DNA from: Branchiostoma lanceolatum
Lineage: Eukaryota > Chordata > Leptocardii > Amphioxiformes > Branchiostomatidae
Length of the DNA stretch: 64,000 bases
Direction: 5' to 3'
Assembly (NCBI RefSeq): GCF_035083965.1
Contig: NC_089732.1
Span: 12,849,424 to 12,913,423 of the forward strand
Position numbers and translations under genes: made by a program
Shown here: positions 1 through 64,000 of the stretch, one piece after another
Layout: the number at the start of each line of letters is the position of its first letter
How positions within the stretch are numbered: the first letter of the stretch is position 1
The notes under the pieces: generated by a model
What the model was told of the DNA's origin: nothing
Databases searched by the model: none
Seen by the model: the letters and a program-made list of their open reading frames with translations, nothing else

Positions 1-2725
1 CTGATTCAGAAAGAGAAGATAGTCCCGCAACCAGACCTCTGCGGTCTCCGATGTGTCGTAGAAATACTGGCTCTGGTCGAAAGCTTTTAGTTTGTCCAAA
101 ACAGCCTGTTGCACGTCTACTCTCCAATACTCCAGCGGCTCGGTCATAACTATGTCTATTTTAGGACCATACTCTTTAAAATATGCCTCTTCTGGATCGT
201 GGAAAGCTACGACATAAGAGTCGTCCGCTGCGAGGTTTTGAAATCTAAGGCCAATATCTACTTGTAAACACCCCCAGATGGCCACTCCCAAATAGCCTGC
301 GTACAATATAAAGAGAACAGCTTTTGATGGTGTTTTAACTATCAAAGGCGCTAGGTACTTGTACAGAAATGTGGTCAGTAAAGGGTCCTTGTTGACCACA
401 GGGTCGTTTGGGTTGTCCTCTCTGGATACGCCACTTGCGCAGCAGAGTCGGTAGGCGGCGCTCTTGTCGCGTGCCTGTGATTTGGGGAGGACTGGACAGC
501 AGGTGAAGCAGTGGCGGTTGGCTCGCTCCCGCCGGCCGGCTAGCGACATGATGGCAGCGAAAAAGGTGATCTGGAGATTCAAACGATACAATATTAGAGG
601 TCACATTCAGTTTTTTAAATCTTCAGCTAATCTGATTTGCCGGCGGTTAAAATTAGCCCAGGTCCCGGCGGGGGCCCTGCCGATGTTTGAAGAAATCCTA
701 CAAGTACGAGTCTTCTACCAACTCACCTGATACAGGTAATCAAAGGCGACTCCAATGGCAGCGTATTTACTTTGATTTGGCGGCGGTTAAAATCAGCCCG
801 GGTCCCGGCGGGGGCCCTGCCGACGTTAGAAGAAATCCTACAAGTACGTGTCTTCTACAAACTCACCTGATACAGATAATCAAAGGCGACTCCAATGGCG
901 GCGTATTTGCAGAAGATGCGCACGGACGGGAAGACGCTGATGACGCCGACGGCGAACGCCACGCAGTCGGTGATTGACGTGATGGTGATGGAGGCCGCCG
1001 CGTCAGACATGGCGCGCCCCATGCGTTCCTGCACCGGAAGTCGTACGTCACACTTCCGCCAGGCGGCGATCATGACGAACATGTCGTCCACTCCCACTCC
1101 TAGGGAAGGTAAAAAGGCGAATGATTAAAAACTCGCCCCGCATGAGACGGCACATAAACATTTACGAAATCTTCAACACGCTCCAGGGGCTCGGGATCAC
1201 CATAACCGACTGGAAGGTCTATGCCGAGAGCAGACCAGCCTGGCATGTCTGCAGCCGCCATGCATCAGACACTGATGCCTGCGAACGATTGGTTGATTGA
1301 CATCATGTCAGTCATTCTGGTCGAAATAAGATGTCTCATTTCCAAACCAATGCCCAAACGCGTACGGGTACTCACATGCTTGACATGACACCTTCGTCTA
1401 TGTAGCCATGATTACTCTCCAAGCGCAGAGGTCGGTGGGGGAAGATTGTGACCTTTTTATCATATGCCTCGTTTTAGCCGCTATCCCCCACTGTCAGTCA
1501 CAATCGTCCCCCACCGACCTCTGCTTGGAGAGTAGCCATGATAGTCCATTGTAACTACGGGACAAATCTCAATTGGTTCAATGACAGGCTTAGTGTTTTT
1601 CTTCTTCTTTTGCTGGATCAGATGTGCTTCGCCAAAGATGGAAGTTTGAACATGGGGCTTATAGAAACCTACGGAAAACTGGGAAGCAGTAATGTGTATT
1701 ACCAAGTAGATACATGTAAACCTCAGTTGGCAAACATAAGGCGTTTGTATGCTTCACTTACCTATCAGGAGGAATGGAACCACGGCGACCAGTGTTGAGA
1801 ATTGTTCTCCCGTCAGAAGAACCAGTCCGAAGGAGGAGACGATAGCGAGAATGGCCGACAGCACGCCCATCAATGCTAACCACGGCTTGGTCAGAACCCA
1901 GTCCAACATCATACACGAAAACACAGAGAACAGGACCAACAATCCCACCGCTGCCGCCAGGTACGGAATCACCCTAGTCGGCAGGTCTAGCAGTTCGTCG
2001 TTCAAAGATCTGTACGTGTTGTAGTTCACCGTTATGTTCTCAGACTCGAACTCTGAACAGACTTGGAGAAACGTGTCCGTCCACGAGTTCCAAGACTCTG
2101 TTAATATGTAGACGAACTGTAGGGCTCTACTGGATAAAACTGTTCTTCCATCCGTTCCAAGCTCTAGTCCCCCGAGCTCGTTCCCAAGGTAAAGTCCGAG
2201 GCTATAGTTTAAGCCGTTTGGGTTGTAGTAAGGGAAGGTGAGGTTCATCTTCGTGAGGTTCGTTCCAGAGCCAGTGTCTATCATCAGCTGGAGAACGTTA
2301 CTAACAACACACGAACCGTCGCCGGCGCGGATACAGAGATCGTCGAACGACCTGGACGTTGTGTTTGAAGTCCGTAAGACGTTGTGAAATCTTAAGACTT
2401 CTGCGAAGACGTCGTCTCGAAAGAGGACGTCTCCACCGTCGGCGGCTTGAATGATGACCCGCGCCGTCGACCCCCAGGCCACGTTGTCGGTGGGGAAGAA
2501 CTCAACTACCTCTAAAGCGTCGCGGTCTAAGATGGCTTGGTTGTTTTCCGGAGTGAAGAGGTATTCTAAGTCGTCGCTGATGGCCAGTTTTCTGATCCCG
2601 AAGTAGCCGAGGAGGCCTGAAGCGACGAGCGGGAGCAGAATGAAGGGAGCCGGGAGGAAGGCAACCGCCCTGCCGACATGGTAGAACATGCGACGTAACT
2701 TGTCGTCGATCCACCTCGCTATCAT
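1..2725 (-). CDS. Patched-domain (PTCHD3-like) membrane protein, copy 1; 3' end beyond window
   Basis: Three exons are visible on the minus strand: 1762-2725, 867-1099 and 570-1. All have GT-AG borders and matching phases (1, then 0), giving 589 residues so far. The protein starts MIARWIDDKL, with a first membrane segment near residues 22-45, a large extracellular loop, then a sterol-sensing-type membrane bundle containing VGVDDMFVMIAAW (first GxxxDD motif), and a second-half start ITFFAAIMSL followed by a Cys-rich loop. This is the Patched/RND-permease architecture of PTCHD and nematode PTR proteins; substrate is unknown. The start is the same Met as in copies 2 and 3. It is clearly more diverged than the other two copies, which are almost identical to each other. 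The reading frame is open to position 1, so the remaining C-terminal half lies to the left of the window. Confidence 0.9.
637..916 (-). repeat. 140-bp tandem duplication copying the exon-2 splice donor of Patched copy 1
   Basis: Two adjacent copies of a unit with period 140 bp can be aligned (for example CGGCGGTTAA at 641 and 781, and the same exon end near 750 and 890). Each unit contains about 35 bp of the end of exon 2, the GTGAGT donor and about 100 bp of intron 2. The unit next to the exon supplies the real donor at 867; the other lies inside intron 2 and is a donor copy without a full exon. Confidence 0.85.
1413..1534. mobile_element. Palindromic MITE, CTCCAAGCAG family, 8-bp target duplication
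   Basis: A 122-bp near-perfect hairpin whose ends read TACTCTCCAAGC and GCTTGGAGAGTA. It is flanked by direct repeats GCCATGAT at 1405-1412 and 1535-1542. An 8-bp duplication suggests mobilisation by a hAT-type transposase (inference). It sits in intron 1 of Patched copy 1. Confidence 0.85.
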
Positions 2726-3801
2726 GATGTAATGTTTTGTTGTTCGGATGCGGTGTGTCAGTGGTTAATGAAACGGCCAAGATGTCATGGATCAAACTGG
2801 TAGGAGTCAACGCGGCATCCAAACCGAAATCTTTTCAGTCCTACAAAACAAAAGATCACAAACAATCGTAAGAGATTAAAAAATAATATAAACAGTCAAT
2901 TTATCGTGTACGAAGTGACGCTAACAGTTGAACTATATGGATAACTCGCGTGTTATTCTGAAGGTAGATTATACCAGCTATACAATAATGCAGCCTGATA
3001 CAGATAGCCAGTATATGATATTGTTGTAGTCCAAAAGAAGCAAAAAAGCCTTTTTTTGTATCAATACCATTAGATGCAAGAGTTGTGTTTACTTTAGTTA
3101 CGTATATCATAAGCTAACGCCTGGAAACATGTCAAAGTTGCTGAATTACCAAGGAAGTCAAGTTCTTTGCAAACTTCGTTAAAAGCAATGTCAAAGATGA
3201 CCATTATAATGAATGAATTATAGCTACCAGTACAGTCGGTGTTTCATTGTTGAAGCACCATGGGGTTATGATGTCGTTAGTGGATAATGGATGTCATTGG
3301 CCCCTTTTAAATCTGAGCGTGCCAATCACGTGGGACCATGGCAGTGACGTAGGTCATGAAGGAAAGTGGTTGATGTCAGTGACCTCTGTATAACTTTTGT
3401 GATTATAAGTTTATTGTAAATAAGGCTAATTGCAGATAACATAGATAAAAGAACAGGGTACAAAATAGGTATTAAAGCGGCAAAAATAGATTACAAAAAC
3501 GCAATTGTCTATAACTAGTGAGGGGTTTGATTTCTCTTTTGTAAGCAATGGAAGACGTAATGTCCCACCTTTTCTATAATTTGTGGGGTTTTGGTAGTTA
3601 AAAGAAGAATAGTCTTTTCTTTGTCAGCTTAGAGAAATCCTGATACATTTTACTGGTCTGAATAGCAGCAACATTGTATAGGAAATTCAGTATGATTTCC
3701 CGTTCCTGTTTCAATACACATTCGGCTGTTTCCTGGTTGGGGAAAGGATTGGTAACCCCTTTTTATACCCCATCAAATGCTTGATAACTTATTGCCCTGA
3801 G

Positions 3802-3968
3802 TTAGCCTCCGATGCAGACTCAACCCGGCTGTTTTCTTTTTCAAGTTATTGTATTTATACTATTATATTTTTTTCTTATTCCCGGCCAGCAATAAGAAAA
3901 AAATATAATAGTATAAAAACAATAACTTGAAAAAGAAAACAGCCGGATTGAGTCTGCATCGGAGGCTA
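3802..3968. mobile_element. 167-bp hairpin MITE with 8-bp target duplication
   Basis: Almost perfect inverted repeat from TTAGCCTCCGATGCAG to its complement around a short loop near 3885. The flanking direct repeat GCCCTGAG occurs at 3794-3801 and 3969-3976. No coding capacity. The 8-bp duplication fits a hAT-type non-autonomous element. Confidence 0.85.
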
Positions 3969-4938
3969 GCCCTGAGTGCTATTAGCCACGAAACAGACTA
4001 AAACATCGCGTGTTCGATTATAGGAACTGAAATATACGGTTATGCATCAGTAAGCGTGTTGGATTTTATCGTTGGATCTATCTGGCGTGAGAATTTACAT
4101 AGTTACCATTGCTCGAAGTGTTCCAAAATCATCATATCAAAGACGCGTTTGCTGTTGAAGCATCTTTTTTATTTATTTATTTTCTATTTTATTCACATTC
4201 ATTTATTGCGCATTAGACAAGAAGCATATATGCTTATGAGGGTCTTCTGTTCATAAAATACAGATGACGGTCAAAAATAACAAAATGAACTAATAATTAC
4301 AACGTAACAAATAACTCAGGTTAACAGCAAATAACAAGACAAACTACTAGTATGTCATCATAACATAAAAATAACAGTAATACAGCGAAAGGAATTAATA
4401 ATTATAAAGGTTACATATTAGTCTAATTAACAGCAATAACAAAACGAACTGAATCAAGATTATGAAGTATTTTCTTGTCTAATGTTGAAAATATGCTATA
4501 GAATATCCCACAAAGGTTGACAAAGAATAATAATTATCGGCAATCAATCGTACCAGACGCTAACAAGGCCTTTATAAATCATTCTTTGTGTTGGAGTCAT
4601 TTCTTTGTTATTTGTCTTGTCAAACTCACATATATCTCGGCACAACTGTATCTGTACGTGTGAATCCCTTGAAAATCGACCTATTTATGTATCTATGAAA
4701 ATAGTAGACGATCTTGTTTATGTCAATCCTATTGCAAAAATCTGATCATGAGGAAAAAAAAAACATCTTTTGAATATGACAAAAATCGTCAATTTTATAT
4801 ACCCTTATTTGAAAACCAAGACCACTTTCAATTCCATACTTAAAGCTCGTTTCTCGATCGGTAAAAGAGTGAACTTATTATAAGTTGCTAGAGTGTTGAA
4901 CTCCTGTGTTGTTGAATCTTTGCCAATAGAACCGTTCT

Positions 4939-5382
4939 TTAAAGGAAAGCTACACAAAAAATTGAAAATCCTTCTATGCTATGCTTAATATATTCCAAAG
5001 TCAAAATCTTACTTCAAGTTGTTTCACATAAGTCCGTCATAGTTCTGGGATTTTGCACAGTTTGCAACTTATGCCGTGCTGACGCCTTCTCACCTGATAA
5101 TTGAATTACATGACGTCAGTGTTTCAAATTTTTCACCTGATGATTGTATTATATGACGTCAGTGTTCTAAAATTCAATCATCATGTGAAAAATTTGAAAC
5201 ACTGACGTCATATAATTCAATTATCAGGTGAGAAGGCGTCAGCACGGCATTAGGTGCAAACTGTGGAAAATCCCAGAACTATGACGGACTTATGTGAAAC
5301 AACTTGAAGTAAGAATTTGGCTTTGGAACATATTAAGCATAGTATAGAAGGATTTTCAATTTTTTGTGTAGCTTTCCTTTAA
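4939..5382. mobile_element. 444-bp foldback element flanked by TTAA (piggyBac-like MITE)
   Basis: Arms of about 200 bp are complementary, starting AGGAAAGCTACAC on the left and ending with its complement. TTAA occurs exactly at both borders (4939-4942 and 5379-5382), the signature of piggyBac-type insertion. No ORF for a transposase, so non-autonomous. Confidence 0.8.
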
Positions 5383-5589
5383 GTCATGCGTCCACAGAAG
5401 CGAATTGATACAAAACACATTTGGTAAATTGTCTACCACCATTCGTCCTGGGCACAAATCTAATTCTAGTCACGGAACACGAATGTTTCAAACAAGCTTT
5501 CGTCCCCCAGGTAGACGATTGGCGGGGGCGATTGTTCTTCATTAAGTCAGAAAAGTGCTTCAAGCGTCAATGAAATGGATGTCTCGTGT

Positions 5590-5720
5590 TAAGGTCCACC
5601 CCGGTGTAAGTGGGTCAAATAAATCTGTCTGGATATGCAGCCCATACTGTTCAGTACAAATTTGATGTGTTACGCCATGAGGTGGTTTACTGGGTATCAT
5701 ACGGTAATACAAACAAATGA
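5590..5720 (+). repeat. SINE tail fragment
   Basis: Resembles the end of the SINE at 48437-48796: a GTAAGTGGGTCAAA stretch, then a GAGGTGGTTTA segment and an AATACAAACAAA end. The tRNA-like head is missing. Confidence 0.55.
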
Positions 5721-7351
5721 AATACTGGACTACAATCATAGTGTATCCTTAGGAGTCGTATATGGAGCATATAGAAAAATACTCTTGTTCGATAAACGAT
5801 TTTATGTCCAACAGAATCACATGACACAAGGAAGCGTACCTTAAAACTGCGAAAGACGTACCATGAAAGTGTTTACATAGAGTAGTCTTCTTTCCGTGCT
5901 CTATCACTTGCGGCTTAGCCCCCCCTCCCTTTTTCGTTTTTTTTTCTTCACCTGCCAAGAACAATGCCAGTACAAGTGTCTACCTATTCAAACTATGGTT
6001 TGGTTCACTAGCTAGTTAGAGCTACGCCATCGTGAATTTAAGTGTTATTCAACACAACACACGAAACACTTACGTGTGGCACTGGTTAATACAGAATATC
6101 TTATGTCAAAAGAATCCTTAAAACTACCTTAAATGTTCTTATATGTTTACGTACTGAATGACAAGTTTTTCGACATCCAAGACGTTGAACGAGGAAGTCA
6201 TGAACTGAGACAGACCCATACATAAGTACCGGTACGGCCTGGTACAACCACATGACTGCATCGAGTACAAAGTGTTTGCCTAAGGCTATTGACGCGAGTA
6301 CATAGTGACAAAGGCATGTAGTAAACTAGTCTCTACCAGACTAACTACGCCGGCTATAGGGAGGATATTTGCCAGGGTTTCATTTGCAGGCTCCTACTCG
6401 GGCGAAACGTGATCTTCACAGTAGACTGACTCTACTGGCTAATTATTCATTTTTCTGACGAATTCTACCATTCATACGCCTGTAGGAGGGCCTGGTGGAG
6501 GCTAGTAGTAAACTCCCTTCTGCTAACAATATTAGAAGATCGGGGTCGGACTCCCGCGTACGGTGATGCGCTAACACATATGGAATGACGTAAACTGATG
6601 GCGAAGGACGGAAGGGCGTTCAATACCTTCGTCACTTTTTGGATATTGTGTTGACCTTCAGGAGTTAACATAATTTTTCAGATACCACAAGTAGAATATC
6701 TTCATATAGACCCGGTATGATTTGTATTTTGTTTCATTCACATGTACGACCTCATCTTTCCAAACATGAATAGTTTTACCTATCTAGCGTTACTGTACTT
6801 AGTACAACCCCCCAAAAATAGCACGGAGGTCACTATGGCTAATATACACATTTTAGTTCAGTTCCTGAATATGCGAGTAACGTTAAAATGTTATCCCACA
6901 GCGTTAAGCAAACATTGGGTAAAAGGTCATTAAGGTTTACCTTAATTCTTTTCCGCAGCCCTGTGCTATCTTCTAAGAGTCTTCATAGTGAGTTCCCGCC
7001 TTAAGGAGTGATATTTCTCCCTGTTTTATAAGATGTCGGCTCGGCTGAAAGTCGACCGCGGCTCTGTGCGCTGTTCCTTACCTCAGTGACTCACCTGTAT
7101 ATTGTTGTTAGGCAGGTGTGTCGGGGTCAAATTGACAAGGATTATGGGTAGCAGCATATTCCACTCCAATTCGGGGGTGATTCTGCTTTACAATATTCAA
7201 CATTTTCATAAACACAATAAAACCTTAAACATTCATTTTATGTTAAGTTGCTATCGAAGGTATGCAGTTTTTCTTTAAAAAGTTATCAATATATTGATGC
7301 TTGAAGAATATCAATGTTCCGTCCCTCGGATAAAGTGGGATGTTCCAATTT

Positions 7352-7361
7352 CAAGATGGCC
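7352..7361 (+). promoter_or_regulatory. YY1-like element over the TRMT13 start codon
   Basis: CAAGATGGCC overlaps the ATG at 7356. AAGATGG at the start codon is the usual YY1 site of many housekeeping genes. Assigned by motif only. Confidence 0.4.
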
Positions 7362-10300
7362 GACCAAGAGCAAAAAGAAAGGTGTGCGTTCTTCTTGAAA
7401 AGAAAACAGCGCTTTTGCAAGCTTGTTCCTGGCCCGGGGAAGAAGTTTTGTGGTGAGCACGCCAACTTTGCACCAGAAGACGAGGTAAAAGTGGTGATTT
7501 TATATTTTCCCCCGACAATACTGTGTTTCGAATGTACTTTGTAAAAACTCGTGGCATGGGGAGGGGGGCATGTCAAAATTATGAGGTCGAGTTGTTTACC
7601 TGTTTTGTTTCCTAAATTAAATGTGGATGTGTTTTCTTTCTGCCTGCTAGACTGGTGGAGGGCGAAAACGTGTCAACTGTCCCCTGGATCCAAATCAGTA
7701 AGTATCTGAAACGGGAACAGATTCAGTACATTGTCCGACTAGAATTATGAATAACATATGTCAAAATTTCGTTCTCTTTAATAATGATAACAGTTACCTC
7801 TTAAACAATACAATTTCTTCCCTTTCTTCCAGTACCTGTTATGAAGACCAGCTGAAGAAGCATCTGAAGAAATGCAACTCCAGACAAGGACCTTCCCCGG
7901 TAATTCCTTCAGCTTCTTAACCATCAATAATTGAATAAACATATGCTCGTGTACATGTGTTGGATTAAAATCTCCAAACAGAATGTTATGAGTTCGCTGT
8001 GAATCGTGGCAAGAAATTAGATTTAAAAAGTTTGGAAAAACATGTTTGATTTCAATGTGGAAGATAGCCCAATGATTATTGTGTTCTAATTTTGCACCTG
8101 TATTTTACAGTTGTATCTCCAGAAAGGTGTGAACTCTGGTCTCACCTGTGGACAGAACAAAGAAGAGGATGTAAAGGTGGGAACATCATAATGATAAGGA
8201 CCACTATAAGTATTATCCTTTTTATGTTGTGCCTGGGCTTGATACGGTTGTTCCCGACCGTGTGATAACTATCAATGTCACATGAGGTTCTAGAGTTGTA
8301 TCACACGGGCTTCCATAGAATATTTTGACTGCATTTCGAGTGCGCCGGTTGCGCTGCCATTGAAAATTCGAATACCGGATTAGGTGGTGGGAATCAATGT
8401 TGTTACAGTTTTGTGTTTGAGGACACAAAACTCCCTCAACTTTCGGCGCATTGCGCATTGAGATGTGTGTTTTCTCGGGTGTGTATGACAGAAATAAAAT
8501 ACAACACAGTGTATTCCGCATCACCCTCGGTCCCAGCCCTCCCGCGGGTCGGGCTGGTACCTCGGGTGATACGAAATATCCGTGTTGTATTTTATATTTA
8601 TCACATTGTTACTGAATAGAATTTGCATCTGGTCAGACATATTCCACAATTCTAGAAAAAGTGATGAAGCCAGTGAGATGCACAGAATATGTAATTCATG
8701 TACTAGTAAGGCAAAGGACAATTGAATTAAGATAGAGTCTTGGCCATAGATATACATGTGTACTAGTAGTGTGCTTTTTCAAATTCCTAGTACCTACATG
8801 GTATTTTAACTATTTACTGTATTGTTACTGTGAGGTGATATGTCTCTAACAACTCCTTTGTCATTTGTATTAACATGTTTTATTGTTGTTTCAGATTAGT
8901 CATCATTCCATGAGCACAGAAGAGCTGATGTCATTTGTAGAAAGAGTACATAAAGCATACAAAGGTAACTGTCAAACCTGTTTTTATTTTCAAACATATT
9001 AGCAAACTGAAAAGAGTATACATAGATCTACATAGTACCTCCTTCTTCCCAAGTAAAGACAAACTTGACAAAAGATTAGTTTGGGTTGTTTTATTGCCTG
9101 GTCCAATAGATATCCTCTAAGTTCTCTAAATATAACACCTGTATTGTGCTAAAAGTTAAATGTGTTCACTAAAAACTGAGCACAAGAAATGTTTCACTAC
9201 TTTTACAGCGAGTGTTTCCAACATACCTGAAGCCGTGCTTTCTCATCAGGGAATGAAAGCTATGCTTGAGGACCCAGACAATGGAGCATCAGCACTCAAA
9301 CATCTTAAACAACAGGTATGTCTACCTGTACTCATCTTCAGTCAAAGTGGTTCAAGTAATACATTTATGAGTCTTGAGACACTTATAAGAGTTTTCCAGT
9401 TGCCAGTATTAGATATCAGTCTGCTATTAGGCCACACCATTTTAATTTCTCGGTTAAAGGAATTTAAAAAAAATGCTAGATTGGAAAATCAACATGAAAA
9501 CAGAAACTCAGAGGAGAGTTTGTACTTTGGTGCACACAGTTTCAGGGTGTGAACAGGGTCAGGTGCAAGTTTTCACCCCAGCCTTCTGTTTTTCATGATT
9601 TTTTTTGTGCTCAAATTAAAAAAAATCTGTTAAGCAAGAAATTAGATTGGTGTGGCCTTGCAGTACAGTTTAACATCACAGAAACTATTCATTGTGTAAA
9701 GGTTTACGGAAAATACATGGTGTGTTATGCCGAACGGCATTTATACAGGCTGTACAGATACAGGTACACTTCCAACTCATACGAGAACTCATTAAATATA
9801 CTGACATTACTGTACATGTATGTTTTATTTCATTTTATTTTATTTTATTTACAGGCTTCCCTTATTGGTCACCTAGATCACCTAGATCTTTTAAAGTCTG
9901 ATGTCTGTTTTATAGAGTTTGGAGCAGGGAGAGGTGAGAAGTTTTACTGTTAATCTTGAAATGTTCACAGTGGCTTTATTTTCATGTTTTTTTATGGTGA
10001 CCTCTTACTTGGAAATTGTGACAACTGCAAACTTCAAACACAGCAAAACATCTTTTCTCTTTTACCCCAGAATTAAATCCTCACAAGAATACATGAATTT
10101 ACAGTATCATGAACCTCTGACTTTATCTGTGGCATCATGTGGCGCAATCGGTAGAGTGTTTCACCCCAAAGAACCAAGAGGTCCCGGGTTCGAAACCCCG
10201 ATATGCCCCGATGTTGTGCCCTTGGGAAAGGCACTTTACACAACTTTCCTCACTCCACCCAGGTGTTAATGGGTACCTGACTTCGGTTGGGGAAGGTCGT

Positions 10301-13300
10301 ATTGAGGTCACCTGCTGGCGCCGAATGGCAGCCAGACCCTTGCGGCAGTTCCACAAAGTGCAAGTTTGGAGCAATTATGTATCTGTTCTGTATTATATGA
10401 TGTAAACCCTGCAGCAATTCAGCACTGGCTGCCATTACACGGGTGATTTGTGACCAATAAATCATTATTATTATTATCTAGTCATCAACAGTTGCTGTTT
10501 GTTTTTTTACTTTGCTGTTTGGTTGCAGGAAGACTGTCTCACTATGTCCAGATGTGCCTCCCAGAACAGGCCACCTCCCACTTTATTTTGATTGACAGGG
10601 CCAACACCAAGCACAAGGTGAGAAAAACAAGCAAATAAACAACACACATGTAATTTCATAACATCCTTTCTAGCATGTATTGGTTCATTGTTGTATGAGG
10701 GTGACTCCACAACAGTGTAGCAAAAGTGTCATTTTTTTGTTGGTAAAATGCTTTGAAGTTAGGCTAGATGTTTCACTTGTCTGACGAATCGCGCTCCTAG
10801 TGGCCGGCCGGTCCTGTAACCGCCATCCCCCTGGGGGGTCAGTAACCGCCATCCTCCTAGGGTGGGGGTCAGTAACCTTGTGTAAACACAGGCTAGATGT
10901 TTCACAAATTCACCAGCTTTCTCCATCTTACTACTGTATGTCTTTTTTTCCAGTTTGATAAGAACATCCGTCGCGGTGAAAAAGGACCTGATTTTGAGAG
11001 ACTGAAGGTTGATATAGAGGACCTAAACCTGGGTAAGTAGTGCTCTTATCCTAGTGAGATAATCCAAGTGAGTATAGCCTGGATGCCAGACCACCAATAG
11101 ATATTATAGAGATTGGAGGTCTGGCATCCAGACACTTGGTACTACTACTAGTGCTGTGTACCGGTACTGTGTACTGGTTCTGTACCGTAAGAATTTATTC
11201 GGTACAGGTCCAAAATACCGTATCATGAAGTACTGGTACTGTACCAATATAAATATATGCTTATTTTGTGACTGATCTCCTGACCTCAATAGACATGCAA
11301 CACCAAACGCGACCAAAGTGATACCTTGGAACAGAGTAACTAATATGCAACAGATCATTCAGGCAGGCCGGGAGTTTTGATAGTAAGACCAAGGGAGTTT
11401 GGCGGTAGGAAACCTAGTTATGTTCTTTGAATGAAGATACTGACAAGTTGAAAACAGTTTATGTTTTTGACATTGAAGAAGTTCAGAAAAACACATAATT
11501 TTTTAAATTGTTAAGTTACAGGTACAGGTTCCTAAACCTCTGTGCAGGTACCTGTACCTGATGTTACATTTAGGAACGCCGCACTACTTGGTTTACATTA
11601 TGTTAGTGATATTTTTTTCAGCTATTGTGTACTGTGAAGGCAGAAATGTTTGCGGTGGTTTTATGTTCATGGTTTTTGCGGTGAACTCTTTACCGCGAAC
11701 CGCAAAAAGCCGTTCCATTGTTTGACTGTAGCGCTACTATTGTTTCAGATGCGAACTCAAAACCCCTACAAACACTCAACTTTCTCCCTACCATGAAATT
11801 AGATCCCCACAAACATTTCTGCATGCATTTACAGTATTCTATCAGTAATTGAACTTACAAAAAATAACATGAAAATCTGTTGCTCCTTTCTTTAGTTATT
11901 CTCCTTAGAAGATTTTGACAAATTGAAATAGGCCATTGCAGTTCCAGTGACACATACCAGGGGGCCCAAAATCAACCTTGACCTCCTCCCAACACCTACC
12001 CACATACCAAATATCATTACAATCCATCTACACGTTCTTCAGTTATGCTGACTTTAAGCATCCGGAGATACACACATACACACACGCAAACACACACGCA
12101 AGCACACTCAAAACAATATCCCCATGATAAAGGCTTTTTTCATGGAGATAATTATGTAGAATGTAAGTAGAGCACATCATCTTACATATTTGATATCAAT
12201 CTGTGTATTGTAATTAGGCTTGGTGCCAAGTATGGCCGAACAGAAGGGACCAGTAGCTGCCATCAGTAAACATCTGTGTGGGGCTGCCACAGGTAATGTC
12301 AGCTTCTTATATTACTTCTTTTCTCCCAACCTGTCTTATTTGTTTCTTCCTTTTTTTTATTATTTTGTTATAGACACATTGTGGCATCGTGTGGCGCAAT
12401 CATTAGGGTGTTTCGCCCAGAACCGAGAGGTCCTGGGTTGGAAATCACTGCTTTGTCCCGCTGTTGTGCCCTTAGGAAAGGCACTTAACGCGACTTTCCT
12501 CACTCCACCCAGGTGTGAATGGGTACCTGACTTTGGTTGGGGAAGGTCGTATTGAGGTCACTTGCTGGCGCCGAATGGCAGCCGCCCAGACCCTTGCGAC
12601 ACTTCCACAAAGTGCAAGTGTGGAGCAAATATGTATCTGTTCTGTATTATATGATTGTAAACCCTGCAGCAATGCAGCACTGGCTGCCATTGCACGGGTA
12701 ATTTCTGACCAATAAACCAATAAACCAACCAAAAAAAATACACTTGGCAATGTATCAGCTATGTTGTGGACATTACATGAATTACAAATATTCATTATCG
12801 TTAAACATTCGTCTTGTTCACGGAGTGGCCTAGTCTCGCGAACAAGTGAACTCCGTGAACAAGACGGACAGGAGTCGTCGAAAATTTGGAGGTGCGTATT
12901 TTCGCTACCATTTTCTAGTCACTGTTCGAAGAATGTTCTCGTAACTGTCAAGTAAACGTGACTGATGAATTTATTCAACGTTAAACATTCATTATCGTTA
13001 CCAAAAATAATTGCTGCACATTTTATGTTTTACCTTGAAAATTCATATTCCATTCTTCCTTTCTACAGACCTCACCCTAAGATGTCTTATAGAGACCCTT
13101 CACTGTAAAAGTCCAAGAAGCAGTCCCAAAGAAGTTTCCCCTAGTTCTTCTGTAAAAAAAACAGCATCTAGAGAACTCCAAGTGTCAGACAGCACATCTC
13201 AGGACAGCAGTGCTAAAGAAGGGCAGTTAGTAGACAGTACAACATCATCAATTGTCACTGGTATACAGGAACAAAGGGAAGACTTGGAGGATGTATTGTC

Positions 13301-16300
13301 AACATCAAGAACAGATGACAACTCAAGTCCTCCAGCTAAGAGATTAAAGGATGAAGATGCTAAGAATACAAGGTGAAGAGTACAGTCTATTGGTTTTGAC
13401 TTAGTGCTGCGTACCGGTACTGTACTGTACCGTAAAAATTGATTCGGTACAGGTCCCAAATACTGGATCATGAAGTACCGGTACTGTACCGAAATAGATT
13501 TACACCAAGTATGTGCTTATTTTGTGACTGATCTCCTAACCTCATGGCCTCATGCAACACCAATCGTGACCAAAGTGACACCTTAGAACAGCGTTGCTAA
13601 TATGCAACAGATCATTCAGGCAGATAGCAAGTCCAAGGGAGTTTGGCAGTAGGAAACCTTGTTATTATGTTTTTAAATAAAGATACTGACAAGTTGTAAA
13701 CAGTTTATTGATGTTTCTATCATTATTGAAGAAGTTCAGAAAAACACATTTTAATTTTTTTAATTGTTCAGGTACAGTGCGGACCTGTACCTAAACCTCT
13801 GTACCGGTACCTGATGTTACGTTTAGGTACGCAGCACTATTTTGAATGCATGATGGCGTTGTGGTGAATGTTGTTGGGTTTGAATCCTAGAAGGTCCTAT
13901 CATGTTTTGGCTTTGGAAAAGGCACTTTTCCTACATTTCAACCACATTCAAGTCAGTATCCTTTTCCAGCATCCATTTTCAATGGATTTGCCATAAATGA
14001 TGGAATTAGTCTGGGGAATGACTCGCTACAATTTATTACAGGTTTGTGTAGCAAAACCTTTGTTTGATCCGTTGGCATGTGTGGTGGCCGCCATCTTGAT
14101 TTTGTGACGTCGCAGGGTAGCTATACCATTTCATTGGGAGGGGTGTTTTTTGGGGTCGCTAGCGTTCTCTCTATTTTTAACAAATCGGCACGCAACTATC
14201 ACACATTCAACTCAAATAAAAAGAAAAATTCAATACCAATTCATATTTATAAAAAGACCCCGTAATCGCTAAGCTAACATAGCAAACCTGAAGTACATGT
14301 AGCTCAAATACTTAACTCTAGTTCCATTTGTTGTTGTCTTCTCCAGCCATGTAGAAGGGATCCTGATAGCCCTATGCTGTCACCACCGCTGTACTTGGAC
14401 CAGTTACGTGGGGAAAGGCTTCTTTTCGAATATAGGCTTCACAGAAGGGGACTTCCACATACTGAGGAGCATGTCAAGCTGGGCAACCTGCGGGTTCGCA
14501 AGAGGTCAAACAAAGAACGAGGGAGGGAATGAGGAAGAAGAAAAAGAGAACAGTGAGGAGGAGGGCGAGGAGGAAAAGTATGAACAATCAAAGTAAGTAT
14601 TGTTGTGATTGATAGGTTAGACTTTAGTTGTCTTTGTGGAGCAGGAAATAAACGTTTTTTTTCAATACTTGGATTTCAATAAGTGTTTTTTTTAACCAAT
14701 TCTTGTAAACATTAGGTAATTCATTGCTTTCCCTGTCCATTGTGACCACCTGTCCACATAGACTAGATTTTCTTAGTCCCCTCAGTGGTCTTTGACTGTG
14801 TAATTATTATCTTTTGCCAAGAAGATTATGTTTTCGGTTACTCCAACTGCCGGGTGGGTCTGTATGTATGTCAAGAGCATAACTTGAGAAACCTTTGATG
14901 GATCTTCATGATTTTTGGTGGGTGTGTAGCGGTTGTACAAAGGAAGGTCATGTTCGAAAATGGTTCACCTGGCGTTTTCCAACAGTATTGCAGCAGACTT
15001 TGCATATTTGTGTGTTTGTATGTACAGTCAAACCTGTATTAGCGGTCACCTTTGCATAGCGGCCACCTGCCCATAGTGGTCACTTTTTGTCGGTCCCTTG
15101 GATTTTTCCCATTGACATAAGCATTAAGAATTAGGCTATAGCGGTCACCTGTCCAACGCGGTCGCGGCCACACGATTTTTGGTCCCGCGGGTCTGGAAAC
15201 ACTGCCGATAACGGTCACAGCGCATGGTCGCCGCAAGATTCGGGAGCCTTCTTTCAAATCCCCGCAGAAAAAAATGTCATTATAGCTGCAATGTTACCCA
15301 TGAAAATGTTGTACATGGTTTTATTTTGCTCCTGATGTTGGTTTTGAATTTCCAAAACCGCTAAGACGGCAGAAATTTGCAGACAAAAAGAGCCTCTTGG
15401 TGCGCGGTCCTAGCGGGACGCTTTGTTTACTTGGGTTACTTCACTAGTAGTACCATGGGGGAGCAGTTTGTTAAACAAGACAGACGCCTTTTATCCTCTA
15501 AAAAAGGTTATAAAGTCATCCATTCTTTGTATATTCTGTTCTCTTTATTCAAAGAACTTCTTTGACGAAATAAGTTTACATTTTGTACTATTTAATGTAG
15601 AGTAAAATCAAAACTCACACATTGCAGCTGCACCCACATTACAGTGGACTATCCGAATGACCCTATGACCTCTCAGGCGGCATCTTGCAGCTGTTGTTTT
15701 TTCTCCCGGCAAGGAATCCGACCCAAGCAGGCTGATTTTACCGTGAAATTCCGCAATTATTTGCTGATAAATGATGTCACCGCGCAATTGAAAATGACAC
15801 GGTTGTCTTTGGCAACATTTTGGTCGCATGTGCTCCGGATTGGGGGCGGATCGATGGATCGACTTGGACTTAAATTTGCTTGTGGAAAAATCCGGACCTA
15901 CCGAAAGCAGTCATCTTGAGCCGATGGTCGTCTCGTGGAAGTGGTCGGTAGACCAAGTTTGACTGTACATGTATGTGAATAAATGTTTTTCAGTGGGTAC
16001 AGAAAACATGTGCCACTTATTGCTCGTAATCAATCAACCGTTTCTATAGAGCGGCCACCTGTCCATAGCGGTCGATTTTGGCCAGTCCCTTGAGTGACCG
16101 CTATAGGCAGGTTTGACTGTATTAAAAAAAAGTGACGGAAACGTTAATGAATCTTCATGATTTTCGGTAGGTAAGTAGCGGTTGTGGGAACGAAGGTCAA
16201 GTTCAAAAATGGTTCCCCTGGTTGTTAGTGATATCAAGTTCATTTTCTTTTCTCGACACCTCAGGGCAGCAGCCATCTGGACTGTGGAGGAAAGAGAGGA

Positions 16301-16460
16301 GATCGGGAGACAGTGTAAGAGACTGCTGGACCAGGGTAGACTGTGGTATCTACAGCAGCGCGACTTCCACTCACAACTGGTGCATTATGTAGAGTCAGAC
16401 GTGTCATTAGAAAACATAGCCATTGTTGCAACAAGGAGAAAACCAGCAAACACAACATAG
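7356..16460 (+). CDS. TRMT13: tRNA 2'-O-methyltransferase TRM13 homologue (13 exons, 517 aa)
   Basis: Enzymes of this family 2'-O-methylate position 4 in the acceptor stem of certain tRNAs using SAM. Exons: 7356-7484, 7651-7697, 7833-7899, 8111-8176, 8895-8964, 9209-9315, 9855-9933, 10529-10617, 10954-11032, 12218-12292, 13069-13372, 14347-14592, 16265-16460. Total is 1554 nt with every phase consistent. Visible domains are a CCCH finger (C10, C21, C32, H35), a CHHC U11-48K-type finger (C53, H59, H69, C73), the SAM motif FIEFGAGRG (181-189), SKHLCG (261-266) and LCCHHRC (380-386), followed by SMSSWATCG and an acidic Glu-rich linker. An in-frame ATG at 7314 would add 14 residues; 7356 matches the family N terminus better. 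Introns are loaded with SINEs and DNA-transposon fragments. Confidence 0.95.
8494..8595. repeat. Hairpin of about 100 bp in TRMT13 intron 4
   Basis: The ends AAAATACAACAC and GTGTTGTATTTTA are complementary, with matching ATCACCC/GGGTGAT inner segments around 8521-8570. Probably a MITE remnant. Confidence 0.65.
10131..10480 (+). mobile_element. tRNA-derived SINE, full length
   Basis: The head carries an A-box-like TGGCGCAATCGGTAGAGTG and a B-box GGTTCGAAACC. It is followed by the body (CTTGGGAAAGGCACTTTACA, then GGTACCTGACTTCGGTTGGG) and a tail ending GTGACCAATAAATCATTATT. A close sister lies at 12379-12722. In TRMT13 intron 7. Confidence 0.85.
11078..11132. repeat. Short hairpin
   Basis: CCTGGATGCCAGACC at the left pairs with GGTCTGGCATCCAG at the right, loop about 26 bp. 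In TRMT13 intron 9. Confidence 0.6.
11149..11586. mobile_element. 438-bp TIR element, copy A (TAGTGCTG family)
   Basis: Ends TAGTGCTGTGTACCGG and its approximate complement GCCGCACTA. Same length and internal order as the copy at 13402-13839, including a segment ACTGATCTCCT and a long AT-rich middle. No clean target duplication here. In TRMT13 intron 9. Confidence 0.75.
11630..11836. mobile_element. MITE with ACTGTRAA terminus, copy A
   Basis: Begins TACTGTGAAGGCAGAAATG and ends GCATGCATTTACAGTA; inner GCGGTGGTTTTATGTTC matches 20074-20284. TA at both ends suggests a mariner-like target. In TRMT13 intron 9. Confidence 0.7.
12379..12722 (+). mobile_element. tRNA-derived SINE, full length, second copy
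   Basis: Same order as 10131-10480: GTGTGGCGCAATCATTAGG head, TTGTGCCCTTAGGAAAGGCA, GGTACCTGACTTTGGTTGGG, and tail TCTGACCAATAAACCAATAA. In TRMT13 intron 10. Confidence 0.85.
13402..13839. mobile_element. 438-bp TIR element, copy B, with 8-bp target duplication
   Basis: Ends TAGTGCTGCGTACCGGTAC and GGTACGCAGCACTA. The flanks are TTTTGACT (13394-13401) and TTTTGAAT (13840-13847), a 7/8 match, fitting a hAT-type MITE. In TRMT13 intron 11, only 29 bp after the exon-11 donor. Confidence 0.8.
13860..13990 (+). repeat. SINE fragment
   Basis: Contains a degenerate B-box (GGGTTTGAATCCT), CTTTGGAAAAGGCACTTTTC and TTTTCAATGG, a decayed piece of the tRNA-SINE family. Confidence 0.5.
14038..14162 (+). 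repeat. Dispersed repeat of about 125 bp, copy A
   Basis: Starts ACAGGTTTGTGTAGCAAAAC, includes GGCCGCCATCTTGA and GTGACGTCGCAGGG, ends GGGAGGGGTGTTTT plus GGGGTCGC. Other copies at 32897-33020 (+) and 59905-60028 (-). Confidence 0.75.
14815..15020 (+). repeat. Dispersed repeat (ATAACTTGAGAA type), copy A
   Basis: Features AAGATTATGTTTTCGG, CATAACTTGAGAAAC, GATGGATCTTCATGAT and TTTTTGGTGGGTGTGTAGCG. The same order recurs near 55248-55430 and 56790-56970. Confidence 0.6.
15025..15965. mobile_element. Tc1/mariner (pogo/Tigger-like) non-autonomous element
   Basis: A 941-bp element with inverted ends CAGTCAAACCTGTATTAGCG and, in reverse complement, CAGTCAAACTTGG. TA dinucleotides flank both ends. 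The sub-terminal GCGGTCACC repeats are typical of Tigger-like elements. No transposase frame seen. In TRMT13 intron 12. Confidence 0.75.
16043..16119. mobile_element. Terminal fragment of the same pogo/Tigger-like family
   Basis: Contains ATAGAGCGGCCACCTGTCC and ends CTATAGGCAGGTTTGACTG followed by TA; only a short end-to-end remnant remains. Confidence 0.65.
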
Positions 16461-17141
16461 GCCTTGATTTGTGATGTATTTTTAATTTCCAAGCAGATGT
16501 AAGGAAAAATGTTGTATCAGTTCCTACCTGCTCAGAGACTTGGTGTTAGAAAGTAAGAATTGGAGACCATGTGATTATATTTCCCTCTGAATCATAAAGA
16601 GAAATATATTGCTTCTGCTACCTACCGGGTTTTATTCTTGTTCTGCCACTATATCAAAGACTCTTCTATTATGTGCCACACTGGTAACTTTAGGCAAATG
16701 ACATGAATTTTCATGTGTTAGTAGTATGTATGATTATATATGCTCAGACAGGCTTTCAAAATCAGTTTCTTGAGATTTTTTTTTCTTTTTCTCTCAAAAC
16801 ACACAAATTGTTGGTGCTTGTCAGTTTTTAAGTAAAGACAAAGCAATTTTATCTAAGCCATATCTTTGTTTTAACTGAGCTTCTTTTTTCCTGTGAAAAC
16901 TTAAATGCTTCATGTTAGTACTTTGGAAATCGAAATCTTTTTTTGTGTTGTACACATTTACTTTATTCCTTTAACACTGCTAAAAATTGAATATTAATTC
17001 CTTCAATAATATCATCACTACATGGTCATTGTATGAAATTCTTTTTAAAATGTGCCAAAATTTTGTATCTCATATCATAAACAAGATGTGTAAACCTTTA
17101 TGTCCACAAAAGAATATCTAGCTAATCATTTATAGAATAAA
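16461..17141 (+). other. TRMT13 3' UTR with polyadenylation signal
   Basis: AT-rich sequence after the TRMT13 stop; AATAAA at 17136-17141 is a plausible poly(A) signal. The extent is inferred. Confidence 0.5.
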
Positions 17142-17734
17142 TGAATGATGATTTCATCAATACAACACAACTTTCATATTGTGTTTCCCTGTACAAGTAT
17201 CATGTTTATATGTTGACAGCTTTGTAGCTTTTATATTTACGACAGTTCATAAAAGTTGTTGACATCTTCCTCCATACGAAGAGAGTGCAGAGCACATTCC
17301 TGGTCTAAAATTAGCGGATCAGAATGGTGGGCGAGCCAACGTGACCATTCATACAAATACTCTTCCAAAGAAGCGGTAAATTTAGATTGAAAGAGATGAC
17401 TATGAATCTTCAATATATACCGGTTTTTAGAGTGTATCACACAGTATATAAAGGATACGAAAGATCTAGGCATTGAAATATGGATATAGTAATTCTTGAA
17501 ATTCTACAAGTACACATAGAGACGTTCTATTGCATATTTTTCTTTCCTTTTTTTACATTCTTATAAGTACAAATTGTTGTTTGTAAGTACATGTATATAT
17601 TAATCATTCGTGGCTTGGTACCGATCGCGGCAAGAATCGCTGTGCTGTCTGGACTGGTATGACCCAACTGTTAAACCGGTAAGCTCAGATGACCTCCGCC
17701 GCCCACTGTCCAATTTGGCTGTCAATCAAATGGC

Positions 17735-17944
17735 TACTCCAAGCAGAGGAATGGGTCTGGCTGGTTTTTGACGTGTTTTAGGCGTTTTTGTCGGTCTTTC
17801 TATTTTGTTTCAATTTCTTAATGTCGCTTACCCAACCTCGTATGGGTTGGCAACGTAAAGAAAACGTTACAAAATAGAAAGACCAAAAAAACGCCCCAAA
17901 ACACGTCAAAAAACAGCCGGACCCACTCCTCTGCTTTTAGAGTA
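17735..17944. mobile_element. Palindromic MITE, CTCCAAGCAG family
   Basis: 210-bp hairpin starting TACTCCAAGCAGAGG and ending CCTCTGCTTTTAGAGTA. The flanking 9-bp direct repeat TCAAATGGC occurs at 17726-17734 and 17945-17953. Inner segments (GTTTTAGGCGTTTTTGTCGG) recur in the copies at 23122 and 60284. Confidence 0.85.
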
Positions 17945-19239
17945 TCAAATGGCTACCATGGCCAGCCAACCATCTATTTTCTTACTGTATCTGTTAGTGA
18001 TATCTTTGCAAGATTGACACAGGGTTGTCCATCTCGCCACCTCAATTAATCACTAATTACTCTATCGTCAATGCTACACCACCCAATATTCAATGTCGTT
18101 GCCGATTCTACTTTTATAAAATCTTGATATGGTCTAGGTCAATATTTGGAGGATTTATTTGTGGCATGTACATATGTGCCTTTCTAGTAAAAGAAAGAAG
18201 TCGTGTGAATGTCCACGTAAATGTTGTCCTGGATTTTTCAGAGTAGTTTTGGTGTTAGCATGATTTATAAAAGGTCGTAACGGAATTTTGCCGACCGCAT
18301 GGCCGGGCGGAATGTTGCTGACGGGAGTTTTGACAGCTGTGCGGCGGACTGGTACAGAACCGAGGACAGTTAGTCAGTCCTGGCCAGCGGATCTTCTATT
18401 TTGAACCTTTACTGCTTCAAGGCTGCGCATCAGACTTTGATCTAGCCGTGACACCGCCCTGCTGTGAAAGGAACACTGCCTTGACTGCTACACTGGCTGA
18501 GGTGACCCTTTTCAGTCAGCTTTTGGACGGCGAAAATTTGTTGGTCCGTCGCCACTTTCAGCCACATAGGCGTCCTTGGGTGGTGTCCAGTTGAAAGGTA
18601 TGTATCTAGTTTTGAAATACAGTATTGTGAAATAACGTTTGCCATTACATGGTTGCATTATGTTGTCGCGTTCAGGATCTTTTCAACAATGCCGGAACGG
18701 TCGCCAAATACCTCCAATAAGTTAAGCGAGAGAGGACAACACTGTCGGCAACTATAATGATAGGTTTGAATACTTGGCTACCAATAAGCTGATTGCATCA
18801 GCGTTAATTCCCATTCAATGGTCACCGTAATTTCAATCAAGAAAGAGAGAACCAACGCTGTGGACGACAAGACCAATTAGGTTAATGGCATGGGAAAATT
18901 AAACATTTAAATATTTCATGAAGCATTTGACATGTATGTCACGATACCGTTACCTTGGCAACATGGTAAACATTGATATTTCAAATTTCATAACTTACTT
19001 TACTATTGTATGTATTACTCTTGTGGGAATGAACAAAACAACTAACAGATATGAATAATATGAATAGACCAAGAGACAGGGAGATAATAATGCGTTTGCT
19101 AAGGACAAAGATAGTAAATGTGAATATTTTTCAGATATTAAGATAATTTCTAACTGTCTCTTACAAGGCAATAGACTTTTGAAATCTAATTTGATTTTTT
19201 TAGCTTTAAGCCACCAACAGAACAAAGACCACAGTTTGG

Positions 19240-19562
19240 AGTAAAGCCTCCGTCACACATAGCCGACAATGTCCTAACGACCTTCTCCAGACCATATTTG
19301 TGAGTTAGTCGTGAGCAAGGTCATCTGTGGTTGGGAATTGGTCGGTGGTACTGCCTACTAGTCTTCAAACGTTGTCTGCGTCTTCAGCCGGCCTTGAATT
19401 TTGACCAATCAAACTCGTAAAAGTCCTATTCTGCTTGGATGCGATGAGAGGAGCGAACTGGAACCAGAATAGGATGGATTCCAGTCTGACTTCCAACCTA
19501 GCGCCGACCTTGGTGCGAGCAAAGTCGTCAGAAGTTCCTGTATGTGTGACAGAGCCTTTACT
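19240..19562. mobile_element. 323-bp TIR element (GTCACACATA family), copy A
   Basis: 22-bp inverted ends, AGTAAAGCCTCCGTCACACA on the left, matched by the complement of TATGTGTGACAGAGCCTTTA plus CT on the right. Internal GAGTTAGTCGTGAGCAAGG is shared with 23953-24372; 43534-43848 is an inverted relative. Confidence 0.75.
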
Positions 19563-20073
19563 AACATGTAGCTTAACATTGTCGTCCCCCCTGGGGCTAG
19601 AGAATGTGATAGATGCCATGGTGGCCGCATGGGGGGTGTGGGGGGGGGCACACTACTCATTCTTGACGTACTGCCACAAATCATCATCAGGGAATATCAT
19701 ACGACTACTACTGACGGTCGAGCTACGTTAGACCCGGGAAGGGCTCGACAGTTTTGTAGACCTTTTTGAGAGTTATATGCGTACATGTAACCTGTGTATC
19801 TCTGTTATATTGTATCTAACCCTTTATACCTCTTCCCTCATGACCTCAATGAAAAGCGGCCTGCGTGCCGATTTGAGCTTAATATCATGAAGAAACAAAG
19901 GTTCAAACAAAACCGGTCAATCTTATAGACAGATTCAAACCATGTTTGCCCGCCTAAGTAGTGCGGACTTATCTACATGTACATTTCGTATGCGTTTAGA
20001 CAAATTTTACCTTCAGTAACAACACCTATCTATTCTTTCATTTCCGTCATCATAAAGATGATTATTACAAGAT

Positions 20074-20284
20074 TACTGTAAACGCATTAAGTTTGCGTGG
20101 TTTTTATTTCGCGGTAGGGAGAATATGGAATGTTCGCGGTGGTTTAAAGTTCGCTTTCGAAACAAGAGTAGCGCTACAGTCATAGGTGGGCAAAAAGGTC
20201 CGCGGCAGTTTTAACTTCGCGCTGAAAGTTCACCGCGAAAACCGCGAACATAAGACCATCGCGAACACTTCTGCATTTACAGTA
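20074..20284. mobile_element. MITE with ACTGTAAA terminus, copy B
   Basis: 211 bp, TACTGTAAACGCATTAAG to CTTCTGCATTTACAGTA, with internal GCGGTGGTTTAAAGTTC and CCGCGAAAACCGCGAAC. A relative of 11630-11836. Confidence 0.75.
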
Positions 20285-20449
20285 CTAGATCGACTAGACG
20301 TTCTCGCACTAGCTTGTAGATATGTATTTTTAAACTCTTACTTGCCCTATTGAGACAAATAAATACAAGTAAGGTTTCATTCATTCATCAAACGGGAAAA
20401 TAATCATTTTACGGTTTTTGTTTGTCTCTTCCACAGTTTGAAGAGCGAG

Positions 20450-23400
20450 ATGTCCGGACCGACGTTCAACTTCTGCGGACATGACGTCACCATACACGAG
20501 GAGCTGGTGGACTGCGGAGTCGGATCGACGATATGGGACGCGGTAGGACCCGAAGTTTGATGTGGAGATCCATAAGAATTTTTTTTCTTTTTTACTTCGG
20601 TTTTGGACAGGCAAGGACGACGGGGTACTGCACTCAAGTTTTTTATAACTTATATTAACAGTGCCACGTACAGATAACAACACACCCATTGTCATTTTTA
20701 TACACCTGGGCGAAGTGAGGAAAGTCGTGTTAAGTGCCTTTCCCAAGGGCACAACATCGGTGGCGTCAGGGGATTCGAACTCGGGACTTCTTGGTTCTGA
20801 GTCGAACATCCTGCCGTTACGCCACACGACCCCACAACCAATCCATAAGAATTTGATAGATAGATACAACTATATTTTAGGGGGAGATAACCCTTACTTT
20901 ATACAAATAGGGCAATATATCAAAGAATGTCTAGACCTCAGAACCAATTGTGTAAATGATACGTTAGAATCAACATGCTGATTTACTCTTATCTAGTCAT
21001 ATACATTCATGTACAGGTCAATTCACTTGTATGCACTTGACTGTTTGTGTGTATATGTATATATTTAGTAGACCTTACGAAAATCGCTGTACTTTGGATT
21101 TCTGTTTCTGTATTGACGCGGTCACACCAGGCGTAGGTCGTGATACGGTTTTGATGCCGAACCGTGAATATTTTCAAGCAGACTGTGACAGAACCAATCG
21201 CAACTTTATAACCACCGACAAGGATCGATCTAAAGACAGTTTGTTCCGTTCAAAGACAGCTGAATTTTGCACAAAACATGCACGACTATATCAAGAATGT
21301 ACGATGATCGTACGCATAGAAACTTGTGCATTGCTGAGTTCAATAAGGATGATATTAGCATCAACACGTTGCTAGGTAACCACTGGCAGCAATTTCTCTG
21401 TTGGGTTAAGGCAGCCCAGGCTCGAAAATTCGTGTTCGAGTTCGGCCGCGTGCCTGGCCAGCGGCGCGGCCGAACTCGAAGACGGTTCGAAATGTTCCAC
21501 TACGGAGCAATTCGGGGAGCGCAAGGTCTATTACACAACACAATCATATGTATCATCTCAGGTGTACGTATAAGTACAAAATTGTTTTATAGACCAGGAT
21601 TTGGATTGTGATACATTCTAAATGTTTCAATCAAATGATTTGGAAGTTGTCTCCTCCACAAATGTTGCATGAGCCGCGCCGAGTTCTACTAGCGCTGTTT
21701 TTGACGGAGGTGTTCTAAATAGAATGGGAGGTTCGATATGTTCGATATGGTGTTCGAATGGAACGGCCGTTACGTCATAGGTGTTGGATTACGCGGGAGA
21801 CAACGAACTGCTTGTGTCGGATTTGGGTTATGACTTTTACGCAATTACGCGCAGCTCAAAACAACAGAATTCAGCTTTTGAGTAATCAAATGTAACTTAT
21901 TATCGCTTTCTTATCAAAATTGTCCGAGGCTATTTTGCATAGATTTTATCTATTTTTAACTGGGGCGAATTTTCAATAAACAAATGACTCCAAAATAGCT
22001 GTTTCTGATGTTTCTGACCAAAAAAAACAATGTAATCGTCATTTTAAACAAAATAGCCTCGGACAAAAATAATTTGTATGGGGTTAGCTCTTTTCTTGTA
22101 AAATATTATGATGAAAGGTGGTGTTACCGCCTGCGCGCATAAATCCATAAAATACACGTTTTTTTAACCAAAATGTGTGTTTCTAACCCAAAATCCAGCA
22201 GTAGAAAAAACTCAAGTCACCTTTATTCAATGTGTTTTAAGTAGCTCTAAAACTGTGTCAAGTTTCATCGTGGTGCGACAAGACTATCGATAGTTACAGA
22301 ACATAATCAATATGTACAGAATAATACTTCCTGGGCCGCCTTAACCCAACTGAGTTTCACTCCGTCATTTGATACGCACTTTACATTATGAAAATTCACA
22401 TTTGGTCGATCATACCTCTATTGATATTTCATCAATTTCATCATTCTATGTATAGTTGAAAATCTTGTTTAGTACTCTTCAAAATGACACCTTAATTCTT
22501 TAATATGATCATATATTTGTGAAACAACCACCAGGGCTGACTCTGTGAGTGTGTGTGACAAAACAGTGCCCAAATTTCCTCGATCATGTGTATCATTTTT
22601 TCTAAAAGCCAGCATTGCGTCTTATATCATTTAAAGGTTTGCTTCTTATTCTTTGATATGATAATAAAGCTTTGAGAGAGAAAAATCAATATTTCATCAC
22701 TGCACAACAACTTTTCCCATTCTCTTACTTAGATGGTTACCGTATAGCTCTTGATACATGATGAGCCCTTGGCATGGGTTGTCTGGGTTCACTTGATCAT
22801 GACTTGCCATGTTAGCTGTTTGCTATTACATAACTAACATAGCCCTGGAGTCCGTTACAACAGGTGAAAGAATATGACTCCGCTACACTGAAACTATACA
22901 CTGGCGACACTCAACAGATACATGCACAGCCATTTATAATTCTAGAAAGTATTTCTCCCAACATTCTGTGATATATTGGGTTGTCAGTAGGATATTTGAG
23001 ACGTAGTTGTGAACTGTAAGAATTTCTGCGGGCGTTGGTCAAGGGGATGACTTGTTGTCGCTTACTAGCGCCATCTAGCGGCTACATTAGAATGGCAGCC
23101 TATCACCCCATTTATAACCCCACTCCAAGCACTGAGGAATGGCTAGTTTTCTGCATGTTTTAGGCGTTTTGTCAGGCTTTCTATATTTTGTCCCGTTTTC
23201 TTTATGTCATGCGGCTTGGCGACATAAAGAAAGCGGGACAGAATAGAAAAAGAAGCCCGACCAAAACGCCTAAAAACACGTCAAAAAACAAGCCGGAGTT
23301 GGACCTCTGCTTGGAGAGTAGTTTAAAAAGTGGTTTAAAAAGTTTTTCTCTCCTTTTTTTGTTACACAGGTTTTGCCTACGTAAAGCCTTCTCTGTCGAC

Positions 23401-25746
23401 GAAACGTCACGATCACCAAAGAATCAAGCCCGTGGAAGGTAACACTAACTGTGATCAGCGGGAGTTTTGAAGATTATTTCTCGGTTCAGAACATCAATCA
23501 TCTTGCTAGTCAATGTGCTCATCAGAAGCGACCTCTGGCGGCCTGTTGCATAACAGCAGTCTTTACCTAGTCCAAACCCGAATCACCCCAGCCCCAGCCT
23601 TCACCCGGATACCCGCAACTACAGCCCTCGTCGGTATCACATTGAGCGTTACACCTTCATATTTCTCTCCTCCTTTTCTCCTCAGTCCTTTTTGTTCGAT
23701 CCCGATAGTGGTGCATCTCACTCTTCATGCAGTGACTGTATATTGCGGACCAGAGAAATTTCTGTCTTCTTCTTTGTAAAGTACGTTTTGGTGTCTCTTT
23801 CCCAGTCGATCATACTGTCCCGGTTCATGGAGCAAACGGAACTAGAGTTAGAAGACAAGTCTGTGCTGGAGCTGGGAGCGGGGACTGGGCTAGTCAGCAT
23901 TGTTGCAAGTCTACTGGGTAAGTACACGCTGTATTTCTACCAATTGTTCAGCCTTTGTCACATATAGCCGTAGCCTGAGTACCAGCCTCCGTAGTGACCG
24001 CTGGCTCAAAAAAAATCGCTTGCTAACTCGGTGCTAACTACGCGTGAGGCTGGTACTCAGGCTAATATAGCCGATAATGGCCTCCCGAACTTCTTCAGGC
24101 AGTGGTTGGGAGTTAGTCGTGAGCAAGGTCATCTGTTGGGAGTCGGTTGGCAATGTTGCCCACCGTCTTTAAAAGTCGTCTGTGCTATGCATTATGAATT
24201 TCGACAAATCGATCTCGGGAAAGTGATGTTTTTCTTATAGTAATTAAGAGGCGACCAGAAGAGCGAACTGGGGTTGGAATAGGATGGGTTACAGGCTACT
24301 CCAACCCGGCTTCGACCTTGGTTTGGGATTGGCCGGGAGCAAAGTCGTGGGGTGGCCCTGAATGTGTGATTTAACCATTTGATCACGTTTAATACTACGC
24401 CTTTGAAGGTTAGTAGTGGATCAAATGTAGCAGACAGCTTATAGCGTCCCCCGTCTCTATTGTTGCATAAACAGGTGCTAAAGTGACGACCACGGACTGC
24501 GGGGAGACCCTGCCTTGCGCTCGGGGGAACGTGCCGAGGAACACCGAGCTGCGGTCCAAGCACGCGCCGGTCGTGCGCCGCCTGGAGTGGGGCTCCGCCG
24601 ACCTGGACGACTTCGGGCCAAAGGTTACTACAAATACACGCATGCGCGTGTTTGTAGCCTATCTTACTCACTTTGGGATCCGTAATCATGTAAATCCCTA
24701 TAGGCGAAATAATGTGGTCTGCGACCTTATGGCCTTGTCACACTTGTGCGTATCATCAGTGCAAGTGCGTATGAGTTGCGCATGAACATTTTTTTGTGGT
24801 TTATGTAAAGTTTACAGGGAAGAAGTTGTTTTCTATTTTGACCCACCGCTGTGCAGCATAGTTATCGAACCAGAGAAATTACTTCTTCGGCTGCAAACTT
24901 AACCTAAAACAAAAACAAGATTTTGGTACACTTTTTGCATTGGGGCCTGTGAGGACCCCTAAATTGAAATACTAGGCATGACGTCACAGATTCAAAATAG
25001 CGCCAACATATGAAACTTTCATCGTACTTTTCTGCCGTATAGAAAAGTTTGAATTTGACATTTTGGACATAATACTAGTATTCATTGGTTAGGCTGCTGT
25101 GGGGAGTGAGTTGTTTATATTTATTTATTTATTGAGATTTACCACATTTGTGGAAGGATTGACATAACAGGTGACTATCACCTTTTCAAGATGTCAACCC
25201 AGACTAGACTGTAAGGTTTGGACCATCGCACACCGGGGCATGCCCCTACTCTTTTTCGAAAGGTGTCGGTGGGTGCTTTAACGTGCGCGGGGTGTGGCTC
25301 TCCCAAAACACGGGACCTTCATTTAACGTCCTATCCAAGGGACGTCCCTAACCGAAGCTAGGTACCCATTTACACCTGAGTAGAGTGATGTTAATTAAAG
25401 TCTGGAATGATCACGGGTGGCAATATGATACCCTGTATTTGCGTATTCTTGCATTACATCGAATACAGATTTCAATTTATATACTTTTCTCTTCGGCATG
25501 CAGCAGTACGACTACATCATGGGATCAGACATCATCTACAAGGAGGAGACCTTCGCGGACCTGTACAAGACCATCATGCACCTGGCCGGAGCGGAAACAG
25601 TTCTGTATCTAGCCGGAAGGATCCGGTTCTCTGTAGACGAAGACTTTCTGGACACGTTAAAACAAGACTTCTACCTCAGTTGTGTTTATGAGGACACAGT
25701 CAGAGAAGTGTACATATATCGCGGTGAAAAGTTAAGAAATTCATGA
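20450..25746 (+). CDS. METTL21-family protein-lysine N-methyltransferase (4 exons, 198 aa)
   Basis: Exons 20450-20542, 23806-23917, 24475-24623 and 25504-25746 give 597 nt with consistent phases. This is a class I SAM-dependent fold of methyltransferase family 16, whose members methylate lysines on chaperones or elongation factors. Motifs: VGSTIWDASII before exon 2, SAM-binding VLELGAGTGLVS (51-62), VTTTD, and GSDIIYKEETF (125-135, post-I motif typical of METTL21 proteins). Length fits the family (about 200-230). The first coding exon opens at an acceptor at 20437, so an upstream non-coding exon is likely. Which paralogue (21A, 21B, 21C or other) it equals is not resolved; the second gene at 57971 is closer to METTL21A. 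Its last 45 coding bases are duplicated at 41818-41863. Confidence 0.88.
20690..20834 (-). mobile_element. tRNA-SINE, head fragment
   Basis: Reverse strand shows GTGTGGCGTAACGGCAGG, a B-box-like GAGTTCGAATCCCC and CTTGGGAAAGGCACTTAACA. The tail is lost. Intron 1 of the METTL21-family gene. Confidence 0.75.
21401..22350. mobile_element. TIR element of about 950 bp
   Basis: Left TTGGGTTAAGGCAGCCCAGG and right CTGGGCCGCCTTAACCCAAC? ends are complementary over 20 bp with one mismatch (21401-21420 and 22331-22350). Inner inverted CCGAGGCTATTTTG (near 21926) and CAAAATAGCCTCGG (near 22048) add a second hairpin. No transposase recognised. Confidence 0.65.
23122..23320. mobile_element. Palindromic MITE, CTCCAAGCAG family
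   Basis: Starts CACTCCAAGCACTGAGG and ends CCTCTGCTTGGAGAGTA; inner GTTTTAGGCGTTTTGTC and complement. No clear target duplication. Intron 1 of the METTL21-family gene. Confidence 0.75.
23953..24372. mobile_element. TIR element (GTCACACATA family), copy B, interrupted by a nested MITE
   Basis: Begins TTTGTCACATATAGCC and ends CCTGAATGTGTGA; internal GAGTTAGTCGTGAGCAAGG matches copy A. It is broken by the insertion at 23971-24064. Intron 2 of the METTL21-family gene. Confidence 0.75.
23971..24064. mobile_element. 94-bp MITE nested in another MITE, 9-bp target duplication
   Basis: Inverted ends TAGCCTGAGTACCAGCCTC / GAGGCTGGTACTCAGGCTA. The host sequence ATATAGCCG is duplicated at 23962-23970 and 24065-24073. 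Confidence 0.85.
25180..25385 (-). repeat. SINE body fragment
   Basis: Shares CCCCTACTCTTTTTCGAAAG, GGGACGTCCCTAACCGAAGC and TAGGTACCCATTTACACCTG with the reversed SINE at 60546-60781. No tRNA head. Intron 3 of the METTL21-family gene. Confidence 0.65.
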
Positions 25747-26037
25747 TGGAAAAACGCCCTGTTGTAAAGATAGTTGACCAACTTGCTTCCACAACTCAGG
25801 AACTTTCTGAACATTTTGCATAGCGGTTAAATATTTTTTCTTGTAAAAGAAACGTCGCAGTAAGCTGTTAAATGTTACAGTCAAACGACGACCTTTCACA
25901 TACTATAGTCTCAGTCAAGCGTCAAACCCCTTCACCCAAAAGAACCCAACATGCATATGTAGATGTTTAGGGGTGACCCGGTGGGCTTAGCTATAAAAGC
26001 GAGTAAAGCCGCATTGTATCGAAAGAGAGATAGCTGA

Positions 26038-26096
<59 letters not shown>

Positions 26097-26234
26097 GTAG
26101 GTAGTACCGTGAGTGAGTGAGTGAGTGAGTGAGTGAGTGAGTGAGTAAGAGTTTGTGTATGTGTGTGTTTGTATGTTTGTGTGTGTGTTTGTATGTTTGT
26201 GTGTGTGAGAGAGTGAGTGAGTGAGAGATAAAGA

Positions 26235-26286
<52 letters not shown>
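26038..26286. repeat. Microsatellite cluster (GA)n, (GAGT)n, (GT)n
   Basis: Runs of GA at 26042-26095 and about 26236-26285 enclose GAGT and TGTG/TTTG repeats. The inverted partner lies at 41279-41525. Confidence 0.95.
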
Positions 26287-26287
<1 letters not shown>

Positions 26288-26341
26288 ATGCATTGACGAT
26301 AAACATGAGATAAGTAAGACAATGAACGCAGGGTCTGAAAT

Positions 26342-26347
26342 TTTATT
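26342..26347 (-). terminator. Poly(A) signal, Patched copy 2
   Basis: AATAAA on the minus strand about 550 nt after the stop; conserved in the other arm at 41190-41195. Confidence 0.5.
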
Positions 26348-26896
26348 TGATCAACAAAACTTCAATGCAGACATGGACACTTTGCGAAATTAAATACAGC
26401 ATATCTTAGTTAACTCAGTTATTAACGAGGTTAGAAGATATCAACTACAAAGTCTCAGACCATCGTAGGTTAGCGTTTATTTGGCTATTTTAAAAGATAC
26501 ACGACGTGTATGACAATTTTCTTCTCATAATATTGACTATACTATAGAAAGAGAGGACGGTATTCTAAAGCACACATAGACCACCATATCTTATGTCTTT
26601 AATTAAAGGTGGGAGACAGACATGCCGCAGCAATACTTCAACAAAAATATTTAGACAAAATAACCATCTGATTTGTTAGATATATAGCTCTATTATCGTT
26701 ATCTGGCAGCATTTTCCCACATAGGCTACCATTTTACCGCAAGCTCTAAGGGCAAAGTTGCAGTTTCCAACGTCCTGGCTGGGTGCCGATACCTTTTGAA
26801 ACAGCCTGGACAATCTGGGGGCCCCCATTTTGGCTATTCCCTCCCTCCCTCTGGAAAGCTGGCTTCTCAGGCCTGGCTGTGAACACTGCACAGATC

Positions 26897-29800
26897 CTAT
26901 GGGTAATCTGATACCACAACCGGATTGTCTATACCCGTCTTCTGCCTGCCCACCCACTTTATCCATTCGCGCATTTCCGGAGTAAAATACGGGTTATCTT
27001 GTCCGGCTTTAGGGCGTAAATTGGGTAAGGACGTCGTTGGTTTCGTACCATTAATAGCTGATGCTTTGCCGGGTATATACGGACTGACCGAGTGGGGTCT
27101 AGGGTAGGAGGGCCGGGGAAAGCCTCCGTTAGAATGTGCGGTAGTCTTACTACTTTCCTTGACCGTTTCCCTCTCGTCTTGCCCTTGACCACACGGTCGC
27201 AGGGTGGTCAGTAGGATGGGTAGGATGACCAGTCCGTGAGTCGCACCGAAGACCATCACCAGAAAAATGGTCTTGAAAAACGCCCGAAAAATATACGCCG
27301 GAAAAAAGGCGAGAACTAACATACCGAGGATGGTAGAGAGAGAAGACTGGAGAATAGGCATGCCGACCGCGCGCATAGCTTCTGTCAGTTTTTCCGCGGG
27401 TACTGTGGCTTTGGAAGTGACATAAGCGTAGGTGATGTGCGCAAAGAAATCTACGGAGAACCCGATACACATGAGAATAGAGAGAACAGAGACGAGGTCG
27501 AGATTGATCCCCCATAACGTCATGTATCCCACAAGGCCTACGTTAATGGACACCAGGGCAAAGGTGATGAGGAAAGTAGCGACACAGTGCGGAATCAATA
27601 GGAAGCACACCACGAACATGATCGCTACGGCAATGCCAACAGTTTGTAGCGTACTTGGAAGAATGGTAACGACTTGGTCTGAGAGGAAGTAATCAAAGCT
27701 GTAAGCCTTCATTTTCAAAGGTTCCCGTTCCGCGATACTACGAGCTTCTGTCATCGCGAGCTTCCCTCGCTCGCTTGTAGTGACGTCCTTGGGTATGACA
27801 AAGAATCGTGACGCGGCTATACCAGTGTTGTTGTCTGCGAAATTCACAGACCCGTAATATTGACGTCCAACCGTTGGAAGAAACTGAGAAATTAGAACGT
27901 GTAAAAATGCCGTTTTGTTTGTGGCTGCATGAGAGTTGCCCGTCTGATTCAGAAAACGAAGGTAGTCTCTCAACCAGACCTCTGCGGTCTCCGATGTGTC
28001 GTAGAAATACTGGCTCTGGTCGAAAGCTTTTAGTTTGTCCAAAACAGCCTGTTGCACGTCTACTGTCCAATACTCCTGTGGTTCGGTTACAAAGATATCT
28101 ACTTTGCGGCCATATTCTTTAAAGTGTGTCGCTTCCGCGTCGTAGTACCCACGGACGTGTGAATCGTCCGCTACTACATTTTGGTACTCGAGGCCCATAC
28201 GGATTTGAAAGCACCCCCAAATCGCGACCCCCAGATACGCAGCGTATAAAATAAATATGACTACTTTTGATGAAGGTTTAAGGATGAAAGGAACAAGGTT
28301 ATTATACAATAGCCTGTTTAACAAAGGATCTTTGTTAAACTCTTCGGAGGAGGGGTTGTCGAACACGCCCTCCTGCTTGGACACGCCTCCTGCGCAGCAG
28401 AGTCGGTAGGCGGCGCTCTTGTCGCGTGCCTGTGATTTGGGGAGGACGGGGCAGCAGGTGAGGCAGTGGCGGTTGGCCCGCTCCCGCCGCCCGGTCAGCG
28501 ACATGAAGGCAGCGAAGAAGGTGATCTGGAAGTGGAAGAAAAGTAAATTACATGCATAGAGTACAGCAGACTTACGTGTTATGATTTCAATTTTCGATAG
28601 TAGACCAGTTTTGTCACAAATTTGATGATAACGGTGTGGATATAAAGGCGGTCGTCCCTCGGCGACATAACTCCCTTGGCAGCGAAAGTCCCTTGCCGGC
28701 ATTAGAGAACCTTGGCCCGTGAAAGAAATGCCCCCCCCCCAAAAAAAAATATATATACGCCGCCGTTATAGGAAGTCTGCGAAGGAGGCTAGATTATAAG
28801 CCCAAAAATGGCCGCCAGAGAGCCTGCTATGGAGGCTAAAGGTGTGAACGTATGACGTACCTGGTACAGGAAATCAAAGGCGACCCCCGCAGTAGCGTAG
28901 ATACAGAAGAGCCGCACGGACGGGAAGACGTTCCAGATGCCGGAGACGAACGCGAGGCAGTCGGTGATGGACGTGATGGTGATGGAAACCCCCGCGTCCG
29001 ACATGGCGCGCCCCGTGCGCTCCTGCACCGGAAGTCGTACGTCACACTTCCGCCAGGCGGCGATCATGACGAACATGTCGTCCACCCCGATTCCTAAACA
29101 ACAAGAGCACTATTAATGAACAATACAGGCGGGTTTAGCTATCCCAAACCAGTAATTAGCGACCGGTACGGAAAGGATAACATGTCTTAGGTTTTCTTAG
29201 ATGAGACTGGACATATAATCGTATATGGTGTACTTACAGTTCACCATTAGAATATTGTATATGTATATCTACAATGACATCGTAGAAAACCCCTATGGAC
29301 ATAGATCGAATGCATTGGTGCAATTTTTGAAATATTTTAGAGCGATTGTAATACTGTAAGAAATGCCTACGCCCCTGTAACGTCGCCAAAAAATAACACT
29401 GATTCGCGATATCTTTCAGTATTTTTATGTATTAGACGTCATAGATCAAACATTAAGCCGCTAGAGGTGTGCTATATGATATTCATACCTAGGAGTAGGA
29501 ACGGTATTGCCACGTTCAGTGACGAGAAGGATTGCCCTGCCAGGAGGACCACTCCGATGGACGAGACGATGGCGAGGACGGCGGACAACACGCCTATCAC
29601 CGCCAGCCACGGCTTGGTCAGTACCCAGTCCAGCATCACACACGATAACACAGAGAACAAAATCAGCAGTCCTACAGCCACTCCTACGTACACAATTATT
29701 CTTGACGGTAAAGATGCCAATTCGTCATCAATCGAGCTGAAAGTAAAGTAGTTCACCGTGATTTTGTCCGACTCGAATCCCGAACACACCCGACGAAATG

Positions 29801-30443
29801 TGTCGATCCATTGGCCTAAGGTTGTTTGTACGTTGTAGACTAAATGAAGAGCCTTGCTGGATAGAATTGTACTTTTGTCTGTGCTAAGTTCTACCCCACC
29901 AAGTTCGTTTCCAAAATACGTGCCGAGATTGAAGTCTACGCTGTTTGGGTTGTGGTAAGGATGGGTTAAGTTGGTAGAGGCTCGAAGTGCGGATCCTGAA
30001 CTGGCTGTTACCATGAGGGAAAGAACTCCACTCAGAACACAGTCAGTAGTAGCGGGGTCACGGAAACATAGAGAAGAGAACGTTTCCCCAGACGTTGTGT
30101 TTGTTGTTATCAACTCTTGGTGAAGCCGGAGTACCTCTTGGACCACGTCATCTCTAAAGAGGACGTCGCCGCCGTCCTTAGATTCTACGATTAATTCCGC
30201 CACGGCGTCGCCTGAAGGAGAGAATCCGGCCGCCGCTAACGCTTCTCCGTCCGGTAGCGCTTGTCCATCGTCCGGGACGAAAATGTAGGCGTCGTTTATG
30301 ACGAGCGTGCTGAGACCGAAGTACCCGAGAAGCGCCGACGCAATCAGAGGTAAGAGAATGAAAGGGGCGGGCCATCTGGCGACTGTCTTACCCAAGTTGT
30401 AGAACGCACGCCCGGAGGCCGCGTCGATCCATTTAGCTATCAT
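26897..30443 (-). CDS. Patched-domain (PTCHD3-like) membrane protein, copy 2 (3 exons, 938 aa)
   Basis: Exons 29489-30443, 28861-29093 and 26897-28525 total 2817 nt with matching phases. RND/Patched architecture: TM1 near residues 23-45; first extracellular domain with Cys residues and NxT sites; five-helix sterol-sensing-like bundle around residues 240-400 with GIGVDDMFVMIAAW; TM7 at IFILYAAYLGVAIWG; second extracellular domain; second bundle with GFSVDFFAHITYAY (second GxxxD motif); and a Pro/Ser-rich cytoplasmic tail ending VVVSDYP. Members are thought to move lipids or sterols; the substrate is unknown. An upstream in-frame ATG at 30467 adds 8 residues, but the start at 30443 is shared by all copies. 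Intact, head to head with copy 3. Confidence 0.95.
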
Positions 30444-30839
30444 GTCGTAGGTACACTGGACTGACACGGAATCTTGAAAGTCTCTCGACTAGCCTTTCTT
30501 TTATTATTGTCAACAAAGGAGTTCTGAAAATAAAAGAATTTCATGATTACCACTTGGAAGGAAAATGAAAAGAAATGGTCGTAATTTCTAGGTGTGAACA
30601 TCCTCCCAGCAGGCCCGATGTGTAGTAGCGATGTAAGACGTAACCTGATTGGTTGATAGCATCCCAGCGTCCTTTGCGATCTTAAGCCAGCCCTCTGATT
30701 GGCCGAAAGCTGTTTTGGTGGTGACGTCGCCAGAAGCGAGTTCACAGGCTGGAAAGGGCAGGGCCGCTATGGGAGGTAATGAACCGAGCATATCGGGCCT
30801 GCTGGGAGGATGGTTGTGAAAAGCCACTTTTAACCGCTT

Positions 30840-31040
30840 AAGGGCGTAACATACCAGATTTGCACAGTAAATACAAGCCGTGTGACACCAGACGGCAACG
30901 TGTAACCCGCCCAAACCGGGGTGGACCCTAATCGAGAGTTTCTTTACCTCGGAGTTGAGCGAGGAAATTGGTATAGAGTGATTTTCCCAAGGACAACACC
31001 AGGCTAAGCATTCAACCCTGAACCTTCAGGTCATAAGTCA
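30840..31040 (-). repeat. SINE-related fragment in left arm
   Basis: Reverse partner of 35170-35405; contains CCTTGGGAAAATCACTCTAT on the minus strand and GAGCGAGGAAATTGG on the plus strand. Confidence 0.55.
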
Positions 31041-31044
31041 ACGA

Positions 31045-31225
31045 CCCTATAAGCCAGTTCACGGTTGGTACTACGCATGTGCAGTGTCAAAGGTGAAGGC
31101 CCCAGGCTTGTTAACAGTTCTTGTCTCGACATTGTCTCGATTTGCATAACAACGCCCCGACGGGTTTTGTTTATGTCTTGGGGCCCTTCACCTTTAACGC
31201 TGCACATGCGTAGAAGCAACCGTGA
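31045..31225. mobile_element. Hairpin MITE present only in the left arm
   Basis: Inverted ends: TATAAGCCAGTTCACGGTTG / CAACCGTGAACGAGCTTATA, with GCATGTGCAGTGTCAAAGG and its near-complement inside. The right arm near 35180 lacks it, giving an empty site. A half copy lies at 48155-48230. Confidence 0.8.
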
Positions 31226-32214
31226 ACGAGCTTATAAACCACAAGGCCACCATGCCGCCATGTTGATCCGCAGGTCATTGAACTATGTACTGTGGCTAAT
31301 GACGGCAAGGCCATCTGAGGTCATCCAACAACAATTACTATCTCTATACAGTCTAAAACTGGTTCGTCTACCCACCAACAATGGCGCCCGAAGGCTTCCC
31401 TCACAAATCACACCTTTTCCACGACTCACGTTCAACGAAAAGAGCTAGACACTGCACGAAACCTTTCACAAACTAAACACGAATTCTTCTTGCTAGAGAT
31501 TCACCTTTAGAACGTCTCTTTTTTCAAAGCTACATTTGTGCAAACTCAGTCGTCTATGAAAGTGCTATCCCCAAGGTTGAATAGATCGCCATATTGTCCT
31601 CTCCGACAGTGGTTACGAAGACCCCAGAGGTAAACACATTTGACAAGTTTCCCACTAAATCACAACATATAGTTTAACGTAAAACTATATATATATATAG
31701 ATCATTGCTTCTCATGCACGGCTGCTAAGTTTACATTTTCGCCCGAAGTCATTATTTTATACGGCAGTGGGGCTCGGACCTAAACAACAAGGCATTGGTG
31801 GCTGAAGATATGACCATAAATGAAACGTGAATTTTTGAATTATACACATGTAGCTAGGTTTGATATAACTATCGTTAAGATATTCATACATGAACTGCTT
31901 AAGCGTACAGAGAATATGTACTCACCCTAGTCCCTCCGCTGTCTTTGTTGAGATATGGTTGTATTACAGGTACGTATACGTTTGTTATGAGTAATAGTGC
32001 CTACGTCTCTATACGTCACAATAGTACAATACTGGGTAGGGCACCGACCCGGACGGGCGAGAGACTGCCAATGATGCCTTCGGCTCAAGGTGACTAAACT
32101 AGCCTGTCATAGACCCAGCCACACTCACAAATCTGATCAGGAGGCACCAAATATTCAAGTTTGACATTCATTTGGCAAAACTCGTGGTGCAGCAAAAGGA
32201 CTACATTGACATGG

Positions 32215-32595
32215 TACGTCATTTTAAAAAAATATTATTATTGTTTATTGTTTCGCATATGTACAAGTATTTTAAAACAAAGAAATACAGGGCAAAAAAA
32301 TATGCAGGGGGGGGGGCAGAAGCCTAGGTGGCTTTTCGTGGGCCTCCCATCGAAACTTAACAATAGGAATTATATCATAAATTGTACATAACTCAAAACT
32401 AAACAAAATTAACGATAGAAAATAAGTTGAACTTATATCATAAATCCTAATAGATGAACAGATACGAGGAAATACAAAATGAATTTTAAGGTATTAAACA
32501 TAATAAGGTATGCTAGTATGCATCAATGAACAAAAATTAAACAAAATATTAATCATCAAATACTAATAATCAAATATCAAGGGAAAAAGGAAAAC
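32215..32595. repeat. Left-arm-specific insertion
   Basis: Sequence between matched arm blocks (CTACATTGACAT on one side, GGTTGTGAATCAGAG on the other) that is absent from the right arm, where the same blocks are about 15 bp apart. AT-rich; contains a G run and GGTGGCTTTTCGTGGGCC. Possibly a retroelement 3' end. Confidence 0.6.
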
Positions 32596-32706
32596 ATCTT
32601 GGTTGTGAATCAGAGAACTCTAATTCTGCTATCAATTTTGCAAATTTATCATAAACTGTGTGTCCTGCCGTAAAATATGGAAATCGTCGTTTCTCCCCAC
32701 TTCCAG

Positions 32707-32895
32707 ATCACCTTCTTCGCTGCCTTCATGTCGCTGACCGGGCGGCGGGAGAGAGCCAACCGCCACTGCTTCACCTGCTGCCGCACAAGAGCGCCGCCTA
32801 CCGACTCTGCTGGGCGTGTCCACGCAAGAGGGCGCGTTATGTGTACCGCTCCTCCAAGGATCCTTTGTTCTTTAACAGGCTATTACATACTAACC
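32707..32895 (+). pseudogene. Patched exon-3 fragment (broken)
   Basis: Begins after an intact TTCCAG acceptor and encodes ITFFAAFMSLTGRRERANRH, then loses a segment and shifts frame before a decayed match to the NKDPLLNRLL region. It lacks the rest of exon 3. Part of the inner edge of the left arm. Confidence 0.85.
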
Positions 32896-32896
32896 T

Positions 32897-33020
32897 TCAT
32901 TACAGGTTTGCGTAGCAAAACCTTTGTTGGATCCGTTGGCTTGTGTAGTGGCCGCCATCTTGAATTGTGACGTCACAGGGTCGCCATACCATTTTTTGGG
33001 AGGGGTGTTTTGGGGGGTCG
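32897..33020 (+). repeat. Dispersed repeat of about 125 bp, copy B
   Basis: ACAGGTTTGCGTAGCAAAAC, GGCCGCCATCTTGA, GTGACGTCACAGGG, GGGAGGGGTGTTTT: same order as 14038-14162. Confidence 0.75.
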
Positions 33021-33964
33021 CTTCCTTTACTTTCGCTCATCTCAGTATCTGGGTGCATTCGCCTAATCTCCAAGCAGATCTATTGGTTGCATAAAGACCG
33101 TATCAAACTGGCAGAGGAAGTACGTTTTGCAACCCAAGCAAAGGTTAACGTATACTTCTTACTTGCATTGCTGGTCCAAATAAAAACCAAATTCTAACTA
33201 AAGATACAAGAATGGCCTGCACGGACTATTTTATCTGAATACCTCTACAATATGATAATATATATCAATTCCCTTATTGTATGGCGTTGAAAATGATGCT
33301 GCCAATGGTGAAGAATAAAATAAGTAGAACAGTAAGGCTCTGAATGTTCATTTCCTTACAATCTTAGTGAAAAAAACAACTTGACACATCAGTGGTCGCA
33401 TGGACACGTGCGTAAAAATGAATACAAGTTATACAACACATCTTAGGTCGACAGCTACTACAAAATGACTATAGTAGGTGCTGGGCAATGATATATCGTA
33501 GTGTGTTAGCGTTTATTTGGAAAATTTACAAGATAAGACAATTGACAATGAAGGTTAGTATGTGATATATTAATTATTTTATGAGGCTTGAAACTTGAAT
33601 CAAAAACCCTCCAATTTCTAGTCATTCCTACACATAGTATGTTTCAATAACACTTTACCATAATGATTACATATCGACATTAGAGGAGCAAAGATACGAT
33701 GTCGTTGTGTGGTGAGAACTGATAGAATATTCAAGCCCTGATAGACTGATCCTGACTGTCCATCACGATCAGCGGTTCGACCAATGAGAGAGTGACTGCA
33801 TGTCCGTCAAATATTTGCATTTTCATGTTTTAATTTTGCATTTTTACGTTTTGACGGTATATTTACACTAGGCGCGTGAAACTAAAAGGTCACTATGTAG
33901 TTTATTTTTGTGCCGCTTTTGAGCACTTTTGGCATTAAATGTCAATTTTATAAAGATTACTGCA
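32901..33964. other. Spacer of the giant inverted duplication
   Basis: About 1.06 kb without coding exons. Holds the dispersed repeat copy B, a lone ATCTCCAAGCAGATC at 33068-33082, and a repeat near 33585-33830 (GAGGCTTGAAACTTGAATC, GTCGTTGTGTGGTGAGAACT) that recurs at 47790-48060. Confidence 0.7.
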
Positions 33965-33967
33965 ACT

Positions 33968-34148
33968 AGAATATTTCCAGTTTTCTAGCCTCATAAATTG
34001 CCCTGGATCCTTGGAGGAGGACACGCCCAGCCGAGTCGGTAGGCGGCGCTCTTGTTGTGTGCCTGTGCAGCTGCTGGTGAGGCAATGGCGGTTGGCCCCC
34101 TGCTCCCGACGCCCGGTAAGAGACATGAAGGCAGGCGAAGAAGGTGAT
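33968..34148 (-). pseudogene. Patched exon-3 fragment (broken), inverted partner
   Basis: Minus strand starts after a TTCCAG acceptor with ATCACCTTCTTCGCCTGCC (one extra base, so the frame is lost at once) and matches the same short stretch as 32707-32895. Confidence 0.85.
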
Positions 34149-35169
34149 CTGGAAGTGGGGAGAAACGACGATTTCCATATTCTACGGCAGGACAGTTTAT
34201 AAAAAAAATTCAAAATTAATAGTAAATGTTCTCTGATTCACAACAAATAGGATTATGCCCTGTCAATGTAGTCCTTCTCCTGCATTACATTAGTTTTTGC
34301 TATACGAATGTCAAAATAGTATATTTGGTGATCAGATTTGTAAGTTTGGCTGGGTCTATGACAGTCTAGAGTTTAGTCACCTTGAGCCGGAGGCGTCCTT
34401 GGCTGTCTCTCGCCCGTCTGGGGCGGTGCCCTACTGATCCAGTATTGCACTATTGTGACGTATAGAGACGTAGGCACTATTACTCATAACAGACGTATAC
34501 GTACCTGTAATACAACCATATCTCACAAAGACAGCGGAGGACTAGGGTGAGTACATATTCTCTGTACACTTAAGCAGTTAATGAATCACTAACGATAGTT
34601 ATATCAAACCCAGATGACCTAAAATTCAAAAATCCACATTTCATTTATGGTCATATCTTCAGCCACCCATACCTTGTTGTTTAGGTCTGAGTCCCACTAC
34701 CGTATAAAGAAATGACTTGGCGAAAATGTAAACTTAGCAGTCGCGTATGAGAAGCTGTTGTCTATATATCTAGGTTTACGCTAAACTATATGTTGTGATT
34801 TAGTGGAAAAGTTGTCTAATGTGTTTACCTCCTGGGTCGTCGTAACCACTTGTGGAGAGGACAATATGGCGATCCTTGGGGATAATAACACTTTCATATA
34901 CGACGGCGTTTGCACAAAAGTGGTTTTGAACCAATAAACATTTAGAAACGTGGATCTCTAGGTGTACATTTGGGGAAGGTTTCATGCAGTGTCTAGCTCT
35001 TTTCGTTGAACGTGAGTCGAGGGAAACTTGTGATTTGTGAGGGAAGCCTTCGGGCGCCATTGTTGGTGAGCGGACGAACCAGTTATTGAGATGGTAATTG
35101 TTGTTGTATGACCTCAGATGGCCTTGCTGTCATAAGCCACAGTACATAGTTCAATGACCTTGAACATGG

Positions 35170-35405
35170 CGGCATGGTGGTTAGGGTTGTTGACTTATGA
35201 TCTGAAGGTTCAGGGTTGGAATGCTTAGCCTGATATTGTCCTTGGGAAAATCACTCTATACCAATTTCCTCGCTCAACTCCGATGAAATGAGATACTTCG
35301 ATGAGGGTCCATCCCGGTGTGGGTGGGTTGCACGTTACCGTCTAGCGTCACACGGCTTGTACTTTCTGAGCAAAACTGGTATGTTACACCCTTAGCGGCG
35401 TTCAA
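35170..35405 (+). repeat. SINE-related fragment in right arm
   Basis: GTTCAGGGTTGGAATGCTTA (B-box-like), CCTTGGGAAAATCACTCTAT, GGTCCATCCCGGTGTGGGTG, GGTATGTTACACCCTTAG. Mirrors 30840-31040. Confidence 0.55.
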
Positions 35406-35572
35406 AAGTAGCTTTTCACAACTAGAAATTACGACCCTTTCTTTTCATTTTCCTTCCAAATGGTAATCATGAAATTCTTTTGCTTTCAGAACTCTTTTGT
35501 CGACAATATTGTAAAAGAAAAGGCTAGTCGGGAGACTTTCAACATTCCGTGTCCGTCTAGTGAAACTACGAC

Positions 35573-38500
35573 ATGATAGCTAAATGGATCGACGCAGCCT
35601 TCGGGCGTGTGTTCTACAACTTGGGCAAGACAGTCGCCAGGTGGCCCGCCCCTTTCATTCTCTTACCTCTGCTCGCGTCGGCACTTCTCGGGTACTTCGG
35701 TCTCAGCACGATCGTCATAAACGACACCTACACCTTCGTCCCGGACGATGGACAAGCGTTGCCGGACGGAAAAGCGTTAGTAGCGGCCGGGTTCTCTCCG
35801 CCCGGCGACGCCGTGGCGGAATTAATCGTACAATCTAAGGACGGCGGCGACGTCCTCTTCAGAGACGACGTGGTCCAAGAGGTACTCCGGCTTCACCAAG
35901 AGCTGACAACTGCGAACACAACGTCTGGGGAAACGTTCTCTTCTCTCTGCTTCCGTGACCCCGCTACTACTGACTGTGTTCTGAGTGGAGTTCTTCGCCT
36001 CATGGTAACAGCCGGGTCAGGATCCGCACTTCGAACCGCTACCAACTTATCCTATCCTTACTACAACCCAAACAGAGTAGACTTCAATCTCGGCACGTAT
36101 CTTGGAAACGAACTTGGTGGGGTAGAACTTAGCACAGACAAAAGTACAATTCTATCCAGCAAGGCTCTTCATCTTGTCTACAACGTTAACGTAACAACCT
36201 TAGGCCAATGGATCGACACGTTTCGTCGGGTGTGTTCGGGATTCGAGTCAGACAAAATCACGGTGAACTACCTTACTGTACGCTCGACTGATGACGAAAT
36301 GGCAACTTTACCGTCAAGAATAAGTGTGTACATAGGGGTGGCTGTAGGACTGCTGATTTTGTTCTCGGTGTTGTCGTGTCTGATGCTGGACTGGGTACTG
36401 ACCAAACCGTGGCTGGCGGTGATAGGCGTGTTGTCCGCCGTCCTCGCCATCGTCTCGTCTATCGGAGTGGTCCTTCTGGCAGGGGAATCCTTCTCGTCAC
36501 TGAACGAGACGATTCCGTTCCTGCTCCTAGGTATGAATATCATATAGTAATAATAGTCTTTATTGCCATATTTCTGCCCAGATTGGCTAAATGCAGAGAT
36601 GACCACACGTGGTCTAGAGGATACAAATTGTAAAACATGATAAACTAGAAAAGAAATGCCACATTCTAACATTACAAAGTAGAAAACGAACAAGACTATG
36701 AACTATTCTTGATCTAATGTTAAACACCTAATTATTTCTTCTCTCTTTTTGAAACGCTTGGAAACATATCTATATACTTTGTCAAGTATATGCTCATTCG
36801 TACATGACATCAGGTAAATGAAAGTGTCCTGCTTTGTCATTTTTGTACATTTCTTGTCTAGTTCTATTGTATCAAACAGCGATTAGCGCTCATTTTCATA
36901 AATGTTTGATCTATGACGTTTCAAATGTATTGGACAAACCCAAGTCAACCGTACACACTCATGCCACATCCTCAGAAAAGACGCTGCATGTAGCCGCATA
37001 GTCACCCCCATGAAACTCCTAATGGGCCGTACCCGGAAATATGGGCCGTACCCGGTAAAAATATGGGCCGTACCCGGAAATATGGGCCGTACCCGGTGAA
37101 AATATGGGCCGTACCTGGAAAATGGGCCGTACCCTGTAACTATGGGCCGTACCCAATGGCGGACATCGCCCGGCCACACTGCGTAGTCGCGTGAAAGTCG
37201 CGTCTAGATACCCTGTACCGCAACGATACACAATCACACATAGCCTATGCTCTGGCAAACATTCCTGGCCACCTCTCTGCCGAGTGGCGTTGTACAAATC
37301 ACCCCCAATTTCGAAATTTCGAGAACACTCACACAAGCTGTGGCGAGATGCCGTCTGTAGTGCTCATCTGCATATTTTTACCGGGTACGGCCCATATTTC
37401 CGGGTACGGCCAAGATCTTTACCGGGTACGGCCCATATTTCCGGGTACGGCCCATAAGGAGTTTCATGGGGGTGATAGTTCCCATTTAGAATTCAATTCT
37501 AGCCCACGCTCAGACAATCGTTTCGCCGGTGTGGCTTTCTCAATACAAAGGCTCGAATGGTCTTCTACTGCACTTTCTCTATGACGTTTTGTATTTAAGG
37601 TTATTGAAAACTTTTATCGCAAAGCATGCAGCTGCAGTGCTAGTTTTGGCGGCGCCTCAGGGACGGTCGCGCTTAAAATATTTCAAGAACTGTACCAATG
37701 AATTCCAGCAAATTTGCATTGATGTCGCTGCAGGTTTGAAAATTCTAACGGTTACAGTCAAATATTTGCCGTTTTTCATTGCGATTACAAGTGCGTCTGT
37801 CCAATCTTCTTTGTAAAAACCCAAGACAGACATCTTTTTTTCTAAAAATCCCGGTTATAAATTACAGGTCTGCGATAATAAAACCTGTATTGTTTCATCA
37901 ATATTCTTGTTGTTTAGGAATCGGGGTGGACGACATGTTCGTCATGATCGCCGCCTGGCGGAAGTGTGACGTACGACTTCCGGTGCAGGAGCGCACGGGG
38001 CGCGCCATGTCGGACGCGGGAGTTTCCATCACCATCACGTCCATCACCGACTGCCTCGCGTTCGCCGCCGGCATCTGGAACGTCTTCCCGTCCGTGCGGC
38101 TCTTCTGTATCTACGCTTCTGTGGGAGTCGCCTTTGATTTCCTGTACCAGGTACGACCTTCAGACCTTTAGCCTCCATAGCAGGCTCTCTGGCGGCCATT
38201 ATTGGGCTTATAATACACTTTTGGTGATTACTCCTTTTTGTACTGGGTCGTTTGTAGAAAAAGAGGTTATCAGCAAAAGTGGATTATAAGCCCACAAAAA
38301 AAGGCCCAGAGGGCCTGCTATGGAGGCTATACACATTCGCCTTGTCCCATCCTCATCTTGAGGGTCGGGGACCATGGCCGCTTCCAGCACAAGCTTTCTC
38401 CATCCTTCTCTGTCCTTCGCCCTCTGTGTGCATTCTGACAATGACCTGCCTGCCCAGTCCCGGGCTGATGTCATCTCCCAATCTCTTGCGAGACCTCCCT

Positions 38501-40636
38501 GCATGGGCCTCCACTTCTGGTGCCACAGATCTTCCCTTGCAGGATGTGTGTTGAGAAAAAAAATGTCCTGGAGTCTGGTGACATACGCATGTTCAAAGCA
38601 CAGGCTCTTCATTCTTTTAACCATACATATACATAGAGTCATTAATTTGTTAATGGAGTGTAAAGTTCTTTGAAACACAATAGAGAGGAATTGATAAAAA
38701 CATGCACTCCTGGCATCAAATAATGATTGAGGAGGGGATACAAACTTAGTCATGTTTGGGACCGCATTCTTCCCGCTGCAGCGCCACCTAGCAGTGTAAA
38801 GTATATTGCAAATTAAGTTATTATTGACCTAGTTGAGGAAGGTAGTAGAGGGTCTACTGAAAGAAAGGTCCTCTTGGTTGCTTACCAAAGAACTTTACCA
38901 TCAACTTTGCAAATTTGTTACAAACTGGCCTGCTATCGAAAATTGAAATCATAACACGTAGCTCTGCTGTACTCTATGCACATGATTGACTTTACTTCCA
39001 CTTCCAGATCACCTTCTTCGCTGCCTTCATGTCGCTGACCGGGCGGCGGGAGCGGGCCAACCGCCACTGCCTCACCTGCTGCCCCGTCCTCCCCAAATCA
39101 CAGGCACGCGACAAGAGCGCCGCCTACCGACTTTGCTGCGCAGGTGGCGTGTCCAAGCAAGAGGGCGTGTTCGACAACCCCTCCTCCGAAGAGTTTAACA
39201 AAGATCCTTTGTTAAACAGGCTATTGTATAATAACCTTGTTCCTTTTATCCTTAAACCTTCATCAAAAGTAATCATATTTATTTTGTACGCTGCTTATCT
39301 GGGAGTGGCGATTTGGGGGTGCTTTCAAATCCGTATGGGCCTCGAATACCAAAATGTAGTAGCGGACGACTCACACGTCCGTGGGTATTACGACGCTGAA
39401 GAAACACACTTTAAAACATTCGGCCGTAAAGTAGACATTTTTGTAACCGAACCAAAAGAGTATTGGACACTAGACGTGCAACAGGCTGTCTTGGATAAAT
39501 TGAAAGCTTTCGACCAGAGCCAGTATTTCTACGACACGTCGGAGACCGCAGAGGTCTGGTTGCGAGACTTCCTTCGTTTTCTGAATCAGACGGGCAACTC
39601 TCACGCAGCCACGAACAAAACAGTATTTTTACACATTCTAATTTCTCAGTTTCTACCGACAGTCGGACGTCAGTATTACGGGTCTGTGATTTTCGCAGAC
39701 AACAACACTGGTATAGCCTCGTCACGATTCTTTGTCATACCGAAGGACGTCACGACAAGCGAGCGAGGGAAACTCATGATGACAGAAGCTCGTAGTATCG
39801 CGGAACGGGAACCTTTGAAAATGAAGGCTTACAGCTTTGATTTCTTCCTCTCAGACCAAGTCGTTACCATTCTTCCAAGTACGCTACAAACTGTTGGCAT
39901 TGCCGTAGCGATCATGTTCGTGGTGTGTTTCCTCTTGATTCCGCACTGTGTCGCTACTTTCCTCATCACCTTTGCTCTGGTGTCCATCGACGTAGGCCTT
40001 GTGGGATACATGACGTTTTGGGGGATAAATCTCGACATCGTCTCTATCGTCTCTATTCTCATGTGTATCGGGTTCTCCGTGGATTTCTTTGCACATATCA
40101 CTTATGCTTACGTCACTTCCAAAGCCACAGTACCCGCGGAAAAACTGACAGAAGCTATGCGCGCGGTCGGCATGCCTATTCTCCAGTCTTCTCTCTCTAC
40201 CATCCTCGGTATGTTAGTTCTTGCCTTTTTTCCGGCCTATATTTTTCGGGCGTTTTTCAAGACCATTTTTCTGGTGATGGTCTTCGGTGCGGCTCACGGA
40301 CTGGTCATCCTTCCCATCCTACTGACCACCCTGCGGCCATGTGGTCAAGGGCAAGACGAAAGGGACACGGTCAAGAAAATTAGTAAAACTACCGCATTTT
40401 CTAACGGAGGTTTTCCCCGGCCCTCCTACCCTAGGCCGCACTCTGTCAGTCCGTATATACCAGGGAAAACATCAGCTATTAATGGTACGAAACCAACGAC
40501 GTCCTTGCCCAATTTACGCCCTAAAGTCGGACAAGACAATCCGTACTTTACTCCGGAAATGCGCGAAGGGATAAAGTGGGTGGGCAGGCAGAGAACGGGT
40601 ATAGACAACCCGGTTGTGGTATCAGATTACCCATAG
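35573..40636 (+). CDS. Patched-domain (PTCHD3-like) membrane protein, copy 3 (3 exons, 939 aa)
   Basis: Exons 35573-36530, 37918-38150 and 39008-40636 total 2820 nt. Exons 2 and 3 have exactly the same lengths as in copy 2 (233 and 1629 nt); exon 1 is one codon longer (NVNVTTLGQ against NVQTTLGQ). All features of copy 2 are kept, including GIGVDDMFVMIAAW, the Cys-rich loop NRHCLTCCPVL, GFSVDFFAHITYAY and the tail ending VVVSDYP. An upstream stop (TAG at 35558) precedes the ATG closely, supporting the start. Introns are much longer than in copy 2 (1387 and 857 bp against 395 and 335) owing to insertions. Intact and probably functional; likely the derived copy (see findings). Confidence 0.95.
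37003..37474. mobile_element. Foldback element with internal GGGCCGTACCCGG repeats
   Basis: Inverted ends CACCCCCATGAAACTCCT / AGGAGTTTCATGGGGGTG with flanking direct repeats ATAGT (36998-37002, 37475-37479). The left arm has about six head-to-tail copies of an ATGGGCCGTACCCGG unit and the right arm about four in reverse. Inserted in intron 1 of Patched copy 3 only. Confidence 0.85.
38345..38535 (-). pseudogene. Non-LTR retrotransposon reverse-transcriptase C-terminal remnant
   Basis: The minus strand encodes ARDWEMTSARDWAGRSLSEC, then TQRAKDREGWRKLVLEA, the typical end of LINE polyproteins (WRxLV after a basic Trp-rich stretch). No upstream RT motifs. In intron 2 of Patched copy 3. Confidence 0.6.
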
Positions 40637-41189
40637 GATCTGTGCAGTGTTCACAGCCAGGCCTGAGAAGCCAGCTTTCTAGAGGGAGGGAGGGAATATC
40701 CAAAATGGGGACCCCTGATTGGCCAGGCTGTTTCAAAAGGTATCGACACCCCGTTAGAAACTGCAACTTTGCCCTTGGAGTTTGTGGTAAAATGGTAGCC
40801 TATGTGGGAAAATGATGCCAGATAACGATAATAGAGCTATATATCTAACAAATCAGATGGACATTTTGTCTAAATATTTTTGTTGAAATATTGCTACGGC
40901 ATGCCTGTCTCCCACCTTTAATTAAAGACATAAGATATGGTGGTCTATGCGTGCTTTAAAATACCGTCCTCTCTTTCTATAGTATAGTAAATATTATGAG
41001 AAGAAAATTGTCATACACGCCGTGTATCTTGTAAATTAGCCAAATTAACGCGAACCTACATGTACAATGGTCTAAGCCTTTGTAGTTGATATTATCTAAC
41101 CTATGTAATAACTAAGTTATCTGAGATAAGTTGTATTTATTTTTGCAAAGTGTCCATGTCTGCATTTAAGTTTCAAGTTTTGCTAATGA

Positions 41190-41195
41190 AATAAA
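41190..41195 (+). terminator. Poly(A) signal, Patched copy 3
   Basis: AATAAA about 555 nt after the stop, in the same place as for copy 2. Confidence 0.5.
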
Positions 41196-41278
41196 ATTTC
41201 AGACCCTACGTTCAGTGTCTTACTTATCTCATGTTTATTTTCATTTATTGTCAATTCATAGCCTCCTAAGCAGCCTTT

Positions 41279-41279
41279 A

Positions 41280-41337
<58 letters not shown>

Positions 41338-41478
41338 ATCTCTCTCTCCCTCCCTCACACACACGCACACACACACACACAAACATACAAACACAAATAC
41401 ACAGTCACATAAACTCTCTCACTCACTCACTCATTCACTCACTCACGGAACTACCTACCTACTCAACCACCTATCCAT

Positions 41479-41522
<44 letters not shown>

Positions 41523-41525
41523 AGT
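41279..41525. repeat. Microsatellite cluster, inverted partner of 26038-26286
   Basis: (CT)n, (AC)n and (CTCA)n blocks in reversed order relative to the left arm. Confidence 0.95.
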
Positions 41526-41817
41526 TATCTCTCTTTCTCTACAATGCGACATCGCTCGCTTTTATAGCAAAGCCCACCGACCCGGTGACCCACCCCTACA
41601 CATCTACATAAGTGTGTTGGGTTCTTTTAGGTGCAGGGGTTCGACGCCTGACTGAGGCTATAGTATATGAAATGTCGTCGTTCGACTGTAACATTTTAGA
41701 GCTTACTGTAACTTTTTTTTTACAATAAAAATATCTAACCACTATGCAAAATGTACAGAAAGTTCCTGAGATGTGGAAGTAAGTTGGTCAACTATCTTTA
41801 CAACAGAGTGTTTTTCC

Positions 41818-41863
41818 GTCATGAATATCTTAACTTTTCGCCGCGATATATGTACACTTCTCT
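41818..41863 (-). pseudogene. Orphan copy of the end of the METTL21 last exon
   Basis: The minus strand reads AGAAGTGTACATATATCGCG followed by a near-copy of the METTL21 C-terminal codons (VYIYRGEKL) and the stop region. The match stops at about 41863, where unrelated sequence begins. Confidence 0.8.
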
Positions 41864-41939
41864 CACCTCCTCTGCCACCGGGTGCCAAATTCGACCCAGG
41901 CGGAGAGAACTTTGCGTGCCCCGAAGAAGGATTGGCCAC

Positions 41940-42175
41940 CTATACCATTTGTGCTACGGGCCTCACAAGAGCGTTGCGTTTTCCTTAGGCCTTAGCTCGT
42001 TTCAGTATAAAAACACTTGTACCACCGTGTACCACTTGTGCCACGGGCCTCACAAGAGCGCTGCCTTTTCCTTCGCTCGTCTCAGTATAAAACCACCTGT
42101 ACCACCGTGTACCACTTGTGCCACGGGCCTCACAAGAAGTTGCCTTTTCCTTCGCTCGTCTCAGTATCTGGGTGC
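41940..42175. repeat. Three imperfect tandem repeats of 80-86 bp
   Basis: GGGCCTCACAAGAG recurs at about 41958, 42044 and 42124, each followed by TTTTCCTT, CTCGT and CAGTATAAAA or CAGTATCTGG. Confidence 0.8.
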
Positions 42176-42363
42176 ATTCGCCCGCGATTTCGTGATGTCG
42201 ACCCACACAAGTCGGGAAACATTTACGTGCGAGCAAGGGACGTTCGTAGCGCCGGTAATCGGATCGGAGGTCGGCATGTCGCCGTGTATCTGGGTGCATT
42301 CGCCGGCGATTTCGTGATGTCTTACATGGAAGCTCCGCCCTCAAATTAGAGATATGGCCCGGG

Positions 42364-42373
42364 GCTATTTAAG
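42364..42373 (+). promoter_or_regulatory. Possible TATA-like element upstream of the 42826 gene
   Basis: GGCTATTTAAGGGG lies in a GC-rich setting about 460 bp before the ATG at 42826. A short ORF (ATG 42425) ending at a GT donor follows, but its phase does not fit the main exon. Weak, motif only. Confidence 0.25.
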
Positions 42374-42825
42374 GGGGGTCCGGCAAAACTGCTCCCAAAG
42401 GATGTGATTGACAACAGCATCACCATGGAGACGCCCCACACCTGCCGTGAACCCCTCACCTTACCTGTACACCACAGGTATGACCGCAGGTGAGGGATTG
42501 TTAACCGTCACGGCTTGACTATTGTTCTCCACCTTGTAATCAAGGTACGATTAGGGGCAGACTGTTTTTATGCGTGAGTTGTCTCGCACAGTAAGTGATC
42601 CGGTTGGGCCAAGCCGGTATAGCCCCAGGACAGATATCCATGTGAACGGAGTCACAACTCGTTTTGCATACGGCACAACATTGTCTAGAAGAATAAGACG
42701 TGAAGAAAGCTACGGGTTCACTGCACGCAGCTTCGATTCCAATAGAGCGTTTTATGTATAGTTTTCCACCTAAACAGCTGAAGCGTTCAAGATACGATCT
42801 TGGTTTGGACTTCCCGAGTTGAGAT

Positions 42826-45800
42826 ATGTCGGCCGCGCCACCTATGTCCGGCGATGGACAGGGTAAGTCTTCGAGTCAGTAAACTGGTCAAGGAAATGCC
42901 ACCAAACGAAAAGTCACTCCTTGCACCAACGATACCTTAAAGAGCCACTGAACTTTGCATAACGTTTTAAGATATTGTTAAAGCAAGCATCTTATAAGTA
43001 ACTGTAAGGTCATTGTAATATGTCTATGTTTAACTTTATTCACATGTTGCGTAACACAAACAAGCTGATATTGGTCAGGACAACAAATCTTACCACGGCT
43101 TGCGCCAGAGCGAACTTGGGAAATACTGTACATTTCAAGACGATTTATGATATCTTTGAGGGAGAGGTTATAATACGTAGCTATTGGGTTAAAATCACTC
43201 ATATTTGTCAGTATGGTAAAAAAATACAGCATAACTTGCTGTGTATGTGCAGTGTAGTGTTGACAACTAGCACTGAGTATGCTTGCCACATGTATGTTAT
43301 TCTACGGCGGTTTCATCCCCCAAACAACAGCGAACCAAGTATCTATTTTGTCAGCATAATGACTAGATACCCGTATACATGTCGGTCGTGTGGAGTAGTG
43401 TTTCAGGGGACGTTTGTTCACACAAATCCGTCCTCTGTGACACCCGTCCTCGCATGTCACCAGCCACTTGTTTGTGTTGTTGCCGAGATATTTACATCTC
43501 AGACGTCACACACGCATCACTTTACAATGTTAGAAGTCCCTGTCACACATATTCAGGACGCTCTCACGACTTGCTCCCGACCATTTCCCAACCAAGGTCG
43601 GCGCTGAGTTGGGAGTAGCCTGGAATCTATCCTATTGTAGTTCACTACTCTTATCGTATTTTAGTTGAATCTGACTTTCCTGAGTTTGATTTGTCAAAAT
43701 ATGTAGTCGGCTGGATTTTTAAGACAAGTGGGCAAACTACACAGATGGCCTTGCTCAACTCCCAACTATATATGGTCTGGATAAGGTCGGGGGGGGGGGG
43801 GGGGGGGGCTGTGGTCAAGTACTAGTACTGTATGTGTGATAGGGGCTTAGCACAGATGTGATGTAAAGTGCTTGCCTGTGAGTGAGTTGATTTAACATTA
43901 TTCACGCAAACCTTGTTTTGTAGTCTGGCTATTCGAGTCGAAGCTGTGATAAACTTTATTGTTGTTACGAAGCCAATACAATGACACTGATTGCCAAATT
44001 GTCTACACCTCGGGTAATTTGTACTAAAGACGAAACCTAGTTTTAGGGCGCGTAATCTTCAATCCCGGGAGAGCCCGAAAGTCGGTGCAATTTGCGCAAA
44101 TTAAGGATAGAAAAGAAACAAGCATAGAATTGTTTCCCTACCAATATCTGGAAACAGAACAAGTCGAGTTTCAATGTGTTTTTTCCTTGTTTGAGCACAC
44201 GTAGTCTGTACATGTACCTGGACTGTATTTTCAGTGTTTGAAATTACATGAACGTACTTTAAATAGAAATCAAATGTTTAGGATTGTGATGTTAAAGGCA
44301 CTCCATATTCCATATATATACATTTAAGGTCTCCCTTGGAAATCAGTTACAATGTTAACTGAAGGGACCACCCTAAAGATGAATAGATAAATAAACATAT
44401 CTTCAACATTTCGAGCCGTTTCATTTACCATTCGAATTTGACCAGTATTGACCATTGCGCGCTCGATTTACCCAGAGTTCGACGAGCCGACTAAAAACTA
44501 TCTAGAGTAAAACGTGTTCCTAATACCGGGATGTAAAAAAAAAGCACCTCCAGAAAATAACCTTAAAGAAGATGACAGGATAATGGCGATTAAGATCAAC
44601 CAAGAAGCTCCTCGGATTGATTCTAAAGAAAGTTGTATCTGTTTCAGACAGCTTCTTTCAAAAGCGGGGTTTTCCTGGGGCCAGGGCGGTTGTGGTATCA
44701 CGTTTCACATCTCTAGTATTGTACGAGGATTAAACTCAGCATAGTTTGGACAGGAATCTGATCGATGCATGTGTAGGGGTAAAAGGGGAATAATTAAAGG
44801 ATCATGCAGTTAAAGCACCCAAACGGAACGGTAGCTGCAGTGCGCTAGCTAACCGCTAGAGTTATTTCGTATTGTTGTTTGTCAGTGATAATGAGGAAGA
44901 GTTATGCTGGTCACATTTTGACGAAACTACCACCTTAGCTAACGTTGTGTACACGCTTTGTTGTGAGCATTGTTTGCAAGGCTTCTTTGCATGGTGTGAA
45001 AACTGGCTCACATCTGTTCAAAACGTTACATTTTCCAAATTTAGGGCTCCATGGCAAGAGTTCGAGGATCGCATACCTCCGTGAAATATTTCCTATTTCA
45101 ATTTCTTGTCTTAGTCATGATTGTAAATCTCTCACTGAACAGCTTTTTTCCCGTCTGGCTCCAGTATTTAAGGCCCATAGGGTAACAACAGGCATGCATG
45201 TATTAGGAAATTGAAGACAGGGAACTTTGATAGCATTCTGGGACCTTTCAAGAACCTTTGACCTAACTTCCTGTCAGTGTCTCCACATAACTAGCATGTA
45301 AATAAGTGATTAAACACAAATAGATAAACAGACACACCGAAAAGAAAACCTTCCGTTCCACGTAGATAACCATAACACTTTTCTATATTCCATATACTAT
45401 TCTATATACCATGTAGTTATAGTAGTAGTCCTCTGTGTTTGTTTGTTATATACATTTCTAAATAACTTTTTCTCTATATTCTCCACAGGCGGGTTGGTCG
45501 AGTTGTCCAATGGGCACAGCATGTCTCTACAGACGGCCCGCATGATGAACGTGTCGCTGCAGCGCCGCCTACACGACAAGGTGCATCGGATTGAACTGCA
45601 GCACCAGAAGACCCGGCTCGCCCGCAACATCGAGACTCGTGATCTCAAGGACCTGCTTCTTGCAATCAAGTCCCAACCCTTGGAGTACCTTGAGCCCGAA
45701 AACAACCCTCGTGCAAAACAGGGGAAAAGTGCGAACGGTCCTCAGCGAGTGTCCGCACAAAATGGGGGTCATAGACCTCAGATTCCGAGATTGCCACGAA

Positions 45801-46390
45801 CGGCAGATCCCGATTTTGCAAGGAAACAGCAGAATTCGAACGCCGTCGAACTTAAAATTTTAGAAAAAAAGTCATCTATACGCTGGCGTAACGTAGCAGA
45901 AAGGACCCCACGGCTTGTAGCAAATGGTATGTCCCTAAATGCAATGGAACAGGCGAAAGCCCAGGACAAAGGCGCGCCCGAAAAAACGACACAACCAGTT
46001 TTACCTGGGTTATTTCCGGGGCAAGTTTCGAACAATATCAAAAGACTTTCTCCCACGAGATCAGGAAACGAGCCAGTTCGAAGCGCATCAGTGTCCAACA
46101 TGTACATCAAAACACCTTCACCAGGGGGCGCTTCTCAAACTGTACCGACGTTAAGCTTCATTCAGCTCGCCTCGCAAATGAAGGCCTTTAGCCTCCCGAA
46201 CCTGAGGAAAAAACCTGTGAATAACAACGACAAACCGTCCCAGATTGCCATGGCAACCAAACTGACCAGGAAGCAGAGGTGTGCGTCCTATTCCATTGGG
46301 ATGGAGGGGGAGGGGCCAACAAGCCCCGCCCCTCTGCGCCTGCCCTCCTTGGCCAATGACACGAAGTGGAGCCTCTCCTTGCGTAAATGA
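42826..46390 (+). CDS. Unrecognised basic protein, two exons, 312 aa
   Basis: Exon 1 42826-42862 encodes MSAAPPMSGDGQ and ends in phase 1 at a GTAAGT donor; exon 2 45489-46390 starts after CTCCACAG and completes the codon (Gly), giving 939 nt. Residues about 20-70 (MSLQTARMMNVSLQRRLHDK onward) look helical and strongly charged, perhaps a short coiled coil; the rest is Ser/Pro/Lys-rich and probably disordered, with SP motifs (RLSPTRSG, KTPSPGG) and a tail ending WSLSLRK. No signal peptide or membrane segment. I do not recognise a family. The start is the only one whose phase fits. The 2.6-kb intron holds the repeat at 43534. Confidence 0.7.
43534..43848. mobile_element. TIR element (GTCACACATA family), copy C, with a poly-G run
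   Basis: AAGTCCCTGTCACACAT at the left and TATGTGTGATAGGGGCTT at the right. Internal CACGACTTGCTCCCGACC is the reverse of copy A. Contains about 21 consecutive G at 43788-43808. Confidence 0.7.
44326..44398 (+). repeat. Short dispersed repeat, probable retroelement 3' tail
   Basis: TCTCCCTTGGAAATCAGTTA, GTTAACTGAAGGGACCACCC and AATAGATAAATAAAC; the same tail occurs inside the element at 55686 (55772-55857). Confidence 0.6.
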
Positions 46391-46410
46391 TTGACACTTA
46401 ATGTGACTAT

Positions 46411-46536
46411 GGCCCGATTAACACACATCTCGACTCGAGGCTGTGTATGAGGAGCTTTGGGCTGCTCAAGTGGAGTTTTCCAACTAAAAACTTCTCGACT
46501 CCAATTCGATTCAAAAACCCGTGTGTAAACCGGGCC
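46411..46536. mobile_element. 126-bp MITE just after the 312-aa gene
   Basis: Inverted ends GGCCCGATTAACACACA / GTGTGTAAACCGGGCC, flanked by TAT on both sides. It starts 20 bp after the stop codon, so it lies in the 3' UTR. Confidence 0.75.
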
Positions 46537-46540
46537 TATG

Positions 46541-47537
46541 AATGCTAGAATAGACCGATCCCGACTGTCCATCACAATGAGCAATTCAACCAATGACAGC
46601 ATTGCAATTAGCGGTTCGACCAATGAGAGAGTGGCTGCATGACCGTTGAAAATTTGCATTTTATTTTGCATGTCTACGTTTTGACGGAAGTGGGTGGGGC
46701 TATGCAGTCGGTCTATTGCCATGAACCCATGATTTTCATATGAAAAACAAGAATATGCTATGACCCAAATTTCATGCTGGCATATCTTATTTGGGCAATA
46801 GTGCTTTCATAAATTAAAGAGATTTAGGTTTGAAGTGTTTCTTACCTATCAATCACAATATTATACTGGCTTGAAATCTTTATTATCAGTAACTTATATA
46901 AAATACTACAAGGGGTTGAGGTTTTATATATTTGGTTTTATATATTATGCACAGCAAACTAAGAAAGCTATGTCAATATTAATATTTGTGCAATGTCTTC
47001 TAACAGTGACTCAGAATTAAAAGGAAATGAAAACAAGTTTTGTTGCTCAAAGCACCTCTGGTTTATTCACTTCGAAGCAAAGAACAACTTTCCTATCACA
47101 AAGCATACCAGACAACCATCACATCGAAATGCTTGTAAATTTTCTGCATGGGAAAAGACAACGAAACACAGGAATGTTGACAGTCAAAACCACATGCTTC
47201 CCAATGCCTTTTCAATCTTTGAAATATTTCCAAGTCTTCTTACCTACTGAACTTACAATTTGCACACCCGATACCTTTTCTCATGATGCCACAATACTTT
47301 TAACTGTCTCTCCATCCTACATGTACTTCTACACCACAGAATAGTTAACGTGAAAAAAATGTACACAACAACCAAAACAGAACAAGTTCCTTTGATAATT
47401 TAACATAGGACTTTCTATGCTCTATATAATAATCTACGTTAAGGTTTTTGATGTTTTGAACAAAGAATTCCTCTTTATCACCTAAAGTTCAAAGATATTT
47501 CAGTAGGATTTGATCTAGAAGTTTGAGAATGGTTGCA
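46541..47537. other. Gene-free stretch between the 312-aa gene and the peroxiredoxin
   Basis: Contains a repeat with GGTTCGACCAATGAGAGAGT near 46612, also at 33775 and 47983. TTTATT at 47062-47067 is a possible minus-strand poly(A) signal for the peroxiredoxin. Nothing else seen. Confidence 0.4.
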
Positions 47538-47634
47538 TAATCTCCAAGCAGATGTTGGGGTGAAAGATTACAGTTGAGAGACTGTCAGAGATGAGAGAAG
47601 CCCAACCTTTCACCCTACATCTGCTTGGAGATTA
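47538..47634. mobile_element. Palindromic MITE, CTCCAAGCAG family, in the peroxiredoxin 3' UTR
   Basis: 97-bp hairpin, TAATCTCCAAGCAGATGT to ACATCTGCTTGGAGATTA. Flanks TGGTTGCA and TTGTTGCC match 6 of 8, an imperfect target duplication. The element lies 27 bp past the stop codon at 47661. Confidence 0.8.
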
Positions 47635-47660
47635 TTGTTGCCCACTCTGGAGTTTTAGAA

Positions 47661-50031
47661 CTACTGCTTGGAGAAGTATTCTTTGCTGTCCTTTACGTCT
47701 GGCTTGATGGTGTCTGCGCCAGGCTTCCAACCAGCGGGGCACACTGAGAGAAGAAAAAAAAAAGGATTGTGATATTTAAAGGCATCCAGAACATTTTATG
47801 AGACTTGAAACTTGAATTGAAAAGTCAACTTTGTAGTCATTCCTACAGATAGTAAGTTACAATAACACTATACCATTACATATCAAAATTGAATGAGCAA
47901 AGATACAATGTCGTTGTGTGGTGAGAACTGATAGAAAATCCAAGCCCTAATAGACTGATCCTGACTGTCCATCACAATTAGCGGTTCGACCAATGAGAGA
48001 GTGACTACATGTCCGTGAAATATTTTCTTTTTTATGTTCTAAATTTGCATTTCTACGTTTTGATGGAGGTGTGCGGGGCTATGGTATCTACAGTATTTAC
48101 AGTAAGCGTGTGAAACTAAAAGATTACCATGTAGATTATTTTTGTGCCGTTTTCGTTTATGTCTCAGGGGCCTTCACCTTTGACACTGCACATGCATACT
48201 CGAATCTAAGAAAGGGCTTATAAATCTACGCAACAATAGAGCCAACCGACCTTCGCCGTGTTTGTCGGTGAACTGGAAGGCCTGAACCAGACGCAGCGTC
48301 TCGTCGACCGAGCGCCCCACCGGCAGATCGTTGATGGTGATCTGCCGCAGCGTGCCCTTGTCGTCAATGATGAACAGACCACTGAATCATACACAGAAAA
48401 AAATGATATGAGATTAACATAATGTAGTGATATCTCAGACTTTAGAGGTTTTGGCTTCAAATCCCTGGCAGATCACCATGTTGTACCCTTGGGAAAGGCA
48501 CTTTCACAAATTTCCTCACTCTGCTCAGGCGAAAATGAATACCTAGGCTTGGTTTGGGACGTAAAGCTAGGAGGTCCCATGTTTGAGGACAGCTACACCT
48601 AGAGCATGCTAAAGAACCCACCACACTTACCAAAAAATGAAGTAGGGGTCCTTCCAATAGGTAAGTGGGTCAAACCCTACTGTGCTTCAGTCTGGTCTTA
48701 CATAGCTTGTACTTTAGTTAATACTGTACAGAATTGGAGTGTTACACCTTAAGGTGGTTTATACATCATACAACCATGCAATACAAACGAAACAAAAATG
48801 GCTAAAAAACGTACCGGAAGGCGATGCCCTCATCCTCCATCAACACTCCATAGTCTTTGGAGATGGTCATGGCTTTGTCTGACAGGATTGGGATCTGCAT
48901 CTTACCCAGACCTCCCTGCTTTCTGGGGGTGTTTGTCCTAGATAAAAAATTATAAAAAATTAAATACAAGTCATGCAATGCTTCATGTATTTTTCCTGTG
49001 ATACTTGCCAACAGATACTAACAAACGTACTAAGCAATTGAATAAAACTTCTTTACAATAACACAAATATAAATTAAAACATGACATTTATAAAGAATCA
49101 GTTGGAAATAAACACAAAAGACTTCTTGAATCTCTCTGATAAAGTCTGAAATAACTTAAAGTTTGACATTACAGAACACCAACTAAGATTTTATAAATGC
49201 TTTCTGATCTACAGTAAGCATCTTGGAGAACCAGATGCATCCTTTTATAAGAAGACATCGAGTGCATAAAGGTGTTTATTACACACCATGCCAAGTGGGA
49301 GAACTGGGAGTCTGTCGAGACCGCGACCACCTCGCAGCTGATCTTCTTGAACTCCTCCACGCGATCGCTGAAGGCGATGATTTCTGTCGGACACACAAAC
49401 GTGCTGGAAGAAACACAACATAACAAGTCAATATAATCCAGATATACAGTCCATTTACTTGTTCCCTAATCAAAGAATTTAACATATTTACAATTAAATT
49501 AGGCAGCAGACATAAAATGTCATATATTGTACATATTTTTTGAGATGGCTTAACTTGTAGAAAAAATACAAAATTTGTATGGTACACAAGATGAATTCAT
49601 GCCACTTACAAGTCCAGAGGGTAGAAGAAGATGACCAAGTATTTTCCTGCAATAGATAAGAAACATGCTTCCATTTCAGACCTACATTCTTACATTATTG
49701 CTGATGAATTGAAAGACTTAAGAAGCATATTGTGCTGACAGAATACAAAAGTGTACATTTGATGTAACCTAATGTCTTCTTAAGCTGAAACCAAAATATC
49801 TCCAACTAAAAATCAGCTGGCAATTTATGTATATCGTCATTAATCAAGCGTCCCTAATCCCCAAAGTATCCATTTTGAATACTGAAATATAAATGCACAA
49901 GCAAACAAATATATGTCAAACTCACCTTTGTAGTCAGACAGTTTGATGGTCTTGAACTCTCCAGACGGCAGCACGGCAGTGCTCTCAAAGTTGGGGGCAG
50001 GGTGTTGGAGTTTGGCGTTTCCGGCAGACAT
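47661..50031 (-). CDS. Typical 2-Cys peroxiredoxin (6 exons, 198 aa)
   Basis: Thiol peroxidase that reduces H2O2 and organic peroxides, recycled by thioredoxin; cytosolic, since no signal or targeting extension is present. Exons: 49926-50031, 49610-49646, 49287-49403, 48815-48937, 48251-48381, 47661-47743 (597 nt, all phases consistent). Active site FTFVCPTE with peroxidatic Cys52, resolving Cys in VCPAGW (Cys173), GGLG at 95-98 and the YF motif at 194-195. The last two motifs mark a form sensitive to overoxidation. Length and Cys positions equal vertebrate PRDX1/2; which of these it corresponds to cannot be told. An acceptor at 50047-50048 leaves 15 nt of 5' UTR before the ATG, so a non-coding first exon should lie upstream. 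Confidence 0.95.
48437..48796 (+). mobile_element. tRNA-derived SINE in peroxiredoxin intron 4
   Basis: Degenerate B-box (GGCTTCAAATCCC), TTGTACCCTTGGGAAAGGCA, AATACCTAGGCTTGG, GTAAGTGGGTCAAACCC, and tail CAATACAAACGAAAC. Antisense to the host gene. Confidence 0.7.
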
Positions 50032-50139
50032 CTTGGTTCAATAGATCTACAAATGCAAACAAACCATAAGGTTAATAACATTAAGGTAAAGCAGTCATCC
50101 TCATTTGAGGTGAAGCATGATGCTTTTTCAAGTAGCTAG

Positions 50140-50290
50140 TGGTAGGGCAATGCGGCCTCGCCACGGCTCACGTTTTTGGCCAAGCACATGTACACTGGGT
50201 CACCCCTACTCTTCTCGATAAGTGTGTTGGGTTATTTTACGTGCAGAGGTTTGATGCTTGAGGCTTACGCCCGAAGCTCTCTCATAGACA
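50140..50290 (-). repeat. SINE fragment
   Basis: CACCCCTACTCTTCTCGATA, AGTGTGTTGGGTTATTTTAC and GTGCAGAGGTTTGATGC resemble the SINE at 60546-60781 and the arm sequences at 25900-25990 and 41570-41650. Confidence 0.5.
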
Positions 50291-51214
50291 GGGCCGCCGG
50301 CTTTACGTCACCATCCAAAATATGACGACTGCAATCCTTTACAACATGTCCGAGCTCGAGTCGACCCTTAGGATCGAAGGCGGACCCTAGGATCCACAGA
50401 ATTTGATCCAGATGGCGAAGCAACGGGGTTGTGTTACTGCTTGCGCCACAGGGACATGCCTTGCAGCACCATATTCTCAGTACTCCATTTTCAGAAGTAA
50501 GTTTTTACCTATGTTCATGCTCCCACCAGAACACCAGAAATGATCTGTCCCTTCTTTATCCTGCATACTATGATCAATAATGAAACTTCCCTAGCCTTAC
50601 ACCATTCATTAACCAGCAATGATCTTTCCCTTACAAGTTACATAAACATCCAACCCCTTCCCACCACCAATGCCCTTTCCCTTCCGTTGACGACAGCGGG
50701 CTCTGTGATCTCGGAGACCACTTGAAAAATTGTGCAAATCAAACGAATATAAATCAAAATAGGGCTTGTAATAGTACAAAGGCGAAGCATCATGTGGAAG
50801 AAATTCAAATTAACGGCATGCCAATCATGGCTGTGTGGAGGCTTCATACTAGTTCAGGGACCAAAAGGGTCCCATCTCAATTTTGCCTTAATATTGCTTG
50901 ATGTAAAATGCAGTTGTGGCATGAGAGTCCTTCCAGTGTTCTCACCAGGATTTTTTCACAGCATAGGGGTCAGGTACAGAAGGCCAACTTTACGCGGCGC
51001 AAGTCACGCGTGGAGTGACCAGAGTCCGGCATGTTCCCCCGGAAAATTTGTAAATTCATAACCCAATGAGACATTATTTCATGCATTTTGAGGGATAAAT
51101 TTTGTGAAGTAGAGTTTTTCCTCTGTCACAGCCTCATTCTAAAGCCAAATATGAACTTTTTATAAGATTTATGAAGGGTCAAAAGGTTTGTCCCAGAAAG
51201 AAACACCCCTATGC

Positions 51215-51300
51215 TGGTTGAAACACAGCATAGGGGTCCAGATCACAGCATAGGGGGTCCAAATCACAGCATACTAGTAGGGGGCCCCTATGCTGAAAAG
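51215..51300. repeat. Short tandem CACAGCATAGGGG repeats
   Basis: Four or five copies of an ACAGCATAGGGGTCC-like unit, closed by an inverted CCCCTATGCTG. Confidence 0.7.
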
Positions 51301-52297
51301 GCCTGGCAAGAACACTGCCTTCACACAAAGATAGCAGAACGAGAAGGCCTGTTACACACCAAATTGAGGCACAGAGGATAGTTACAGTCAATATTGGACA
51401 AATCTGGCTATCAAAGATATCTTCGTGCTCCTGACAAGTTGACAAATCTCATTGAATGCAATATTACTGTATTACCTAAAAACAAAATTTATAATGATGG
51501 GTTGCAACTGCAATTCAAGCGCGACAGGTATCCTCCAATATTTCCTGGCAGTGTGTGCAAATATATCAGGGATAATACCAGAAAAACGGTATGTAAAGTG
51601 GGCATAAGTCTCACATGTACATTTTTGTATTTAGTAAAGACTAGTCAACATACCAACCAAGCCTAAACCAAACTGTATTTATATAACAGGTAGCCAGTCT
51701 GGAAAATTTTACACCCTACAATTCAGCTACTGTTCATCTTCAAATGTTTGCTACATCGGTTATATAGCTGCGGTATTCATTACTATTTCCTGTGAAACAT
51801 GCATGTACTATATCTTACAATATTGTTATAAATGTTAAAGAATACCATACCTTTTTGTTGGCCTAGAATCCAGTGCTTATAGTTATGTTAACTAGTAACA
51901 GATCTCTACACCCAATCCCTGTTACACTGACTATATAAGCCAGAGATTTTGCTGTGTCATTCTTACTTGTCCTACATACATGTGTCTAATTACTACACTT
52001 CCTGCCCTAGTAGTAGAAAGCGCATGACAACTACATCCTGGGTTCCCAGAAATATACATCATACATAAGTCTTTGCATGATGGTGGCGCTGGGATATTTT
52101 CAGGGGTTTTTCTTTGAAAATATTGCGAAGGGGATCATTGCGAAGGGGGGGAGCGACCAAACGATAGGATGGTGTGGAAGGGGGGTTTCAGAGTTGATGT
52201 TGAGTCCAGGGTCTTTTTGGCATTTTCCCAAAAAGACATACAAAATGCCACAAAAATGTACCATTTCAAATAAGCCCAAGTTCCATGTAATCTCCAA

Positions 52298-52336
52298 GCA
52301 GATATTGGGTAGCCAACCCTACATCTGCTTGGAGAG
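52298..52336. mobile_element. Minimal CTCCAAGCAG-family hairpin
   Basis: TAATCTCCAAGCAGATATTG joined almost directly to CTACATCTGCTTGGAGAG; only about 39 bp, a deleted copy of the MITE at 47538. Confidence 0.75.
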
Positions 52337-52770
52337 GACTGAAACATACAACCATCATAAGATTCAGAAATGGGAGTGCTTACCAGGAGACCATGGCATG
52401 CTATTTAGACTCAAGCACTCCACTGAGTATTTTAGTCTACAGTTAAGAGGTATGTTTACACACCAATACCATCATACAATGACCAAACAGGCAAGGACAA
52501 TTTTTAGTCTTTTCAAATTCAACAATGTTTCCAGCCCACTGATTGTACTATTCATCGCTCACTTAGCAGCCTTTCATCCGCTGACAAAATAGCCCATGAT
52601 AACCATTCTTTTTTTTTTTGCTGTGCAATTTGAAATATTTGTGGCGGTTTTATGTTCGCAAATCTTATTATCGACCTGACCCAGGGATAAACCTTTACAC
52701 TACATTTTTCTGTGGCCAGCACGAACTTAAATCAGTGCGAAAGCCTCTTTTAACCCAGTCCTGCAAAATC

Positions 52771-53132
52771 CAAGGCAACCCAAGCAATATAAGGGCCCGA
52801 AAATCGGATTTCAAAAGTCAATTTATTTAGTCATTTCTATACAGTCATTAGTTCAAACACTGTCATAATGTATAGTGACGTCCATGATGCAAAAATATGA
52901 CTTCGTTGTAATGTGAGAACTCACTGAAAATCGTCGCCGGGGTTTTTGTAGGCTCACGAAACTAAGGGGATCATCGCATGGCATGTTTTTGCACAGTTTT
53001 AAAATGCTCAAAGTATGAAGTTTTTACACAAATGTGCTAGACAGTGTTAGTAAATGTCACTACAATTAAGATCTAAGTATTTTTTCAGTTCCATTTTTTG
53101 GTCCCTAATAATATTGCTTTGGTTGCCTTTAA
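52771..53132. mobile_element. TIR MITE (AGGCAACCAAAGC family), copy A
   Basis: AAGGCAACCCAAGCAATATA at the left, AATATTGCTTTGGTTGCC at the right followed by TTTAA. The left border has lost its TTAA. Confidence 0.75.
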
Positions 53133-54797
53133 GTCCCTCAACCATGTATAATACAGTAACTCGACTTGTAATATGTTCTATGTTTACAGGAGTCATTCAC
53201 CTCATAGTTATACTACACCTAGCAGCAGTAGGAGCAAATATTTTGTCAGCAAATATAAGTGTGACAGTCATGAGGGGTTTCCTTATCAGTAATGTAAGCG
53301 TTTGCACTGATTCGGACTTTGAGACCATGATTTGACAATTTATTAGAAGACAGTCAAAAAAGTCTTATGTTAACACAGACCCAAAAAAAATTGATAAATC
53401 ATAAGATTTATTCAATTTCATTTTATATTATTAGATAGTAAAAGGAGCTTACAGTAAGTTACACTACATATAACGTTATCACAGTTAAGCATACAATAAT
53501 ACTAAGAATGGCCGCATGGGGTTAAATGTATAGAGATTACCCATTGACAGCAAAAGCTTTTAAGAAGCTTTCCGTTTTGAAATACTTAAGAAGGCATCAT
53601 CCCATTACCTTCCTAACAGGCCGGCTAGCTAGGAGTTAAGGTGTCACGAAATGTCCGACAAAACAATATTATTATGTATTTAAAAACAAGCGCTCTATGG
53701 GAAATCTAGCGTGCAGTGTTGATGGTAGCCCCCCATGCATGCCCCCATGAAATAGGCCTCTGGCATAGCTACTCCGGCATACTTTTCTGTCAGAAGTTTC
53801 TGGAATGAAATCTGGCAATGATTGATTTTGGTCTAGATCTCCTTGTAATCTTAAAGGCAATCTAAAATTGTGTACACTAAATGGCAAACACTCCAAACTG
53901 TTTAGAGCTGAGTATTAAACAGCTAAAGATCCCATTTATATAGAGCAATACAAATCTATGTAAATGCATAAAATGGCAAAATATCACAAAGGGAATCTCA
54001 TACCAGTATTCATAATTCATAATTCTATTTAAATGCCCAAGCTAGCCTACCGGCACATGGAAATCAATGTATTAAAGAATGTCATGATCAATATTTCAGC
54101 TAAAATGCAAGTCATGGACTGCACCCTTTTTTATGGTAGTCATCAGGAAATCGGCATACTTCAAAGGAAAACCGGAAATCCGTTTTAACGTTTAAAATGA
54201 CATTTACAAAACCCCCCTCCCACCCTCTTTATATCAAACCACTTTTTGCAGTGCTCTCATATAGCACACGGGCTATTGTTCTATTTCTAAAGTCTTTCCT
54301 TCATCCTCTTATGTCAGATTATAAACAGTTGTTTGTAGTCGTGAACTAGAAGTATTTTTCTAGCATTCCGTGACATTTGTGACACAAAAGATTGAATTTG
54401 AAGGACAATTTGCGAAGTCACGTTCTGAAACGTTACGTAAACTATAACACACATGTGCATGTGTTAGGACGACTAGACAGTAAACTCTCTGAAACATCTC
54501 AATGTTTTGCTCGAAATAAACATCAACAGACCACAGCTACACCTGAAATCGAATCATAAACACCTAAAGATTCATAGAAATGAAAATGAAGCCCTACCTG
54601 TCGTTCTTTCTTGCAGAAAAAAACAAGGAAATGTGGGTGTTTTGTGGTCCGCTCTCCCTGGCTTACCGGCGAATGTCAGAAGGCAGTCACGTGGTTCAGG
54701 CACGCGCGGTCTTTCAGCGGGCGATACCATTCAGCGGGGAGGGACAGGTTCAGTTTTTTACTACATTTGCCTAAAGTTGATGCACTCACTTTAGTAG

Positions 54798-55176
54798 ATT
54801 TGCCAAGCAATATTAGGGTCCGAAAAATTAGATTTGGAACATGGGAAAGTCAATCTATTTAGTCATTTCTATACATGATTAGTTCAAACAACACTATCAC
54901 GACGTATATCACGATGTCAGTAGCGACGTTCATGATGCAAAAATACGACATTGTTGTGATGTGAGAACTCACTGAAAATCGTGGCCAGAGTTTTTGTAGG
55001 CTCGCGAAACTAAGGGGATCATCGTATGGCACGTTTCTGCACGGTTTTAAAATCCTAAAAGTAAGAAGTTATTAAGCAACTGTGCTAAACAATGCTAGTA
55101 AATGTCACTACCATAAAGATTTCAGCATTTTTTCTATTACTATTTTTGGCCCTAATATTGCTTTGGTTGCCTTTAA
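54798..55176. mobile_element. TIR MITE (AGGCAACCAAAGC family), copy B
   Basis: Left TTTGCCAAGCAATATTAGGG is decayed; right CCTAATATTGCTTTGGTTGC ends CTTTAA. The interior matches copy A (GTGAGAACTCACTGAAAATC). Confidence 0.75.
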
Positions 55177-55247
55177 GGGAATCGTAGATGCTAATAAATT
55201 ATAAACTTCTTTTATCATCATAAAATGAACAGCTATAGAACAAGAAG

Positions 55248-55430
55248 GTTATGTTTTATACCGGATGTAGCTTTGTGATTTTTCTTTTGGTTAAACAGCA
55301 TATCTCAAGAATCTATTGATGGATTGTTATGATATTTGGTAGGTGGTTGACAAAACAAAGGACGAGCGTGATTATGGGCCTCCTAGCGGCTTTATTTGGT
55401 ACTGCAACAGAACTTTCGGGTTGGGTATCC
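55248..55430 (+). repeat. Dispersed repeat (ATAACTTGAGAA type), copy B
   Basis: GTTATGTTTTATACCGG, CATATCTCAAGAATC, GATGGATTGTTATGATATTT and GGTAGGTGGTTGAC, as at 14815 and 56790. Confidence 0.55.
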
Positions 55431-55685
55431 CATGTTTTCAACCTGCCATGCTACAAGTTTGAGTTAACTTGCAGGTAGCTTTATATGGGGTCGGGAATAA
55501 ATGGTATAGGGTTGGGCAACCATGCACGACTTTTCTTGGAACTGTGTCGCTAGCTTGTTTTTGTCGGAAATGTTGTTTCAAGTAGTGTACGTGCGTGAAA
55601 AATTATTCATATCAGAGATTCAGTGGTTCGATATCATTTACGTCTAACTCCATATGGTCGTGTCTACAAAGTGAGTGCATGCCAC

Positions 55686-56061
55686 TTAAAGGAAACCAAA
55701 GCAATATTAGGGCCCGAAAATCGAATTTTGAAAGTCGATTTATTAATTAGTCATTTCTATCTATACAGTACAGGGCTCCCTTGGAAATCAGTTATAATGT
55801 TAACTGAAGGGACTACCCTAAAGATTAATGAATAAATAAATAAATAAATAAATAAATGAATAAGTACATGATAAGTTCAAACAACACGATCACCATGTAT
55901 AGCGACGTCCATGATGCAAAAATACGACGTCGTTGTAGAACTCAATGCTTAAAGTATGAAGTTATCTCGCAAATGTGCTAAATAGTGTTAGTAAATGTCA
56001 CTGTCATAATTTTGTGTTATTTCCATATTCTGGGCCCTGATATTGCTTTGGTTGCCTTTAA
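55686..56061. mobile_element. TTAA-bounded MITE (AGGCAACCAAAGC family), copy C
   Basis: TTAA at 55686-55689 and 56058-56061; ends AGGAAACCAAAGCAATATTA and GATATTGCTTTGGTTGCC. Interrupted by a retroelement-tail repeat at 55772-55857. TTAA borders suggest piggyBac-type mobilisation. Confidence 0.8.
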
Positions 56062-56244
56062 AATGTTTTGCCCAGGAGCAGGTGCGGATGGGTTTCTAAT
56101 GATCTCTCTAATGGGTGCTACGGTCCTCTCACGTGAGTGCTTCCGGTAAAGGGCAACCACCAGAAATCCTCTCGTTTGTGGCACCCCACCCACACACATC
56201 GCGCCCAGAGCGTACTTCCTGACAGGACTGACATCCATAAATGG

Positions 56245-56395
56245 CTCCGGTACCCGTGGGCCCTGTCCGGTACCCGTGGGCCCTGTCCGGTACCCGTGGC
56301 CCCTGTCCGGTATCCGTGGGCCCTGTCCGGCACCCTTGGGCCCTGTCCGGTACCCGTGGGCCCTGTCCGGTACCCTTGGTCCCTGTCCGGGACAG
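56245..56395. repeat. 20-bp minisatellite, about 7-8 copies
   Basis: Unit GGTACCCGTGGGCCCTGTCC repeated head to tail with few changes. The unit has a GGTACC/GGGCCC palindromic character. Confidence 0.9.
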
Positions 56396-56789
56396 CATAT
56401 CGGAAACATATCGGAGGCATCTCGAACGCATTTGTACTTTTCGCAGTTTTGATTTCCAAGAACTGTCGGATTTAGAGGGCCACATTTTCTAGACTTTGTT
56501 GTTTTCCGATATCCCCTTCCCGACACCTACGTCCATGTTGACGTTAAAGACTTAAGAGATCTTTGGTATATTCTCATATGTCACGATGGAGGATTTGTTG
56601 AACACGAATGACCTTATACCGGGATCAGCAGTTACTTTTGAGGCTCGAAGTTGATCCCGCTGAGACGTCATTTCCCGTCGGCAGTTGTAACACAACAATG
56701 GGTTTCACATTAATTCCTATGATGTTCTTTTAAATGGGTTTCGAATTCATATTATACATGTACAGTTTTATAATGTTCTTACCTTTGTA

Positions 56790-56970
56790 AAGAAGGTTAT
56801 GTTTTCGTGTGCGTTGTGTTGTGTGTTTGTGAACAATATAACTCGAGAAGTCGTGGATGGATCTTTATGACATTTGGTATGTTGGTGGTATGGGTTGGCA
56901 AAATGAGAAAACGATTCGTAAAAGGGTCCTTTGCGGCTTTCTGCAGCACTGCAGCGGAACTTCCTGTTTC
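56790..56970 (+). repeat. Dispersed repeat (ATAACTCGAGAA type), copy C
   Basis: GAAGGTTATGTTTTCGTG, ATATAACTCGAGAAG, GATGGATCTTTATGACATTT and TGGTATGTTGGTGG. Confidence 0.6.
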
Positions 56971-57547
56971 GATACCTCGTGCTCAAGCTAAGATCGTGAT
57001 TCTAGAGTGGTAGATAGCTCTTGCTGTAAATGTGTTGTTCAACAGTCAAGAATACTTTTAAGCTAATGTGTGTCCCACCTGATATTCATGCTCTAGATCT
57101 GTCGTGCAGTATTTCATTGCCATTTTGGCGACGCCTCAGGGACAGATCCAATTTATCAAGCCTCTTTATCTTTAAACATTCGGGATAACATAATCTTACT
57201 AGGCCAAACAATAAAGATTTTAATAATAGATTTATTGCAAATTTATTCCGATACTTCAAGTGCCTTCGATGATCGCGGCTAGTCCAATACAGGCTATAAT
57301 TATGCCATGCAACTGTACGTGAACTCAAACGCTTCCACCAATATATATTCTTTGGTACATAGTCTATAGATACATCACAGTTGCAAGCACCATGTTGGAA
57401 TTGATAAGCATTACATAGTTAATTGAAGACACGAGGTACAGCCTACGTCATCCTACGTCATCAACGGGCAGCCGACCAATGAGCGGTGGAGCGCCACAAT
57501 TTCCTCTTCAAGTGCGCCCTTCAGGAAGGTCAGTGTATGCCAAGAGC

Positions 57548-57730
57548 TACTCTCCAAGCAGAGGTAAGATCCGGGGTATTTTCGACGTATTTTCGCGGTA
57601 TTTTATACGTATTTGCACTTTTCCGTTTTTTGTTGAGTCTTCCTCCTCTTATGAGGAAAAGTCGAAAGACGTTTAAAAACCACGGAAATACGTCGAAAAT
57701 ACCCCGGATCTTGCCTCTGCTTGGAGGGTA
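57548..57730. mobile_element. Palindromic MITE, CTCCAAGCAG family
   Basis: 183-bp hairpin, TACTCTCCAAGCAGAGGTAA to TTGCCTCTGCTTGGAGGGTA; inner TATTTTCGACGTATTTTCG and complement. Flanks show only a partial direct match. Confidence 0.85.
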
Positions 57731-57970
57731 CCCAGGATCATCTGAAGCCAAGTAATCGTCATGTCTTCAAGTTAAGGACGCCAAAACGCTACACTGAGGG
57801 ACAGCTGGAGCTTAACCGTCGTTGGTCGGCTGCCCCCCCCCCCCCGCCATTTTGATGACGCAGGTACCCCGTAAAGAAGAGCACTTTTTATATGGCTTAA
57901 GCCTTCCTTTCTTTCCATGCTTAGCTCTAGACGGGCATGCCTTACGAACACCAAAGCACAGCCTAGCGAT

Positions 57971-60900
57971 TCAGCAAGGCATTGCAGCGACGTCCCGTCT
58001 GGGTAGTGTGGCTTTATAGATCTTCACTTCGTCCTCTTTGACCTCCTTGATGACCCTGACGTCATACTCCTGACGTAACATGTTGAAGAAGCGTTCGTCC
58101 CGCTCATAGCGGATCTTACTGGCCAGGAGGATGACCGTGTCCTTGTCGCACAGGTGTCGGAGCGTGCGCAGTAGGTCAGGGAAGGTGTCCTCTGTAGAGA
58201 TAAAGAACAAAGCGGAGATAAATCAATTCCGATTTTATCGAAAGCTAGACTGTATACAAAAACAACATTGTAACAAAAACCTTACCGAATTTTCGGCGGC
58301 CATCTTGGCTATAGCCTTTGTCACTGAGGTTCGAATTTTCGATCTCTTATGAGAAAGGACATGACGTCAGGCAATTACCGTCCGCTTCCGGAAGTGTGAC
58401 GTCAGCAACGGGTCAAAGGTGATTGGAAGTCGGTACCGACCCTCGACTTTGTCCAATAGTAAGTTTAATCCTTCTTCCTGATGGATTAATTTTATCTACC
58501 ACAACTGATGAACATTCATGGCAATACATGACACATGTCTCTACCGATGTGTGTAAGTGTGACGTCAGCAAATGGTCAAAGGTTATTGGAAGTCGGTACC
58601 GGCCCCCGTCAATGTCCAACAGTAAATTTAGTCCTTCTTCGTAATGGTATCCATCTACCACCACAGATATACCTTTATGCTAATACATGGCACATGTCCC
58701 TACCGATGTATGTAAGTGTGACGTCAGCAACGGGTCAAAGGTGATTGGAAGTCGGCACCGGCCGCCGTCAATGTCTACTAACAAGTCTGGTCGTTCTTCG
58801 TAATGGCATCTATCGACCAAGGCTAACACAGATGAACTTTTATGCTAATACATGACACATATTCTCTACCGATGTATGTAAGTGTGACGTCAGCAATGGG
58901 TCAAAGGTTATTGGAAGTTGGTACCGGCCGCCGTCAATGTCTAACAGCAAGTTTGATCCGTCTTCGTAATGGTATCTATCTACCACCACAGATTAACATT
59001 CATGGTAATATATTACACATAATGGGTTAATATATTATCTACCAGCACAAATAATATTTTATGCTAATACATGGCAATGGTTTGATATTTATCTACCATC
59101 ACAGATGAAATTTCATATTAATACATGCCACATGTCCCTACCGATGTAGACGATGTCGGCTCCCAGGATGTAGTCGTAGTGGTCCGAGTCGGGGTACATG
59201 TGCAGGTCCGCCCCCCATCTCAGTTGCTTCACCAGGGGAGTGTGCCTGACGTCCTTTGTGTTCTTATGAACGTTAACCGATGTACATTCTAAAGCCTCTT
59301 TCGTGTCGGTGATGGTCACCTCCGCCCCTGTAGACAAGATATGTTTTAACAATTTTACCTACAAATTAACAAATTATTTCATAGTGCCCTTCGTTCAAGT
59401 ACTAGCTCTGCAAGACTTCTGTGCGGCAAATATAGAAGTCATTCAATACCTTTTCGAGTGGCATAAATTTTTCCCATTCACTATGCAAAAAAGGACCTCA
59501 TTTGCATAAAGTATGTCATATGATCATCTCCCCTACCGGAATAAAACAATTTGTTCAAGTATGAGATTCCGTTATGTTGGCAAAGAAGGCTATTGTAGTA
59601 TTTCCTCATAAATGATGTAAATGAGGTCCTCATTTGTATAATTTATGTCTGATAATGTCCACATCTACTAGCCGTCACCCATGGCCAACTGAAGACAGAA
59701 GACACAAGAGGGCGAACCTTACCAAGCAAACTCGCCACAATTCCCGTCAGGGCGGTCCCGGCTCCCAGCTCGATAACTTTCCTATCCACGATTTTGTCTT
59801 TATTGGACTCCAGATATCGTCCCAGAATGATGGCCTACAAACAAATTAGACAAACGTGTCATGATTTGGGAACAGTAATAATAAGAATAGAGAGAACGCT
59901 GGCGACCCCAAAAAACACCCCTCTCAATGAAATGGTATGGCTACCCTGCGACGTCACAAAATCAAGATGGCGGCCACCCCACATGCCAACGGATATCCAA
60001 CAAAGGTTTTGCTACGCAAACCTGTAATCACCATCACGACTGAGGCATGCCCAGTGTTTGGACATGTCTCACTTTGCAAGAGCGCCTCCTGCCTGCAGTT
60101 CTGCTGCTACCCGCATTACGCCAACATCAATAAAACAGGTGTGTTTGCCCCCCTCCCCCTCAACTCCTCAACTGTAAACACCAGTACCACCATCACGGAT
60201 CGAGTGTCTGTTCTGTCACGTCTGCCGCTGTGGCTGACTGAATATCAAAGACACAGCTATCAGAGCATGTCCTCTTCGACAGCCACCCTCCAAGCAGAGG
60301 TTAGGCTCCGGCTAGTCCGCCATAAAGAAAACGGGACAAAATAGAAAGCTTGACAAAAACGCCTTTAAAAACGTCCAAAACTATAGCCGGAGTCTAACCT
60401 CTGCTTGGTGAGTAAGAATCCCTAGTAGTTTGTTGTTTTTGTTTGTATTGAATACCCGGTAAACCGCATCATACACACATGTACACCAGGTTTGTACTGA
60501 AGAGTACAAGCTGCATATCCGGACAGATTTATATGATCCACTCACACCGGGAAGGAGCCCTACTCTTTTCGATAAGTGTGTTGGGTTCTTTTACGTGTTT
60601 GAGGAGAGCCACACCTCTCTCGGAAGGGACGTCCCTAACCGAAGCTAGGTACTCATTTTCACCTGAGTGAAGTGGGGAAAGTCGTGTAAAGTGCCTTTCC
60701 CAAGGGCACAACGTCAACGAGACAAATCAGGGAACCCCGGATTCGAACCCGGTACCTCTGGGTTCTGGGGCCAAACAGTGGACTAACTGCCAGACTCGAG
60801 TATATGTCATTGTGCGTGCATGTTATATTTAGGCTTCACACACAACATACATCAGAATTTCATCTGACTGAATTTTTGATCGAGCCTTCCGTCTTCTTTA

Positions 60901-63900
60901 GTGGCAAACGTCTCAACGTCTGATCATGTTACCTACTGGCAGAAATGGGTTGACACAAGCGCTGTAACAACATTTCCAGAAAGTTCTCAACATGGCAAAA
61001 CAATTCAAAAATTGCAAGTCCCGTCTCAACGCGACATACAAGCCACATGTCAGGTCTCAAATGTCCAATCCTATATCTTGAACAAATTGAGACATAAATA
61101 TTCTCAGGAAAGCCTCAATTCAAATTAATATCTTCACACATATCTGTTCAATGATACGGTAGATCTATGACATGATTCGAAATTGCTTGAGAAGTGTTAA
61201 CACGCACTCAATGATCATACAATACATTCGTTCTTGACCCCCTCCTTATCCTGCGTCACTGTGTTGTTTCTAAATAAAACCTTTATCTAGTTTTGGTAGA
61301 AGGCCGGTTGTTGTGTCTGTCCTATCACGTCGACATTGCAGATGTAGACATCATTTGATACTGACGGTACAGTTGACAGGCATGTCGTGTATGTGGATAT
61401 GGCTCAGCGACGTTATGTATGACACCCTGGTATGCGAACTATACCATATGCATCAGGCCTCTCAAAGTTAGTTCTGGGATGGCCATCATAACAAACGAAA
61501 ACACAGAGTGTCATCGTTTCCAATTAATTCTATTTTACGTATACCTCGCTATCTTGAACTATGAGACCAACGTGAGACGAGGTAAAATCTATGAAATAAA
61601 TACTACACATTGAGAGGTTTTCAAACTGTAGGCGACAACTCGTGGGAAATCTGACAAAAAAACAACCAAACTACAGTAAAAACAACCTGAAACTTTACAC
61701 TGTAAGTCCTAGTTTTACCTCGCTATATTGAACTATGAGACCAACGTGAGACGAGGTAATATCTAAGAAATAAAAACCAGAAATTGAGAGGTTTTCAAAT
61801 TGTAGGTGACAACTCGTGGGAACTCGGACAAAAAAACAACCAACCGACAGTGAAAACAACCTGAAACTTTACACTGTAAGTCCTAGTTTTACCTCGCTAT
61901 CTTGAACTATGAGACCAACGTGAGACGAGGTAATATCTATGAAATAAAAACTAGACATTGAGAGGTTTTCAAACTGTAGGCGACAACTCGTGGGAAATCC
62001 GAAAAAAAAAAAACCAACCTACAGTAAAAACAACCTGAAACCTTACGCCGTAAGTCCTCTCTGTTTACAGTGAGCTATGGTGTTGTCGGTGATATACCGG
62101 TGTCAGTAGCCGACGACACATTTGGTCTATTTTAGATTCCAAGGATGGACTTGAATCCTGATAAGAGACCGTTCACCCATGGCCAGATATGTATATCTTG
62201 TTTGCGTGCGCAGGAATTCCCGGTCGTTTTTGAGTTCGTGCCACTTCGGGCGTTGTTTTGATTTATAAGGTGTTTACGTACGGTTCAAAATTCACAACCA
62301 AGGCGTGGCTGTCTAACATTTACGGAAGAACACTATCAACTTGACAACACAGCATACTTGAAATGTATGGGACTTACAGCTTTCATATGAAATTATGGTA
62401 TCACAAGAGATTTATCAATGTTGGCATAGGAGGATATGCCTTTCATGCATACCAAGAAGCTCCCCCTTGCGAAAGTTGAAACAATTGCATGTTTTTGTCG
62501 CCTTTCTTTGAGCAATGAAAAGATACATGCATTTTCAAATTAGCACACTTTGCCTAAAGACATGATAGCTTTTGTCCACGAGAAGCTATATATTACATTT
62601 TAATATTCGTTACTTGCAAAACGATTGGGCGATAAAACAATGAATTGAAAATAAACATTAGTAAGGGTATATGTTTTTTTAAGAACTGAAAATTATTTTT
62701 GCAGGTCTACACAGAATAAATACGTATCAAAATTCCTTTGTTCCTTTATAAGAGGGAGTGTTATAATACAGATATTATTTGCGCTATTGCGTGGAATTGG
62801 AAAAGGGGCTTGTCAATATCTTGCTTCCGTGAATTTGATAAACTATGTGTTTATCAACAAAGCCTGATACATTTATAGATACAGAAATGCAAAGCATGTA
62901 TGGTAGTTTGAAAGCAATACTTATCGTCATATTGGTAATATCAGCCGTTTGACAAAACGTATGACATGCATATGGCCCGGCATGATATTGATGACAAACC
63001 GACAACTGCTTGAGAACGTATGTCCCCGTGTGGGGTCATCTTCACATGGAAACGGTTATTTTTGCCCACAAATATGGCAGATATGGGGGCGCGTCTTTTT
63101 GAACGGCGGCAACATATATCAAATGGCTTATTTATCGTTCGTACTGTTGCAAGCTAACCGTCTTTCTGACGTAAAATGGAGGTCCAGTGTTCGAGGAGGT
63201 TCCTTGAGCACATTAAAGGGAAAGGGCTAGCAACCTGTACCTGTAAAAATACCCTGCTACTGAAACAGCAAGAAACCCGCTGCCCTAAATGTGCCACTAG
63301 AAACTACAAGGTGAACAACAACAACCGTTACAAGCTACTGTGATAGCGTGTTGATAAGTAACAGCAATTAATATTGAATGGATCATCAGTCAGCTCTATC
63401 GCAACAAGGACGTTTTAAAAAGTCGATTTAAACCTGTTTGGTAGAAGCGGGCAAGCAGTTGCATGATCTTAGCAAGAATTGAAAAGATAGACGGTGTTAA
63501 TCAGTAAAGAAAGAAAAACGCTAAGGATGTGGAGAGATGTTTTTAAGGCAGGTATTTAGACAGCAATAAAACAGAAATAAAAGAAAGACTGTGAAAAGAA
63601 AGCAGACATTATACGATGTGCATGGTGCAAGCAACTGGCTTTTTCAACCAGACCATAAGAGACTTTTTTTTTTATAGCAGCAGAACACGATGCTGGGTGA
63701 CAGAATAATAACAAGCAGGGCGTGTTTGAAGTAGGTGGCAAAAGTACACAAAGCACGCAAGGTGGCCGGCCGTAAAGCCTGATCTATACGGTACCGAACG
63801 TCGCCCCTTACCGCCGGCCAGATGATCGCAGCCTCCCCGCCCCCTCCGATACTCTCCTGGATAACGACGTCGCGATCACAGAAACTAAATGTCTCCTGGG

Positions 63901-63958
63901 GAATCCCACAGCCCCGCCACACGTACTTCTTATTGGGATCGCAACGTAGCGCACTCAT
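57971..63958 (-). CDS. METTL21A: METTL21A-like protein-lysine N-methyltransferase (4 exons, 221 aa)
   Basis: Exons 63812-63958, 59723-59834, 59142-59327 and 57971-58191 total 666 nt with matching phases. METTL21A methylates a lysine in the substrate-binding domain of Hsp70-family chaperones. Seen here: TFSFCDRDVVIQE, IIWPAAIIL at the exon 1-2 join, VIELGAGTALTGIVASLLG (SAM motif I, 69-87), VTITD (90-94), ILGADIVYIEDTFPDLL across exons 3-4 (140-156), then HLCDKDTVILLASKIRYERD, which strongly resembles METTL21A. Exon 2 is 112 nt with the same phases as exon 2 of the gene at 20450, so introns 1 and 2 are ancestral; intron 3 differs. The terminal ATPRRDVAAMPC-like end is longer than needed and not conserved. 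Introns carry tandem repeats, a MITE and SINEs. Confidence 0.92.
58388..59010 (-). repeat. Four tandem units of about 160 bp in METTL21A intron 3
   Basis: GTGTGACGTCAGCAA recurs at 58394, 58557, 58716 and 58882 (spacing 163, 159, 166). Three unit borders contain CTACCGATGT, the complement of the real exon-3 donor region at 59139-59146. On the gene strand each unit keeps a run like DGGRYRLPITFDPLLTSH open. Confidence 0.85.
59905..60028 (-). repeat. Dispersed repeat of about 125 bp, copy C
   Basis: Reverse strand ACAGGTTTGCGTAGCAAAAC, GGCCGCCATCTTGA and GTGACGTCGCAGGG. In METTL21A intron 1. Confidence 0.75.
60284..60414. mobile_element. Palindromic MITE, CTCCAAGCAG family
   Basis: CCCTCCAAGCAGAGGTTAGG to CTAACCTCTGCTTGGTGAGT plus A; inner ACAAAATAGAAAGC and AAAACGCC like the 17735 and 23122 copies. 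Confidence 0.8.
60546..60781 (-). mobile_element. tRNA-derived SINE
   Basis: The minus strand has a B-box CGGGTTCGAATCCGGGG, TTGTGCCCTTGGGAAAGGCA, the GGTACCTAGCTTCGGTTAGG-like body and TAAAAGAACCCAACACACTT. Same sense as METTL21A, intron 1. Confidence 0.75.
61543..62064. repeat. Three tandem 174-bp repeats
   Basis: ACCTCGCTATCTTGAACTAT starts units at 61543, 61717 and 61891, exactly 174 bp apart. Units share GAGACCAACGTGAGACGAGG and GAGAGGTTTTCAAACTGTAG with few differences. In METTL21A intron 1. Confidence 0.95.
62065..63811. other. Remaining METTL21A intron 1, no feature seen
   Basis: About 1.7 kb of AT-rich DNA between the tandem repeats and exon 1. No coding exon, TIR or RNA gene recognised. 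Confidence 0.5.
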
Positions 63959-64000
63959 GTCTACACGCTGAATCTACAATACAACCAGAGCTGTTTTGAA

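Follow-up and report, generated by a model that had tools for sequence, protein, structure and literature searches.

Structure of the inverted repeat

A stretch of about 16 kb in the genome of the amphioxus Branchiostoma lanceolatum carries two Patched-type genes, L and R, on the arms of an inverted repeat that is very probably the product of an inverted segmental duplication within a small cluster of such genes; under this reading the arms have diverged since, selection has kept both reading frames, conversion between the arms is not needed as an explanation, and limited conversion between L and a third paralogue, C, is likely. Our analysis covers a window of 64,000 bp (contig NC_089732.1, positions 12,849,424 to 12,913,423), to which all positions below refer.

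Comparison of the window with itself confirms that the gene-bearing inverted repeat is real. Self-BLAST, together with a directed comparison of one half against the other, recovered six collinear minus-strand blocks that pair 25699-32821 with 41866-34019. From the centre outwards these are 32821-32599 with 34019-34247 (81.5%), 32214-31247 with 34258-35180 (83.0%), 31049-30813 with 35182-35422 (87.6%), 30598-29472 with 35415-36547 (92.1%), 29157-28793 with 37860-38214 (92.1%) and 28624-25699 with 38910-41866 (90.3% over 2973 columns, the longest), gap columns being counted in all of these percentages. The three longest blocks have E-values given as 0.0, which excludes chance. By eye, the central homology extends to a GGATCC common to both arms, at ~32865 and ~34003, and the spacer is consequently ~1.1 kb long (32866..34002, no strand assigned). 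The left arm (25699..32865, minus strand, ~7.2 kb) is thus bounded by BLAST as far as 32821 and by eye at its inner end, and the right arm (34003..41866, plus strand, ~7.9 kb) shows translated homology as far as 41872. Dispersed repeats occupy parts of the spacer: one, at 32896-33022, recurs at 14.0 kb and again at 59.9-60.0 kb, and another, at 33576-33919, has a copy at 47.8-48.2 kb. A preliminary description of this locus, made from the sequence alone, had proposed a giant palindrome of about 16 kb, with arms of about 7.2 and 7.9 kb around a spacer of about 1 kb, and had suggested a self-comparison as a check; the palindrome and its dimensions are borne out, and "giant" holds only in a relative sense, for arms of 7-8 kb. 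The same is true of the matching microsatellites it noted, which form a mirrored pair at 26039-26285 and 41280-41540, and of the reach of the arms, which run from beyond the 3' ends of the genes inward to pieces of an exon-3 pseudogene that are present on both sides.

Several insertions are specific to one arm. The left arm alone contains an element with terminal inverted repeats at 30599..30812 (minus strand; empty site in the right arm at ~35415-35422), whose 8-bp flanks, compared by eye, are alike at 7 of 8 bases (TTCACAAC/TTCACACC), and a self-palindromic (~71%) insertion at 31050..31246 (minus strand), which has an empty counterpart at ~35181 and related sequence at 48.15-48.22 kb. At 1387 bp, intron 1 of R is far longer than that of L (395 bp), and the bulk of this right intron (36548..37859, plus strand) includes a fold-back block at 37002-37475 with 105-bp arms that are 95% identical. 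These clean left-only insertions with empty partner sites on the right uphold the earlier argument that arm-specific insertions speak against a simple mirror error.

The two genes and their family

Gene L is read on the minus strand as coding exon 1 at 29489..30443 (955 bp), exon 2 at 28861..29093 (233 bp) and exon 3 with the stop codon at 26897..28525 (1629 bp), and gene R on the plus strand as coding exon 1 at 35573..36530 (958 bp), exon 2 at 37918..38150 (233 bp) and exon 3 with the stop codon at 39008..40636 (1629 bp). Splice sites were read directly; all introns begin with GT and end with AG, and neither gene model contains an internal stop. Each arm therefore does carry a full three-exon gene with an intact frame, with exons 2 and 3 of identical length, as had been proposed. 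The predicted proteins comprise 938 (L) and 939 (R) amino acids and are identical at 873 of 938 aligned residues, GC3 is 0.59-0.66, a range that would suit amphioxus, and the genes stand head-to-head with their start codons 5 kb apart. An acceptor-like TTTCAG upstream of the start codon is conserved in both arms, so a noncoding exon upstream of the start codons of L and R is possible. The matching poly(A) signals that had been reported hold in part: an ATTAAA at 26603 and 40921 (294 and 285 bp beyond the stop codon) and an AATAAA at 26347 and 41190 (550 and 554 bp beyond it) are paired between the arms, and further AATAAA motifs at 26481 and at 41724 have no partner in the other arm. Scans of the window for RNA genes gave no tRNA, and nothing in Rfam reached the gathering score.

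Assignment to the Patched family draws on several lines of evidence. The spliced R protein matches the Patched sterol-sensing domain PF02460 (E 2.1e-47, residues 260-407, profile positions 4-156 of 156; of the two spliced proteins this one was searched), and it also matches the structures of Patched-1 and NPC1. In the second RND repeat, R residues 668-842 align with NPC1, and residues 282-453 of exon 3 align with Patched-1 974-1145. Patched and PTCHD proteins bear a GxxxDD and a GxxxD motif, one in each half; correspondingly, GIGVDD is found at 319/320 and GFSVD at 751/752 in L/R. A crude hydropathy scan returned 16 and 17 overlapping segments, the family trait for comparison being twelve membrane spans. 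Like the eukaryotic RND proteins with a sterol-sensing domain (Patched, PTCHD and NPC1), the R protein thus combines a Patched sterol-sensing domain with a second RND half, and we saw no decisive difference between that family and the genes described here, which may be PTCHD3-like. Literature searches for PTCHD3 in amphioxus, under its short or its full name, listed a sea anemone paper only, and a search on expansion of the Patched-domain family listed none.

Divergence, selection and gene conversion

Across 5488 aligned sites the arms differ by 419 mismatches (92.4% identity), in an alignment that omits microsatellites and unalignable inserts and whose gapping may understate noncoding divergence. 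Mismatches number 171 of 2817 in exons and 248 of 2671 (9.3%) in noncoding sequence, where K2P distances are 0.104, 0.104, 0.101, 0.097, 0.083 and 0.122 in six longer segments and 0.049-0.135 in three short intron ends, one 17-bp piece being free of differences. Between the genes, Ks is 0.164 (101 differences over 684.5 synonymous sites), Ka is 0.035 and Ka/Ks is 0.21; exon by exon, Ks and Ka are 0.150 and 0.055 in exon 1, 0.036 and 0.023 in exon 2, and 0.195 and 0.025 in exon 3. Since Ks in the genes is not below noncoding divergence, the likeness of the two proteins is due to selection: purifying selection has kept both reading frames.

The preliminary description had raised the idea that arm-to-arm conversion keeps the copies similar, and had proposed setting gene divergence against that of the arm introns. 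That comparison, in which Ks exceeds the noncoding values, goes against it. A palindrome maintained by conversion, in which the arms pair and copy each other so that the two genes stay uniform, is consistent with the geometry, and it is also favoured by a close likeness that spans exon 2 and the first part of exon 3, where the longest identical exon run between the arms reaches 149 bp (permutation p 0.013) and exon 2 has only 2 synonymous differences over ~57 sites (p 0.007, for an exon chosen after seeing the data). Differences between the arms are, moreover, mildly uneven: the cumulative sum of synonymous differences gives p 0.024, noncoding over-dispersion gives p 0.011 in 50-bp bins, and exon over-dispersion, in which, as in the exon run test, protein constraint is mixed, gives p 0.0015, 0.0015 and 0.059 in 50-, 100- and 200-bp bins. 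However, noncoding over-dispersion has p 0.16 and 0.18 in 100- and 200-bp bins, the longest identical noncoding run is 75 bp (permutation p 0.15), and the dispersion of synonymous differences over 40-codon bins has p 0.39. Windows of 25 among the 843 degenerate codons that encode the same amino acid in L and R show neither unusual likeness (p 0.9996) nor unusual difference (p 0.30); the likeness test has little power for low tracts, because difference-free windows of 25 are expected by chance. GC3 reaches ~0.8-0.93 in both genes across the low-divergence stretch, and codon bias there can lower Ks. Human Y-chromosome palindromes, in which a pair of inverted arms with genes likewise flanks a small spacer, are described as exceeding 99.9% arm identity through conversion (PMC3723533), whereas the arms here are only 92.4% identical overall and have no well-supported arm-to-arm tracts. 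We therefore regard conversion-based maintenance as very improbable. The tests, which have limited power, offer no good sign of copying between the arms, short exchanges may have taken place, and arm-to-arm conversion is not needed to explain the likeness of L and R.

The strongest conversion signal at the locus instead involves the third paralogue, C (1..2725, minus strand; exons 2725-1762, 1099-867 and 570 to the window edge, where it is incomplete), which lies ~24 kb from L in the same orientation. In alignment columns 553-579, L and C show 0 synonymous differences in 25 consecutive degenerate codons for the same amino acid (permutation p 0.001), and by arithmetic this tract lies at ~28075-27995 of L and 132-52 of C. 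For the 30-codon bin that starts at column 540, differing codons of this class number 6/26 for L-R, 7/21 for R-C and 5/23 for L-C. The longest run of sites shared by L and C alone is six (p 0.0002), in a shuffle that ignores local closeness of C to both copies, and a maximal-segment permutation of sites shared by L and C against sites shared by R and C gave no significant result (p 0.53 and 0.36). As several tests were run (two segment, three run and two L-R tests, with six window tests in the analysis of same-amino-acid codons), we grade limited conversion between C and L as likely. Ks of C to L and R is mostly >1 in exon 1 and 0.5-0.9 at the end of that exon, falls to 0.19-0.55 across exon 2 and the early part of exon 3, and the introns of C gave no convincing match to those of L and R. 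We considered this dip in Ks as a separate candidate for conversion and set it aside, given a GC3 of ~0.8-0.93 and the unmatched introns; codon bias or constraint would explain it equally well. A broader reading would make C, L and R a conversion network operating mainly between the same-orientation copies C and L, ~24 kb apart, in which exons but not introns were homogenised, as by cDNA-templated or strongly GC-biased conversion, and in which the inverted neighbour, its start codon 5 kb from that of L, exchanged less; we consider this unlikely.

Origin and direction of copying

The homology between the arms is collinear and inverted and extends through coding and noncoding sequence, and its boundary cuts the last exon of a neighbouring gene, both features expected of an inverted segmental duplication. 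The neighbour is METTL21-like (Methyltransf_16): its end lies at 25501..25746 on the plus strand (exon start approximate, stop at 25746), and the left arm boundary at 25699 falls inside this exon, which is mirrored on the right by a remnant of the last 15-17 codons and stop only (41819..41872, minus strand). At the inner ends, a left exon-3 pseudogene fragment (32701..32906, plus strand, opposite in sense to L; end approximate) overruns the arm, and its right counterpart (34003..34158, minus strand) is shorter. Because both the METTL21-like gene and the inner fragment are truncated only on the right, the left arm was most likely the parent and the right arm its inverted daughter copy; the truncations could alternatively be later deletions. 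On the duplication model, the copied segment would run from the METTL21-like last exon, through one Patched-type gene, to an older upstream exon-3 fragment, and would have been copied in inverted orientation beside itself, probably in a single event with the right arm as daughter. Both arms would afterwards have diverged and gained their own transposon-like insertions, with purifying selection preserving both reading frames.

Other routes to the same arrangement have to be weighed against this model. A two-step route, in which a direct tandem duplication came first and one copy was then inverted, would fit a cluster that already contained direct copies, C lying ~24 kb away in the orientation of L; nevertheless, a single event suffices for a mirror homology that is continuous between the METTL21-like stop codon and the pseudogene fragment, and the two-step route is improbable. 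An assembly artefact, in the form of a mirrored contig or of a head-to-head join between two haplotypes of the same locus, would be favoured by high heterozygosity, which can cause haplotypes to be assembled as separate loci, a known problem described for amphioxus and other highly heterozygous animals (PMC9673378). Yet the METTL21-like last exon stands on one flank and only its last codons on the other, and homology does not carry on into the flanks, which share pieces of at most 184 columns among the self-matches listed (those of at least 100 columns; 92 pairs passed in all). The METTL21-like exons of the two sides show a 48-51% protein match. The 9.3% noncoding difference, the Ks of 0.16, the arm-specific insertions and a window free of N further argue against a haplotype or mirror artefact, which is very unlikely. 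Inverted segmental duplication consequently remains our preferred explanation, and it illustrates how a truncated neighbour gene marks the likely copying direction in an inverted gene duplication.

Comparison with other invertebrate palindromes

Palindromic gene duplications are described from Folsomia candida, from Adineta vaga and from other invertebrates, and like the locus here they are inverted intrachromosomal gene duplicates (PMC5490193, PMC7953838). In the first studies of A. vaga and F. candida, a block was counted only if it held five genes or more, whereas a single gene pair is involved here; for some of the species listed in the same paper, one palindrome with two genes is given (PMC7953838). 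The amphioxus locus looks like a further example of these known invertebrate gene palindromes, an ordinary and fairly old inverted duplication whose copies are drifting apart. Being one locus only, it serves as a useful instance and is no surprise, and it suggests that a palindromic layout does not by itself have to lead to concerted evolution of the arms. The Ks of ~0.2 given for the Dscam2 palindrome of F. candida (PMC5490193) is near the 0.164 found between L and R.

Flanking genes and repeats

The palindrome, in which two inverted arms surround a spacer, is flanked by two METTL21-like genes in mirror orientation, one on each side: a plus-strand gene at about 23.8-25.75 kb and a minus-strand gene at 57974-63973, whose first exon we take to lie at 63.6-63.97 kb. 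With 48-51% protein identity over two matched exons, the pair represents older paralogues, and an earlier inverted event is perhaps the origin of their mirror arrangement.

Immediately beyond the right arm lie 80-bp tandem units (41936-42167), and a 40-bp stretch on this outer side (42143-42182) has a second copy in the spacer (33024-33063, 92.5%). These units and the recurring stretch could provide a clue to how the right arm, the probable inverted daughter copy, was inserted. Intron 1 of R, the Patched-type gene of this arm, contains a fold-back block (37002-37475; 105-bp inverted arms, 95%) that includes 19/41-bp tandem units. Self-comparison of the window also detected four self-palindromic repeats (3803-3968, 4939-5382, 17741-17936 and 57548-57730; 166-450 columns each), which resemble fold-back or MITE-like elements.

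Other coding features

An acceptor-like TTTCAG is conserved 5' of the start codons of R (about 35489, plus strand) and its left-arm counterpart L (about 30524, minus strand), hinting at a candidate 5' noncoding exon. Elsewhere, a stop-to-stop open frame of 358 codons (45314-46387, plus strand) yielded no Pfam matches at E 0.001, and a minus-strand exon with an AhpC-TSA domain (49172-49465; E 9.1e-12) is predicted to be part of a peroxiredoxin-type gene.
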